Assembly (NCBI GenBank): GCA_027923505.1
Contig: BROI01000033.1
Span: forward strand, 214,136-278,135
From: Mayamaea pseudoterrestris
Lineage: Eukaryota; Bacillariophyta; Bacillariophyceae; Sellaphorales; Sellaphoraceae
Direction: 5' to 3'
Length of the DNA stretch: 64,000 bases
Shown here: positions 1 to 64,000 of the stretch, piece after piece
How the letters are laid out: every line of letters starts with the position of its first letter
How positions within the stretch are numbered: position 1 is the first letter of the stretch
Notes under the pieces: model-generated
What the model was told of the DNA's origin: nothing
Databases searched by the model: none
What the model saw: only the letters and a program-made list of their open reading frames with translations
Program-made: the position numbers and the translations under genes

Positions 1-2744
1 TGGGGTGGTGGCCCCTCTTGGATCATTCCATGCTGTAGGCCTCCAGGCAGTCCATATTTTTTTACCGTTCGAGACTCATCCTCTGTCAATGGCACACCCT
101 AGACATGTTTTGCCTTACTCATTGGGTATTTGGTGCGGGGGGCATTTAGTGGTAATTGCAAATTTGGGGTGTTGGCCACACACCCATAGTGCGAGCAACC
201 CATGGTGTCAGCGCACTCCAGGCAGTCCATTTTGCACCATTTCAGACCATCGCTCCTGTCAATGGCACACCGTGGACATGTTTTGCCTGACTCATTGGGT
301 TGTTGGGTGGCCAGGGCATGGGGCATCGTAGTGGTATGATTCCATAATTTGGGGTGTTTGCCACACCCACATCTTGTAAGACCATTCCATGCTGTAGGCC
401 TCCAGGCAGTCGTTTTTGTACCATGTCAGAGCCATCACTCGTAATCAATGGACATGTTTTGCGCTGACTCATTGGGTTGTTGGGTGATCAGGAGATGGGG
501 CATTGTAGTGGTATGATTCCATAATTAGGGGTGTTGGCCACACCCATTTGCAGATGGTGTAGGCCTCCAGGCAGACTCCGTTTCATGCACACCCTGGTCA
601 TGTTTTGCCTGACTCATTGAGTTGTGCCATTGTTTACCTGTTTAGCGTGTGTGAGCTAAATTCCATGCAGCGACCAGGCAGTCCTTTTCCATGTCAGACC
701 ACCTCATGTCAATGGCACACCTGGACATGTTTTGCATGACTCATTGGGTTGATGGTGGAGTCAGGACGGGGCATTGTAGTGGTATGATTCGCATTTGGTT
801 ATTGGCCACACCCATTGCTGATAATTTGTATTTTTGCCTCCACGATCGTTTCTCTATTTCAGCCCATCCTCATGTCAATGGCACACCCTGGACATGTTTT
901 GCCACAAACTTCATGGGTTGTTGGGTGGCCAGGGCATGGGGCATTAATAGTGGTATGATTCCCATAATTTGGGTGTTGGGTGACAGGCACGGGCATTGTA
1001 GTGTACATGATTCCATACTTGGGGTGTTGGCCACACCCATCTTGCAGACCATTCCATGCTGTAGGCCTCCAGGCAGTCCTGCTTTGCACCATGTCAGACC
1101 ATCCTCATGTCAATGGCACACCCTGGACATGTTTTGCCTGACTCATTGGGTTGTTGGGTGGCCAGGCACGGGGCATTGTAGTGGTATGATTCCATAATTT
1201 GGGGTGTTGGCCAGCCACCAATCTTGCAGACCATTCCATAGTGGTTAGACCTCCCAAGGCAGTCCGTTTTCTACCATTTCAGACCATCCTCATGTCAATG
1301 GCACACCCTGGACATGTTTTGCCTGAATCATTAGGGTTTTGGGTGGCCAGGGCACGGGGCATTGTAGTGGGTATGATTCCATAATTGTGGGGGGTGTTGG
1401 CCACACCCATCCTGCAGACCACCCATCCGTAGTGTAGGCCTCCAGGCAGTTCGTTTGCACCATGCTTCAGACCATCCTCATGCCAATGACACCACCAAGG
1501 ACATGTTTTGCAAGAAACTCATTGGGTTGTTGGGTGATCAGGGCACGCTGGGCATTGTAGTGGTATGATTCCATACTTGGGGGTGTTGGGTTTCCCCATC
1601 CTGCAGATTCTGGTGTAGGCCTCCAGGCAGTCCGTTTTGCACCATTTCAACCATCCTCATGTCAATACGGCACACCCTAGACATGTTTTGCCTGACTCAT
1701 TGGGTTGTTGGGTGGCCAGGGCATGGGGCATTGTAGTGGTAAGATTCGCATTCTGGGGTGTTGGCCACACTCCAGCCTGCAGACCATTCCATGGTGTAGG
1801 CCTTCCAGGCAGTCCGTTTTTGCACCATGTCAGACCATCCTCATGTCTTCAGGCACACCCTGATGTTGTGCATGACTCATTGGGTTGTTGGGTGGCCAGG
1901 GCACGGGGTGTATATGATTCCATAATTTGGGGTGTTGGTCACATCCTGCAACATTCCATGGTGAGCCTCCAGGCAGTCCGTTTTGCACCATGTCAGACCA
2001 TTCATGTCCATGGCACACCCCACATGTTTTGCATGACTCATTGTTGTTGGGATCAGGCATTGTAATGGTATGATTCCATAATTTGGGGTGTTGGCCACAC
2101 CCATCTTGCAGACCATTCCGTGGTGTAGGCCTCCCGGCAGTCCGTTTTGCACCATGTCAGACCATCCTCATGTCAATGGCACACCCTGGACATGTTTTGC
2201 CTGACTCATTGGGTTGTTGGGTGGCCAGGGCACGGGGCATTGTAATGGTATGATTCCATAATTTGGGGTGTTGGCCATTGCCACACCCATCTTGCAGACC
2301 ATTCCGTGGTGTAGGCCTCCCGGCAGTCCGTTTGGCACCATGGCATTCAATCCTCATGCCAATGGCTCACCCTGGACATGTTTTGCCTGACTCATTGGGT
2401 TGTTGGGTGACCAGGGCACAGGGCATTGTAGTGGTATGATTCCATAATTGGGGGTGTTGGCCACACCCACCCTGCAGACCATTCCATGGTGTAGGCCTCC
2501 CAGCATTTCGTTTTGCACCATGTCAGGCCATCCTCATGCCAATGGCTCACCCTGGACATGTTTTGTCTGACTCATTGGGTCGTTGGGTGGCCAGGGCATG
2601 GGGCATTGTAGTGGTATGATTCCATAATTTAGGGTGTTGGGCACCCCATCCTGCAGACCATTCCATGGTGTAGGCCTCCCGGCAGTCCGTTTTGCACCAT
2701 GTCAGGCCATCCTCATGTCAATGGCACACCCTGGACATGTTTTG
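1..2744 (+). repeat. Satellite family A, ~180-bp tandem monomer, about 15 copies
   Basis: The segment is head-to-tail copies of one monomer. The landmark GACCATTCC recurs at 2111, 2297, 2477 and 2656, giving spacings of 186, 180 and 179 bp. Each copy carries GGGTGTTGGCCACACCC, a 6-bp inverted repeat (GGGTGT/ACACCC) around TGGCC. Copies before about 2.0 kb have many small insertions and deletions; copies from 2.1 to 2.7 kb are more regular. The array runs off the left edge, so its true size is unknown. I see no coding capacity; open frames across it are broken and inconsistent between copies. It shares no clear sequence with families B and C. Confidence 0.93.
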
Positions 2745-3897
2745 CATAAGTGGAAGCAGTGTATGCTACGGCATGGTTTAGCAATGGAAGCGTAAAGTGA
2801 AAGCGCACATAGCAGGAACAATGGCTAGGCCCATCATGTTATGGTTCATAAAACAATGAAATGGAGACTATACCATGCCATGGCACCCAACCAGTACCCT
2901 AGCATGACAGCATAGGCCTGTTTGACTTATTAACAATGCTTTAAAGCCTCCTTCAGCAAGTGGCGGAAGCCTGGTTGGTGTTTGGCAGTCAACTGGTGTG
3001 TTTGTTTTCAAACTGTCTCTGGAGCATTGGCCAGAGCCTGGCCAAAGACTGATGCATGAAACCAATTCCATGGATTGGAACAATCACTTACATATATGTT
3101 TTGGGTTTCTGCGCAAGAATGGAGCATTCCAAGTGCTTGTGGGCGCCAGAGCAAGTGGCATATAGCAGGAACAATGGCTAGGCCCATCATCTTATGGTTC
3201 ATAAAACAAAGACATGGAGACTATACCATGCCATGGCGCCCTTCCACTACAATGGCTGGACAGCATTGGCCTTATTGACTGATCAATGATGCACGGAAGC
3301 CTTTTTCAGCAAGTGGTAGGAGCCTGGTTGGTGTTGGGCAGTCAGCTGGTGTCGTCGCTTCCACACAGTCTCTGGAGTCTACCATCCTATGAGCACCTGC
3401 ATGACCAAACACTTTTCCCATATGTTCATCTGGTGTGGTGAATCCCTTCCGTTTGTTTCTCCTTCCAATCTTTGCAGCTAAAGTGCTGCACCCTTGCCCT
3501 ACATTATCCAGAAAAAGTAAATTAAGAGCCTTTTTGGGCTTTTAATTTGCTTTGCAATGGCTCCTATACTCTATATGGTGTCTAGGCACTACCACTAATG
3601 CTATTGCAGATACAAGTACACTTTGTATATACGTACATGCAACATACTGGTGTGTTCAAAACGAGGGCGTCGCAGTGGTAACTGGAACAACAATGACAAC
3701 CGGCAAGTGCGCCTCCGAGCTGGCCCGCCCTTCGGCGCCGCGACGACGAACATGAGAATCCTTTCCGTGATTTGGCGGAGCTCACAACGCAGCATCGGAT
3801 CTTTCGAGTCTTCAGCAGCGAAGCAAGCACGAAGCGTACTTGTTCATTACCACTATCAATACGTCCACAGCCGTTGTAAAACCATTGCAAGTCAAAC
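2745..3897. repeat. Non-coding spacer with a two-copy ~200-bp direct repeat, 353 bp apart
   Basis: A block beginning near AGCAGGAACAATGGCTAGGC at 2811 recurs at 3164. Similarity continues to about 3000 and 3355, through CATGCCATGG and GCCTGGTTGGTGTT, with scattered substitutions and small indels. It could be the remnant of a longer tandem array next to satellite A. No gene is recognisable. An imperfect hairpin lies at 3519-3548. From 3560 to 3897 I see nothing except the likely 5' leader of the next ORF. Confidence 0.7.
3519..3548. other. Imperfect 12-bp inverted repeat with T-rich loop
   Basis: AAATTAAGAGCC at 3519-3530 pairs with GGCTTTTAATTT at 3537-3548 with one G-T position, across a 6-base loop TTTTTG. 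It lies in the spacer 350 bp upstream of the DDLP-repeat ORF. It could be a transcript hairpin or a small mobile-element footprint; nothing decides between these. Confidence 0.4.
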
Positions 3898-4374
3898 ATG
3901 TCGGAACTGGAGCTTATCGAACGCTCCCGAGCGCTTCAACTCGAGCGGGAAGCTGTCGCCGAAGAAACGTTTTTCAAAATGATTGATGCGGCCGTGGAGA
4001 TGGAAGCCTTGGAGATGGCTCCGACTCGACGCACCATTTCTGGGGTTCAATTGGAACGTCACGATGACTTGCCCGATGACTTGCCCGATGACTTGCCCGA
4101 TGACTTGCCCGATGACTTGCCCGATGATTTGCCCGATGATTTGCCCGATGACTTGCCCGATGACTTGCCCGATGACTTGAGTGTAATGCAGAAGGACATT
4201 GAAGAGTTGAAGGCTCGCCAGGGTACTCAGGCCAAGGAACATGAGTCACTGAAAGAAATCGTAACAAAGTTGGAACAAAAAAAGGAAGAGGAAGAGGATC
4301 GCAAGGCGAAGGAAGAGGCTGCCAAGAAGCGCAAGTTCATGAATCGTTTGCTTTCTCGCTTGGGCTGGAAATGA
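3898..4374 (+). CDS. Small hypothetical protein with DDLP repeats and a charged coiled-coil tail
   Basis: This 158-residue single-exon frame is not a family I recognise. Residues 1-50 are mixed and charged (MSELELIERSRALQLERE...). Residues ~56-94 are nine tandem DDLP units plus a final DDL, encoded by a 12-bp minisatellite. The rest is a heptad-like, Lys/Glu-rich stretch (KDIEELKARQ ... LEQKKEEEEDRKAKEEAAK) ending in a basic amphipathic tail (MNRLLSRLGWK). The frame stays open on both sides of the repeat, and the flanks have protein-like composition, which supports a real gene. It has no signal peptide or membrane segment. The start ATG follows CAAGTCAAAC. Without homologues it could be a lineage-restricted protein; function is unknown. 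Confidence 0.6.
   Translation: MSELELIERSRALQLEREAVAEETFFKMIDAAVEMEALEMAPTRRTISGVQLERHDDLPDDLPDDLPDDLPDDLPDDLPDDLPDDLPDDLPDDLSVMQKDIEELKARQGTQAKEHESLKEIVTKLEQKKEEEEDRKAKEEAAKKRKFMNRLLSRLGWK
4063..4179 (+). repeat. 12-bp coding minisatellite (GATGACTTGCCC)~9.75
   Basis: GATGACTTGCCC is repeated almost perfectly, with two copies changed to GATGATTTGCCC (both silent). A 12-bp unit keeps the frame, so copy-number change would lengthen or shorten the DDLP tract without a frameshift. Confidence 0.95.
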
Positions 4375-6120
4375 AGGCGAAAGCAACAGCGACAGATGAT
4401 TGGCAGGATGCAGCGTTTGCATTAGGATTGGAGTGTTTATACATGTTTTGAAATATACGGTCGGATCACAGTAACGAATTATAATGAAGACTTTTTCAAT
4501 GACTTTATTGTAGCATAGCGTTTACTTGCTACTTGCGTTGACGTTGAACAAAACTTCGTTTTCGTCGCTGGCAAAAGGAGCAGGAGTCCACGATTCGTCG
4601 AGCGTGCATCCTGATGCAATAGCAAACTATTTCGCCCAAGTTCCATCAATGCTTTTCCAATATTAACGCTCCGCTCATTCGTTCGTTCGCGCAGTCGGGA
4701 CGTCAAATGTTGGACGTTTCGTTTTGCGTGCATGCATGCAACGCAACACGCAATCGTAGGCTTGGACGAACCTTTTTAAACGAGCTCCAATCGACAGTTG
4801 ACGCGCATGTCAATCGGTGACGACGACGACGGCTGCTGCTGCTGCTGCTGCAGCTGTGCTGCGCTGCATCAATGGTGAGCGAATGCGTCAAAAGCAGCAG
4901 ACGCCTCGCCGAGCGGCGACATTCAATCGAATCAAGTATTGACATGAGCGTCGCTTTCAAGCCTTTTGTAAAGTTGCAAGAGTCCATATTGTCGGTCTTG
5001 GTGGCTCCCTTGGACACTGCAGTGATTGATACAGCGCCTTCGTTCGATCCATCTGCTGATTCAAGCCACAAGGATGCTAACAGCGCAGCATTGTGCGCGG
5101 AAGCGAGTGAGACTGCTTCCAACGTTTGCATCGTCTAGTAGTATACACGAAAGCGTGCCGAGCAACTGGTAACAACTGGTAAGTCGAATTCGCCCCATCA
5201 TTCCGTCGAATGTTTGCAAGTCGTTCGAAAAGCCGCGCGTTCATTTGTGCACCAATCGTCCGACGCCGACGCTGCTCCAGTAAGTGATGACGCTACTCTG
5301 CACGTGGCGCAAGGCTTTGCATCGGCTTCCAATGCGCTGCTGTTGAGCGTTTGCTTGAACGAATTCAATTGATTGCGTTGTTCAGTGCAGTATGTCGTCG
5401 CGTGTATCGACTTCAATTTGCATACGTAGCTGCTTCACGCACATGCCGCAGACATTCCATAGACTGGCTAGACTTTTGCTTCATCCGATCAAGTCAAGAT
5501 GCAGTAGTCGCCGACTCGCAATCAGATTGGGTGAAAGCGTCGACTCGTCGGCAGTCGGCATCGGCGCTGCATCATCGTCGTTGCTGCATGAATGTATGTT
5601 TTTGAATGGATGGCCGCGCTTTGAAAATCATTGAAAGTTCTAAACTGATCTTATTACTGCCTCCTCGCGACTGCATGAATCAGTTATGGCGCTGGAGATG
5701 ACTGGCTAAAATGTTTGGTCGACTACCATCTGGGAGGTCGACCAGCGTTCGTCGTCCAAGATTTCGAGGCCGATCGTAACGCATATCACGTTTAGGAGTA
5801 CCGTGTGAGTACCGATGACTGCAGATGACTTTTGATAGTTTGCGTAACGAATGAAAACGCGCTTGGAAGCATGATCATGATGTTGATTACGTTATTCCCA
5901 GTCCGACACCAGAATGTCGCACCTCATTGAATGGCAAATCGCGAGGCCATCACCTTCATCAGTCAATTGCACTAAACCATTGAACCTGCATGGCAGAGAA
6001 TCTCACAATATGGTCTGCGGATTGGTGACTTGGTTGCAGTAACCGTATCAAAAGACGGTCAAATCGGAGGTATGCTGTCAATGCCAGCTACAGTTAGCCT
6101 AGGCAAACTATCTCCGGACC
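4375..6120. other. Spacer with no convincing gene
   Basis: I see no recognisable gene. A GCT/GCA trinucleotide run lies near 4831-4855. A plus-strand ATG frame at 4872-5138 (88 residues) and a minus-strand frame over 4703-5131 overlap each other. Neither has a recognisable domain, and the minus frame is low-complexity (Ser/Arg from the GCT run), so I do not call either. The 3' end of the DDLP gene and the 5' flank of the tRNA fall here. Confidence 0.6.
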
Positions 6121-6191
6121 GCATCATTAGTTTAGTGGTAAAATTCCTGCCTTCCAAGCAGGTGTCCAGGGTTCGATTCCCTGATGATGCA
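6121..6191 (+). tRNA. tRNA-Gly (anticodon UCC)
   Basis: The cloverleaf folds completely. Acceptor GCATCAT pairs with ATGATGC. The D arm contains AGTGGTA. The anticodon stem CCTGC/GCAGG encloses the loop CTTCCAA (anticodon TCC). The T arm is CAGGG-TTCGATT-CCCTG. The discriminator base is A at 6191 and no CCA is encoded, as in nuclear tRNA genes. There is no intron. The internal A box (TTAGTTTAGTGG) and B box (GGTTCGATTCC) are present for Pol III. Confidence 0.97.
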
Positions 6192-6199
6192 ACGCATAA

Positions 6200-6204
6200 T
6201 TTTT
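6200..6204 (+). terminator. Pol III terminator (T5) of tRNA-Gly
   Basis: A run of five T residues begins 9 bases after the discriminator base, the expected Pol III stop signal for the tRNA gene. Confidence 0.75.
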
Positions 6205-6465
6205 ATATTGCTTCATTGGCGAATATCTTTCCATACTGTAATACAAATTGTTGTTGTGAAGTCCGGGAGTCCATTGTCCATGGTATTTGCAAGCCGCGCC
6301 ATGGCAAATTCGATCGAATCAGAGAATGTCGGAACGGTAATCGAATGGCGTCGCATCGCGGATCTCGCTCTTCGCGCATCGACGCCATGGAGGACGACGA
6401 GGGACGAGACCTCTTCTGCAACAGTCACAACCGTTTCATCAGCGCTACTTTAACTTTATATAAAA

Positions 6466-9400
6466 ATGCGACTATTACTTGCAGTCGTTTCTGCGACTGC
6501 GCTTTTCACTCTTGCAGTGACTGGATTGGAGGAGGAGCAGCACCAAGAATCACTTGGCAGTCGCCGCAGCAATAATGATCCAGCCACTTTCGTTCTTCCT
6601 GCTTCAATTCATCATCGAAGGCTTTCAACAAGCCTGGAGCCGATAGATGACACTGAAACCAATTCAAATAGTTCCGCTGCTGCTGATGACGACGACACTG
6701 CGGCCTTTGACGCTGCCGTTCAAGCCGAGATTCGACGGACCGATGCCGTTTTGTTTCCATGCTTTTCCATTGTGATTGGCGTCCTGGTTTACTACACGCT
6801 TTCACGGATTCCATTTCTGCATCAGTGGCTTCCATACACGGCCGCCATGTTTGTCATTGGAGCAATGCTTGGTGTCGGTGAGTCAAAGGAAGGAAGGAAG
6901 GAAATGACGACAAGGCAGTGCGAGACGTGACGCATTCAGCAACTCCTTCATTCTTCGTCACACTCACACGTTTTTCTCGCCACGCAGGATGCACGCTGAC
7001 CGGCAATTCCACCAAGCGATTGAACGACGCTGTACAAGTATGGACCAATATCGATGCCGAAGTCTTGATGCTCATATTTTTACCTGGCCTCATTTACAAG
7101 GAGATTGCCATTGGTCTCAACGTTTACCTTTTTCGCGCGTCCATTTGGCAATCCTTCGTGTTTGCCTTTCCCATGGTTTTGGCTGGAGCCTCGCTGACGG
7201 CAGTCTTTGTCTATTACGTCTTTCCATACCAGTGGTCATTCAATCTTTGCATGATCTTTGGAAGCATTCTTTCGGCGACCGACACAGTCTCAGTGGCGGC
7301 GCTCATGAATGAGCTTGGAGCATCGCCTCGACTAAAGGTTCATGTCAGTGGAGAGTCACTGCTCAACGACGGTTCCGTCATTGTCTTTTACTCGATTTTT
7401 ACGCTAAGGTACTTGTACGAACTTGGGATTGAAGGAGTTGGCGAAGGTACGTTCCTTGGCGGTGTGCGTTTGGAGGCGTTTGCAATACGAATGGCAAGCT
7501 GCGTCGGCGACGACCAGCCTCGTTGCACATGTCTCACTCATCATTGCTCGCATTATATCAGAGGTTGACTTTGCGCTTGGTGTGGCGCTCTTCTTTCGCA
7601 AGTCACTCGGAGGAGTTGCTGTCGGCTTGGCGTTTGGAATTGGTACCATTTTCCTTATTAGCATTCTTAACCACCGATTTAACCAGGAGGAAAATGTCAT
7701 GGAAGTGGCTGCCATGTTGGGAATGATTTACGCTGGATACTTTGTTGCGGACTACGTATGCGAGCTCAGTGGCGTGTTGGCGACGGTCATTCAAGGAATT
7801 ACGATCAAATTCTTGGGTCGCGCCATGATGAACGACAAGCGGTTGTTGGACGACTTTTGGACGCTAATTGAAAACTTGTTAAATACGGTGCTGTTTACGC
7901 TAGGAGGTGTCGTATGGGGGAATATTTTGGTCGAGCAATCAACAACGTTTGACGCACTTGAGTGGGGGTATCTCATTTTACTTTACGTGGTCCTGACCGT
8001 CATTCGAGCTCTCATCTTCTTTGGAGCTTATCCAATCACCAAAAACATTGGCCTTGGAACGTGCTGGCGCGAAACAGTGTTTCAAATACATGCTGGACTG
8101 CGCGGTGCCGTTGGTATAACGCTAGCCTTGGCGCTCAACGCCCAAATCAGTCATCTTGGGGCGACGGGCAACTTGGATCCAATCTACATTGATCAGACGC
8201 GCAAGGCATTTGGTTTCGTTGGTGGTATTGCCTTCATGACTCTCATTATCAATGCCCCAACGTGCAAGCCACTGCTCATCTACCTCAACTTGTCAGAATC
8301 GAGCGAAACGCGTGACAAGATTCTGAACTCGTTTCGGACGCACTTTCGAAAGCAAGCCATTGCTGAAATGGTGGAACTGCTTGCTCAACCAAGATTCAAG
8401 CACGTCAACTTTTCCTTCATTGAGCATCACATTTCCTTCTTGGCTGATCTCACAAAACCAGAGCTCATGGAAGCTGTGGAACGACGCAAGGTCACTACTT
8501 TGCCAAGCGAGTATACGCCGCCGCATCTTGGAAAGATTCTTCAGCATTTTAATGACGATGACGGTGAAGCGGCGGAGGCGCCATTGCTGTTTAATAACTC
8601 CATGGTGTCGACGACTGGCGGCAAGTTTGAGCCAATTATAGAGGGTGTCATGAGTGCTTCCTTGACTCGTGAGCCGTCGGATATCTCATCGCAAGAAATG
8701 ACGCCAGAGGACAAGGAGGCATGCCCTAATTTGTTCGAGTGCCGATCCTTGTTTCTGGACATTTTAAAATCTGCGTATGACATGCAAGTTTCCGAGGGTG
8801 AGCTGGTGCAACGATTATTCCTGACTGTTGCCTTGGAGCGTTCCCTTGACCTTGCGCGAGACCAAGTGGCAAATGGTCAACCGCTGTCGGACTGGAACTT
8901 TGTCAATAGCATCGACTCATCGCTTGTCAAGGTTGATCGGACGTTGAAGCACAGTCGGTGCATTCTTTCGTGCTTGGAACGCATTCGCCCTGGCCTGCGC
9001 GAGCAGTGGAAGCAAGCGAGTTTTCGTTTGAACATTGAGCGAGCCATGGCATTCATGGCCGCTCATCGGTACGCGCAAGACTTTTTGAAGCGAGACGCGG
9101 AGAATGTGGATCCATGCTTGTCCAAAGCGGCAAAGATTGTCTTGCAGGAGAGCGAGGAAGAATGGCTCAAGGCTGAAATGGCTTTAAACCAACGGAATCC
9201 AGCCTTTGTTGAACGTTCCGTTTCGCACAAGTTTTGTTCCATTCTGTTGCACTCGTCCATTATTTACATTGGAACGCTTGTTGGGCAAGGGTTGCTGCGC
9301 GAGCAAGAAGCCGAGCACTGGGTCAGGGAGGTAGAAAAGGAATTGGACGGCGTGAACAAGTGCCATCGTGGGCATGGCGTTCGAGCGCGCCAATGCAGCA

Positions 9401-9471
9401 ACATGTCAGATATGAAGAGGACGGAACGGATGCGCCAAGTGAGCAGTATGTCCGATTTGCTTAAATCTTGA
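6466..9471 (+). CDS. Na+/H+ antiporter, CPA1 family (SOS1/NHX7-like), three exons
   Basis: Inferred CDS is join(6466..6877, 6988..7446, 7562..9471), 926 residues. Introns of 110 and 115 bp (GTGAGT...CAG, GTACGT...CAG) restore the frame exactly. It should exchange Na+ or K+ for H+ across a membrane. A hydrophobic N-terminus (residues 1-20) may be a signal peptide. A hydrophilic spacer follows, then about 11-12 membrane segments. Family landmarks are FLPGLIYK, SATDTVSVAAL, GESLLNDGSVIVF (Asn264-Asp265, the ND pair of electroneutral exchangers) and GLRGAVGITLALAL. The last ~480 residues are cytosolic and of the long-tail SOS1 type, but I see no clear cyclic-nucleotide domain. Which membrane it occupies is not shown. 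A TATA-like TTTATATAAAA directly abuts the ATG. Confidence 0.9.
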
Positions 9472-9922
9472 GTACTCTACGAGATCTTGAATGCAGGTGA
9501 ATCATTTGCATTCACCAGCGGAGCGGATCGGATTGACGTGCGAGCAAGCTTTCCACATGAGCACTACCTCGTCACCTCGGTAACCATCTACCATTAGAGT
9601 TTATTAGTCAGCATTAAACCTATATCTTAGCGTTGTCCGTTAATATTAGCTATTCTTCTTGCACAGAAGGAGTTGGTGAGCATTCTGACGAGGCCAAGTA
9701 CGTGTGACGCGACGAACGTGAACAGAATTACTCTTCTGCGTGCGTCATCCTCTTTCCAATTAATTCATGACTAATTTGCGACCGCCAGAGAGTGTTTTCG
9801 TCACATTCCACCACCCAACTTTTTCTTTCGCCCATGCAGATTCGTTCCATCGTTCGACCCATCACATTCGACTACAGTACAATAGGACTGGCGAAGATAA
9901 GCAAGTCAATAGGTGCAATAAC
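9472..9922. promoter_or_regulatory. Intergenic: 3' end of the antiporter and promoter/leader of TypA
   Basis: 451 bp between two genes on the same strand. No ORF with coding character is present and no known motif stands out. An ATG at 9767 is in frame with TypA, but using it would bury the signal peptide under 52 extra residues, so I treat 9767-9922 as leader. Confidence 0.5.
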
Positions 9923-12334
9923 ATGATCCCACGAAGAATCGCTTGCTTGCTTTCGCTGCTGCCAGCGGCGTTGGCGTTTGTGTCGCCGCTGCAGCAGCCG
10001 GCCCTCCTGTCGAAGCGCTCGTCGTCTCTGCAATCGGCCGTCTTGGACGAGCCAACGACCAAAGCATCAGATGCGACAGCTACAACCAACATTCGGTAAG
10101 CAAACTGTTATTGTATGAGTGAAGGAATAGTTGCGAGAGAGAGATTTTCAGTGGGAGACGACGACTGCGAGCTTTGATTCCCATCTTCTTGACTCTCGCG
10201 CGCACCTTTCTGTCTTGTCTCGGCAACTGAATGAAGAATAATTGAAAGCAATAAAAAGGACTACATTGAGAGATAGGACGCGGTTTTTGAAAGTTCGGTG
10301 TTACTCGGGGTCTCTTTCGCGTTCCGCTCTTATCCACTTTTCCTCATTCGCTCACTCACTCACTCACTCTCTCCATCCATCCATCCATCCATCCATCTTT
10401 CCACAGCAACTTGGCTGTGATTGCTCATGTCGATCATGGCAAAACGACTCTAGTCGATGCTTTGATCAAACAATCTGGAGTCTTTCGTGATGAAGCGCAG
10501 TCCGACGAGGCTGGAACCTGCATCATGGACAGTGAAGATCAGGAACGCGAGCGAGGCATCACCATTCTCGCCAAGAACCTTGCCGTGGTCTACGATGGAA
10601 CCAAATTCAACATTTTGGACACTCCTGGTCACGCAGACTTTGGCGGGGAGGTCGAACGTGTGCTTAACATGGCCGATGGTGTTCTACTCGTTGTTGATAG
10701 CGTCGAGGGACCCAAGCCGCAGACGCGATTCGTCTTGGACAAGGCGCTCAAGAAGGGCTTGACGGCGCTGGTCGTTGTCAACAAGATTGACCGACCAGCC
10801 GCACGACCTGATTACGTTGTCGATAAGGTATTTGATTTGTTTGTGGAACTCGGAGCGACAGATGAACAAACGGATTTCAAAGTTGTTTACGCATCGGGTC
10901 TCTTGGGCAAGGCCGGTTACACGCCAGACTCGTTGGAAGATTCCATGAAGCCACTCTTTGAAACGGCCCTCAAGACAATCCCCAGTCCAAAAGTCGATCG
11001 AACGGAACCGGAGGCGTTGCAGGCACTCGTCAGTAACATTGATTTCGATAACTTCAAGGGCAAGCTTGGTATTGCGAGAATCAGCAACGGATCCATTCGC
11101 AAGGGACAAGCCGTATCCCTCGTGCATCCAGATAAGCCAAAAAAGACTGGTCGGCTTGGTAATTTGTTCGTCTTTGACAATCTTGGCAAGCGCGAAGTCG
11201 AGGAGGCGCATGCTGGCGAAATTATCATGTTTGCCGGTCTCAATCCAGAGATTGGTGATACGCTTGTTACCAACGAGAATGGTGGAGCGAATGCTGCCGA
11301 ACCAATGACGCCCATTGCCATTGAACAACCGACGGTGCGCATGACAATTGGCGTTAACAAGTCGCCCCTGGCTGGTCGAGAAGGAAAGCTACTGACGAGT
11401 CGCATGATTCGTGATCGCTTGTTCAAGGAACTTGATCGCAACGTGGCGCTGCAAGTGGAAGAAACGGATTCAGCGGATCGGTACCAAGTGAGCGGACGTG
11501 GACAATTGCACTTGACCGTTTTGGTTGAAACCATGCGTCGCGAAGGATTCGAATTGGAGGTTGGGCCGCCGACTGTAATTTACAAGGAGAACCCAGAGAC
11601 AGGCAAAATGGAGGAACCATGGGAAGCACTTGAGATTCGCGTACCGGAAGAATACAGTGGAGGCGTTATTGACCTATTGAACTTGCGCAAGGGCGAGCTT
11701 CAAGACATGGGTATTGAGGAAGGCGATGGAATGACAGTCGTCAAGTATTTGGTGCCAACGCGAGGCATGCTTGGATTGAGATCTTCCTTGCTGACTGCTA
11801 CCCGTGGAACTGCCATTATTGATAGCGTCTTTGACTCGTATCGACCCAAGATTGCTGGTGAAATTCAAGCGCGAGACAAAGGCTCACGTAAGTACACCTT
11901 GGTGTATGCATCTGCTCGTGTGGACGTTATTGCTTTGGGTTGTACATATATTAAACTTGGCTGACACGTATGCGTTTGCGTCTCATCATTCAGTATTGGC
12001 TTATGCGGACGGGCAAATCACCACATTCGGCATTGAAGGCGCTCAAGAGCGCGGAAAGATGTTTGCGTCGCCTGGCGAAGAATGCTACAAGGGCATGATT
12101 GTTGGTATTCATCAAAGACCTGGAGATTTGGAGGTTAATGTTTGCAAAACCAAACAGTTGACAAATATGCGTTCTGCCAACAAGGGAATTACGACCGGAA
12201 TTGTCGCTCCTATTCAAATGTCTCTGGATGCCTGCGTCGAGTACCTGGCAGCTGATGAGATTCTTGAAGTGACACCAAGTTTGTTCCGCATGTCCAAGAA
12301 CCCAGCCATGGCCGGAAAGAAGTCCAAGAAGTAA
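9923..12334 (+). CDS. typA: Plastid-targeted TypA/BipA translational GTPase, three exons
   Basis: Inferred CDS is join(9923..10095, 10407..11887, 11994..12334), 664 residues. Introns of 311 and 106 bp (GTAAGC...CAG, GTAAGT...CAG) restore frame and conserved family residues. TypA is a ribosome-associated GTPase of the EF-G/LepA group, linked to stress adaptation and ribosome assembly. Visible motifs are G1 AHVDHGKTT, switch [17 protein letters not shown]4 NKID, an EF-G domain V-like segment, and the TypA C-terminal signature [15 protein letters not shown]. The N-terminus ([22 protein letters not shown]) is a signal peptide ending ALA-FVSP, matching the diatom ASAFAP plastid-entry type, followed by a Ser/Arg-rich transit stretch. 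The start at 9923 places the signal peptide at the very N-terminus. The lysine-rich end (GKKSKK) is unusual. Confidence 0.95.
10341..10397 (+). repeat. CTCA and CCAT microsatellites in TypA intron 1
   Basis: Tandem (CTCA)n then (CCAT)n tetranucleotides lie just upstream of the intron 1 acceptor, where they form a pyrimidine-rich tract. Length variation here is likely between alleles. Confidence 0.9.
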
Positions 12335-12562
12335 AGTAGTGATGTAGATTACCAGTTTTGAACCTCCAACTAGCTGCAGCGTGGAACAAGGCACGTGAAG
12401 TCGTCGCTCATGACATAATGATTTTGCTCGTTGCAATTAAATAATGACAATATAAAAGAAAGCAGTTCAAATCATAATTAAATATATATGCAGCGTGTGT
12501 TCGTGTTATGTATAGATAGTGGACATATAATCACTTCGTCGCCTTTTCCCTCGCAAGCGAAG

Positions 12563-15362
12563 CTATGACTTTCCGTTCCATCTGTTCCGACCGAAATTGC
12601 ACAGCCGACGAACAAGACCTTGACTTGTATCGTCTGGGTCCTTATTGTCGTGGATGACATCGCCGCTGATAATCGGCTCGGTCGGAGACAAGGTTTGTCC
12701 AATGCTGTACGGCTCAATGGACGCAATTAAGGGGAACTCGACTGGACCTGCGTTCACCACGCGGACAACGTTACCGTTACCGGGCGTTTCGATGACCATA
12801 TACAAAGGTCGTGCCGATCCATCTTCTGAGTAAACATGAACAGATTGTTTTGAATTTGTTGGACCTTGCATCAACTCTATCGTTGCGTTAATCGGAAGGC
12901 CGTCTGTCCGCAAAAGCACCTGGACACTTTCGACCGACGCATCAAATGCATACGTCTTGAGAGCGCCGCCGTGAACCGTCTTTGCGCCGGTCTCAAAGTT
13001 AGACGACGCAGCCGACGGGAGTGCAGTGGCGACTCGTTCGTCTTCCTCCGCAACAATGTTGGCCGCCAATGGAAATTCGAGCAGACCAGAATTGCGAACC
13101 GAGACAGTATTGGGACCAATTGGTGTTTCAAAGACGGCGGAGAACGGCCGCTCATGTCCGTTTTCGCAGTATACTCTCATTTTGAACGGAACGTCATCAG
13201 GGCCACGCCAAAGATTCAACTCCGCATTCAAGGGTCGACCGCCAGTCTTTAACGCCACGTGAATACGCTCAATCGCGTGATTTTTGAACGACCAAGTTTT
13301 TAGAGAGCCGCCTTGTACGGGCGACGCCTCGGTCATGTCCGAAATAAGTGCTGCAGGAGCCTTGTGAGCTCGAGTCACTTCTCTTTCTAATAAAGGGCGG
13401 ACTTGTTTTCGCTCGTGGTAGTTTTTGGCAAGCGTCTCAATGGCTTGCGAGCGACGGACACTAGCCTCATGCGCCCGCTTGGCTCTATCCGCATTCCCTT
13501 GCAGCAGAGAATTAAAGCGGTCCTCGAAGCGTCGTCGCTGAGTCTGTAAAAATGCGAGAAGGAAAAAATGAGTGAGCGTGGAAAACTCGTTGCACGATCA
13601 AAGGTGCACATATACTCACAGTTTGCCTCGATGCTTCCATTTCCCGCGCCATATTGTGATCGTTGGTGGAGATTGTCACATCGTAATCACCGCTACTCGA
13701 GGATGCAATCACGTCGCTTCGCTGGTCTTCTCGCATGGGAATGTTTCCAAAGACTTCGGTCCGAGGTATGTAGCGAATGCCGGCGCTGTCCGACAATTCC
13801 GGCGCTCCGCCACCGCCATAGTACGATGACTGTTTAGTTCGTTGCAATGGTGCCGATGACATTGTTCGAACATCATTTCGAGGCGGTGCTCGTGTATCAC
13901 CTGGCATGGTCCGTGCCATTGGAGCAGGTTTGGTCGGTTTCACAAGTCTCGTTGCTTCAATAATCGGCTCGATTGCAATATCTCCGTCATCCGTTTCAAT
14001 ATACGGCAATGGCATAGGCGGAGCAGGAAACATGCCCGTGACTGGTGCCTGTCGTGAGTACTTGACTGCCTTTACTGCGAGTTCACTCTTTTCGGGTGCC
14101 TTGTACGGCATGGGAATGGGTGGAGCTGGAAATTTATTAACACTTGAAACTCTTGTACTCGTCGTTGGAGCTTTATATTGTGTGTCAAGTCTTTTAGATT
14201 GGAATGGTACTGGCCGGGCTGGGAAAGATGTTGCCGACGAAACTGGAATATCCTTAACGGAGTTAAACTTGATGCTATTGCCGTCGGCCAAAGAAGATTT
14301 CTTTTCACCATTCGAATTTTTAGACAGTGCTTGGTAAGTGGCGTCTCCTTCAGAAAGACGCGATACGCCATAATCGTCAATAGGTTTGCTCACGGGCTGT
14401 GGCGAATTTGACTTTGATGCAATGCTTCGTGACAAGTTTTGTTGCAGCGACTCGAAAGATTGTCGTGGCGCACTGCTGCTGCTAGCTGACGAAAATTTCG
14501 TCCGCGACTTTGCTTCTGATTCACTTTTGCTAGCTGCTTGAGAACGCGACGGTGTTTCCGTCGAAGGTCGAGTTGACTGTGTCGGTTCCGCTTGCTGCTT
14601 CACCCCAGCGAAAGTCGTTGGTTCGTGCGTTTGATGTTTCTCCTGCGGTGTCGCCGTCGAAAGCCCCGAAAGAAAGCCATTGAATCCACTATCCGCGACA
14701 GCCTTGTACTTTGTTCCGCCACTGGCTGGGCCATATGACTTCTTTGGAGTTGCAGTTGCAGCAGCACTTGAACCGGATGTACCTGACGATGACATGCTGC
14801 TAAAGTAATCTCCGGCTGAACCAATGGAAGCTGCTGCAGCGTTGGAGCTTTTAAAACCAGTCTCCTTTGGCCGATTTCGAGCTGTAGCAGATGATTCGCT
14901 AAACCTTGACGATCCTGTCATACCAGTAAAAGAGTCTCCAGCAGGCGATGCATCGGTTGCTGTGGCTCTCGACTCCAGTTGCGGGCGCTGCACCCTTGAT
15001 GTCGACGATGACGAAATGTCTCTGGCATCCAGTGAGTACTTTCTAGGATCCATCTTCGCCGCAGTCCTTTTGGTCTTGTCATATGGATTCTTGAGAATCT
15101 CGTCGTCGTCAAGCGGTCCCAAGTTCTCGTACATGCTCCAAAAGTCCGTCAGGTCGGATGTACCGGTAGAGGATGCAGGAGTCGCAATCGGCCTTGCTGT
15201 CGACGGAGGAGCAAGCGTCGCGGTTGCCTTGGTAGCTGTAGACGAAGACGACTTCTGCACTTGCTGGAGTTGATCCAAGTAGCTTCCAAAGGCTTCGCTT
15301 GTTCGAATGGCCCCGCTGGCAAGCAGCAAAAGTTGCAGCATGTTGCTAGAGACGCGCGTCAT
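12563..15362 (-). CDS. Plastid-targeted protein: disordered N-half plus two tandem beta-type domains (PyShell-like candidate)
   Basis: Inferred CDS is complement(join(12563..13543, 13621-adjacent 13620..15362)), 907 residues. One phase-0 intron (13544-13619, GTGAGT...ACAG) joins the frames. An upstream ATG at 15416 would add 18 residues before the signal peptide. The start MTRVSSNMLQLLLLASG... gives a signal peptide ending TSEA-FGSYLDQL, with Phe at +1 as for diatom plastid entry. Residues ~30-520 are Ser/Thr/Ala-rich and disordered. They hold one clear DYFSSMSSSG...KYKAV..SGF..FLSGLS unit (nt ~14685-14813), a weaker unit before it, and FPAPP[IM]P[ML]PY motifs. A basic helical segment follows (RRRFEDRFNSLLQGN). 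The two homologous ~90-residue domains then start GGSLKTWSF and GGALKTYAF, each with ...RPLNAEL/LPINATI..., E.G..RP, and ending EFPLAANI/EFPLIASI. Tandem domains of this kind recall diatom pyrenoid-shell proteins. That link is from memory and unverified; the gene model is firmer than the function. Confidence 0.8.
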
Positions 15363-15661
15363 GGTGGAAAGGATTGTGATATGCTGGCTGCAGTAGTAGT
15401 GGACGAGACGCAGCAAGATAAATGCAAGCGACTGTCTATCGTCTGCTTGGTGTCACGCTCGAGGAAAGGCTTGCGTCTTGTAATGTTCTGTGGCAGCAGC
15501 TCGCCTTCTTCTAAGGCGGTGTCGACTGCGTTTCTCGCGGCAATCGAATTTTGGGTGCGCCCCTTGCGAGGTGGCATCAGGAACGGCGAAAGTTGACCGA
15601 CGTGGCCAAATCTGATATGACCGTGACAGTATCTTTCAAAGGTACTTAAATGATTGACATT
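15363..15661. promoter_or_regulatory. 5' leader/proximal promoter of the PyShell-like gene
   Basis: 299 bp upstream of the minus-strand start at 15362. It includes the alternative upstream ATG at 15416 and no other gene. Its distal edge is the inverted-repeat element. I see no clear TATA box. Confidence 0.45.
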
Positions 15662-16104
15662 TAAGACTGGCCGGATAGAAATCCTGCGGATGACGTCATC
15701 AAGCGCCGGACGGACGTCACGAGAAAACTTCAAATCAAGTTCGCGTCGCCCTTTTTCACCAACGCGCAAAGCAGCGACAGTGCAACAAAGCTTCTACATC
15801 AATCTAAAGACAACCAACTAGCAATTTATAAAGAAAGATGCTGGCGCAGACTGGTCCCGTCGCTTGAGTATAGATTCTTTGGGGATGTTGAGGTGCGGAA
15901 CGATTTTCGCTCAAGCGCGCAAGTGCGACATCCATCGGTACTCGACTGCGTCTTGGGATTGCTCGCGCACCTCCTCTCCGATTTTTACTCGTTGGTAACC
16001 GTTGGAAAGCCCGTCGAGTCGTGAATGAAATGTGATGCATAACTAAAAAACGTCAAAATGGTCATCGTGACGTCATCCGCAGGATTTCTATCCGGCCAGT
16101 CTTA
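15662..16104. mobile_element. 443-bp element bounded by perfect 37-bp inverted repeats (MITE-like)
   Basis: 15662-15698 is the exact reverse complement of 16068-16104 (TAAGACTGGCCGGATAGAAA... against ...CTATCCGGCCAGTCTTA), with 369 bp between. If the termini are AAGACTGG and CCAGTCTT, both flanks carry ATTT, a possible 4-bp target duplication. The interior has no convincing ORF, so this would be a non-autonomous element. Each arm ends inward with the CRE palindrome TGACGTCA. It lies 300 bp upstream of the PyShell-like gene and so may act as its promoter or enhancer. An alternative is a purely regulatory inverted duplication. I do not recognise the terminal sequence. Confidence 0.7.
15691..15719. 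promoter_or_regulatory. CRE palindrome TGACGTCA plus a second ACGTCA
   Basis: TGACGTCA at 15691-15698 and ACGTCA at 15714-15719 lie 330-360 bp upstream of the minus-strand start at 15362. TGACGT/ACGTCA are the bZIP-bound CO2/cAMP-responsive elements reported in Phaeodactylum carbonic-anhydrase promoters. Function here is inferred from motif only. Confidence 0.45.
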
Positions 16105-16182
16105 TTTTTTGGCTCATTCGTTTTCACGTCAAACGAGGCTCTTTGTGAGTCATGGTGTGACACATTAGAGAAAGCGTGACGT
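16068..16182. promoter_or_regulatory. Second CRE cluster: TGACGTCA, ACGTCA, TGACGT
   Basis: TGACGTCA at 16068-16075 (inside the right arm of the inverted repeat), ACGTCA at 16126-16131 and TGACGT at 16177-16182. The last two lie outside the repeat, so the clustering is not only a by-product of the duplicated arm. Confidence 0.4.
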
Positions 16183-17105
16183 GCTGCGCGAGCAGGGCGA
16201 ACAGGAGAGCAACAAGGTCACGAATTCATTCGGCCATGGCGCCCTCAATATTGGCGTCCATGCAGGCCAGACCACCTGATGCATCAATGGGTCAGCTATA
16301 ATTTTGACAGGCAATCTGCTCAATGCGACGGTTGATAGAGATTGGATCAATGCGCGATTCGCAGGTGAAACTCACAGGTGAAGCAACGACGCCATTGACT
16401 TTCAAGCGGCCTTGAATGATGCATTATTTGAAACGCAAACAAGCTTCGATTCTCCGTTCCTTCAGCAACCGGCAAACCGTCTCATGACTAGTCCAGCTCG
16501 TCGTCGCTGACTGCCTTGCTGCAAACAGCAAACAGTCAGTCGCATCGAATCCAATGGCCATTTCTATTAATGGCAACATTGTTTTGAATTCTATGATAGT
16601 CATTGGAGAGCTGAGATTGTGACTGAACAGTCATGTTTTGCTTTCATTGTGCGAGGCAAATGGAGATGAGTCGCTCGTGGATGTGCCATGTGAAAACATA
16701 GGCGCTTGCTGGCTACGGTGAATGGCGAGTGCGAATGCATCGTAGACTTGGTTCAACGACGAGCGAGTTTCGTTACAATACAATGTGAGCGTAACAAATG
16801 TCGGCGGCAATAATCTGTGGGTGCAGTCAATGTTAAACACAAACATGGATCATAGTTTGCAACTGGCGGACGCCAAAAAACACTGCTTTGCTTCCAGCAG
16901 CCGTTTCTTGGTCAGAGATGTAAGAGCACATCTGAGCTAGTGGTACGAATAAACATGTAGGGAGTATGTAAAAATACGGCATGTATTGTAAACAGCAGCT
17001 TATACAAGTCTGAACTCGTAGCCGCTCACAGGCCTCCAATTCGCCCATGGTCGTTTCTTTTTCACAAGTATTGCCCGGCGCCAACTTTATTCGACAAACT
17101 CACCA
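16183..17105. other. Intergenic, nothing recognised
   Basis: About 920 bp between the CRE cluster and the 3' end of the LRR-like gene. No frame shows coding character and I find no repeat or RNA gene. Confidence 0.6.
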
Positions 17106-18674
17106 TCAACGCTTTCCTGCAACAACTGATGTAGCCCAGCGCCACCATTTCTTGACAGACCCACCAACGCTTTTCTGCAATGCCCGAATACGCTTTACCA
17201 TGTTGTATCTACGTCGCTTGCGTCGCTTGTGGCGATCACAGAGCATCGGATTCTCGCGACTCAGGTGGTAAAAGAGGCAGTCCAAATCATTGCTGACTGC
17301 TCCGAGTACTTTTGCTCCCGCCATTTTGTCCATGGCATCCCTAATGAGGTATTTACGACCCCCTTTGTTGAGTTGCGGAATGATTTCCACGCTCTTTTTG
17401 AACTCTGGGGTCCACGGATCCATCGTCTGTGGATGGGAGCGACCAAAGGCAGCCACCGTTTTAAAACGAATGCTGCGAATCGTGTAATTCTTCTTCAGGG
17501 CTTGAACAAGCAAGGGCGCTGAAACAATTTGAGCATCGTCCGTAGAGCCAAGCGGCTTGCAGTGCACAACAATTTCCTCGAGACCTCGATTCAATGGATC
17601 AACGCAATCAGCCAAGGCTTGGTCCAGTTCTGGGAGATAAGTGTGGAAACTAATCCCTAAATGTTTGAGCTGACGGCAATGCGCAACGGCTCGCACTAGC
17701 TGAACATTGGCTTGATCGTTCGCCAGCTTGTATGCAACAACAGCGGGATCATTTGGGTCGCGATAAAATAGGCGGCCTGACTTACTGAAGAAACCCATGT
17801 CCAATTTCTCCAACTGCGTCATGGTGTGAATGTGTTCCGCCAATAGCGTCAAAAAGTTCATGATGGTACTTTCGACAAAGGATAGGCTAGAGAATCGAAT
17901 ATCCTTGAGGTTGGAAGCAACAATGGCGTTTGCTAGCAAGACTGGTTCCGCAAAGGTGCATCCCGTCAAGTCCAAGCCGTTAATCTTTGTTTCAGTCAGC
18001 GCATTGCAAAAGATTTGTTGAAACTCTGGCGTTTCAAATTTCAAAAAATTCAGCTCGAGCTTGAGTAATGGATTGGTATGTCCCATGTTGAGCAGATCAG
18101 CGACAGCCCGAGCCGCCTCTGGCGAACTAATCACTTCCAGCAGATACCACTTTTCCAAAACCACCTTGGTGAGCGATTGAATCGTATGGAGCGCTGGTAG
18201 AATCATTGGATAGTACTTGACTGGAAGAGTGAGGCACATTCTTTCAAGGCTCGAGTGATTGGTTAGCGCTGCAACAAGCTCCATGCGAGTCGCTTCATCA
18301 ATCTTTCGAATCGATAGACGGATGCTCTCCACATGCGGCATGCTCCTGAGAATCGAAACATGCCGTTCGTTCATTTCAAAGTCTTTGGTATCGTAGAAAA
18401 GCACCGTAATTCGACGCATGCAGCCAAGTGCTTGGCAAAAGATGGAAAATGAGCGCTCCATGGATTGGCTGTTCAAACGAGGAAGCGGTCCAATGTCCAG
18501 CATGCGAACCGACGACTGCTTCATTGCCGTCAATGTTTCATGTAAATGAGCTTCGCGTAGACTCAAAATGTTAGAGACAAGAGAGGAATTGACTGACAGC
18601 CACCACTCCCAGGATGTGAGTTTCTGGATGAATTCAACATGAGTCTCGTTTTCAAGCCATTCGATGGAGCTCAT
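17106..18674 (-). CDS. Leucine-rich-repeat-like protein, 522 residues
   Basis: A single-exon frame. From about residue 50 to 400 it has irregular leucine-rich segments spaced ~25-30 residues with LxxLxL cores, for example VRMLDIGPL, VESIRLSIRKI, LERMCLTL, LKLELNFLKF, INGLDLTGC, LKDIRFSSLSF, LEKLDMGFF and LKHLGISF. This resembles a ribonuclease-inhibitor-type solenoid, which usually binds other proteins. The C-terminal ~45 residues are strongly basic (RHKRRKRRRYNMVKRIR, then KKWWRWATSVVAGKR) and could be a nuclear signal or membrane-contacting helix. No kinase, NB-ARC or transmembrane domain is visible. Diatom genomes hold many such LRR proteins of unknown role. It is divergent from the golgin gene across a 446-bp spacer. 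Confidence 0.75.
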   Translation of the reverse strand: MSSIEWLENETHVEFIQKLTSWEWWLSVNSSLVSNILSLREAHLHETLTAMKQSSVRMLDIGPLPRLNSQSMERSFSIFCQALGCMRRITVLFYDTKDFEMNERHVSILRSMPHVESIRLSIRKIDEATRMELVAALTNHSSLERMCLTLPVKYYPMILPALHTIQSLTKVVLEKWYLLEVISSPEAARAVADLLNMGHTNPLLKLELNFLKFETPEFQQIFCNALTETKINGLDLTGCTFAEPVLLANAIVASNLKDIRFSSLSFVESTIMNFLTLLAEHIHTMTQLEKLDMGFFSKSGRLFYRDPNDPAVVAYKLANDQANVQLVRAVAHCRQLKHLGISFHTYLPELDQALADCVDPLNRGLEEIVVHCKPLGSTDDAQIVSAPLLVQALKKNYTIRSIRFKTVAAFGRSHPQTMDPWTPEFKKSVEIIPQLNKGGRKYLIRDAMDKMAGAKVLGAVSNDLDCLFYHLSRENPMLCDRHKRRKRRRYNMVKRIRALQKSVGGSVKKWWRWATSVVAGKR

Positions 18675-19120
18675 GATTATTGATAATGCCGTACTATCGG
18701 AAGTAGAATATTATGAGCTTGCTTGCTGTTTGCTTGTATAACGTATGAGAAGAAGACAAGAGGATCCTTCTGTATATTGCATTGATTGCGATGGAAGCGG
18801 CGGCGCAGCGGATTCTTCGCCCGCGCAACGCGACTTTGAGCGTCGCCGAGTGTCGCAACGCGACTATTCCCCTTCGTGGAGCTGCACGATGACATAATAT
18901 TATCATGTAAGTGACGCAGTTTTCACTAATGATGACGCACTTTTCATTGGAGCGAAACGCTCGGCGCGGCGATGGCCATGGCAAAAACGCAGAGCGGATC
19001 GACAAGTCCTTTTGCTTCCTACTTGTACGGATGAACAACTCTCTTGCTCTGCTTTGCTTTGCGTACCATATAATATTGCTGACGTTCATCGTCTGATCAA
19101 TCAATTTACGACGAATTAAC
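18675..19120. promoter_or_regulatory. Bidirectional promoter between the LRR-like and golgin genes
   Basis: A 446-bp spacer between divergent genes. It contains the 10-bp palindrome ATAATATTAT near 18893-18902. It also has a direct repeat, TGACGCAGTTTTCACT at 18912 and TGACGCACTTTTCATT at 18933, 21 bp (two helical turns) apart. That spacing suits paired binding of one factor on one DNA face. No ORF with coding character is present. Confidence 0.5.
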
Positions 19121-21592
19121 ATGTCACGGTGGTTGCAGAGCATTGGAAACGTTTTGGAGAAGCTGGATGATGGAGCTTCCCAAGCCATTCGCGAAACACT
19201 TGCACCATCAACTAATACTACCGCTATTAGCAATCAATATTACGAGAGCAGCGATAATGAGGAAGACGAAGACGAATATTATGACGAAGATGATTTGGAG
19301 GAAGGAGAAGAAATGGACGACGAGGACGAGGAAGAGGTGAATGACGCAGATGCTGCAATCAACAAGGAGACTGTCGTTGTCAATGCCAGAGACGATATGC
19401 CTGTCCAAATGGAACAAGATGAGCCGCAAAATGTTATTGTCCAAGAGACGGAAGCTGCCAAGGAGCCTGGCCAAGAGACAAGTAACGCTGCAGCGAATCA
19501 CGCAGCCGCAAAGACGGAAAAGCTACCTCCATTTACTACTGCGTTGACGTCGGCGGAAGAACCTGCATTGCAGACTCATCATCTAGTGGAGCCTACTGTA
19601 GAGCGAGCGAGTCAAGATGCGATAGATGCACCAGCTACGGCAGAAACGATGTCGACTGCCAAGGAAAGCAATCTGGTAAAAGAGACAGGAGCGGCAGCGG
19701 CATTTGCACATGCAGCGCCGGTGACTTTAACGATGCCGGATGAAGCTTCAGCAGCTACAAAAGCTTCCTCTCTTTCGTCACCGAATACTTTTAATGAAGA
19801 CTCGTCCAAATTTTCTTCTATTTCATCATCCGTTGGTTCTGTTATCGACAAGGATAGTAGCCAGCAAAAGCAGGCTGATGCCGAGCATGCTCGTCTCCAG
19901 CAAACCATTCATGCGCTGGAACAACGGTACCGAACCGATGTTTCCAAACTCACTGATCAAATGGCGCGCATGGAGCAGCAACACAAGCAACAAGTGCAAA
20001 CGATGAAGCAAAAGCATAGTCAGTCCAGTCAGCAACATGCGCAGCAACAAGATGCACTTTCGAAACAAGTCGAGTCGCTCCAGTCGCAACTAAACCACGC
20101 CAATAACGAGTTGACGGCGCAGCAACGCGAGCTTGACCAGGCTGCACATGACATTCAGCAGGAACGACAAGCCTGGAAGGAGGAAAAGCAAGAGCTGATG
20201 GAGGAGCAGGAGCAGGACCGTCTCGAATGGCAAGCGCAATTGTCGGAAACGCAGCGTGGTCAAAGCGATCAGCACCAGCAACACATACAGACGCTGCAGA
20301 TGCAGCTGCAGGAAGCGACGCGACAATCCAAAGCGCAGCAGATTGAAGCTAATAAAAGGCTTCAAGCATCGGTTGCGAGAGAGGAAGCTTTGCAGACTCA
20401 AGTTGGCGAGCTACAAACGCAACAATATGCACTGGAGCAGCAACTTGCGCAAGCGACGCAAGCAAACACTCAACTTGATAGTTCGTTAAGTGCTCTATCA
20501 AGTTCCTTGAGTCAAGCTCAGGAGCGGGAGCGGGCGGCGGAGCAAAAATTGGATGTCGCGTTGGAACAGCATCAGCGTCAAACCACGCAACGAATGGCTC
20601 GCCAGGTGGAGTTGGAGCAGAATGTTCAGGAATTGAGCGAGGCATTGTCCAAGCAACAGCACTCAATATCCCAGCAGCAGCCGTACAATGTAAACGACGC
20701 TACGACGACGACTTCCTCTGGTGGACAAGAGACTGGCGAAGTTTCGTGGAAGCAAAAGTATGAAACTGTCGCCAATGAACTCGACACGCTCCAATCGCAG
20801 TTCCAGTTGAGTCAGCAGCAATGCCAGGCGATTCAAAATGAGTTAAACGACATGTCCAAAGAGCGCGAGATGGAGCTGGCGCATGCTACTAATCGTCAAC
20901 GACAGCAGGATGCTGTTTTGGAGGACATGACGGGAAAGCTGCACCGGTTAGAGTCGACGTTGCGTGAACGACAGCAGAATCATACTGGCGCGGCAAGTAC
21001 TGCAGCAGCAGATTATAATCCAATAGCTACTGGTGCGAACGGACATGCTTTGCAACGGGCTATTCGGGATGCTGAGCATGCCAAGCAACAAATGGCAGCA
21101 CTGTCGGACCAGCTCATGCGTCAGCAAGGCACTGTTGATTCATACAAGGCAGAAAATCTCGCGCTAAAAGGCAGGTTACAAGCAGCCAATGCCAGAGCGG
21201 ATGCAGCAGAGATTCAAATGTCGTCGGAAATGGAGAGTGCCAATGAAGGACCGTACGGACCGACGCCATCCAAGAATCGCCGACGAGTCAAGGGTGGGCG
21301 CTACGGCCGCGGGTTTTCCTCTCGATCAATGCGGGCGACGCTGGGTATGAGAGCAGCGCCAGTGGGAAGCATACAAGAACAGATCGGCGGCACGGTGGAC
21401 GCATTTGACAAGTGGTTGCTTGACACGGGCGAAATTTTACGAAGCGAACCTGTTGCTCGGGTGGCTTTTACTGCCTACATTGCCGTGCTGCACGTTTGGT
21501 GCTTTGCTCTTGTGGCGTTTCACACAGTTCAGTCTGAACACGCCGACATCGGAGTCTTGACAAACCGAGCTGCACCACTGCATCATACTTGA
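19121..21592 (+). CDS. Golgin-84 (GOLGA5)-like tail-anchored coiled-coil protein
   Basis: 823 residues, single exon. It should be a Golgi tether anchored by its C-terminus. The start MSRWLQSIGNVLEKLDDGAS resembles the amphipathic N-terminus of plant and animal golgin-84. Residues ~44-75 are a highly acidic run (SSDNEEDEDEYYDEDDLEE). Residues ~245-710 form a Gln-rich coiled coil. The segment HALQRAIRDAEHAKQQMAAL...LSDQLMRQQGTVDSYKAEN matches the conserved golgin-84 C-terminal coiled coil in style. One transmembrane helix (~777-799, VARVAFTAYIAVLHVWCFALVAF) lies 24 residues from the end, as in the family. CASP/TMF golgins are alternatives, but the end of the protein fits golgin-84 best. It converges on the repeat-protein gene with only 73 bp between stops. 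Confidence 0.82.
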   Translation: MSRWLQSIGNVLEKLDDGASQAIRETLAPSTNTTAISNQYYESSDNEEDEDEYYDEDDLEEGEEMDDEDEEEVNDADAAINKETVVVNARDDMPVQMEQDEPQNVIVQETEAAKEPGQETSNAAANHAAAKTEKLPPFTTALTSAEEPALQTHHLVEPTVERASQDAIDAPATAETMSTAKESNLVKETGAAAAFAHAAPVTLTMPDEASAATKASSLSSPNTFNEDSSKFSSISSSVGSVIDKDSSQQKQADAEHARLQQTIHALEQRYRTDVSKLTDQMARMEQQHKQQVQTMKQKHSQSSQQHAQQQDALSKQVESLQSQLNHANNELTAQQRELDQAAHDIQQERQAWKEEKQELMEEQEQDRLEWQAQLSETQRGQSDQHQQHIQTLQMQLQEATRQSKAQQIEANKRLQASVAREEALQTQVGELQTQQYALEQQLAQATQANTQLDSSLSALSSSLSQAQERERAAEQKLDVALEQHQRQTTQRMARQVELEQNVQELSEALSKQQHSISQQQPYNVNDATTTTSSGGQETGEVSWKQKYETVANELDTLQSQFQLSQQQCQAIQNELNDMSKEREMELAHATNRQRQQDAVLEDMTGKLHRLESTLRERQQNHTGAASTAAADYNPIATGANGHALQRAIRDAEHAKQQMAALSDQLMRQQGTVDSYKAENLALKGRLQAANARADAAEIQMSSEMESANEGPYGPTPSKNRRRVKGGRYGRGFSSRSMRATLGMRAAPVGSIQEQIGGTVDAFDKWLLDTGEILRSEPVARVAFTAYIAVLHVWCFALVAFHTVQSEHADIGVLTNRAAPLHHT

Positions 21593-21665
21593 AGTACTAC
21601 GCAATAGCTCCTGTTGATGCTCATCAATTCAATTTCTGATTTGTTTTACTTGATTAAAAATAAAA

Positions 21666-24600
21666 TTATTTTACAAAGTCAAGTTTAGTGAAGCGAAAGG
21701 AGCCAGTCTGTATTCCAACGTACGGTGCAGGAGTGCCACCAGAGCAAATCCCTTTTGCAAAGTCAGGGGTAGTAGCGACAAGTTGGCCGTTGACGTACCA
21801 CTCCGCTCCTCGATTCGCACAGCGAATAATCGTCTTATCGCTTCGTCGAATCAATGTAGTGGTTTTAATCCTTTCAGTGTTTTCTGTCGAGTAAACTGTA
21901 ACCTCCACTGGTTGCTCAGGTCCGACAAATAAAGACCCTGCTATGTAGCCCTTATCCACAACAATGTTCCCCAAGAAGAAATCAGTGTCATACATAGTCC
22001 ATCCAAAATCGCCTGCAGCGTTTGGTTGCAGCTCAATCTCAAACGACTCAACGTTGAGAGTATGGCCTCCAAGACGCTGCAGCACTATCAGCTTGTCGTC
22101 CATGGCATGCGTGTTTTCAATCTCTGTGTGAAGTGAATAATCAACGAGTGTAGCACCCTGTAAGTCCTCGTCAACGACGTAGGGACAGAAACCTGACAGC
22201 TCATCGCTTCTGTCATGCTCAGGATCATTATTCTCCGTTTCTGTAAAGTCATCGTCGAGGCGAGAAAAGTCATTAACGTCAAGCTGAGGTGCATCAGACG
22301 TGGCCGAAGAATCAAACGCTTCGTAAATCGGCGTGTCGTAGTAATCGTTGAGAAACGGTGGCTCGTATGTTGGTGACGAGTCAATATTACCGTAGCTTTC
22401 TAGTGGCGGCCCAAAATGTTCGGAATGTTGGGGTTCGAACATTGCTGCTTCTCCGGAGTCACTGTAGCTCGTTGGAGCTGGATAGTTTGAAGTAGGATAT
22501 GGTGGCTCGAACGAATTTGCCTCAAATGCGCTGTAACTTGCAAGTGGCGGCCCGATTGTATCAAAATAAGGTGGTCCAGAGGACGAAACTGGCCCATTGA
22601 AATCACCAACGCTAGCCGATTGTTGATTGTTATGCAGAAAAAGCATTTCTTCGTCGTCGGCAGGCTCAGTAATCATGTGATTGTCGTCGTTGGCTACGAA
22701 TGGCCGCATCAACTCTTCATGTTCGAAAACCTCTGGCATCGCGCTAGCACGATAAGGTCGACTGAAAGTAGCTGCCTCTGTGACAGATCCATGATGACCT
22801 GCTGACGAAGGAGCTGATGGGGCCCACAGCGAGCCAAGGTATGCGTCATCTTTCACTGCCCTGTACGAAGCGCCGCCCGGTGCGTACGATTTTCTTGAAC
22901 CAGGAGAACTTTTTGCTGCATTTGAAGGAGAAGATAATCTCATTTGTGGTGCTTCAGCATCCTCTCGTTCTGCATTTGCTTGAAATTTCGGCGGCGACAT
23001 CGCAGATGACGACAGTCCATCAGGAAACACAGCCTCCTTGTTTTGTTTGTATTGGCTGTCACCGGGAGCGTATATTTCCGAAGAGCCCGAATTATTGGAA
23101 GTTCCGCTAGGTGCCGCAGCAAGGCTCGCAAGATAGCCAGTGTCTTTCGTCTGTGCGTACTTCATGCCAAATGGAGCGTGTGAATTTATCCGCCGCGCCA
23201 CCGACGACCCGGTCGAAAGTGAACTGAGATAATCTCCGGACGATGTGGTGGTTTCGGTTATTCTCTTTTGTTTATCGTAAGTATCTGATTCGGAGGAACT
23301 TGACGATGCAATGTCGACTTGAGGTGATCTTAACAAAGCACTAGTATAGCTATCGCCATGACTTGCCGAATTCTTCGATACAGACGAGCTGACATGACCC
23401 CCACGAGAAACGTCACTCAAAGGAACCGATGCAGACGATGAGAGTCCAGCGAGAAACCCCGTTTCCTCGACTCTTTTAAATTTAGCACCTCCAGGAGCAA
23501 ATGACTGCTTCGGGGGTAAGCTTGCTGCCGACATTGAGCTTAAGTAATCACTTGTTGTTGCAGATGAAGCACTTTGAGAGTTTATTGCTGAGTTGGCTTC
23601 TGTTGGAACAGACAAATACTCAGGCGCCGGAACAGATGTGGGCGACGACAAGCCTGCCAGAAATCCGGTGTCCCTGACTGGTTTATACTTGCCGCCACCA
23701 CCAGGAGCAAATGATTGCTTTGGTGTTGACGCCGATCTTTCTTTCGTCATGGCACTTAAATAGTCGCTTGTCGAGACAGCACGAGACGATGAACTGGAGT
23801 CCGGGCTGCTTGGACGGTAAATGGGTACCTTTGTTGATGAAGCTGTCGCATAGCTCCGCGATATCGATGAATCAGATACTGCGAATTCCTTGGCTCGTTG
23901 AATATTGTGGTCTCCGCCACCAGGAGCATAAGACTGCTGTCGTGTCGTCGAATCAGCAATATTTTGGCGAGATACAGTGCTTAAATAGGATGCGGCTTTT
24001 GTTGAAACCGTCGCTTTTGATCCGTTATGATTTGGGCTTGGAACGTTCGATTCATGTATTGTCGGAGGTGCTGCTGCCGATGATAAACTGGCCAGGAAAC
24101 CAGTCTCCTTTACCGGTTTGAACTTGCCGCCGCCAGGTGCATAAGACTGTTTCGTTGGCGTTCCTGATTTGTTGCTAGCCATGGCGCTCAAGTAGTCACT
24201 GCTTGACGAAGCTGCTGATACTCTTGCATTTTGACTTGATCGAAACGAGCCGTGATTTGACTCAGTTGACGGCTGGCTTGCCGTTGGAGCTGGCGAGTCG
24301 CTAGGCATTTGATTCGATGATGCTTCTGACAAACCTGCTAGAAATCCGGTTTCTTTTACAGGTTTCCACTTGCCTCCGCCACCAGGGGCAAAGGACTGCC
24401 TGATCTTTGAACCAGGTGAGGAAGATTGAACAGCAGCAGCTCCTTGCGCATCTGTTGATGAGAAATTGCTTACACCGTCGTGTGAGAGAACTGCTGAATC
24501 TCGTTCATTGACCAGATCATGAGCAGGTGGCGTTGATGATAAGCCTGCCAAGAATCCTGTCGCCTTAACTGGCATGAACCGTTTGCCTCCTCCGGGAGCA

Positions 24601-27581
24601 AAAGATTGTTTCGTTGTAAAAGTAGGGCTGGATGAAGTAGATTTCGTGTCGTGCTCTTTATTGGCGGACTCGGACGTCAAGCCGATTGATCGAGGTAAAC
24701 TTGATGCGTATGACCCAGACTCCTTAATAGGCTTCCACGTGCCGCCGCCGCCAGGAGCGTAATTTTGCTTTGGAACATTTGCCGCAACGCTCGACGTACC
24801 AGGCACGGAACTCTGAAAATCACCCGCTGATGAAGGAGCAGCGTCTGCCAAGCCTTTTGGTTGATAGTCACTGCTTTGTGGCTGACTGCGTGACCGAAAG
24901 TTGGGATCTGAAACTGCCGGATAGCTGGGTGCAGCCGTAGATGCTGCCGATGACAAACCGGCAAGAACCCCAGACTCCTTGACAGGTTTCCACTTGCCAC
25001 CGCCACCAGGAGCAAATGATTGCTTTGAACCCTTGAAAGCATCACCCGTTGCGCCAGACGATGACATGGAACTCAGGTAGTCGCCGGTGGATGCAGGAAC
25101 TGCTTTGCTTATCAAACCGCTCCGTTGCGGCGGATCCAGTGAAGATTTAAGTTCTGGAGCAGCGCTATTTTCTGGATTCTGTGCTGAAGCAACCGAAGAT
25201 AAGCCGGCAAGAAATCCAGACTCCTTGACAGGTTTCCACTTGCCACCGCCACCAGGAGCAAATGATTGCTTTGAAACCTTGGAAGCATCACCCGTTGCGC
25301 CAGACGATGACATGGAACTCAGGTAGTCACCGGTGGATGCAGGAACTGCTGTGCTTAACAAACCGCTCCGTTGCGGCAAATCCGGTGAAGATTTAAGTTC
25401 TGGAGCAGCGCTATTTTCTGGTTTCGGGACAGAAGAAGCTGCGGACGATAAACCAGCAAGAAATCCAGACTCCTTGACAGGTTTCCATTTGCCACCGCCA
25501 CCAGGAGCAAACGATTGTTTTGGAACCTTTGAAGAAACTGTCGCACCCGACATGGAACTCAAGTAGTCACCAGTTGATGCAGGAGCAGAGTTTGCCGAAC
25601 CAATTGGTTGCGAAGGAGGGCTTGGCTCTGGAGCAGCGCTATAAATTGGCTTTGGAGTAGAAGAAGCTGTGGATGATAAACCTGCAAGAAATCCAGATTC
25701 CTTGACGGGATTCCACTTGCCGCTGCCACCAGGAGCAAACGACTGTTTCGGAGCCTTTGAAGAACCTGTCGCACCCGACATGGAACTCAAGTAATCAATC
25801 GTTGATGCAGGAGCAGAGTTTGCCGAACCAATTGGTTGCGAAGGAGGGCTTGGTTCTGGAGCAGCGCTATAAACTGGTTTTGGAGTAGAAGAAGCTGTGG
25901 ACGATAAACCGGCAAGAAACCCAGATTCCTTAACAGGTTTCCACTTGCCACCACCACCAGGAGCAAAGGACTGTTTCGACAACTTTGAAGAATCTGTTGC
26001 ACCCGACATGGAACTCAAGTAGTCACCCGTCGATGCAGACGCAGCAGAGTTGGCTGCGCTACTCGTCTGATATGGGCTGTCGCTTTGCGGCAAGCTTGCA
26101 GGAACGCTTGGCCCACGAGCAGTTGGAGAAGCCGGCGCGCGATCATTAGACTCGTTGGACGATAAATAGGCAAGGAATCCAGTCTCCTTGACGGGTTTCC
26201 ACTTGCCACCAGGAGCGTACGACTGTTGTTTCGGAGCCTTTGAAGCTGACACACCCGACATGGCACTTAAATAATCGCTCGTCGATGCGGCAGCTGTTGA
26301 TTGTTGCGTGAATTCATTCGATTCGTCACGATCCGGCGACTTGTAGTAGCTCGGTGGTGCTGCAGGTGCAGATGAAGATTGGGGTGCAGCAGTGGCTTCT
26401 GTAATTGTATGCGAGGCTGACAGTCCCGCCAGAAATCCAGTCTCCTTGGCTTGCTTGAACTTGCTAGCGGGCGCGTACGATTTCTGCTTGCTGCCGCTGG
26501 CCGTTTGTCCCTTGGACATGCGACTCAAATAGTCCGTCGTTGACGCTGCAGCATTATCTGATGCTTGCTCTGAACTCGACGCAGCCGACTGCGACTTCCA
26601 TTTAGTTGCTCCTCCTGGTGCGTAGGAGGACTGCTTGCTGGTGTCGCTCATCGTTTGCGACGACGAAGAAGACGACGTTGATCCCTTGGACATGCGAGTC
26701 AAGTAGTCACTCGTGGATGCAGCACCGTTGGATGATTCATCAACCGTCGCCGCATTTTTGGAATCAAGCGAGAGGGACCGAGACGACGACGATGATTTCC
26801 AACTGCCTGGAGAGTAGGATTTTTGATTGCTGCTGGTGGAACTTGTCGAAGACGCCATTCGACTCAAGTAGTCGCTCGTCGAAGCAGCAGGCGCAGAATT
26901 TACGTCGTGACTCGTCGCTTGCTGTTCGTTTCCAGTGCGAGCCGACTCGGACGAACCTGCCGACTGCTTCCAACTGCTACTAGCTCCTGATCCAGGAGCG
27001 TAGCTATTCTTGCTCTTGCTGCTGCTACCCGTTGCTCTTTCGGCGCTTGGTCCAGCGCTAGACATGGACGACAAGTAGTCGGATGATGACGCAGCAGCTG
27101 TCGCTGTGGCTTTTGGTGCAGTCACTTTGGCATCCTTTGATTGAGAATTTGCCTTTGAACTCGTTCCATATGGAGCGTAGGAAACTTTCATTGTCGTCGT
27201 AGAGAGTTCTTGCTTGGACGAGGACGAAAGCGCCGACAAGTAGTCCATGGTTGATGCCGCTGCTGCTGTTGCTGCAGCTTCGTCTTTCGTCGCTGGCACT
27301 TCGGCGAATGAATGACGAGCCAATGGCAATCGTTCGTCGTCACGTTTCGAGCCGTCATGATGATGATGCTGTGACTTGGAAGCGCCAGATGCAGCAGGAG
27401 GAGCAGGAGCAAACGACGACGATTGACTGCTGCTGCGGCTTGCACTCGATTCCAATTGATTCAAGTAAGAATTGGAACCAAAGGCTGCCGCAGCTTGCTC
27501 CGAAGGCTTGACTTGTAGACATGCGACTAGCAGAATGCATAGCCATTGCCTTGGTGACTTTGAAAGGACTGCTGCTGTCAT
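21666..27581 (-). CDS. Giant plastid-targeted sticker-and-spacer repeat protein (candidate Rubisco/pyrenoid linker)
   Basis: 1971 residues from the ATG at 27581. An upstream in-frame ATG at 27686 would add 35 residues before the signal peptide. The start MTAAVLSKSPRQWLCILLVA... is a signal peptide ending AAAA-FGSNSYLNQLE, with Phe at +1 as in diatom plastid proteins. About 21 imperfect units of ~50-95 residues follow (nt ~22780-27250). The unit is [AS]STxDYLSSMS, a Ser/Ala spacer, then K-Q-S-[FY]-APGGGG-KWKPVKESGFLAGLSS. KW[KN]P occurs seven times (plus codes near 24361, 24983, 25230, 25485, 25706, 25938, 26196) and TWKP once. N-terminal units lack the second half; the central ones are near-identical. 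An acidic Pro/Tyr-rich region with GPPL.SY motifs precedes a ~150-residue globular domain ending FRFTKLDFVK. The layout suits a condensate scaffold. A silica-associated role is an alternative, but plastid targeting argues against it. Confidence 0.85.
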   Translation of the reverse strand: MTAAVLSKSPRQWLCILLVACLQVKPSEQAAAAFGSNSYLNQLESSASRSSSQSSSFAPAPPAASGASKSQHHHHDGSKRDDERLPLARHSFAEVPATKDEAAATAAAASTMDYLSALSSSSKQELSTTTMKVSYAPYGTSSKANSQSKDAKVTAPKATATAAASSSDYLSSMSSAGPSAERATGSSSKSKNSYAPGSGASSSWKQSAGSSESARTGNEQQATSHDVNSAPAASTSDYLSRMASSTSSTSSNQKSYSPGSWKSSSSSRSLSLDSKNAATVDESSNGAASTSDYLTRMSKGSTSSSSSSQTMSDTSKQSSYAPGGATKWKSQSAASSSEQASDNAAASTTDYLSRMSKGQTASGSKQKSYAPASKFKQAKETGFLAGLSASHTITEATAAPQSSSAPAAPPSYYKSPDRDESNEFTQQSTAAASTSDYLSAMSGVSASKAPKQQSYAPGGKWKPVKETGFLAYLSSNESNDRAPASPTARGPSVPASLPQSDSPYQTSSAANSAASASTGDYLSSMSGATDSSKLSKQSFAPGGGGKWKPVKESGFLAGLSSTASSTPKPVYSAAPEPSPPSQPIGSANSAPASTIDYLSSMSGATGSSKAPKQSFAPGGSGKWNPVKESGFLAGLSSTASSTPKPIYSAAPEPSPPSQPIGSANSAPASTGDYLSSMSGATVSSKVPKQSFAPGGGGKWKPVKESGFLAGLSSAASSVPKPENSAAPELKSSPDLPQRSGLLSTAVPASTGDYLSSMSSSGATGDASKVSKQSFAPGGGGKWKPVKESGFLAGLSSVASAQNPENSAAPELKSSLDPPQRSGLISKAVPASTGDYLSSMSSSGATGDAFKGSKQSFAPGGGGKWKPVKESGVLAGLSSAASTAAPSYPAVSDPNFRSRSQPQSSDYQPKGLADAAPSSAGDFQSSVPGTSSVAANVPKQNYAPGGGGTWKPIKESGSYASSLPRSIGLTSESANKEHDTKSTSSSPTFTTKQSFAPGGGKRFMPVKATGFLAGLSSTPPAHDLVNERDSAVLSHDGVSNFSSTDAQGAAAVQSSSPGSKIRQSFAPGGGGKWKPVKETGFLAGLSEASSNQMPSDSPAPTASQPSTESNHGSFRSSQNARVSAASSSSDYLSAMASNKSGTPTKQSYAPGGGKFKPVKETGFLASLSSAAAPPTIHESNVPSPNHNGSKATVSTKAASYLSTVSRQNIADSTTRQQSYAPGGGDHNIQRAKEFAVSDSSISRSYATASSTKVPIYRPSSPDSSSSSRAVSTSDYLSAMTKERSASTPKQSFAPGGGGKYKPVRDTGFLAGLSSPTSVPAPEYLSVPTEANSAINSQSASSATTSDYLSSMSAASLPPKQSFAPGGAKFKRVEETGFLAGLSSSASVPLSDVSRGGHVSSSVSKNSASHGDSYTSALLRSPQVDIASSSSSESDTYDKQKRITETTTSSGDYLSSLSTGSSVARRINSHAPFGMKYAQTKDTGYLASLAAAPSGTSNNSGSSEIYAPGDSQYKQNKEAVFPDGLSSSAMSPPKFQANAEREDAEAPQMRLSSPSNAAKSSPGSRKSYAPGGASYRAVKDDAYLGSLWAPSAPSSAGHHGSVTEAATFSRPYRASAMPEVFEHEELMRPFVANDDNHMITEPADDEEMLFLHNNQQSASVGDFNGPVSSSGPPYFDTIGPPLASYSAFEANSFEPPYPTSNYPAPTSYSDSGEAAMFEPQHSEHFGPPLESYGNIDSSPTYEPPFLNDYYDTPIYEAFDSSATSDAPQLDVNDFSRLDDDFTETENNDPEHDRSDELSGFCPYVVDEDLQGATLVDYSLHTEIENTHAMDDKLIVLQRLGGHTLNVESFEIELQPNAAGDFGWTMYDTDFFLGNIVVDKGYIAGSLFVGPEQPVEVTVYSTENTERIKTTTLIRRSDKTIIRCANRGAEWYVNGQLVATTPDFAKGICSGGTPAPYVGIQTGSFRFTKLDFVK
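25087..26060 (-). repeat. Near-identical tandem coding repeats (246-bp and 228-bp periods)
   Basis: Within the repeat protein, two neighbouring units at 25087 and 25333 are offset by 246 bp (82 codons). Two more at 25559 and 25787 are offset by 228 bp (76 codons). They differ by few bases, including at silent positions, so they arose by recent duplication or gene conversion. All periods are multiples of three. Confidence 0.85.
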
Positions 27582-28050
27582 GATTTTGATGGCTGATTGG
27601 TTGGCGGCAGCTAGGGGTACAAGCACTGAATGTAAATCAATCAATCCAACAAGGACTTGAAACAGCAGTGATAAGAGTCTCCTCAAACCGATTATATATA
27701 CAGTGAATGCGATAAGCTACCGGTAGTCGGATGATGGTCTTTTGATGGACGACTCGGTTGATGGATCCAAATCCTAAAGGCCGAAAGCGTTTGCGGTCGT
27801 TGATCAAGGATGAGGTGCGGCGAGACGTTCATCGATGGTGGGACACGTCGATCACTCGTTTCGGCGAGCAAACACATCAACATGCCAACGGCTGCGACTG
27901 ACGTATGCAGACACTGAGTGTCAAGCAGAGTGTACGTTGGTCAAAGTCGCAACGAGAATGGTGCAATGTAAATACCAGTAGCTAACCTGTGACTATCTAT
28001 TCAATTCTATTGCGCACATACGTCGCGCTTGATACTTTGGCAGTCAGCAT
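27582..28050. promoter_or_regulatory. Promoter region of the repeat protein and 3' flank of the SAC3-domain gene
   Basis: 469 bp between two minus-strand genes. One CRE-type TGACGT is at 27899-27904, about 320 bp upstream of the repeat-protein start. That is the same motif class and similar distance as at the PyShell-like gene. A minus-strand upstream ATG at 27686 lies here. No other gene is seen. Confidence 0.45.
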
Positions 28051-29357
28051 TCAATGAGAATCCCTGGTTTCGTCAATAGATGCTTCACCAAAGTGCTGTA
28101 GATACAATCGCGTCTCCGCAATGTCATGAAAGCCCAACCACACTTGCACCTGCTGGACACTCACTTTGGGTCGATACGCGACCAAGATGCGCCTCATGGC
28201 CGCGTCACGGACACGCTGGAGCATAAAGTCCATGAGATAGGCCGACATGTGAGGAGCGGATTGATAGAGTTGAAAGAATGAACTGTAATTGCTCATTGCC
28301 ACGGCCAGCAGTACGTTAATGGCATGCTCGCAGCTCGGTTTGCTAACAGGATCATTTGCATCGTTGGTAAATTGTGTTGCTTGCATCAAAAAGAGCCGGA
28401 GTTCCAAACAAGAGTTGCGAACAATTGCGTAGAGTATCGAGTAAGCTGTAAACTCATCCGCAGCTTCGGGTGATTGGTGCAGCGATCGAGCACCTCTATT
28501 GATGGCAAACGCATGGCTTGTCGCATTCGTCAAACCATCACGGCCAATTTCCAAAGGCTCAGTCAATTCGAAACGTCCACTCGTCAAGCTCTGAATCATG
28601 CTTTGGCACTTGTTGAATTCATCCAAATCGCCATGCTCCAACAAGATGCGCGCATGCGTTTCGTAAACGTCCAATACAAACAGATTGCGAATGTTCTGCA
28701 CGGTCAAATCTTGTCGCACGCTCTTGAGCTGGTCGTTGGCATATTCAAAGTCTTCCGTTTGTATATAGTGCTGTTTTATATGCGCCAAGGACTTGACGAG
28801 AATGTTAAGTGGTCGAACGTCTTGAGGATTTGGAAAATCGGTCAGTCGCAAGTAGGATTTTTCAATCGATTGGTTGCGTCCTACCAAGCTTGACAGTGTA
28901 AATGGTTCTTCAGCTATAGCGGAAGAAACTCTAGAGCTTGATAACGACTGATTGAGAAGGCAAGAAGTTTTATTTGTCGAGCTTGCTGAGCTCGTCGAGT
29001 TGCAAGAGAATCGGTTCTGTCGATGGCATGCATGGCATGGCATGGAAATGAAAAAACGAGAATAGAGAACAGTCTGTTAGCTGTTGCTGATGAGCTTGCA
29101 AGGACGACTCCATTCAATCTAATACATACCTCTCGTTCCTTGCGCTTCCGCTTCTCTGCCTTGGTCAGTTGAATGTCAAAGTCGTTGGTCGATGGTCTGC
29201 ATGACGAATCACTGCCGCTGCATCTGCTCATGGTTGTTCCTGCATGATGATTCTTGATACCCTTGCTTCCCAAGTCTTGTCGATAGACTGCTGCTGTTTC
29301 AAATCCATTTAAATTTGTTTCTGACTTCCGTCGTTTCTTCTTCATCTTTTGCTCCAT
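28051..29357 (-). CDS. SAC3/GANP-domain protein, LENG8/THP3-like, two exons
   Basis: Inferred CDS is complement(join(28051..29016, 29130..29357)), 397 residues. The 113-bp phase-0 intron runs GTATGT...CAG. THP3/LENG8 proteins act in nuclear mRNA processing and export with a PCI-type helical repeat. Exon 1 is basic (MEQKMKKKRRK...) and ends in TKAEKRKRKERE, a nuclear-signal-like segment normal for the family just before the SAC3 core. The core signatures are IEKSYLRLTDFPNPQDVRPL, QLKSVRQDLTVQNIRN, and VYETHARILLEHGDLDEFNKC. The N-terminus is shorter than in animal LENG8, so upstream exons may be missing. The start shares a 212-bp bidirectional promoter with the small membrane protein gene. Confidence 0.88.
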
Positions 29358-29569
29358 GGTGATGGATTGCTCTTGATCGTTTGATCAGAGGGCGGCAGAT
29401 TCGTTTCGTGGCGCAGAAAAAATAACGGACTTGGGTACCGTTCCGATTGTAGGACGTTTTCATCTTTGTCTGAAGGTTCGCCAAGTTCGACGCCGTGATC
29501 CAAAGATGATGCCATTGACCAAGCAATGACAAGTACGATAAGGCACGACAATTCATACTGCACTATTCG

Positions 29570-29908
29570 ATGCAACGCCGGAGGAGCGGTCGCGGGCACA
29601 AGCTATTCCAAAACGAGGGCCATTCACTCACTCGCAAGTGGCAGCTGAATTCTGAAAGCAGAAAGGGACTCTTCCAAGGATCCAGCTCATCTTTTCAACC
29701 AAAGCAAGCGAGCAAAAGACCCGTAGACATCCAGTACGGAGAACCGCAAACGCTAGTGTTGCTATTGATGGCAGCTATTTCGGTGTGGCGATTCATCAAG
29801 TCATGGGAGCGAGCAGTAAAATTGCACAAGCTCGAAGTGATACAGCAGCCAATGATTGACTTACAGTTGAGCAGTCGCAATGCCAATCATGCCGGCTCAG
29901 CCAAATGA
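29570..29908 (+). CDS. Small single-pass membrane protein, hypothetical
   Basis: 112 residues, not recognised. A basic, Ser-rich N-terminal half is followed by DIQYGEPQTLVLLLMAAISVWRFIKSW, one membrane helix (~residues 61-78) with a positively charged flank, then a short hydrophilic tail. The layout and divergent position to the SAC3-domain gene suggest a real gene. Its 3' end lies 50 bp from the breakpoint of the duplicated YqeY segment, so the last residues may have been affected. It could also be the last exon of a longer gene. Confidence 0.5.
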   Translation: MQRRRSGRGHKLFQNEGHSLTRKWQLNSESRKGLFQGSSSSFQPKQASKRPVDIQYGEPQTLVLLLMAAISVWRFIKSWERAVKLHKLEVIQQPMIDLQLSSRNANHAGSAK

Positions 29909-29958
29909 CGAGACGGGCTCGAGGCGACTGTCCGGGTCCAAGAACCAAAATGGAAGGT

Positions 29959-30317
29959 CGCTCAGCTCGTTCTGCTTCGGCTCGCTCTGTGGCGCCATTG
30001 TCAGAGTACATTTTTATACTGTCGGCTCGCATCTTGCTCATTTTTCGTAGGACCGCTTGCGCTTGTTCATCCGATAGTTGGTCCACTTGGTGTTGAATTT
30101 GCGCATTGGCGAATTCTGCGCGAATGAGTCGAATTGTATTGAGTCGAATTTGATCCTTCGCCTTCATGGCAGTCTTCATTTCCTGCGACACTTCATCGAC
30201 AATTCCAAAGAGTCTAGTAGATGATGATGAGTAGAACTGTATCTGTTCATGACAAATTGGTGGAATAGTGAATGAAACAACGGATTGAAAGTGAAAGTTT
30301 GCGAGTGAGAAAAGGCT
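29959..30317 (-). pseudogene. Truncated duplicate of the YqeY-like gene (359 bp, offset 500 bp)
   Basis: 29959-30317 repeats 30459-30817 at an exact 500-bp offset with only about half a dozen substitutions. The copy starts inside the signal peptide, so it lacks the initiating ATG. It stops in the middle of the YqeY domain at ...AERAE and then runs into unrelated sequence. It therefore lacks both ends and should be non-functional. The alternative is an assembly join of two alleles, since the divergence is about what heterozygosity gives. Confidence 0.85.
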
Positions 30318-30835
30318 TCCATCTTGTGGCTCTTCATGAGTGCACCCATGACCTTGCCCATATTATCCTTGCTGCCGACCGTTTCAATCGCTTCCTTGAT
30401 CCACTTGCGCGTCATTTCCTCGTCAGCCATTTTGGGCAGCCATGCTTCAATAATGTTTCGCTCAGCTCGTTCTGCTTCGGCTCGCTCTGTGGCGCCATTG
30501 TCAGAGTACATTTTTATACTGTCGGCTCGCATCTTGCTCATTTTTCGTAGGACCGCTTGCGCTTGTTCATCCGATAGTTGGTCCACTTGGTGTTGAATTT
30601 GCGCATTGGCAAATTCTGCGCGAATGAGTCGAATTGTATTGAGTCGAATTTGATCCTTGGCCTTCATGGCAGTCTTCATTTCCTGCGACACTTCATCGAC
30701 AATTCCAAAGAGTCTAGTAGATGATGATGAGTAGAACTGTATCTGTTCATGACGGATTGGTGGAATAGTGAATGAAACGACGGATTGAAAGTGAAAGTTT
30801 GCTAGTGAGAAAAGGCTCAACGACAGGACTTTCAT
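30176..30835 (-). CDS. Plastid-targeted GatB/YqeY-like protein with a displaced C-terminus
   Basis: From the ATG at 30835 the frame runs 219 residues. The start MKVLSLSLFSLANFHFQ... is a signal peptide ending VVS-FTIPP, a plastid-entry type with Phe at +1; the upstream ATG at 30991 would bury it. The YqeY domain follows: EVSQEMKTAMKAKDQIRLNTIRLIRAEF, then DEQAQAVLRKMSKMRADSIKMY, EAWLPKMADEEM and IGK-like MGKVMGALMK. YqeY proteins are related to the tail domain of the GatB amidotransferase subunit that meets tRNA. After MGALMKSHKMEA (nt 30318) the frame enters the duplicated 5' segment out of register. The usual last helix is therefore replaced by ~38 unrelated residues to 30176. The product may be impaired. 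Confidence 0.75.
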   Translation of the reverse strand: MKVLSLSLFSLANFHFQSVVSFTIPPIRHEQIQFYSSSSTRLFGIVDEVSQEMKTAMKAKDQIRLNTIRLIRAEFANAQIQHQVDQLSDEQAQAVLRKMSKMRADSIKMYSDNGATERAEAERAERNIIEAWLPKMADEEMTRKWIKEAIETVGSKDNMGKVMGALMKSHKMEAFSHSQTFTFNPLFHSLFHQFVMNRYSSTHHHLLDSLELSMKCRRK

Positions 30836-31430
30836 GTTGTGAATACTGTGAACGTTCGATGAGCGAGACGTGGAGGAAGGTGGAATTCGAGACTGAAATG
30901 CAAGGAAACGGAGCATGCAGGTTTGTATTGCTATGATACGTAGAATTGCTGCCAGCAGGATTTTTGCTATGAGAAGCAGACGAGTCAGCAAGGGCGAAGA
31001 ATTGAATTATGGTGCAGTGTCGTCATTCCTTCATGGTCATCATGATCGATGGATCGCGACAACGTAAACCCTAACTATTCGTCGTGTTTTAGCTAGCTGT
31101 GCTGTGTCTGATGCTAGGTGGGAATGAGAATCTCCAGACAATTTAAAAAACGATAAGCTCCGCGGCGCATTGTCAAGCTACTACATGTGACTTCAAACTT
31201 TTGAACACTGTATCAAAGCTACATGCAGATTAGTTATTTGAAATACGGTAGTGTTATCTACCAGTACAGTACTGTACACAACCACAAATGGACTGGTGCT
31301 GCTACATTCCCATTGCTCATAGAAGCAATCTGACCAAACATACATTAAGAAAAGCCACTCTAACAAAAGTATGGCATGCTGCCATGTGACTGGTAAGAAC
31401 TTGTCACCAGTCTCAACTGCTAGAAGACGC
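30836..31430. other. Gene-to-satellite transition with a short satellite C fragment
   Basis: The 5' flank of the YqeY-like gene grades into unique sequence with no gene. At 31399-31415 the 17-mer ACTTGTCACCAGTCTCA is identical to the satellite C core, with weaker similarity around it (31386-31420). This single fragment is isolated from the C arrays by 5.5 kb of family B. Confidence 0.65.
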
Positions 31431-34400
31431 CATTATTTTCCACTCAATAGCCATACCCATGGGCCAGCCAGCTTCAATATGAGTCTCTGCGGTTATTAGG
31501 CATGCATAAAGGATGTAGGATGTGCAATCCATTCAATGGTACACCATCAAACCCACCCAGCAATATGACCGGAGTTGGGTTGTGATGAATGGTGGCTGGT
31601 GGACCACATGGTTTTCAGTTTTTACACTCAATAGCCATACCCATGGGCCAGCCAGCTTCAATATGAGTCTCTGCGGTTACTAGGCATGCAAAAGGGAAGT
31701 TGAATGTGCAATCCATTTTATGGTACACCTTCAAACCCTCCAGCAAATTGACTGGGGTTGGGTTGTGTTGGATGGTGGCTGGTGGACCACATGGTTTTCA
31801 GTTATTACACTCAATAGCCATACCCATTTGCCAGCCAGCTTCAATATGAGTCTCTGCGGTTATTAGGCATGCATTAAAGATGATTAATGTGCAATCCAAT
31901 CAATGGTACACCTTCGAACCCTCCAGCAAAATGACCGGGGTTGCGATGTGTTGAATGGTGGCTGGTGGACCACATAATTTTCAGTTTTTACAATCAATAG
32001 CCATACCCATGGGCCAGCCAGCTTCAATATGAGACTCTGCGGTTATTAGGCATGTATTAAGGATGTAGGATGTGCAATTCAATTGATGGTGTTCTTCCAA
32101 ACCCTCCAGCAAAATGACCGGAGTTGGGTTGTGTTGAATGGTGGCTGGTGGACCACATGGTTTTCAGTTTCTACACTCAATAGCCAAACCCATGGGCCAG
32201 CAGCTTCAATATGAGTCTCTGCGGTTATTAGGCATGTATTAAGGATGTAGGATGGGCAATTCAATCAATGGTGTTATCCCAAACCCTCGAGCAAAATGAC
32301 CGGTGTTGCGATGTGTTGGATAGTGGCTGGTGAACCATATGGTTTTCAGTTTTTACACTCAATAGCTAACCCACGGGCCAGCCAGCTTCAATATGAGTCT
32401 CTGCGGCGATTAGGCATGCATAAAGGATGAAGGATGTAGGATGTGCAATCCATTCAATGGTACACCCTCAAACCCAAAAGCAAAATGACTGGGGTTGGGT
32501 TGTGATGGATGGTGGCTGTTGGACCACATGGTTTTCAATTTTTACACTCGATAGCCATACCCATGGGCCAGCCAGCTTCAATATGAGTCTCTGCGTTTAT
32601 TAGGCATGCATTAAGGATGTAGGATGTGCAATCCATTCAATGGTACACCTTCAAACCCTCCAGCAAAATGACCGGGGTTGGGTTGTGTTGGTGGTGGTTG
32701 GTGGACCACATGATTTCCAGTTTTTACACTCAATAGCCATATCCACAGGCCAGCCAGCTTCAATATGAGTCTCTGCGGTTATAAAGGCATGCATTAAGAA
32801 TGTAGGATGTGCAATCCGTTCAATGATACACCCTCAAACCCTCCAGCAAATTGACCGGGGTTGGGTTGTGTTGGATGGTGGCTGGTGAACCATATGGTTT
32901 TCAGTTTTTATACTCAATAGCTAACCCACGGGCCAGCCAGCTTCAATATGAGTCTCTGCGGTGATTAGGCATGCATAAAGGATGTAGGATGTAGGATGTG
33001 CAATCCATTCAATGGTACACCCTCAAACCCTCCAGCAAAATGACCGGGGTTGGGTTGTGTTGGATGGTGGCTGGTGGACCACATGGTTTTCAGTTTTTAC
33101 ACTCAATAGCCATACCCATTTGCCAGCCAGCTTCAATATGAGTCTCTGCGGTTATTAGGCATGCATAAAGATTTTATGATGCGCAAACAATTCAATGGTA
33201 CACCTTCGAACCCTCCAGTAAATTGACCGGGGTTGTGTTGTGTTGAATGGTGGCTGGTGGACCGTTTGGTTTTCAGTTTTTACACTCAATAGCCATACCC
33301 ATTTGCCAGCCAGCTTCAATATGAGTCTCTGCGGTTATTAGGCATACATGAAGGATGTAGGATGTGCAATCCATTCAATGGTACACCCTCAAACCCTCCA
33401 GCAAAATGACCGGGGTCGGGTTGTGACAAGTGGCTGTTGGACCACATGGTTTTCAGTTATTACACTCAATAGCCATATTCATTTGCCAGCCAGCTTCAAT
33501 ATGAGTCTCTGCGGTTATTAGGCATGCGTTTAGGATGTAGGATGTGTAATCCATTCAACAGTACATCTTCAAACCCTCCAGCAAAATGACCGGGGTTGGG
33601 TTGTGTTGAATGGTGGCTGGTGGACCACATGGTTCTTCAGTTTTTACACTCAATAGCCATACCCACTTGCCAGCCAGCTTCAATATGAGTCTCTGCGGTT
33701 ATTAGGCATGCATAAAGGATGAAGTATTTGCAAATCAATCAATGGTGTTGCAAAATGATCGGAGTTGGGTTGTGATGAATGGTGGCTGGTTGACCACATG
33801 GTTTTCAGTTTTTACACTCAATAGCCATACCCATGGGCCAGCCAGCTTCAGTATGAGTCTCTGCGGTTAATAGGTATGCATAAAGGATGTAGGATGTGCA
33901 ATCCATTCAATGGTACACCTTCAATTCTCCAGTAAAATGACCGGGGTTGGGTTGTGTTGGATGGTGGCTGGTGGACCACATGGTTTTCAGTTATTACACT
34001 CAATAGCCATACCCATTTGCCAGCCTGCTTCAATATGAGTCTCTGCAGTTATAAGGCATGCATTAAAGATGGTTGATGTGCAATCCATTCAATGGTAAAC
34101 CTTCGAACCCTCCAGCAAAATGACCGGGGTTGCGATGTGTTGAATGGTGGCTGGTGGACCATATGGTTTTCAGTTTTTACACTCAATAGCTAACCCACAG
34201 GCCAGCCAGCTTCAATATGAGTCTCTGCGGTGATTAGGCATGCATAAAGGATGTAGGATGTGCAATCCATTCAATAGTACACCATCAAACCCTCCAGCAA
34301 AATGACTGGGGTTGGGTTGTGATGGAAGGTGGCTGTTGGACCACATGGTTTTCAGTTTTTACACTCGATAGCCATACCCATGGGCCAGCCAGCTTCAATG

Positions 34401-36910
34401 TGAGTCTCTGCGGTTATTAGGCATGCATTAAGAATTTATGATGCGCAATCCATTCAATGGTACACCTTCAAACCCTCCAGTAAATTGACCGGGGTTGTGT
34501 TGTGTTGGATGGTGGCTGGTGGCTGGTGGACCGTTTGGTTTTTCTTACACTCAATAGCCATACCCATTTGCCAGCCAGCTTCAGTATGAGTCTCTGCGGT
34601 TATTAGGCGTGCATTAAGGATGTAGGATGTGCAATCCAGTCAATGGTACACCCTCAAACACTCCAGCAAAATGACCGGGGTTGGGTTGTGTTGAATGGTG
34701 GCTGGTGGACCACATGGTTATCAGTTTTTACACTCACAGTCAATAGCCATATCCACGGGCCAGCCAGCTTCAATATGAGTCTCTATGGTTATAAAGGCAT
34801 GCATTAAGAATGTAGGATGTGCAATCCATTCAATGGTGTTATCCCAAATCCTCGAGCAAAATGACTGGTGTTGCGATGTGTTGGATGGTGGCTGGTGAAC
34901 CATATGGTTTTCAGTTTTTACACTCAATAGCTAACCCACGGGCCAGCCAGCTTCAATATGAGTCTCTGCGGTTATTAGGCATGTATTAAGGATGTAGGAT
35001 GGGCAATTCAATCAATGGTGTTGGTGGCTGGTGGACCATATGGTTTTCAGTTTTTACACTCAATAGCTAACCCACAGGCCAGCCAGCTTCAATATGAGTC
35101 TCTGCGGTGATTAGGCATGCATAAAGGATGTAGGATGTGCAATCCATTCAATAGTACACCATCAAACCCTCCAGCAAAATGACTGGGGTTGGGTTGTGAT
35201 GGAAGGTGGCTGTTGGACCACATGGTTTTCAGTTTTTACACTCGATAGCCATACCCATGGGCCAGCCAGCTTCAATGTGAGTCTCTGCGGTTATTAGGCA
35301 TGCATTAAGAATTTATGATGCGCAATCCATTCAATGGTACACCTTCAAACCCTCCAGTAAATTGACCGGGGTTGTGTTGTGTTGGATGGTGGCTGGTGGC
35401 TGGTGGACCGTTTGGTTTTTCTTACACTCAATAGCCATACCCATTTGCCAGCCAGCTTCAGTATGAGTCTCTGCGGTTATTAGGCGTGCATTAAGGATGT
35501 AGGATGTGCAATCCAGTCAATGGTACACCCTCAAACACTCCAGCAAAATGACCGGGGTTGGGTTGTGTTGAATGGTGGCTGGTGGACCACATGGTTATCA
35601 GTTTTTACACTCACAGTCAATAGCCATATCCACGGGCCAGCCAGCTTCAATATGAGTCTCTATGGTTATAAAGGCATGCATTAAGAATGTAGGATGTGCA
35701 ATCCATTCAATGGTGTTATCCCAAATCCTCGAGCAAAATGACTGGTGTTGCGATGTGTTGGATGGTGGCTGGTGAACCATATGGTTTTCAGTTTTTACAC
35801 TCAATAGCTAACCCACGGGCCAGCCAGCTTCAATATGAGTCTCTGCGGTTATTAGGCATGTATTAAGGATGTAGGATGGGCAATTCAATCAATGGTGTTA
35901 TCCCAAAAGGATGTAGGATGTAGGATGTAGGATGTGCAATCCATTCAATGGTACACCCTCAAATCCTCCAGCAAAATGACTGGGGTTGGGTTGTGATGGA
36001 TGGTGGCTGTTGGACAACATGGTTTTCAGTTTTTACACTCGATAGCCATACCCATGGGCCAGCCAGCTTCAATAAGAGTCTCTGCGGTTATTAGGCATGC
36101 ATTAAGAATTTATGATGCGCAATCCATTCAATGGTACACCTTCGAACCCTCCAGTAAATTGACTGGGGTTGTGTTGTGTTGGATGGTGGCTGGTGGACCG
36201 TTTGGTTTTCAGTTTTTACACTCAATAACCATACCCATTTGCCAGCCAGCTTCAATTTGAGTCTCTGCGGTTATTAGGCATGCATTAAGGATGTAGGATG
36301 TGCAATCCATTCAATGGTACGCCCTCAAACACTCCAGCAAAATGACCGGGGTTGGGTTGTGTTGAATGGTGGCTGGTGGACCACATGGTTATCAGTTTTT
36401 ACACTCAATAGCCGTATGCACGGGCCAGCCAGCTTCAATATGAGTCTCTGCGGTTATAAGGCATGCCTTAAGAATGTAGGATGTGCAATCCATTCAATGG
36501 TACACCCTCAAACCCTCCAGCAAAATGACCGGGGTTGGGTTGTGTTGGATGGTGGCTGGTGGACCACATGGGTTTCAGTTTTTACACTCAACAGCCATAT
36601 CCACGGGCCAGCCAGCTTCAAAAAGAGTCTCTGCGGTTATCAAGGCATGCATTAAGAATGTAGGATGTGCAATCCATTCAATGGTAAACCGTCAAACTTA
36701 CCAGCAATATGACCGGGGTTGGGTTGTGTTGGATGGTGACTGGTGGACCACATGGTTTTCAGTTTTTACACTCAATAGCCATACCCATTTGCCAACCAGC
36801 TTCAATAAGAGTCTCTGCAAATATTAGGCATGCATAAAGGATGTTGGATGTGCAATCCATTCAATGGTACACCTTCAAACCCTCCAGCAAAATGACTGTG
36901 GTTGGGTTGT
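31431..36910 (+). repeat. Satellite family B, plus orientation, ~183-bp monomer, about 30 copies
   Basis: The landmark ACTCAATAGCCATACCCAT recurs at 31442, 31626 and 31809, a period of 183-184 bp. Each monomer has CCCATGGG and GCATGC palindromes, TTCAATATGAGTCTCTGCGG and GGTTGGGTTGTGTTG. Copies differ by substitutions and small gaps. Open frames of 60-115 codons are by-products of the repeat. An identical 877-bp block is duplicated inside. Confidence 0.96.
34146..35899 (+). repeat. 877-bp tandem duplication within satellite B (two identical-looking copies)
   Basis: 34146-35022 and 35023-35899 match throughout by eye, including private variants: a doubled GGCTGG before GACCGTTTGG, CACTCACAGTCAATAGCC and CTCGAGCAAAATGACTGG. 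Each copy spans almost five monomers. Such identity means very recent duplication, or an assembly artefact. Confidence 0.88.
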
Positions 36911-39345
36911 ACAGATGCAATGACCTTCAAACGCCCCTACAGCAAGCCCTGTAGGTGCCCAAAATACACCAGAATGGTGTCAACATCATTATTCGGGCTG
37001 CGCTACAAGATGGTAGGCTTGGTTGGTGTCTCAGGGGATGACAATGTATCTGGTGACAACTTGTCACCATTCACAGCCCGCAGATGCTGTGACATTCAAA
37101 CGTCCCTACAGCAAGCCCTGTAGGTTCCTAAAATACACCAGAATGGTGCCAACATCATTATTCAGGCTGAGCGACAAGATGGTAGGCTTGGCTGGTGTCT
37201 CAGGGGATGGCAATGTATTTGGTGACAACTTGTCACCAGTCTCAGCCCGCAGATGCTGGACATTCAAACACCCCTACAGCAAGCCCTGTAGGTGCCCAAT
37301 ATACACCAGAATGGTGCCAACATCATTATTCAGGATGCGCTACAAGATGGTAGGCTTGGCTGGTGTCTCAGGGGATGGCAATGTATTTGGTGACAACTTG
37401 TCACCAGTCTCAGCCCGCAGATGCTGGACATTCAAACACCCCTACAGCAAGCCCTGTAGGTGCCCAAAATACACCAAAATGGTGCCAACATCATTATTCA
37501 GGCTGCGCTACAAGATGGTAGGCTTGGCTGGTGTCTCAGGGGATGGCAATGTATTTGGTGACAACTTGTCACCAGTCTCAGTCCGCAGATGCCGTGACAT
37601 TCAAACGCCCCTACAGCGAGCCCTGTAGGTACCTAAAATACACCAGAATGGTGCCAACATCATTATTCAGGCTGCGCTACAAGATGGTAGGCTTAGCGGG
37701 TGTCTCAGGGGATGGCAATGTATTTGGTGACAACTTGTCACCAGTCTCAGCCCGCAGATGCTGGACATTCAAACACCCCTACAGCAAGCCCTGTAGGTGC
37801 CCAAAATACACCAGAATGGTGCCAACATCATTATTCAGGCTGCGCTACAAGATGGTAGGCTTGGCTGGTGTCTCAGGGGATGGCAATGTATTTGGTGACA
37901 ACTTGTCACCAGTCTCAGCCCGCAGATGCCGTGACATTCAAACGCCACTACAGCAAGCCCTGTAGGTGCCCAAAATACACAAGAATGGTGCCAACATCAT
38001 TATTCAGGATGCGCAACAAGATGGTAGGCTTGGCTGGTGTCTCAGGGGATGGCAATGTATTTGGTGACAACTTGTCACCAGTCTCAGCCCGCAGATGCCG
38101 TGACATTCAAACGCCCCTACAGCAAGCCCTGTAGGTGCCCCAAATACACCAGAATGGTGCCAACATCCTTATTCAGGCTGCGCTACAAGATGGTAGGCTT
38201 GACTAGTGTCTCAGGGGATGGCAATGTATTTGGTGACAACTTGTCACCAGTCTAAGCCCGCTGATGTTGTGACATTCAAACGCCCCTACAGCAAGCCCTG
38301 TAGGTGCCCAAAATACACCAGAATGGTGCGAACATCATTATTCAGGCTGCGCTACAAGATGGTAGGCTTGGCTGGTGTCTCAGGGGATGGCAATGTATTT
38401 GGTGACAACTTGTCACCAGTCTCAGCCCGCAGATGCCGTGACATTCAAACGCCCCTACAGCAAGCCCTGTAAGTTCCCAAAATACACCAGAATGGTGCCA
38501 ACATCATTATTCAGGCTGCGCTACAAGATGGTAGGCTTGGCTGGTGTCTCAGGGGATGGCAATGTATTTGGTGACAACTTGTCACCAGTCTCAGCCCGCA
38601 GATGCCTTGACATTCAAACGCCCCTACAGCAAGCCCTGTAGGTGCCCAATATATACCAGAATGGTGCCAACATCATTATTCAGGATGCGCTACAAGATGG
38701 TAGGCTTAGCTGGTGTCTCAGGGGATGGCAATGTATTTAGTGACAACTTGTCACCAGTCTCAGCCTGCAGATGCCGTGACATTCAAACGCCCCTACAGCA
38801 AGCCCTGTAGGTGCCCAAAATACACCAGAATGGTGCCAACATCATTATTCAGGCTGCTCTACAAGATGGTAGGCTTGGCTGGTGTCTCAGGGGATGGCAA
38901 TGTATTTGGTGACAACTTGTCACCAGTCTCAGCCCACAGATGCCGTGACATTCAAACGCCCCTACAGCAAGCCCTATAGGTGCCCAAAATACACCAGAAT
39001 GATGCCTACATCATTATATAGGCTGCGCTACAAGATGGTAGGCTGGGCTGGTGTCTCAGGGGATGGCAATGTATTTGGTGACAACTTATCACCAGTCTCA
39101 GCCCGCAGATGTTGTGACATTCAAATTCCCCTTCAGCAAGCCCTGTAGGTGCCAAAAATACACCAGAATGGTGCCTACATCATTATTTAGGCTGCGCTAC
39201 AAGATGGTAGGCTTGGATGGTGTCTCAGGGGATGGCAATGTATTTGGTGACAACTTGTCACCAGTCTCAGCCTGCAGATGCTGTGAGATTCAAACGCCCC
39301 TACAGCAAGCCCTGTAGGTGCCCGAAATACACCAGAATGGTGCCA
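36911..39345 (+). repeat. Satellite family C, plus orientation, 169-bp monomer, ~14 copies
   Basis: Period is exactly 169 bp; the same phase recurs at 37868, 38037, 38206, 38375, 38544, 38713, 38882 and 39051. Each monomer contains CCTACAGcaagccCTGTAGG, CACCAGaaTGGTG and TGGTGACAACTTGTCACCA. The left join to B is at GGTTGGGTTGT|ACAGATGC; the right join to inverted B is at GGTGCCAA|CTCATATTG. Because 169 = 1 mod 3, an 88-codon frame reappears in every copy; it is not a gene. Confidence 0.97.
37220..37316 (+). other. Representative satellite C monomer: three dyads
   Basis: In one typical monomer, TGGTGACAA-C-TTGTCACCA occupies 37220-37238 (9-bp arms, 19 bp total). CCTACAG-CAAGCC-CTGTAGG is at 37273-37292 (7-bp arms). 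CACCA-GAA-TGGTG is at 37304-37316 (5-bp arms). The same three recur in most copies. The first is the best preserved, even in degraded copies near 63 kb. Confidence 0.9.
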
Positions 39346-42300
39346 ACTCATATTGAAGGTGGCTGGCCCATGGGTATGGCAATTGAGTGTAAAAACTGAA
39401 AACCATGCGGTCCACCAGCCACCATTCAACACAACCCAACTCCGGTCATTTTACTGGAGGGTTTGTAGGTGTACCATTGAATGGATTGCACATCCATCAT
39501 CCTTAATGCATGCCTAATAACCACAGAGACTCATATTGAAGCTGGCTGGCCCATGGGTATGGCTATTGAGTGTAAACTGAAAACCATGTGGTCCACCAGC
39601 CGCCCTTCAACACAACCCAACCCCAGTCATTTTACTGGACGGTTTGAAGGTGTACCATTGAATGGATTGCACATACTACATCCTTAATGCATGCCTTATA
39701 ACCGCAGAGACTCATATTGAAGCTGGCTGGCCCGTGGGTATGGCTATTGAGTGTAAAAACTGAAAACCATGTGGTCCACCAGCCACCATTCAACACAACC
39801 CAACCCTGGTCATTTTGCTGGACAGTTTGAGGGTGTACCATTGAATGGATTGCACATCCATCATCCTTAATGCATGCCAAGTAACCGCAGTGACTCATAT
39901 TGAAGCTGGCTGGCCCATGGGTATGGCTATTGAGTGTAAACTGAAAACCATGTGGTCCACCAGCCACCCTTCAACACAACCCAACCCCAGTCATTTTACT
40001 GGACGGTTTGAAGGTGTACCATTGAATGGATTGCACATCCTACATCCTTAATGCATGCCTTATAACCGCAGAGACTCATATTGAAGCTGGCTGGTCCATG
40101 GGTATGGCTATTGAGTGTAAAAACTGAAAACCATGTGGTCCACCAGCCACCATTCAACACAACCCAACCCTGGTCATTTTGCCGGAGGGTTTGAGGGTGT
40201 ACCATTGAATGGATTGCACATTCATCATCCTTTATGCATGCCAAGTAACCGCAGTGACTCATATTGAAGCTGGCTGGCCCATGGGTATGGCGATTGAGTG
40301 TAAAAACTGAAAACCATGGGGTCCACCAGCCACCATTCAACACAACCAAACTCCAGTCATTTTGCTGGAGGGTTTAGTAGAACACCATTGATTGAAATGC
40401 CCATCCTACATCCTTAATACATGCCTAATAACCGCAGAGACTCATATTAAAGCTGCTGGCCCATGGATATGGCTATTGAGTGTAAAATCTGAAAACCATG
40501 TGGTCCACCAGCCACCACCAACACAACCCAACCCCAGTCATCTTGCTGGAGGGTTTGAAGGTGTATTATTGAATGGATTGCACATCCTACATCCTTAATG
40601 CATGCCCAATAACCGCAGAGACTCATATTGAAGCTGCTGGCCCATGGGTATGGCTATTGAGTGTAAAAACTGAAAACCATATGGTCCACCAGCCACCATT
40701 CAACACAACCCAACCCCAGTCATTTTACTGGACGAATTGAAGGTGTACCATTGAATGGATTGCACATCCTACATCCTTTATGCATACCTATTAACCGCAG
40801 AGACTCATATTGAAGCTGGCTGGCAAATGGGTATGGCTATTGAGTGTACAAACTGAAAACCATGTGGTCCAGCCACCATCCAACACAACCCAACCACGGT
40901 CATTTTGCTGGAGAGTTTGACGGTGTACCATTGAATGGATTGCACATCCATCATTCCTTATGCATGCCTAGTAACCGCAGAGACTCATATTGAAGCTGGC
41001 TGGCCCATGGGTATGGCGATTGAGTGTAAAAACTGAAAACCATGTGGTCCACCAGCCACCATTCAACACAACCCAACTATGGTCATTTTGCTGGAGGGTT
41101 TGGAAGAACACCATTAATTGAATTGCACATCCAACATCCTTAATGCATGCCCAATAACCGCAGAGACTCATATTGAAGCTGGCTGGCCCATGGGTATGGC
41201 TATTGAGTGTAAAAACTGAAAACCATGTGGTCCACCAGCCACCATTCAACACAACCCAACCCCAGTCATTTTACTGGACGAATTGAAGGTGTACCATTGA
41301 ATGGATTGCACATCCTACATCCTTTATGCATGCCTAATAACCGCAGAGACTCATATTGAAGCTGGCTGGCCCGTGGGTATGGCTATTGAGTGTAAAAACT
41401 GGAAATCATGTGATCCACCAATTACCACCAACACAACCCAACCCAACCCCAGTCATTTTGCTGGAGGGTTTGGAAGAACACCATTGAATGGATTGCACAT
41501 CCATCATCCGTTATGCATGCCTAGTAACCGCAGAGACTCATATTGAAGCTGGCTGGCCCATGGGTATGGCTATTGAGTGTAAACTGAAAACCATGTGGTC
41601 CACCAGCCACCATCCAACACATCGCAACCCCAGTCATTTTGCTAGAGGGTTCGAAGGTGTACCATTGAAAGGATTGCACATCAATCATCTTTAATGCATG
41701 CCTTATAACCGCAGAGACTCATATTGAAGCTGGCTGGCAAATGGGTATGGCTATTGAGTGTACAAACTGAAAACCATGTGGTCCACCAGCCACCATCCAA
41801 CACAACCCAACCCCAGTCAATTTGCTGGAGGGTTTGAAGGTGTACCATTAAATAAATTGCACAATTAACATCCCTTTTGCATGCCTAGTAACCGCAGAGA
41901 CTCATATTGAAGGTGGCTGGCCCATGGGTATGGCAATTGAGTGTAAAAACTGAAAACCATGTGGTCCACCAGCCACCATCAACACAACCCAACTCCGGTC
42001 ATTTTGTGGGAGCGTTTGAAAGAACACCATTGATTGATTTGCAGATCCTACATCCTTTATGCATTTCTAGTAACCGCAGAGACTCATATTGAAGCTGGCT
42101 GGCCCATGGGTATGGCTATTGAGTGTAAAAACTGAAAACCATGTGATCCACCAGCCACCGTTCAACACAACCCAACCCGGGTCATTTTGCTGGAGGGTTT
42201 GAGGGTGTACCATTAAATGGATTGCACATCCTACATCCTTAATGCATGCCTAATAACCGCAGAGACTCATATTGAAGCTGGCTGGCCCGTGGGTATGGCT

Positions 42301-42905
42301 ATTGAGTGTAAAACTGGAAACCATGTGGTCCACCAACCACCACCAACACAACCCAACCACGGTCATTTTGCTTGAGGGTTTGGAAGAACACCATTGAATG
42401 AATTGCACATCCATCATCCCTTATGCATGCCTAGTAAACCGCAGAGACTCATATTGAAGCTGGCTGGCCCAAGGGTATGGCTATTGAGTGTAAAAACTGA
42501 AAACCATGTGGTCCACCAGCCACCATTCAACACAACTCAACCCTGGTCATTTTGCTGGAGGGTTTGTAAGTGTACTATTGAATGGATTACACATCCTACA
42601 TCTCTTATGCATGCCTAGTATCCGCAGAGACTCATATTGAAGCGGGCTGGCCCATGGGTATGGCTATTGAGTGTAAAACTGAAAACCATGTGGTCCACCA
42701 GCCACCATTCAACACAACCCATTTTGCTGGAGGGTTTAAAAATTACCCATTGAATGGATTGCACATCCATCATCCTTAATGCATGCCTAATAACCGCAGA
42801 GACTCATATTGAAGCTGGCTGGTGAATGGGTATGGCTATTAAGTGTAAAACTGAAAACCATGTGGTCCACCAGCCACCATTCAAGACAACCCAACCCCGG
42901 TCATT
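39346..42905 (-). repeat. Satellite family B, inverted, about 19 copies
   Basis: The monomer is read in reverse complement of the 31-37 kb block (CCGCAGAGACTCATATTGAA, GGTATGGCTATTGAGTGTAA, ATGTGGTCCACCAGCCACCA). It begins mid-monomer after satellite C and ends at CGGTCATT|TAGGTGCCC, where C resumes in plus orientation. Some copies have short deletions (for example GTGTAAACTGAAAACC without the AA). Confidence 0.96.
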
Positions 42906-44197
42906 TAGGTGCCCAAATTACACCAGAATGGTGCCAACATCATTATTCAGGCTGCGCTACAAGATGGTAGGCTTGGCTGGTGTCTCAGGGGATGGCAATG
43001 TATTTGGTGACAACTTGTCACCAGTCTCAGCCCGCAGATGCCATGACATTCAAATGCCCCTACAGCAAGCCCTGTAGGTGCCCAAAATACACCAGAATGG
43101 TGCCAACATCATTATTCCGGCTGTGCTACAAGGTGGTAGGCTTGGCTGGTGTCTCAGGGGATTGTATTTGGTGACAACTTGTCACCAATCTCTGCCTGCA
43201 TATGCGAAGACATTCAAATGCCCCTACAGCAAGCCCTGTAGGTGCCCAAAATTCACCAGAATGGTGCCAACATCATTATTCAGGCGGCGCTACAAGATGG
43301 TAGGCTTGGCTGGTGTCTCAGGGGATGGCAATGTATTTGGTGACAACTTGTCACCAGTCTCAGCCCACAGATGCCGTGACATTCAAACGCACCTACAAGC
43401 AAGCCCTGTAGGTGCCTAAAATATACCAGAATGGATCCAACATCATTATTCAGGCTGCGCTACAAGATGGTAGGCTTGGCTGGTGTCTCAGGGGAAGGCA
43501 ATGTATTTGGTGATAACTTGTCACCAGTCTCAGCCTGCAGATGCTGTGACATAGGTGCCCAAATTACACCAGAATGGTGCCAACATCATTATTCAGGCTG
43601 CGCTACAAGATGGTAGGCTTGGCTGGTGTCTCAGGGGATGGCAATGTATTTGGTGACAACTTGTCACCAGTCTCAGCCCGCAGATGCCATGACATTCAAA
43701 TGCCCCTACAGCAAGCCCTGTAGGTGCCCAAAATACACCAGAATGGTGCCAACATCATTATTCCGGCTGTGCTACAAGGTGGTAGGCTTGGCTGGTGTCT
43801 CAGGGGATTGTATTTGGTGACAACTTGTCACCAATCTCTGCCTGCATATGCGAAGACATTCAAATGCCCCTACAGCAAGCCCTGTAGGTGCCCAAAATTC
43901 ACCAGAATGGTGCCAACATCATTATTCAGGCGGCGCTACAAGATGGTAGGCTTGGCTGGTGTCTCAGGGGATGGCAATGTATTTGGTGACAACTTGTCAC
44001 CAGTCTCAGCCCACAGATGCCGTGACATTCAAACGCACCTACAAGCAAGCCCTGTAGGTGCCTAAAATATACCAGAATGGATCCAACATCATTATTCAGG
44101 CTGCGCTACAAGATGGTAGGCTTGGCTGGTGTCTCAGGGGAAGGCAATGTATTTGGTGATAACTTGTCACCAGTCTCAGCCTGCAGATGCTGTGACA
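42906..44197 (+). repeat. Satellite family C, plus orientation, two 646-bp tandem copies
   Basis: The block is two apparently identical 646-bp units, 42906-43551 and 43552-44197. Each holds about four monomers, one shortened (GGGGATTGTATTTGG). It is a complete higher-order unit present exactly twice, bounded on both sides by inverted family B. Confidence 0.93.
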
Positions 44198-45171
44198 ACG
44201 GTGTACCATTCAATGGATTGCACATCTTGCAACCTTTATGCATGCCTAATATCCGCAGAGACTCATATTGAAGCTAACTGGCCCGTGGATATGGCTATTG
44301 AATGTAAAAACTGAAAATTATGTTGTCCACCAGCCACCACCTAACACAACCCAACCCCGGTCATTTTGCTGGAGGGTTTGTAGGTATACCATTGAATGCA
44401 TTGCACATCCTACATCCTTAATGCATGCCTAATAACCGCAGAGACTCATATTAAAGCTGCTGGCCCATGGGTATGGCTATTGAGTGTAAAAACTGAATAC
44501 CATGTGGTCCACCAGCCACCACCAACACAACCCAACCCCAGTCATTATGCTGGAGGGTTTAAGGGTGTACCATTGAATGGATTGCACATCCTACATCCTT
44601 AATGCATGCCTAATAATCGCAGAGACTCATATTGAAGCTGGCTGGCCCATGGGTATGGCTATTGAGTGTAAAAACTGAAAACCATGTGGTCCACCAGCCA
44701 CCACCCAACTCGGGTCACTTTGCTGGAGGGTTTGGAAGAACACCATTGATTGAATTGCACATCCTACATCCTGTATGCATACCTATTAACCGCAGAGACT
44801 CATATTGAAGCTGGCTGGCCCATGGGTATGGCTATTGAGTGTAAAAACTGAAAACCATGAGGTCCACCAGCCACCATTCAACACAACTCAATCCTCGTAA
44901 TTTTGCTGGAGGGTTTGAGGGTGTACCATTGAATACTATACACATCCTACATCCCTTATGCATGCCTAGTAACCGCAGAGACTCATATTGAAGCTGGCTG
45001 GCCCATGGGTATGGCTATTGAGTGTAAAAACTGAAAACCATGTGGTCCACCAGCCACCATCCATCACAACCCAACCCCAGTCATTTTGCTGGAGGGTTTG
45101 AGGGTGTACCATTAAATGGATTGCCCATCCTACATCCTTAATGCATGCCTAATAATCGCAGAGACTCATAT
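44198..45171 (-). repeat. Satellite family B, inverted, ~5 copies
   Basis: Same orientation as the 39-43 kb block. It joins C at TGTGACA|ACGGTGTACC and ends at GACTCATAT|CAGCCTGAAT, where C resumes but now on the minus strand. Confidence 0.95.
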
Positions 45172-47301
45172 CAGCCTGAATAATGATGTTGGCACCATTC
45201 TGGGTGTATTTTGGGCACCTACAGGGCTTGCTGTAGGGGCGTTTGAATGTAACAGCATCTGCGGGCTGAGACTGGTGACAAGTTGTCACCAAATACATTT
45301 CCATCCCCTGAGACATCAGCCAAGCCTACCATCTTGTAGCGCATCCTGAATAATGATGTTGGCACCATTCTGGTGTATTTTGGGCACCTACAGGGCTTGC
45401 TGTAGGGGCATTTGAATGTCACAGCATCTGTGGGCTGAGACTGGTGACAAGTTGTCACTAAATACATTGCCATCCCCTGAGACACCAGCCAAGCCTACCA
45501 TCTTGTAGCGCCGCCTGAATAATGATGTTGGCACCATTCTGGTGTAATTTGGGCACCGACAGGGCTTGCTGTAGGGGCATTTGAATGTCACGGCATCTGC
45601 GGGCTGAGACTGGTGACAAGTTGTCACCAAATACATTGCCATCCCCTGAGACACCAGCCAAGCCTACCATCATGTATCACAGCCTGAATAATGATGTTGG
45701 AACCATTCTGGTGTATATTGGGCACCTACAGGGCTTGCTGTAGGGGCGTTTGAATGTCATGGCATCTGCGGGCTGAGACTGGTGACAAGTTGTCACCAAA
45801 TACATTGCCATCCCCTGAGACACCATTTAAGCCTACCATCTTGTAGCACAGCCGGAATAATGATGTTGGAACCATTCTGGTGTATATTGGGCACCTACAG
45901 GGCTTGCTGTAGGGGCATTTGAATGTCATGGCATCTGCGGGCTGAGACTGGTGACAAGTTGTCACCAAATACATTGCCATCCCCTGAGACACCATTTAAG
46001 CCTACCATCTTGTAGCACAGCCGGAATGATGATGTAGGCACCATTCGGATGTAATTTGGGCACCGACAGGGCTTGCTGTAGGGGCATTTGAATGTCATGG
46101 CATCTGTGGGCTGAGACTGGTGACAAGTTGTCACTAAATACATTGCCATCCCCTGAGACACCAGCCAAGCCTACCATCTTGTAGCGCCGCCTGAATAATG
46201 ATGTTGGCACCATTCTGGTGTAATTTGGGCACCGACAGGGCTTGCTGTAGGGGCATTTGAATGTCACGGCATCTGCGGGCTGAGACTGGTGACAAGTTGT
46301 CACCAAATACATTGCTATCCCCTGAGACACCAGCCAAGCCTACCATCATGTATCACAGCCTGAATAATGATGTTGGAACCATTCTGGTGTATATTGGGCA
46401 CCTACAGGGCTTGCTGTAGGGGCGTTTGAATGTCATGGCATCTGCGGACTGAGACTGGTGACAAGTTGTCACCAAATACATTGCCATCCCCTGAGACACC
46501 ATTTAAGCCTACCATCTTGTAGCGCAGCCGGAATGATGATGTTGGCACCATTCTGATGTAATTTGGGCACCGACAGGGCTTGCTGTAGGGGCATTTGAAT
46601 GTCATGGCATCTGTGGGCTGAGACTGGTGACAAGTTGTCACTAAATACATTGCCATCCCCTGAGACACCAGCCAAGCCTACCATCTTGTAGCGCCGCCTG
46701 AATAATGATGTTGGCACCATTCTGTTGTAATTTGGGCACCGACAGGGCTTGCGGTAGGGGCATTTGAATGTCACGGCATCTGCGGGCTGAGACTGGTGAC
46801 AAGTTGTCACCAAATACATTGCCATCCCCTGAGACACCAGCCAAGCCTACCATCATGTATCACAGCCTGAATAATGATGTTGGAACCATTCTGGTGTATA
46901 TTGGGCACCTACAGGGCTTGCTGTAGGGGCGTTTGAATGTCATGGCATCTGCGGGCTGAGACTGGTGACAAGTTGTCACCAAATACATTGCCATCCCCTG
47001 AGACACCATCTAAGCCTACCATCTTGTAGCGCAGCCTGAATGATGATGTTGGCACCATTCTGATGTAATTTGGGCACCGACAGGGCTTGCTGTAGGGGCA
47101 TTTGAATGTCATGGCATCTGTGGGCTGAGACTGGTGACAAGTTGTCACCAAATACATTGCCATCCCCTGAGACACCAGCCAAGCCTACCATCTTGTAGCG
47201 CCGCCTGAATGATGATGTTGGCACCATTTTGGTGTAATTTGGGCACCGACAGGGCTTGCTGTAGGGGCATTATTTGAATGTCACGGCATCTGTGGGCTGA
47301 G
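45172..47301 (-). repeat. Satellite family C, minus orientation, ~12.6 copies with a 507-bp trimer
   Basis: The 169-bp monomer is reversed here. Variant combinations repeat at 45388, 45895, 46402 and 46909, every 507 bp (three monomers): a higher-order repeat. One monomer type carries CATCATGTATCACAGCC and another GATGATGTTGGCACC. The array stops at TGTGGGCTGAG, where the copia relic starts. Confidence 0.95.
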
Positions 47302-47800
47302 TGACACAATATTATTGAGTTGAGTTGACCTGCGTCTCATGACAAGACGGTTAGCTACCTGTGTTTTGTATGCATTTAATCCTGTGCAGGGTTGAGTCAC
47401 ACTTGTGACCGAATCCTCACATACATGAGTGAAATCGCTGACGATCGAGGCGTGAACCTCGACCGTGAACCCAGTGAGAACGAGAAAGAAGCGCACGAGT
47501 AGAGTAGCGAGTAACATGCACTATTCTAGCAATTGAGTTTGTTTGTTTGCTTTTACGCTGGACGAAGAGGTTGATCGCTCCGAGTCCATTGTAGTCGCTG
47601 GAATAAAGGTTTGTCTGATATTATCGTGTCAGATTAACAGTCTTGATAGCTTGTCTTGACCTGAGAGAGCTGTGCGAAAGAGAGAGAGTGAAAGAATCGA
47701 GAAATTGAGAGAGAAAGAGCAGATTCCTTGCGGCGTCGTCAATCCGAATACTTGGCACGAGCGCGTAGAACAGGATCGTATAAGGCTCGACTGCATTGAG
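47302..47800 (+). other. Possible 5' LTR and leader of the copia relic
   Basis: Unique sequence directly after satellite C begins TGACACAATATTATTG and runs to an AG-rich stretch (GAGAGAGAGTGAAAG). No second LTR copy exists in the window, so the LTR cannot be confirmed by comparison, and I see no certain primer-binding site. Confidence 0.35.
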
Positions 47801-48389
47801 AGCGGTTGTTGTGTAAGAAAGGACTTTGGATAAGCGAGGTATTCACTATATGGTTGCGACTGCGGAAGCTTTGGAGCTTCTCGCGCATTCCGAGACATCC
47901 AAGAAGCGTTCTTCTTTTGGTAACCACCACTACCCAGATGTTGAGATTGACCAAGGAGCAACTTGAAGCCCCTACTGGGCTTGCGAGCGCGCACTCACAG
48001 CGCGGCTGCGCGGACAGGACCGGCCGAGAACGAACAGCCACCCGCCGAGAAACCAGTCAAGCACGCAAACTCGATGCCTTCGCAACTGATGATGCGAATG
48101 GTTTACCATGCACGAAGGACCCCGAACACCAAGAAGTGGGCGTTGCTGATTTAGGCAAGCTCGACGATACCAAGCGGTTCTCGCGGAACAAGAAATCGCG
48201 CGGAAGCGTGAAGAAGGATACTACGTACTCGAGTCCAAGAAGAAGCAAGCCGAGCTTCTCTTGCCAAGCAACTCGAAAAATGAGACCATCAAGGCTGAAA
48301 GGCCGAGGAAGAAGGAAGCAAGGGTCGTTTCTCGAACCTCAAGACGAAACGAGACTACAAGGACTACAAAAACGTTCCAACATCCCCAC

Positions 48390-49180
48390 GCGTGGTTGAG
48401 TTGGGAGCGTCTACCAAGGCACACGCCAAGCTCCATGGCTGTTCTAACGTGCTCAACAGCAAGATGCACTCCAGTCACGGAAGAAGAGAAATTAGAATTC
48501 GAGAATCAGCAGTCTTCATGTACACTGCGTTTCGCAATTGTCTCGAAGTCCCTGGACACCAGTCGCTCCTGCTGAAGTACGGCGACAAGTATGACGCTCA
48601 GCGCGTCTATCGCCTGAACTCGCGACCAAGTTTGGTCGACGCGAGTTAGTCATCCAACCGAACGATGCAAGCCAAGCTTGCGACGATTCGCCTAGATTCG
48701 ACCTGGACGAAAGGACACTACAAGTTCCTAAACTACATCGAACAGCTCATGAAGAATCTCAAGAGTTCCGTCCTGGAGTGACGGATGACAAGAAAGTACT
48801 ACTGGCTCCGAGCTGCAGTGGAGGCGACGAAGAATCGCCCCACTGCATGCGACTTCGACCAGCACTTGCAGCATTGACGACGACGCATCATCAGTGCAAA
48901 TGGTGACCCAGGACGCCGTCGTGACGGAAGATTATGACTTGTCATTTTTCGCTAGCAGGCTCCTGCGCGTCGACAACAAGAACGCGTAAGTTGAATAAGG
49001 GCAAGAAGAACGCCGACCGCCAAGCAAACAACGCGAACACTTCCGGTACAAGGACGTGGTAATGGACGCGGTTCTCCGGTCGTGGCGGGGGCAGGCGGAC
49101 GCGGACGAGGACGCGCTTCCAAGTGCGAGCCGTGGTTCCGAGGACGAGGCTCTTCCGCGCCACTACCAGCAGCCGGTACG
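48390..49180 (+). pseudogene. Broken gag-like region of the copia relic
   Basis: Pieces in different frames resemble copia gag: LLLKYGDKYDAQRVYR near 48570, LATIRLDSTWTKGHYKFLN near 48690, then a Gly/Arg-rich RGRGNGRG...GGRGRGRAS stretch near 49050-49120. At least two frame changes and a stop (48646-48648) separate them. I see no intact CCHC zinc knuckle. Confidence 0.6.
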
Positions 49181-49418
49181 TTAAGCGCAGGAACAATTCC
49201 CTGGTGATTATCTGAACTTTGAACAGTTGTTGCAGACCCTGGTGTCGAATGTCCTGAGCACTCAGGCCGGCCACTGGCGACCGCGCCCAAACGCACCGGC
49301 AACCAGCAGAACAAGCCGCCTTGCCTCTGCCTGGTGCCCTGGAAATCTGGACAGAATGATGCTGTCTCGACCTCCGGGAGACAGGACCGGATGACATGAG
49401 CTGCGCTGTGACGTTGGA

Positions 49419-50231
49419 ATGGCATCTAGGAAGCGATGGTACAGAGTCACAATCGCGCACACTGTGAATCCGCCAGAGACCCGCCAAGGATCGATTGAGG
49501 CGGACCGATGGAAGGTGAGAATCTTGAGTACTACCAACCACACGTGTAACGTGACAGGTTTGAGCGACCACACGGTTCGCGACCTCCAAGTCGGAACTGG
49601 CGTAGCATTGATTGAGACTCGGACTGGACCCATTATCGGTCAGTTCAACCAGTATGCTTTGTACGACGGTGCTGAATCCATTCATGCACCATCGCAGCTT
49701 CGTTCGTTCGGCCATCTGATCGACGACGCGTGCCGCTCCCAGAATGGAACACAAGCCATTGTCACCAGTTGTGGCAAGACCATCCCCTTGGCGATCCGCG
49801 ACGGTTTGCCTCGAATGGTATGCGTCCGCGACGGACGAGAGTTGGAAATGTATCCGACGGTCAATTCTCTGCGTGGACACCCTTGGGATCCGCGGACTTG
49901 GACAATGAATGGAACGAAGAAGAACGAGTTTAATCGTCACCTTGACGAATTGAAGAAACCCACGGTTTCGTCGACGCCCGCATGGATGACTTCGGCGACG
50001 CCACCTACCGGAACAACTGAATTCAGTGGAACGCGTGTGGTGCAGTTGTCGATCGCAATCAGGCTGATACGACGCGCGCCAAGCCAATGCACGACGATAA
50101 TGCCAAAGAACCTGACTACCAAGCGCTGCCGACCCTACCTTGGCTACACGCCAATCGAACGAGTCAAGCGCACCATTAAGAATTACGACACAGCTTTTCC
50201 GTGCACCGGCGCCACACCAGCCAACATTTAA
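49419..50231 (+). pseudogene. Protease/pre-integrase-like fragment of copia pol
   Basis: A 270-codon open stretch. The segment QYALYDGAESIHAPSQLRSF, followed by TIPLAIRDGLPRM, matches the post-protease region of diatom copia polyproteins. LGYTPIERVKRT near the end is the start of the pre-integrase segment. The frame is lost at 50231, where similarity moves to another frame (SRFPAANVVRFHDDTAD). Confidence 0.7.
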
Positions 50232-50789
50232 GTCGCGATTCCCTGCCGCCAATGTGGTTCGTTTCCATGACGATACGGCTGACAGATACCTGGTTTTCCA
50301 AGGAAGCTGCCTTTAATGACGGAATCCGCGCCATGGCGGATGCAAGATGATGCAACTGTTCGTCGGCAAGAAGAGTCTGCTGACGAGGGATACCCACTGA
50401 GAACCGAGAGTGACATGCCCATGGCGCTCGAAGACTTCATTCGAGACATTGGTGCTCCCGACTTGCTCATTAGCGATAACTCGCGAGTGCAGCTCGGGAA
50501 GCAAGTTGAAACTTTGTTGCGATTCTACGCGATTCGTGACCAACAGAGCGAGCCCGGATACCAGAACCAGAACCCTGCCGAGCGTCGCATCCAAGAAGTC
50601 AAGTCATCAGTCCAGAACATCATGAACGCGAACGGGCGCCCGCTGAACCTGCTCCTGATGCTCGGTGTCCGCGGATGCAAGCCTTTTCAAAATCTGGCAA
50701 CAGCTGGTCCCTCAACTGGAAGACTCCCTAAAGCGAACCGAGTACCCCGATTCGCCCTTCCGCAGTTCAAGTTCTGGGAAGGGTCCTGA
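50232..50789 (+). pseudogene. Integrase core fragment of copia pol
   Basis: ALEDFIRDIGAP, LLISDNSRVQ and NQNPAERRIQEVK carry the second Asp and the Glu of a D,D,E integrase. The first Asp region is in a different frame near 50260. The frame ends in a stop at 50787-50789 shortly after FKFWEGS, where a functional element would continue. Confidence 0.82.
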
Positions 50790-51385
50790 AGCTGGAGCCG
50801 ATGAGCCGCCGACATTTCCTCACCAAGGAAGCAGCAGGACTGGTCGGATTGCAGAGCGAAAACCACAGTTGACCATCCTCGACGGAATCGTTGTTGTTTC
50901 GGTCCGACAACGTTCGTCCCTTCTCCGAAGGGCGTCAACACGCAGCTGAAGCTGAAAGCGCTCCTGAACCCGAGTCCGAACGACCACTGTTCGCAGAACC
51001 TGTCTTCGACGCGCGCCAAGTGGCGTCGAACGAGTCCAAGTCGAAACTGTCGACGAGTTGGACGATGAGATTATGACCCTAGCGGGACCGGGTGTTTGAA
51101 CACGACCTTACACCGACCCCAGCCTGATTCTGGGGGAAAACCGCGTGGATGAAGAGCATTCACGTTAGAAAGCGTGCGGCCAGTTAGCCGAAAAGTTTTG
51201 ATCCGACCCATGCCGTCCCACACTCGGCTGAACTGATGGGACGCACTGTTCTTGACGAGGGAAGACGGCTCCCCTGCTACCAAGGTTATCGAGCAACTAA
51301 ACGATCGCGACGAAGCCAACCACAAGATTATCAAGTTTTCGATTGAGTTCGGAGGCGTCGACTTATTACACAACGAACTAGACCT

Positions 51386-52155
51386 GTGCGAACGGCAAGA
51401 TTCTTTACGACTGGGGGACTGATGACAACGACGATCAGTACTACAAGTTTGATTTCATTGAGGACGGACACGAGAGTCCGACTGACACAAGCCGACAAGC
51501 TACGTATCGGCGACTCATCCTACAACTTGCTCATCCAATGGGCAAATGGCGAGAAGACCTGGGGAGCCACTCCGCATTGATTATCAAGTCCAACCCTGTG
51601 ACCGTTGCCGATGTACGGCAAGCGCAAGGGCAGATGGAAAAGGAGATGGAAGCGGCGGGAGGCAGCCATGTTTAACCGCATGTGCAAGGCCGGAAAGAAG
51701 AACCGTGTCCAAGAAGCGCGTTTCAGTTTACGCGTTAAGTTCCTAATACCTGGGAAGGAAGGAACGCAACCCCTGACGCTGCTTAGGAAACACACTGTGG
51801 GTCCGACGCCGTCAAGACTGAGATGGAGCAGCGACTACGAGTACGACACTTTCATCGACAAGGGCATCGGTGCCTTCATGGAAAGTGATTGGGCGCATCA
51901 ACGCGCATTCGACTTGTTCCAAGCAAAACGATCTAAGCGGCGTAGGCCCGACTCTCGGCCCGGAGACATTTGACCCCCGCTCCGCAGGAACTCCGCCTTA
52001 CCGTGGCGTTGTATCTATGGAAGCATCCTGACCTGTTAGCTGAACTGAACGACCTCAAAGTTTTGGGCTGCCGGGTGTCGGACCACTCGAGGCCAAGACC
52101 AAAGGAAAAGGTCTACATTGTTGCCGGTCCGAGTTTGGACCATTGGGAAGGCCAT
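51386..52155 (+). pseudogene. Chromo-like linker and truncated RT of copia pol
   Basis: LLIQWANGEKTWGA near 51530 resembles the chromo-like segment before RT. YDTFIDKG at ~51842 is the conserved entry to the copia RT domain. After an internal loss, LLAELNDLKVLG and KEKVYIVAGP (to ~52130) match the RT palm. The match is cut near 52155, where satellite C begins, so the catalytic YxDD region is absent. Confidence 0.75.
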
Positions 52156-55100
52156 ACAGGGCTTGCTGTAGGAGTTTTGTATGGCATCTGTGGGTTGGAT
52201 ACACGTTGTCACCAAATACTCATCCCTGAGACATAGCCAGCATTCAATCGGGACCTCAGACTGAATATGATGTTGGCACCATTCTGGTGTGATGGTGTAC
52301 ATGTTTGCTGTGAGCATTTGATTGTTTGCTGTTAGACTGGACAAGGTTGTCACCAAATACATTGCAATGCCCTGAGACACCAGCCAAGCTTCTATTGCGT
52401 GTACAGCCCAACTTATGTTGGCACCATCCTGGTGTTATTTGGGTGTATGTCCCACCGTGTAGCGAAACGAAGGTCATCTGCAGCTGAGATTGGTGACAAG
52501 TTGTCATCCCAAATACATTGCCATCCCCTGAGACACAGCAAGCCTACCATCTTGTAGCGCAGCCTGAAAATGATGTTGGCACCATTCTGGTGTATTGGGG
52601 CACTACAGGGCTTGCTGTAGGGGCATTTGAATGTCACTGGCATCTGCGGGCTGAGACTGGTGACAAGTTGTCACCAAATACATTGCAACCCCGAGACACC
52701 AGCCAAGCCTACCATCTTGTAGCGCAGCCTGAATAATGATGTTGGCACCATTCTGGTGTGATTTGGGTGTATACATGGCTGGCTGTAAGGGCATTTCAAT
52801 GTCATGGCATCTTTAGGCTGAGACTGGTGACAAGTTGTCACCAAATACATTGCCATCCCCTGAGACACCAGCCAAGCCTACCATCTTGTAGCGCAGCCTG
52901 AATAATGATGTTGGCACCATTCTGGTGTAATTTGGGCACCTACAGGGCTTGCTGTAGGGGCGTTTGAATGTCATGGCATCTGTGGCTGAGATTGGTGACA
53001 AGTTGTCACCAAATACATTGCCATCCCCTGAGACACCAGCCAAGCCTACCATCTTGTAGCGCAGCCTGAATAATGATGTTGGCACCATTCTGGTGTAATT
53101 TGGGCACCTACAGGGCTTGCTGTAGGGGCATTTGAATGTCATGGCATCTGTGGGCTGAGACTGGTGACAAGTTGTCACCAAATACATTGCCATCCCCTGA
53201 GACACCAGCCAAGCCTTCCGTCTTGTAGCGCAGCCTGAATAATGATGTTGGCACCATTCTGGTGTAATTTGGGCACCAACAGGGCTTGCTGTAGAGGCAT
53301 TTCAATGTCATGGCATCTTAAGGCTGAGACTGGTGACAAGTTGTCACCAAATACATTGCCATCCCCTGAGACACCAGCCAAGCCTACCATCTTGTAGCGC
53401 AGCCTGAATAATGATGTTGGCACCATTCTGGTGTAATTTGGGCACCTACAGGGCTTGCTGTAGGGGCGTTTGAATGTCACGGCATCTGCTGGCTGAGACT
53501 GGTGACAAGTTGTCACCAAATACATTGCCATCCCCTGAGACACCAGCCAAGCCTACCATCTTGTAGCGCAGCCTGAATAATGATGTTGGCACCATTCTGG
53601 TGTGATTTGGGTGTATACATGGCTTGCTGTAGGGGCATTTGAATGTGACGGCATCTGCTGGCTGAGACTGGTGACATGTTGTCACCAAATACATTGCAAT
53701 GCCCTGAGACACCAGCCAAGCTTACCATTTTGTAGCGCAGCCTAAACAAGGTTGTTGGCACCATCCTGGTGTTATTTGGGCATCTACATGGTTGCTGTAG
53801 GGGCAATTGAATGTCATGGCATCTGCGGGCTGAGACTGGTGACAAGTTGTCACCAAATACACTGCCATCCCCCGCACCACCAGCCAAGCCTACCATCTTG
53901 TAGCGCAGCCTGAATAATGATGTTGGCACCATTCTGGTGTATTTGGGTACCTACAGGGCTTGCTGTAGGGGCATTTGAATGTCATGGCATCTACGGGCTG
54001 AGACTGGTGACAAGTTGTCACCAAATACATTGCCATCCCCTGAGACACCAGCCAAGCCTACCATCTTGTAGCGCAGCCTGAATAATGATGTTGGCACCAT
54101 TCTGGTGTTATTTGGGCCCCTAAAGGGCTTGCTGTAGGGGCGTTTGAATGTCACGGCATCTGTGGGCTGAGACTGGTGACAAGTTGTCACCAAATACATT
54201 GCCATCCCCTGAGACACCAGCCAAGCCTACCATCTTGTAGCGCAGCCTGAATAATGATGTTGGCACCATTCTGGTGTAATTTGGGCACCTACAGGGCTTG
54301 CTGTAGGGGCGTTTGAATGTCACGGCATCTGCGGGCTGAGACTGGTGACAAGTTGTCACCAAATACATTGCCATCCCCTGAGACACCAGCCAAGCCTACC
54401 ATCTTGTAGCGCAGCCTCAATAATGATGTTGGCACCATTCTGGTGTAATTTGGGCACCAACAGGGCTTGCTGTAGAGGCATTTCAATGTCATGGCATCTT
54501 AAGGCTGAGACTGGTGACAAGTTGTCACCAAGTACATTGCCATCCCCTGAGACACCAGCCAAGCCTACCATCTTGTAGCGCAGCCTCCATAATGATGTTG
54601 GCACCATTCTGGTGTAATTTGGGCACCTACAGGGCTTGCTGTAGGGGCGTTTGGATGTCATGGCATCTGCGGGCTGAGACTGGTGACAAGTTGTCACCAA
54701 ATACATTGCCATCCCCTGAGACACCAGCCAAGCATTCCATCTTGTAGCGCAGCCTGAATAATGATGTTGGCACCATTCTGGTGTGATTTGGGCACCTACA
54801 GGGCTTGCTGTAGGGGCGTTTGAATGTCACGGCATCTGGTGGCTGAGACTGGTGACAAGTTGTCACCAAATACATTGCAATGCCCTGAGACACCAGCCAA
54901 GCTTACCATTTTGTAGCGCAGCCTAAACAAGGTTGTTGGCACCATCCTGGTGTTATTTGGGTGTATACATGGCATGTTATAAGGGCAATTGAATGTCATG
55001 GCATCTGCGGGCTGAGATTGGTGACAAGTTGTCACCAAATACATTGCCATCCCCTGAGACACCAGCCAAGCCTACCATCTTGTAGCGCAGCCTGAATAAT

Positions 55101-58100
55101 GATGTTGGCACCATTCTGGTGTAATTTGGGCACCTACAGGGCTTGCTGTAGGGGCGTTTGAATGTCACGGCATCTGCTGGCTGAGACTGGTGACAAGTTG
55201 TCACCAAATACATTGCCATCCCCTGAGACACCAGCCAAGCCTACCATCTTGTAGCGCAGCCTGAATAATGATGTTGGCACCATTCTGGTGTAATTTGGGC
55301 CCCTAGAGGGCTGGCTGTAAGGGCGTTTGAATGTCATGGCATCTGCGGGCTGAGACTGGTGACAAGTTGTCACCAAATACATTGCCATCCCCTGAGACAC
55401 CAGCCAAGCCTACCATCTTGTAGCGCAGCCTCAATTATGTTGTTGGCACCATTCTGGTGTAATTTGGGCACCTACAGGGCTTGCTGTAGGGGCGTTTGAA
55501 TGTCATGGCATCTGCGGGCTGAGACTGGTGACAAGTTGTCACCAAATACATTGCCATCCCCTGAGACACCAGCCAAGCCTTCCGTCTTGTAGCGCAGCCT
55601 GAATAATGATGTTGGCACCATTCTGGTGTAATTTGGGCACCAACAGGGCTTGCTGTAGAGGCATTTCAATGTCATGGCATCTTAAGGCTGAGACTGGTGA
55701 CAAGTTGTCACCAAATACATTGCCATCCCCTGAGACACCAGCCAAGCCTACCATCTTGTAGCGCAGCCGGAATAATGATGTTGGCACCATTCTGGTGTAA
55801 TTTGGGCACCTACAGGGCTTGCTGTAGGGGCGTTTGAATGTCACGGCATCTGCGGGCTGAGACTGGTGACAAGTTGTCACCAAATACATTGCCATCCCCT
55901 GAGACACCAGCCAGGCATATCATCTTGTAGCGCAGACTGAATAATGATGTTGGCACCATTCTGGTGTGATTTGGGTGTATACATGGCTTGCTGTAGGGGC
56001 ATTTGAATGTGACGGCATCTGCTGGCTGAGACTGGTGACATGTTGTCACCAAATACATTGCAATGCCCTGAGACACCAGCCAAGCTTACCATTTTGTAGC
56101 GCAGCCTAAACAAGGTTGTTGGCACCATCCTGGTGTTATTTGGGTGTATACATGGCATGTTAAAAGGGCAATTGAATGTCACAGCATCTGCTGGCTGAGA
56201 TTGGTGACAAGTTGTCACCAAATACATTGCCATCCCCTGAGACACCAGCCAAGCCTACCATCTTGTAGCGCAGCCTGAATAATGATGTTGGCACCATTCT
56301 GGTGTAATTTGGGCACCTACAGGGCTTGCTGTAGGGGCATTTAAATGTCATGGCATCTGCGGGCTGAGACTGGTGACAAGTTGTCACCAAATACATTGCC
56401 ATCCCCTGAGACACCAGCCAAGCCTACCATCTTGTAGCGCAGCCTGAATAATGATGTTGGCACCATTCTGGTGTAATTTGGGCACCTACAGGGCTTGCTG
56501 TAGGGGCGTTTGAATGTCATGGCATCTGCGGGCTGAGACTGGTGACAAGTTGTCACCAAATACATTGCCATCCCCTGAGACACCAGCCAAGCCTTCCATC
56601 TTGTAGCGCAGCCTGAATAATGATGTTGGCACCATTCTGGTGTAATTTGGGCACCTACAGGGCTTGCTGTAGGGGCATTTGAATGTCATGGCATCTGCGG
56701 GCTGAGACTGGTGACAAGTTGTCACCAAATACATTGCCATCCCCTGAGACACCAGCCAAGCCTACCATCTTGTAGCGCAGCCTGAATAATGATGTTGGCA
56801 CCATTCTGGTGTAATTTGGGCCCCTACAGGGCTTGTTGTAGGGGTGTTTGAATGTCACGGCATCTGCTGGCTGAGACTGGTGACAAGTTGTCACCAAATA
56901 CATTGCCATCCTCTGAGACACCAGCCAAGCCTACCATCTTGTAGCGCAGCCTGAATAATGATGTTGGCACCATTCTGGTGTAATTTGGGCACCTACAGGG
57001 CTTGCTGTAGGTGCGTTTGAATGTCACGGCATCTGCGGGCTGAGATTGGTGACAAGTTGTCACCAAATACATTGCCATCCCCTGAGACACCAGCCAAGCC
57101 TACCATCTTGTAGCGCAGCCTAAATAATGATGTTGGCACCATTCTGGTGTAATTTGGGCACCTACAGGGCTTGCTGTAGGGGCATTTGAATGTCACGGCA
57201 TCTGCAGGCTGAGACTGGTGACAAGTTGTCACCAAATACATTGCCATCCCCTGAGACACCAGCCAAGCCTACCATCTTGTAGCGCAGCCTGAATAATGAT
57301 GTTGGCACCATTCTGGTGTAATTTGGGCACCTACATGGCTTGCTGTAGGGGCGTTTGAATGTCACGGCATCTGCGGGCTGAGACTGGTGACAAGTTGTCA
57401 CCAAATACATTGCCATCCCCTGAGACACCAGCCAAGCCTACCATCTTGTAGCGCAGCCTGAATAATGATGTTGGCACCATTCTGGTGTAATTTGGGCACC
57501 TACAGGGCTTGCTGTAGGGGCATTTGAATGTCATGGCATCTGTGGCTGAGATTGGTGACAAGTTGTCACCAAATACATTGCCATCCCCTGAGACACCAGC
57601 CAAGCCTACCATCTTGTAGCGCAGCCCGAAATATGTTGGGACCATTCTGGTGTAATTTGGGCACCTACAGGGCTTGCTGTAGGGGCATTTGAATGTCATG
57701 GCATCTCTGCGTGAGACTGGTGACAAGTTGTCACCAAATACATTGCCATCCTCTGAGACACCAGCCAAGCCTACCATCTTGTAGTGCAGCCTGAATAATG
57801 ATGTTGGCACCATCCTGGTGTAATTTGGGCCCCTAGAGGACTGGCTGTAAGGGCGTTTGAATGTCATGGCATCTGCGGGCTGAGACTGGTGACAAGTTGT
57901 CACCAAATACATTGCCATCCCCTGAGACACCAGCCAAGCCTACCATCTTGTAGCGCAGACTGAATAATGATGTTGGCATCATTCTGGTGTAATTTAGGCA
58001 CCTACAGGGCTTGCTGTAGGGGCATTTGAATGTTACGGCATCTGCTGGCTGAGACTGGTGACATGTTGTCACCAAATACATTGCAATGCCCTGAGACACC

Positions 58101-61100
58101 AGCCAAGCTTACCATTTTGTAGCGCAGCCTAAACAAGGTTGTTGGCACCATCCTGGTGTTATTTGGGTGTATACATGGCATGTTACAAGGGCAATTGAAT
58201 GTCACAGCATCTGCTGGCTGAGACTGGTGACAAGTTGTCACCAAATACATTGCCATCCCCTGAGACACCAGCCAAGCCTACCATCTTGTAGCGCAGCCTG
58301 AATAATGATGTTGGCACCATTCTGGTGTGATTTGGGCCTTACATGGCTTGTTGTAAGGGCAGGATTGAATGTCATGGCATAACTGCCGGTGAGACTGGTG
58401 ACAAGTTGTCACCAAATACATTGCCATCCCCTGAGACACCAGCCAAGCCTACCATCTTGTAGCGCAGCCTGAATAATGATGTTGGCACGGGGCGATTTGG
58501 GCACTACAGGGCTTGCTGTAGGGGCGTTTGAATGTCACGGCATCTGCTGGCTGAGACTGGTGACAAGTTGTCACCAAATACATTGCCATCCCCTGAGACA
58601 CCAGCCAAGCCTACCATCTTGTAGCGCAGCCTGAATAATGATGTTGGCACCATTCTGGTGTGATTTGGGTGTATACATGGCTGGCTGTAAGGGCATTTCA
58701 ATGTCATGGCATCTTTAGGCTGAGACTGGTGACAAGTTGTCACCAAATACATTGCCATCCCCTGAGACACCAGCCAAGCCTACCATCTTGTAGCGCAGCC
58801 GGAATAGTGATGTTGGCACCATTCTGGTGTAATTTGGGCACCTACTGGGCTTGCTGTAGGGGCAATTGAATGTCACGGCATCTGCGGGCTGAGATTGGTG
58901 ACAAGTTGTCACCAAATACATTGCCATCCCCTGAGACACCAGCCACGCTTTTCATCTTGTAGCGCAGACTGAATTATGATGTTGGCACCATTCTGGTGTG
59001 ATTTGGGCACCTACAGGGCTTGCTGTGGGATTAAAGGTTTTGAATGTCACGGCATCTGCGGGCTGAGACTGGTGACAAGTTGTCACCAAATACATTGCCA
59101 TCCCCCTGAGACACCAGCCAGCCTACCATTTTGTACGCGCCAGTTCAATGATGTTGGCACCATTCTGGTGATATTGGGCACCTACAGGCTTGTTTTTACA
59201 GTAAGGCAGTTTGAATCGTCATGGCATCTGCGGCGATTGAGACTGTGCAAGTTGTCACCACAAATACATTGCCATCTGAGACACCAGCTGCCTTTCCAAC
59301 TTGTAGTGCAGCCGAACTAGTGATGTTGGCACCATTCTGGTGTTTGGGCAGGGCTTGCTGTAGAGGTTTGGTTCCGCGGCATCTTAGGCTGGAGAGACTG
59401 GTGACAAGTTGTCACCAAATACATTGCCATCCCCTGAGACACCCAAGCTTACCATCTCGTAAGTGCAGCCTGAATAATGATGTTGGCACTACATTTCTGG
59501 TGTAATTTGGGCACCTACAGGGCTTGCTGTGGGCGTTTCAATGTCATGGCATCCTGCTGCTGTGGGAGAAGGACAAGTTGTCAGTAACCAAAACATTGCC
59601 ATCCACTGCCCAAAACACCAGCCAAGCATCACCATCTTGACGCGCAGCCTGAATAGTGATGTTGGCACCATTCGGGGTGTATTTTGGGGCACCATGCGGG
59701 CATGCTATAGGGGGCACGGGCATCTGCTGGCTGAGACTGGTGACAAGTTGTCACAATACAAGTTGCCATCCCCTTCAGACACCAGCCAAGCCTACCATCT
59801 TGTAGCGCAGCCTGAATAAGGTGTTGGCACCATTCTCTGCGTGTTATTTGGGCCACCTAGGGCTTGCTGTAGGAGGCGTTTGAATCACGTGAGCATCTGC
59901 AGCGAGACTTGACAATTGTCACCAAATACACCCCCTGAGACACCAACTTTCCATCTCGTAGTGCAGCCTGAATATTGATGTGGCACCATTCTGGTGTAAT
60001 TAGGGCACCCTCTGGGGGCTTGCTGTGAGGGCGTTTGAACTTCATGGCATCTGCGGGCTGGGACGACAAGTTGTCATAAATCGACCATCCCCAGACACCA
60101 GTGAAGCTTTCCATCTTGTAGGTGCAGCCTGAATAATGATGTTGGCACCATTCTGGAGTAATTTGGGCACCTACAGCTTGCTGTAGGGGCGTTTGGAGAA
60201 TGTCACGACATCGGCGGGCTGGGACTGAGTGACAAGTTGTCACCAAATACATTGCCATCCCCTGAGACACCAGCCAAGCTTTCCATCTCGTAGTGCAGCC
60301 TGTATAATGATGTGTGCACCGTTCTGGTGTAATTTGGGCACCTACAGGCTTGCTGTGAGGCGTTTGAACATAGCATCTGCGGGCTGAGACTGGTGGCAAG
60401 TTGTCACCAAACAGACAAGTTGTCACCAAATACATTGCCATCCCTGAGACACCAGCCAAGCCTACCATTTGTAAAGCGCAGCCTGAAATGATGTTGGCAA
60501 TTCAATCTGGTGTATTTGGGCACCTACAGGGAGGGCGTTTGAATACGGCATCTGCTAAGACTGGTGACAAGTTGTCACCAAATACATTGCCATACCCTGA
60601 GACACCAGCCAAGCCTACCATCTTGTAGCGCAGCCTGAATAATGATGTTGGCACCATTCTGGTGTATTTTGGGCACCTACAGGGCTTGCTGTAGGGGCGT
60701 TTGAATGTCACGGTGTCTGGGAGCTGAGACTGGTGACAAGTTGTCACCAAATACATTGCCATCCCCTGCAACACCAGCTAAGCCTACCATCTTGTAGCGC
60801 AGTCTATATATTGGTATTGGCACCATTCTGGTGTGATTTGGGCACCTACAGGGCTTGCTGTAGGGCGCGAATGCTCTCATCTGGTTGAGGAAAGTGTCAC
60901 CAATACACAAAGCCCCGAGACACCAGCCAAGCACCATTGTACGCTGAAACATGTGTTGGCCCATTCTGATTTTTGGCAATCTGGCTTGCTGGTAGGGTTT
61001 GAATGTCATGGCATCTGTGGGCTGAGACTGGTGACAAGTTGTCACCAAATACATTGCCATCCCCTGAGACACCAGCCAAGCCTACCATCTTGTAGCGCAG

Positions 61101-64000
61101 CCTGAATTATGATGTTGCCACATTTCTGGTGTATTTTGGGCACCTACAGGGCTTGCTGTAGGGGCGTTTGAATGTCACGGCATCTGCAGGTTGAGACTGG
61201 TGACAAGTTGTCACCAAATACATTGTCATCCCCTGCGACACCAGCCAAGCACACCATCTTGTAGCGCAGCCTAAATAATGATGTTGTCACCATTCTGGTG
61301 TATTTTGGGCACCTACAGGGCTTGCTGTAGGGGCGTTTGGATGTCATGGCATCTGCGGGCTGAGACTGGTGACAAGTTGTCACCAAATACATTGCCATCC
61401 CCTGAGACACCAGCCAAGCCTACCATCTTGTAGCGCAGCCTGAATTATGATGTTGCCACATTTCTGGTGTATTTTGGGCACCTACAGGGCTTGCTGTAGG
61501 GGTGTTTGAATGTCACGGCATCTGCAGGTTGAGACTGGTGACAAGTTGTCACCAAATACATTGTCATCCCCTGCGACACCAGCCAAGCACACCATCTTGT
61601 AGCGCAGCCTAAATAATGATGTTGTCACCATTCTGGTGTATTTTGGGCACCTACAGGGCTTGCTGTAGGGGCGTTTGGATGTCATGGCATCTGCGGGCTG
61701 AGACTGGTGACAAGTTGTCACCAAATACATTGCCATCCCCTGAGACACTAGCCAAGCCTAACATCATGTAGTGTAGCGCAGCCTGAAAAATGATGTTGGC
61801 ACCATTCTGGTGTATTTTGGAGACCTGCAGGGCTTGCTGTAGGGGCGTTTGAATGTCACGGCATCTGCAAGCTGAGACTGGTGACAAGTTGTCACCAAAT
61901 ACATTGCCATCCCCTGAGACACCAGCCAAGCCTACCATCTTGTAGCGCAGCCTGAATAATGATGTTGGCACCATTCTGGTGTGATTTGGGTGTATACATG
62001 GCTTGCTGTAGGGGCGTTTGAATGTCACGGCATCTGGGGGCTAAGACTGGTGACAAGTTGTAACCAATATCATTGCAGTCTTCTATGACACCAGCCAAGC
62101 ATTTCATCTTGTAGCGCAGCCTGAATAATGATGTTGGCACCATTCTGGTGTATTTTGGGCACCTACAGGGCTTGCTGTAGGGGCGTTTGAATGTCATGGC
62201 ATCTGTGGCTGAGACTGGTGACAAGTTGTCACCAAATACATTGCCATCCCCTGAGACACCAGCCAAGCCTACCATCTTGTAGCGCAGCCTGAATTATGAT
62301 GTTGCCACATTTCTGGTGTATTTCTTTGGCACCACAGGGCTTGCTAGGGTGTTTGAATGTCACGGCATCTGCAGGTTGAGACTGGTGACAAGTTGTCACC
62401 AAATACATTGCCATCCCCTGCGACACCAGCCAAGCACACCATCTTGTAAAGGCAGCTAAGATACGCTGGCACCATCTGGTGTGTACTCTTGGGACCTACA
62501 GGGCTGCTAGGGTACGTCACGGCACTGCGAGGCTGAGACTGAGGGACAACCCTACACCAAAACATTGCCATCCCCTGAGACACCAGCCAAAACCAACACC
62601 AGTAGTGGTAAAGGAGCCTGAAAAATGATGTTGGCACCACTTGGTAATTTTAGACCTACAGGGCTTGCTGTAGGGGCGCTTGAATGTCACGGCATCTGCT
62701 GAGACTGGACAAGTTGTCACCAACTACATTGCCATCCCCTGAGACACGCCAAGCCTACCATCTTGTAAAGTGCAGCCTGAAAATGATGTTGGCACCATTC
62801 TGGTGTATTTTGGGCACCTACAGGGGCTTAATGTAGGGGGCGCTTTGAATGTCACGCATCTGCAGCTGACTGCGGACAAGTTGTCACCAAATACATTGCC
62901 ATCCCCTGAGACACCAGCCAAGCCTACCATCTTGCAGCAGCCCGAATAATGATGCTGGCAATCATTCTGGTGTATTTTGGGCACCTGCTGGTGGGCCTTG
63001 CTGTAGGGGTTGTTTAATGTCACGTGAGCTGAGACCGGTGACAAGTTGTCACCAAATACATTGCCATCCCCTGAGACACCAGCCAAGCCTACCATCTTGT
63101 AGCGCAGCCTAAATAATAATGTTGTCAGCATTCTGGTGGTTTGGGCACCTACAGGGCTTAAGGTAGGGGCGTTTTGATGTCATGGCATCTGGGCTGGAGA
63201 CTGGAGACAAGTTGTCACCAAATACATTGCCATCCCCTGAGACACCAGCCAAGCCTACCATCTTGTAGCGCAGCCTGAATAATGATGGTGGCACATTCAG
63301 GTTTGGCACAGGGGGGCAATGCGAGGAGAGACAGACATGCTGTCACCAAATATGTCACATCCCCTGAGACACCAGCCAAGTTTACCATCTTGTAGAGCCT
63401 CATTAATGATGTTGGTACCATTCTGGTGTAATTTGGCACCAACAGGCCGCTAGGCATTTCAATGTCATGGTATCTCATGTGGAGCGGAGATCTGGAGCAA
63501 GCTGTCAACAAATACATTATATCCCCTCTGAGACACCAGCCGCTTTTCCTTGTAAGTGTTTCAATAACATGCTGGCACCATCCTGGTGTCCCCGCACCTA
63601 CAGGGTTTGGCTGTAGGGGCGTTCAGAATGTCACGGCATCTGCGTACTGAGACTGCGATAAGTCATCACCAAATACATTGCCATCACATCACAGCCAAGC
63701 CTATATCATTTTGTAGCATTGAATAATGATGTTGGCACTATTCTGGTGTAATTTGGGTCCCAGGGCTTGCTGTGTAGGGGTGTTTGAATGTTGCAGCATC
63801 TGCTATTGAGACTGGTGACAAGTTGTCACCAAATACATTGCCATCTGAGACACCAGCCAAGCCTACCATCTTGGAAGCGCAGCCTGAATAATGTGGCAGG
63901 CACCATTCAGGGTGTAATTTGGGCGCCTACAGGTCTTGCTGTAGCTTTGAATGTCACAGCATCTGCGGGAGCTGAGATTGGTGACAAGTTGTCACCAAAT
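52156..64000 (-). repeat. Satellite family C, minus orientation, ~70 copies, runs off the window
   Basis: 169-bp monomers fill the segment. From 52.8 to 58.9 kb they are regular, with a ~1183-bp (7-monomer) higher-order period: the variant CTTAAGGCTGAG recurs at 53317, 54498 and 55681. The variant GGTTGTTGGCACCATCCTGG occurs near 53750, 54920, 56115 and 58140. A 338-bp dimer repeats at 61144 and 61482. Copies next to the relic (52.16-52.6 kb) and at 59.0-60.6 and 62.3-64.0 kb are ragged with many indels. Confidence 0.96.

Follow-up and report, generated by a model that had tools for sequence, protein, structure and literature searches.

In the diatom Mayamaea pseudoterrestris, a giant disordered repeat protein and a predicted protein of the pyrenoid shell, encoded a few genes apart, carry the same three-part peptide module. 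The main finding to carry forward from the window (the whole stretch of 64,000 nucleotides analysed here, part of a genome of 30.6 Mb in 41 contigs) is this sharing of a module between linker and shell, and not the large protein on its own. Because the module is shared with a pyrenoid shell protein, the repeat protein probably helps to hold the carbon-fixing compartment together. We consider it probable that the protein is a scaffold of the diatom pyrenoid whose modules act as a common sticker, most likely binding Rubisco, and tie the matrix to the shell. The parts of this reading differ in strength. The architecture of the protein, the constraint on its module, the presence of that module in a predicted PyShell gene and the linkage to PyShell genes are observed. 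Judging by the sequence, residence in the plastid is close to certain and residence in the pyrenoid is very likely; Rubisco binding by the module is putative, with chances at or slightly above even, and the identity of the partner is a guess. The matter bears on the link between the Rubisco matrix and the protein shell of a diatom, and on whether a shared diatom pyrenoid sticker exists.

The repeat protein, 1971 amino acids long, is encoded by one uninterrupted frame, stop codon included, at 21666..27581 of the minus strand, with its ATG at 27581 and its stop at 21666-21668; the features described next lie on the same strand. Residues 1-34 (27480..27581) consist of MTAAVLSKSPRQWLCILLVACLQVKPSEQAAAA and the F that follows it, read by eye as a hydrophobic signal peptide with phenylalanine at +1. 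The likely cleavage site (SEQAAAA-F, the hyphen marking the cut) was judged by eye against the ASAFAP motif, which has F, W, Y or L at +1, and GSNSYLNQL comes directly after it. Next comes a disordered repeat region, residues 56-1590 (22812..27416), delimited by motif counts and AlphaFold2 (AF2), with 21 SYAPG-type anchors. These conform to [SN][YFH][AS]P and are spaced at a median of 76 residues (range 49-107), and the unit built around them reads DYLSxM ... K(K/Q)S[YF]APGG ... [ST]G[FY]LxxL. The module copies with KW[KN]P, exactly seven by motif count, all fall in a sub-block at residues 460-1075 (24357..26204); KWKS and TWKP occur once each. The region is basic (pI 9.43 for residues 34-1600) and is followed by an acidic stretch, recognized by composition, at residues 1600-1800 (22182..22784; net charge -35, pI 4.05). 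Taken over its full length, the protein has a slightly acidic pI of 6.39. The frame ends in an all-beta domain (21669..22181).

These elements—signal peptide ending AAAA-F, about 21 units, seven KW[KN]P motifs, acidic region and C-terminal domain—had all been named in a preliminary description of this DNA, and all are present. The disordered sticker-and-spacer design proposed there also holds: 91% of residues exceed the TOP-IDP threshold, the anchors recur about every 76 residues, and AF2 renders two of the units as disordered (pLDDT 54, pTM 0.13), with one short, low-confidence helix at each DYLSSM and none predicted at GFLAGL. Nor are the motifs a product of composition. In 1000 composition shuffles of residues 34-1600 for each motif, the maxima were 1 for KW[KN]P (7 observed), 3 for [SN][YF]AP[GYA] (19 observed), 1 for DYL..M (13 observed) and 1 for G[FY]LA.LS (11 observed). 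A Pfam scan of the protein returned one match, driven by composition, and no DiatomPyrShell domain (PF25192). At C22:350106-350327 (L025) the start of the gene recurs as a truncated copy, interrupted by stops, that begins at the same ATG and is 81% identical over 72 residues.

The C-terminal domain is predicted to fold confidently (pLDDT 83.9, pTM 0.81) and, from predicted structure and sequence comparison, resembles a SPRY/CBM66/galectin-like sandwich; Pfam has no match for it. The same domain occurs in two paralogues, C26a and C26b, and in members of a BTB_2 protein family: C26b and the two stand-alone genes that were scanned contain both it and BTB_2. Of these two domains the window protein has the C-terminal one only, and no BTB_2. 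The BTB_2-type family is itself expanded, with 18 loci besides C26b, C26a and the window gene, several of them bearing the beta-sandwich.

What has been conserved within the repeats is not what the preliminary description singled out. Aligned on SYAP alone, the 21 copies show three conserved blocks in a column scan—DYLSxM, K(K/Q)S[YF]AP(GG) and [ST]G[FY]LA(G/S)LS, the same as in the unit above—separated by variable spacers. Six close copies give pS 0.46 and pN 0.046 across the module, a pN/pS of 0.10, versus 0.94 for the 12 residues after it, and eight copies from the paralogue C1 (pS 0.64) give 0.16 in the module versus 0.78 in the residues that follow; a regular expression was used to select these copies, a choice that biases pN downwards, and the column scan is unaffected by this outside the SYAP anchor. 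The pS values of 0.46 and 0.64 indicate that the copies are old, and that selection, not recent amplification, maintains the module. Ten copies picked from another paralogue, C21, with pS 0.06, are recent or homogenized. As the alignments read, then, the conserved and selected unit is the three-part module DYLSxM - K(K/Q)S[YF]APGG - [ST]G[FY]LxxL, and the tryptophan is a local variant of it: W fills its column in 10 of 20 copies, the position being taken by P, F, M, Y or A in other rows, and no repeat unit of C1 or C21 has it, the entire proteins containing one and no tryptophan, respectively. The preliminary description thus had the class of protein right, and probably its location, but named the wrong residues, KWKP, as the sticker.

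A genome search yielded four relatives. C1 (C1:375k; P0002) begins with a coiled-coil-like segment, judged by eye, and continues with about ten units of the form GDYLSAMS...KKSYAPGGGSMKVVKESGYLGNL. C21 (C21:627-631k) is basic (pI 9.84), with units NYMASLGG...KKASYAPFQGVKPKAAQQTGYLSNL. C26a (C26:63.7-70.6k) has four units, and its copy of the C-terminal domain lies mid-chain. C26b (C26:9290-13726; P0003, L022) has at least 13 YSGFPGxxWSPG-like repeats and is of the plastid type; by eye, its WSP motif is nearer to the PYCO1 sticker than KWKP is. The module is common to the window protein, C1, C21, C26a and three environmental relatives (P0004, P0005 and P0006), and the family therefore extends beyond the M. 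pseudoterrestris genome. In P0006 an Ala-rich hydrophobic stretch, noted by eye, might serve as a membrane anchor. The last ~590 residues of C26a (L028) may be a FAD-oxidoreductase-like end: they match DAO weakly (E 0.1) and have no PDB sequence match. Next to the C1 repeat gene, and encoded on the other strand, is a hexapeptide-repeat gene (L023:4853-5923, minus strand); it looks gamma-carbonic-anhydrase-type, and its Pfam matches are to Hexapep-type families only.

The plastid targeting claimed at the outset finds support, by eye, in the protein and in its paralogues. Phenylalanine at +1 is described as crucial for diatom plastid import (PMC4329603). By eye, it directly follows the likely signal peptide in the window protein, in C26a and in C26b (SIEA-F, SSVG-F), and in C1 and C21 it stands no more than two residues from where cleavage is likely.

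The second protein of interest is encoded 6.3 kb from the repeat gene, with two other genes in between. Window positions 12563-13336 match PF25192, DiatomPyrShell, with an E of 9.2e-79, and the domain matches PDB entry 8wqp with an E of 1.7e-74. Directly upstream is a frame (13512-15362) that starts MTRVSS...SEA-FGSYLDQL and holds GDYFSSMSSS...KKSYGPASGGTKYKAVADSGFNGFLSGLS, one full module. A predicted intron, GTGAGT...ACAG, would join the two frames into a protein of 907 amino acids, from exon 1 (13620..15362, minus strand; signal peptide and long extension) and exon 2 (12563..13543, minus strand; PF25192 domain), the splice being predicted from sequence; exon 2 would then open with TQRRRFEDRF, which matches the QRRLEERLNQLE-like sequence opening the second exon of other shell genes. 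The single module in the extension, DYFSSMSSS...KKSYGPASGGTKYKAVADSGFNGFLSGLS, occupies 14658..14810 (minus strand). In other shell proteins the N-terminal SYL motifs described below might be lost with a cleaved transit peptide; this module lies ~185 residues from the N-terminus, and so the window copy is less exposed to that doubt.

Such proximity recurs. PF25192 finds 19 matches in the genome, which group into ~12 PyShell loci, and three of the five repeat-protein genes (the window gene, C21 and C26a) lie no more than 6.3 kb from one. C21 is divergent from a shell gene, with 555 bp between the ATGs, and so is C26a, with ~2.0 kb between the ATGs and, by eye, a proteasome-like frame in the interval. 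Under uniform placement the chance of three in five lying this close is about 4e-6, to be read with the fact that the pair in the window was noticed first, after the fact, and that the search then added two of the remaining four genes. Among 18 other BTB-domain loci, by distances read by hand, none comes that close to a PyShell locus, the nearest being ~41 kb away (3/5 versus 0/18, Fisher P 0.006). Neither C1 nor C26b has a shell locus close by, the distance for C26b being 36 kb. The pyrenoid role first proposed for the window protein thus gains from the module-bearing shell gene in the same window and from two paralogues linked to other shell genes.

Related motifs occur at the N-termini of some shell proteins. 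A DNA pattern for SYLSSLG, with the first serine as TCN only, has eight genome matches (five for the reversed control), and the three that truly read SYLSSLG, codons being read by eye, are all in shell genes, on C13, C21 and C26. Every one of the 14 genome matches to DYLS[SA]M[ST] (a pattern excluding AGY at the second serine; reversed control, one match) is in the window gene (nine) or C1 (five). PyShell first exons were read at eight of the ~12 loci: SYLSSLG is present in three, SSYLSDI in one and GSYLDQL plus the module at the window locus; two first exons are free of SYL-type motifs and one locus yielded no first exon.

Several other features were noted along the way. TGACG[TC] elements upstream of module and PyShell genes are ~2.5x denser than in eight control promoters, and are strongest at the C26 PyShell gene (four in tandem); the window repeat gene has one and C1 none. 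Window positions 31436-47301 and 52475-63302, near the end of contig C33, hold long satellite arrays whose units measure 183 bp and 169 bp, some of them oppositely oriented; TTAGGGTTAGGG does not occur in the window. Ten tandem 180-bp copies, 82% alike, occupy 969-2745.

Two features of the repeats recall PYCO1, the pyrenoid linker of Phaeodactylum tricornutum: the seven KW[KN]P motifs, and their setting in a disordered repeat protein. In PYCO1, KWSPRGGS binds the Rubisco small subunit, AAEWGSMNQ-type helices bind the large subunit and GTGYNP mediates self-association; the KWSP tryptophan is required (PMC10288592). Were the window protein a linker of this type, the KWKP tryptophans would be its small-subunit stickers, as had been supposed. 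We regard this as very unlikely. Tryptophan is kept in half of the aligned copies and in none of the C1 and C21 units, and it is better kept in C26b (YSGFPGxxWSPG). The GGS that cups the tryptophan of a neighbouring sticker comes after W in PYCO1 (PMC10288592), whereas the glycines of the present module precede it. KWSP itself is absent from the window protein, KWKP or KWNP standing there instead. Genome-wide, DNA patterns for KWSPRGG, the R form of the KWSPR/Q sticker, and for [DE]W[GA][ST]MN, representing the large-subunit helix [AS]EW[GA]SMN, have no matches, and GTGYNP has two, isolated and scattered, neither in the window gene nor in an array; by these exact patterns, the genome contains no recognizable PYCO1 array. 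In Phaeodactylum the small-subunit sticker is reported, among other proteins, only from the short PYCO1 isoform, and variants of the large-subunit helix are suggested as possible substitutes (PMC10288592). DYLSSM(S) is loosely like AAEWGSMNQ/ASEWASMNT in its acid, aromatic, Ser and Met, a likeness to be taken as a lead only.

The module might instead bind the PyShell lattice rather than Rubisco, the repeat proteins lining or cross-bracing the inner shell. The proximity of repeat genes to PyShell genes, and motifs common to repeat proteins and PyShell N-termini, would fit, but a motif within PyShell itself is more simply read as a docking site for some third component, the proposal made for Chlamydomonas (PMC10473226), and C1 and C26b are away from any shell locus. 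We think this arrangement rather unlikely, and grade PyShell as a direct, putative partner of the module no higher. Less likely again is a plastid scaffold with no part in carbon fixation, organizing thylakoids or an enzyme cluster, for example; the weak DAO match in C26a and the membrane-like stretch in P0006 point that way, and the predicted PyShell fusion and the PyShell linkage point away from it. A secreted protein of the silica or wall, as the signal peptide and the Ser- and Lys-rich disordered repeats could suggest, is highly improbable, given F at or beside +1 in the paralogues as in the protein itself, the module inside a predicted PyShell protein, and the lack of any Pfam match beyond the composition-driven one.

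The pyrenoid scaffold is our preferred reading. The window protein would reside in the plastid stroma, its long disordered chain displaying ~20 copies of the module, one per ~76 residues. The modules would bind a common pyrenoid partner weakly and multivalently, most likely Rubisco, and so cross-link the matrix. Through the single module of one PyShell protein, and through SYLSSLG in others, the shell would dock on that partner as well, whereas the acidic tail and the SPRY-like beta domain would have a different target. Several observations count against this scaffold: the slightly acidic protein as a whole, although its repeat region is basic; the failure of exact patterns to find the PYCO1 Rubisco stickers in the genome; the location of C1 and C26b away from shell loci and the motif-free first exons of two PyShell genes; the possible loss of N-terminal SYL motifs with the transit peptide; the two genes that separate the window pair, a linkage noticed after the fact; and, in the AF2 model, helices of low confidence at DYLSSM and none at GFLAGL.

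Diatoms might, further, have a universal pyrenoid sticker of their own, a YLxxL/M-centred family comprising SYLSSLG, DYLSSMS and G[FY]LxxL with its KxSYAP partner, multivalent in giant disordered linkers and single in PyShell. We put this tentative idea a little short of an even chance. If true, one Rubisco surface would organize both matrix and shell, PYCO1 would have been replaced in Mayamaea, and the arrangement would be analogous, by convergence, to the Rubisco-binding motif of Chlamydomonas. A review suggests that common Rubisco-binding motifs may apply widely to pyrenoids, with other sequences in each lineage (PMC10473226). A study of diatom bestrophins found that PtBST3 depends on a C-terminal region for its place in the pyrenoid, but could identify no motif there (PMC11142338). 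A text search of the literature for the motif strings returned the PYCO1 paper only; the repeat proteins may already stand in a diatom pyrenoid proteome. What emerges is a concrete and cheaply testable peptide motif, a set of genes for linkers and shell proteins that have it in common, and a warning against taking PYCO1 for the linker of diatoms in general.

Among known systems, PYCO1 is like the window protein in being a plastid-targeted, disordered diatom protein with aromatic stickers in tandem repeats, a basic repeat region and a repeat length of about 80 amino acids (about 76 here); the window protein differs in being ~3.3 times longer and in having a three-part module and a folded C-terminal domain. 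CsLinker of Chlorella, found by FLIPPer, is compared by description only. FLIPPer looks for disorder and for short structured elements repeated at 20-120 residue spacing (PMC11570498), and the window protein shows the disorder, and a spacing (median 76, range 49-107) within that range; its folded C-terminal domain sets it apart from CsLinker. CsoS2 and CcmN, which join Rubisco to the carboxysome shell, CsoS2 being disordered (PMC13159521), are bacterial and are alike by function only. Chlamydomonas uses a single Rubisco-binding motif that recurs along EPYC1 and is also found in proteins of the tubules and the sheath (PMC10473226). The logic is the same—a motif many times in a linker, and also in proteins of other pyrenoid sub-compartments—while the motif, the lineage and the Rubisco form differ, and Rubisco binding by the window protein is putative. 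Finally, the window protein lacks the domain of diatom PyShell (PF25192), but shares a gene neighbourhood with it, and one predicted PyShell protein carries its module.
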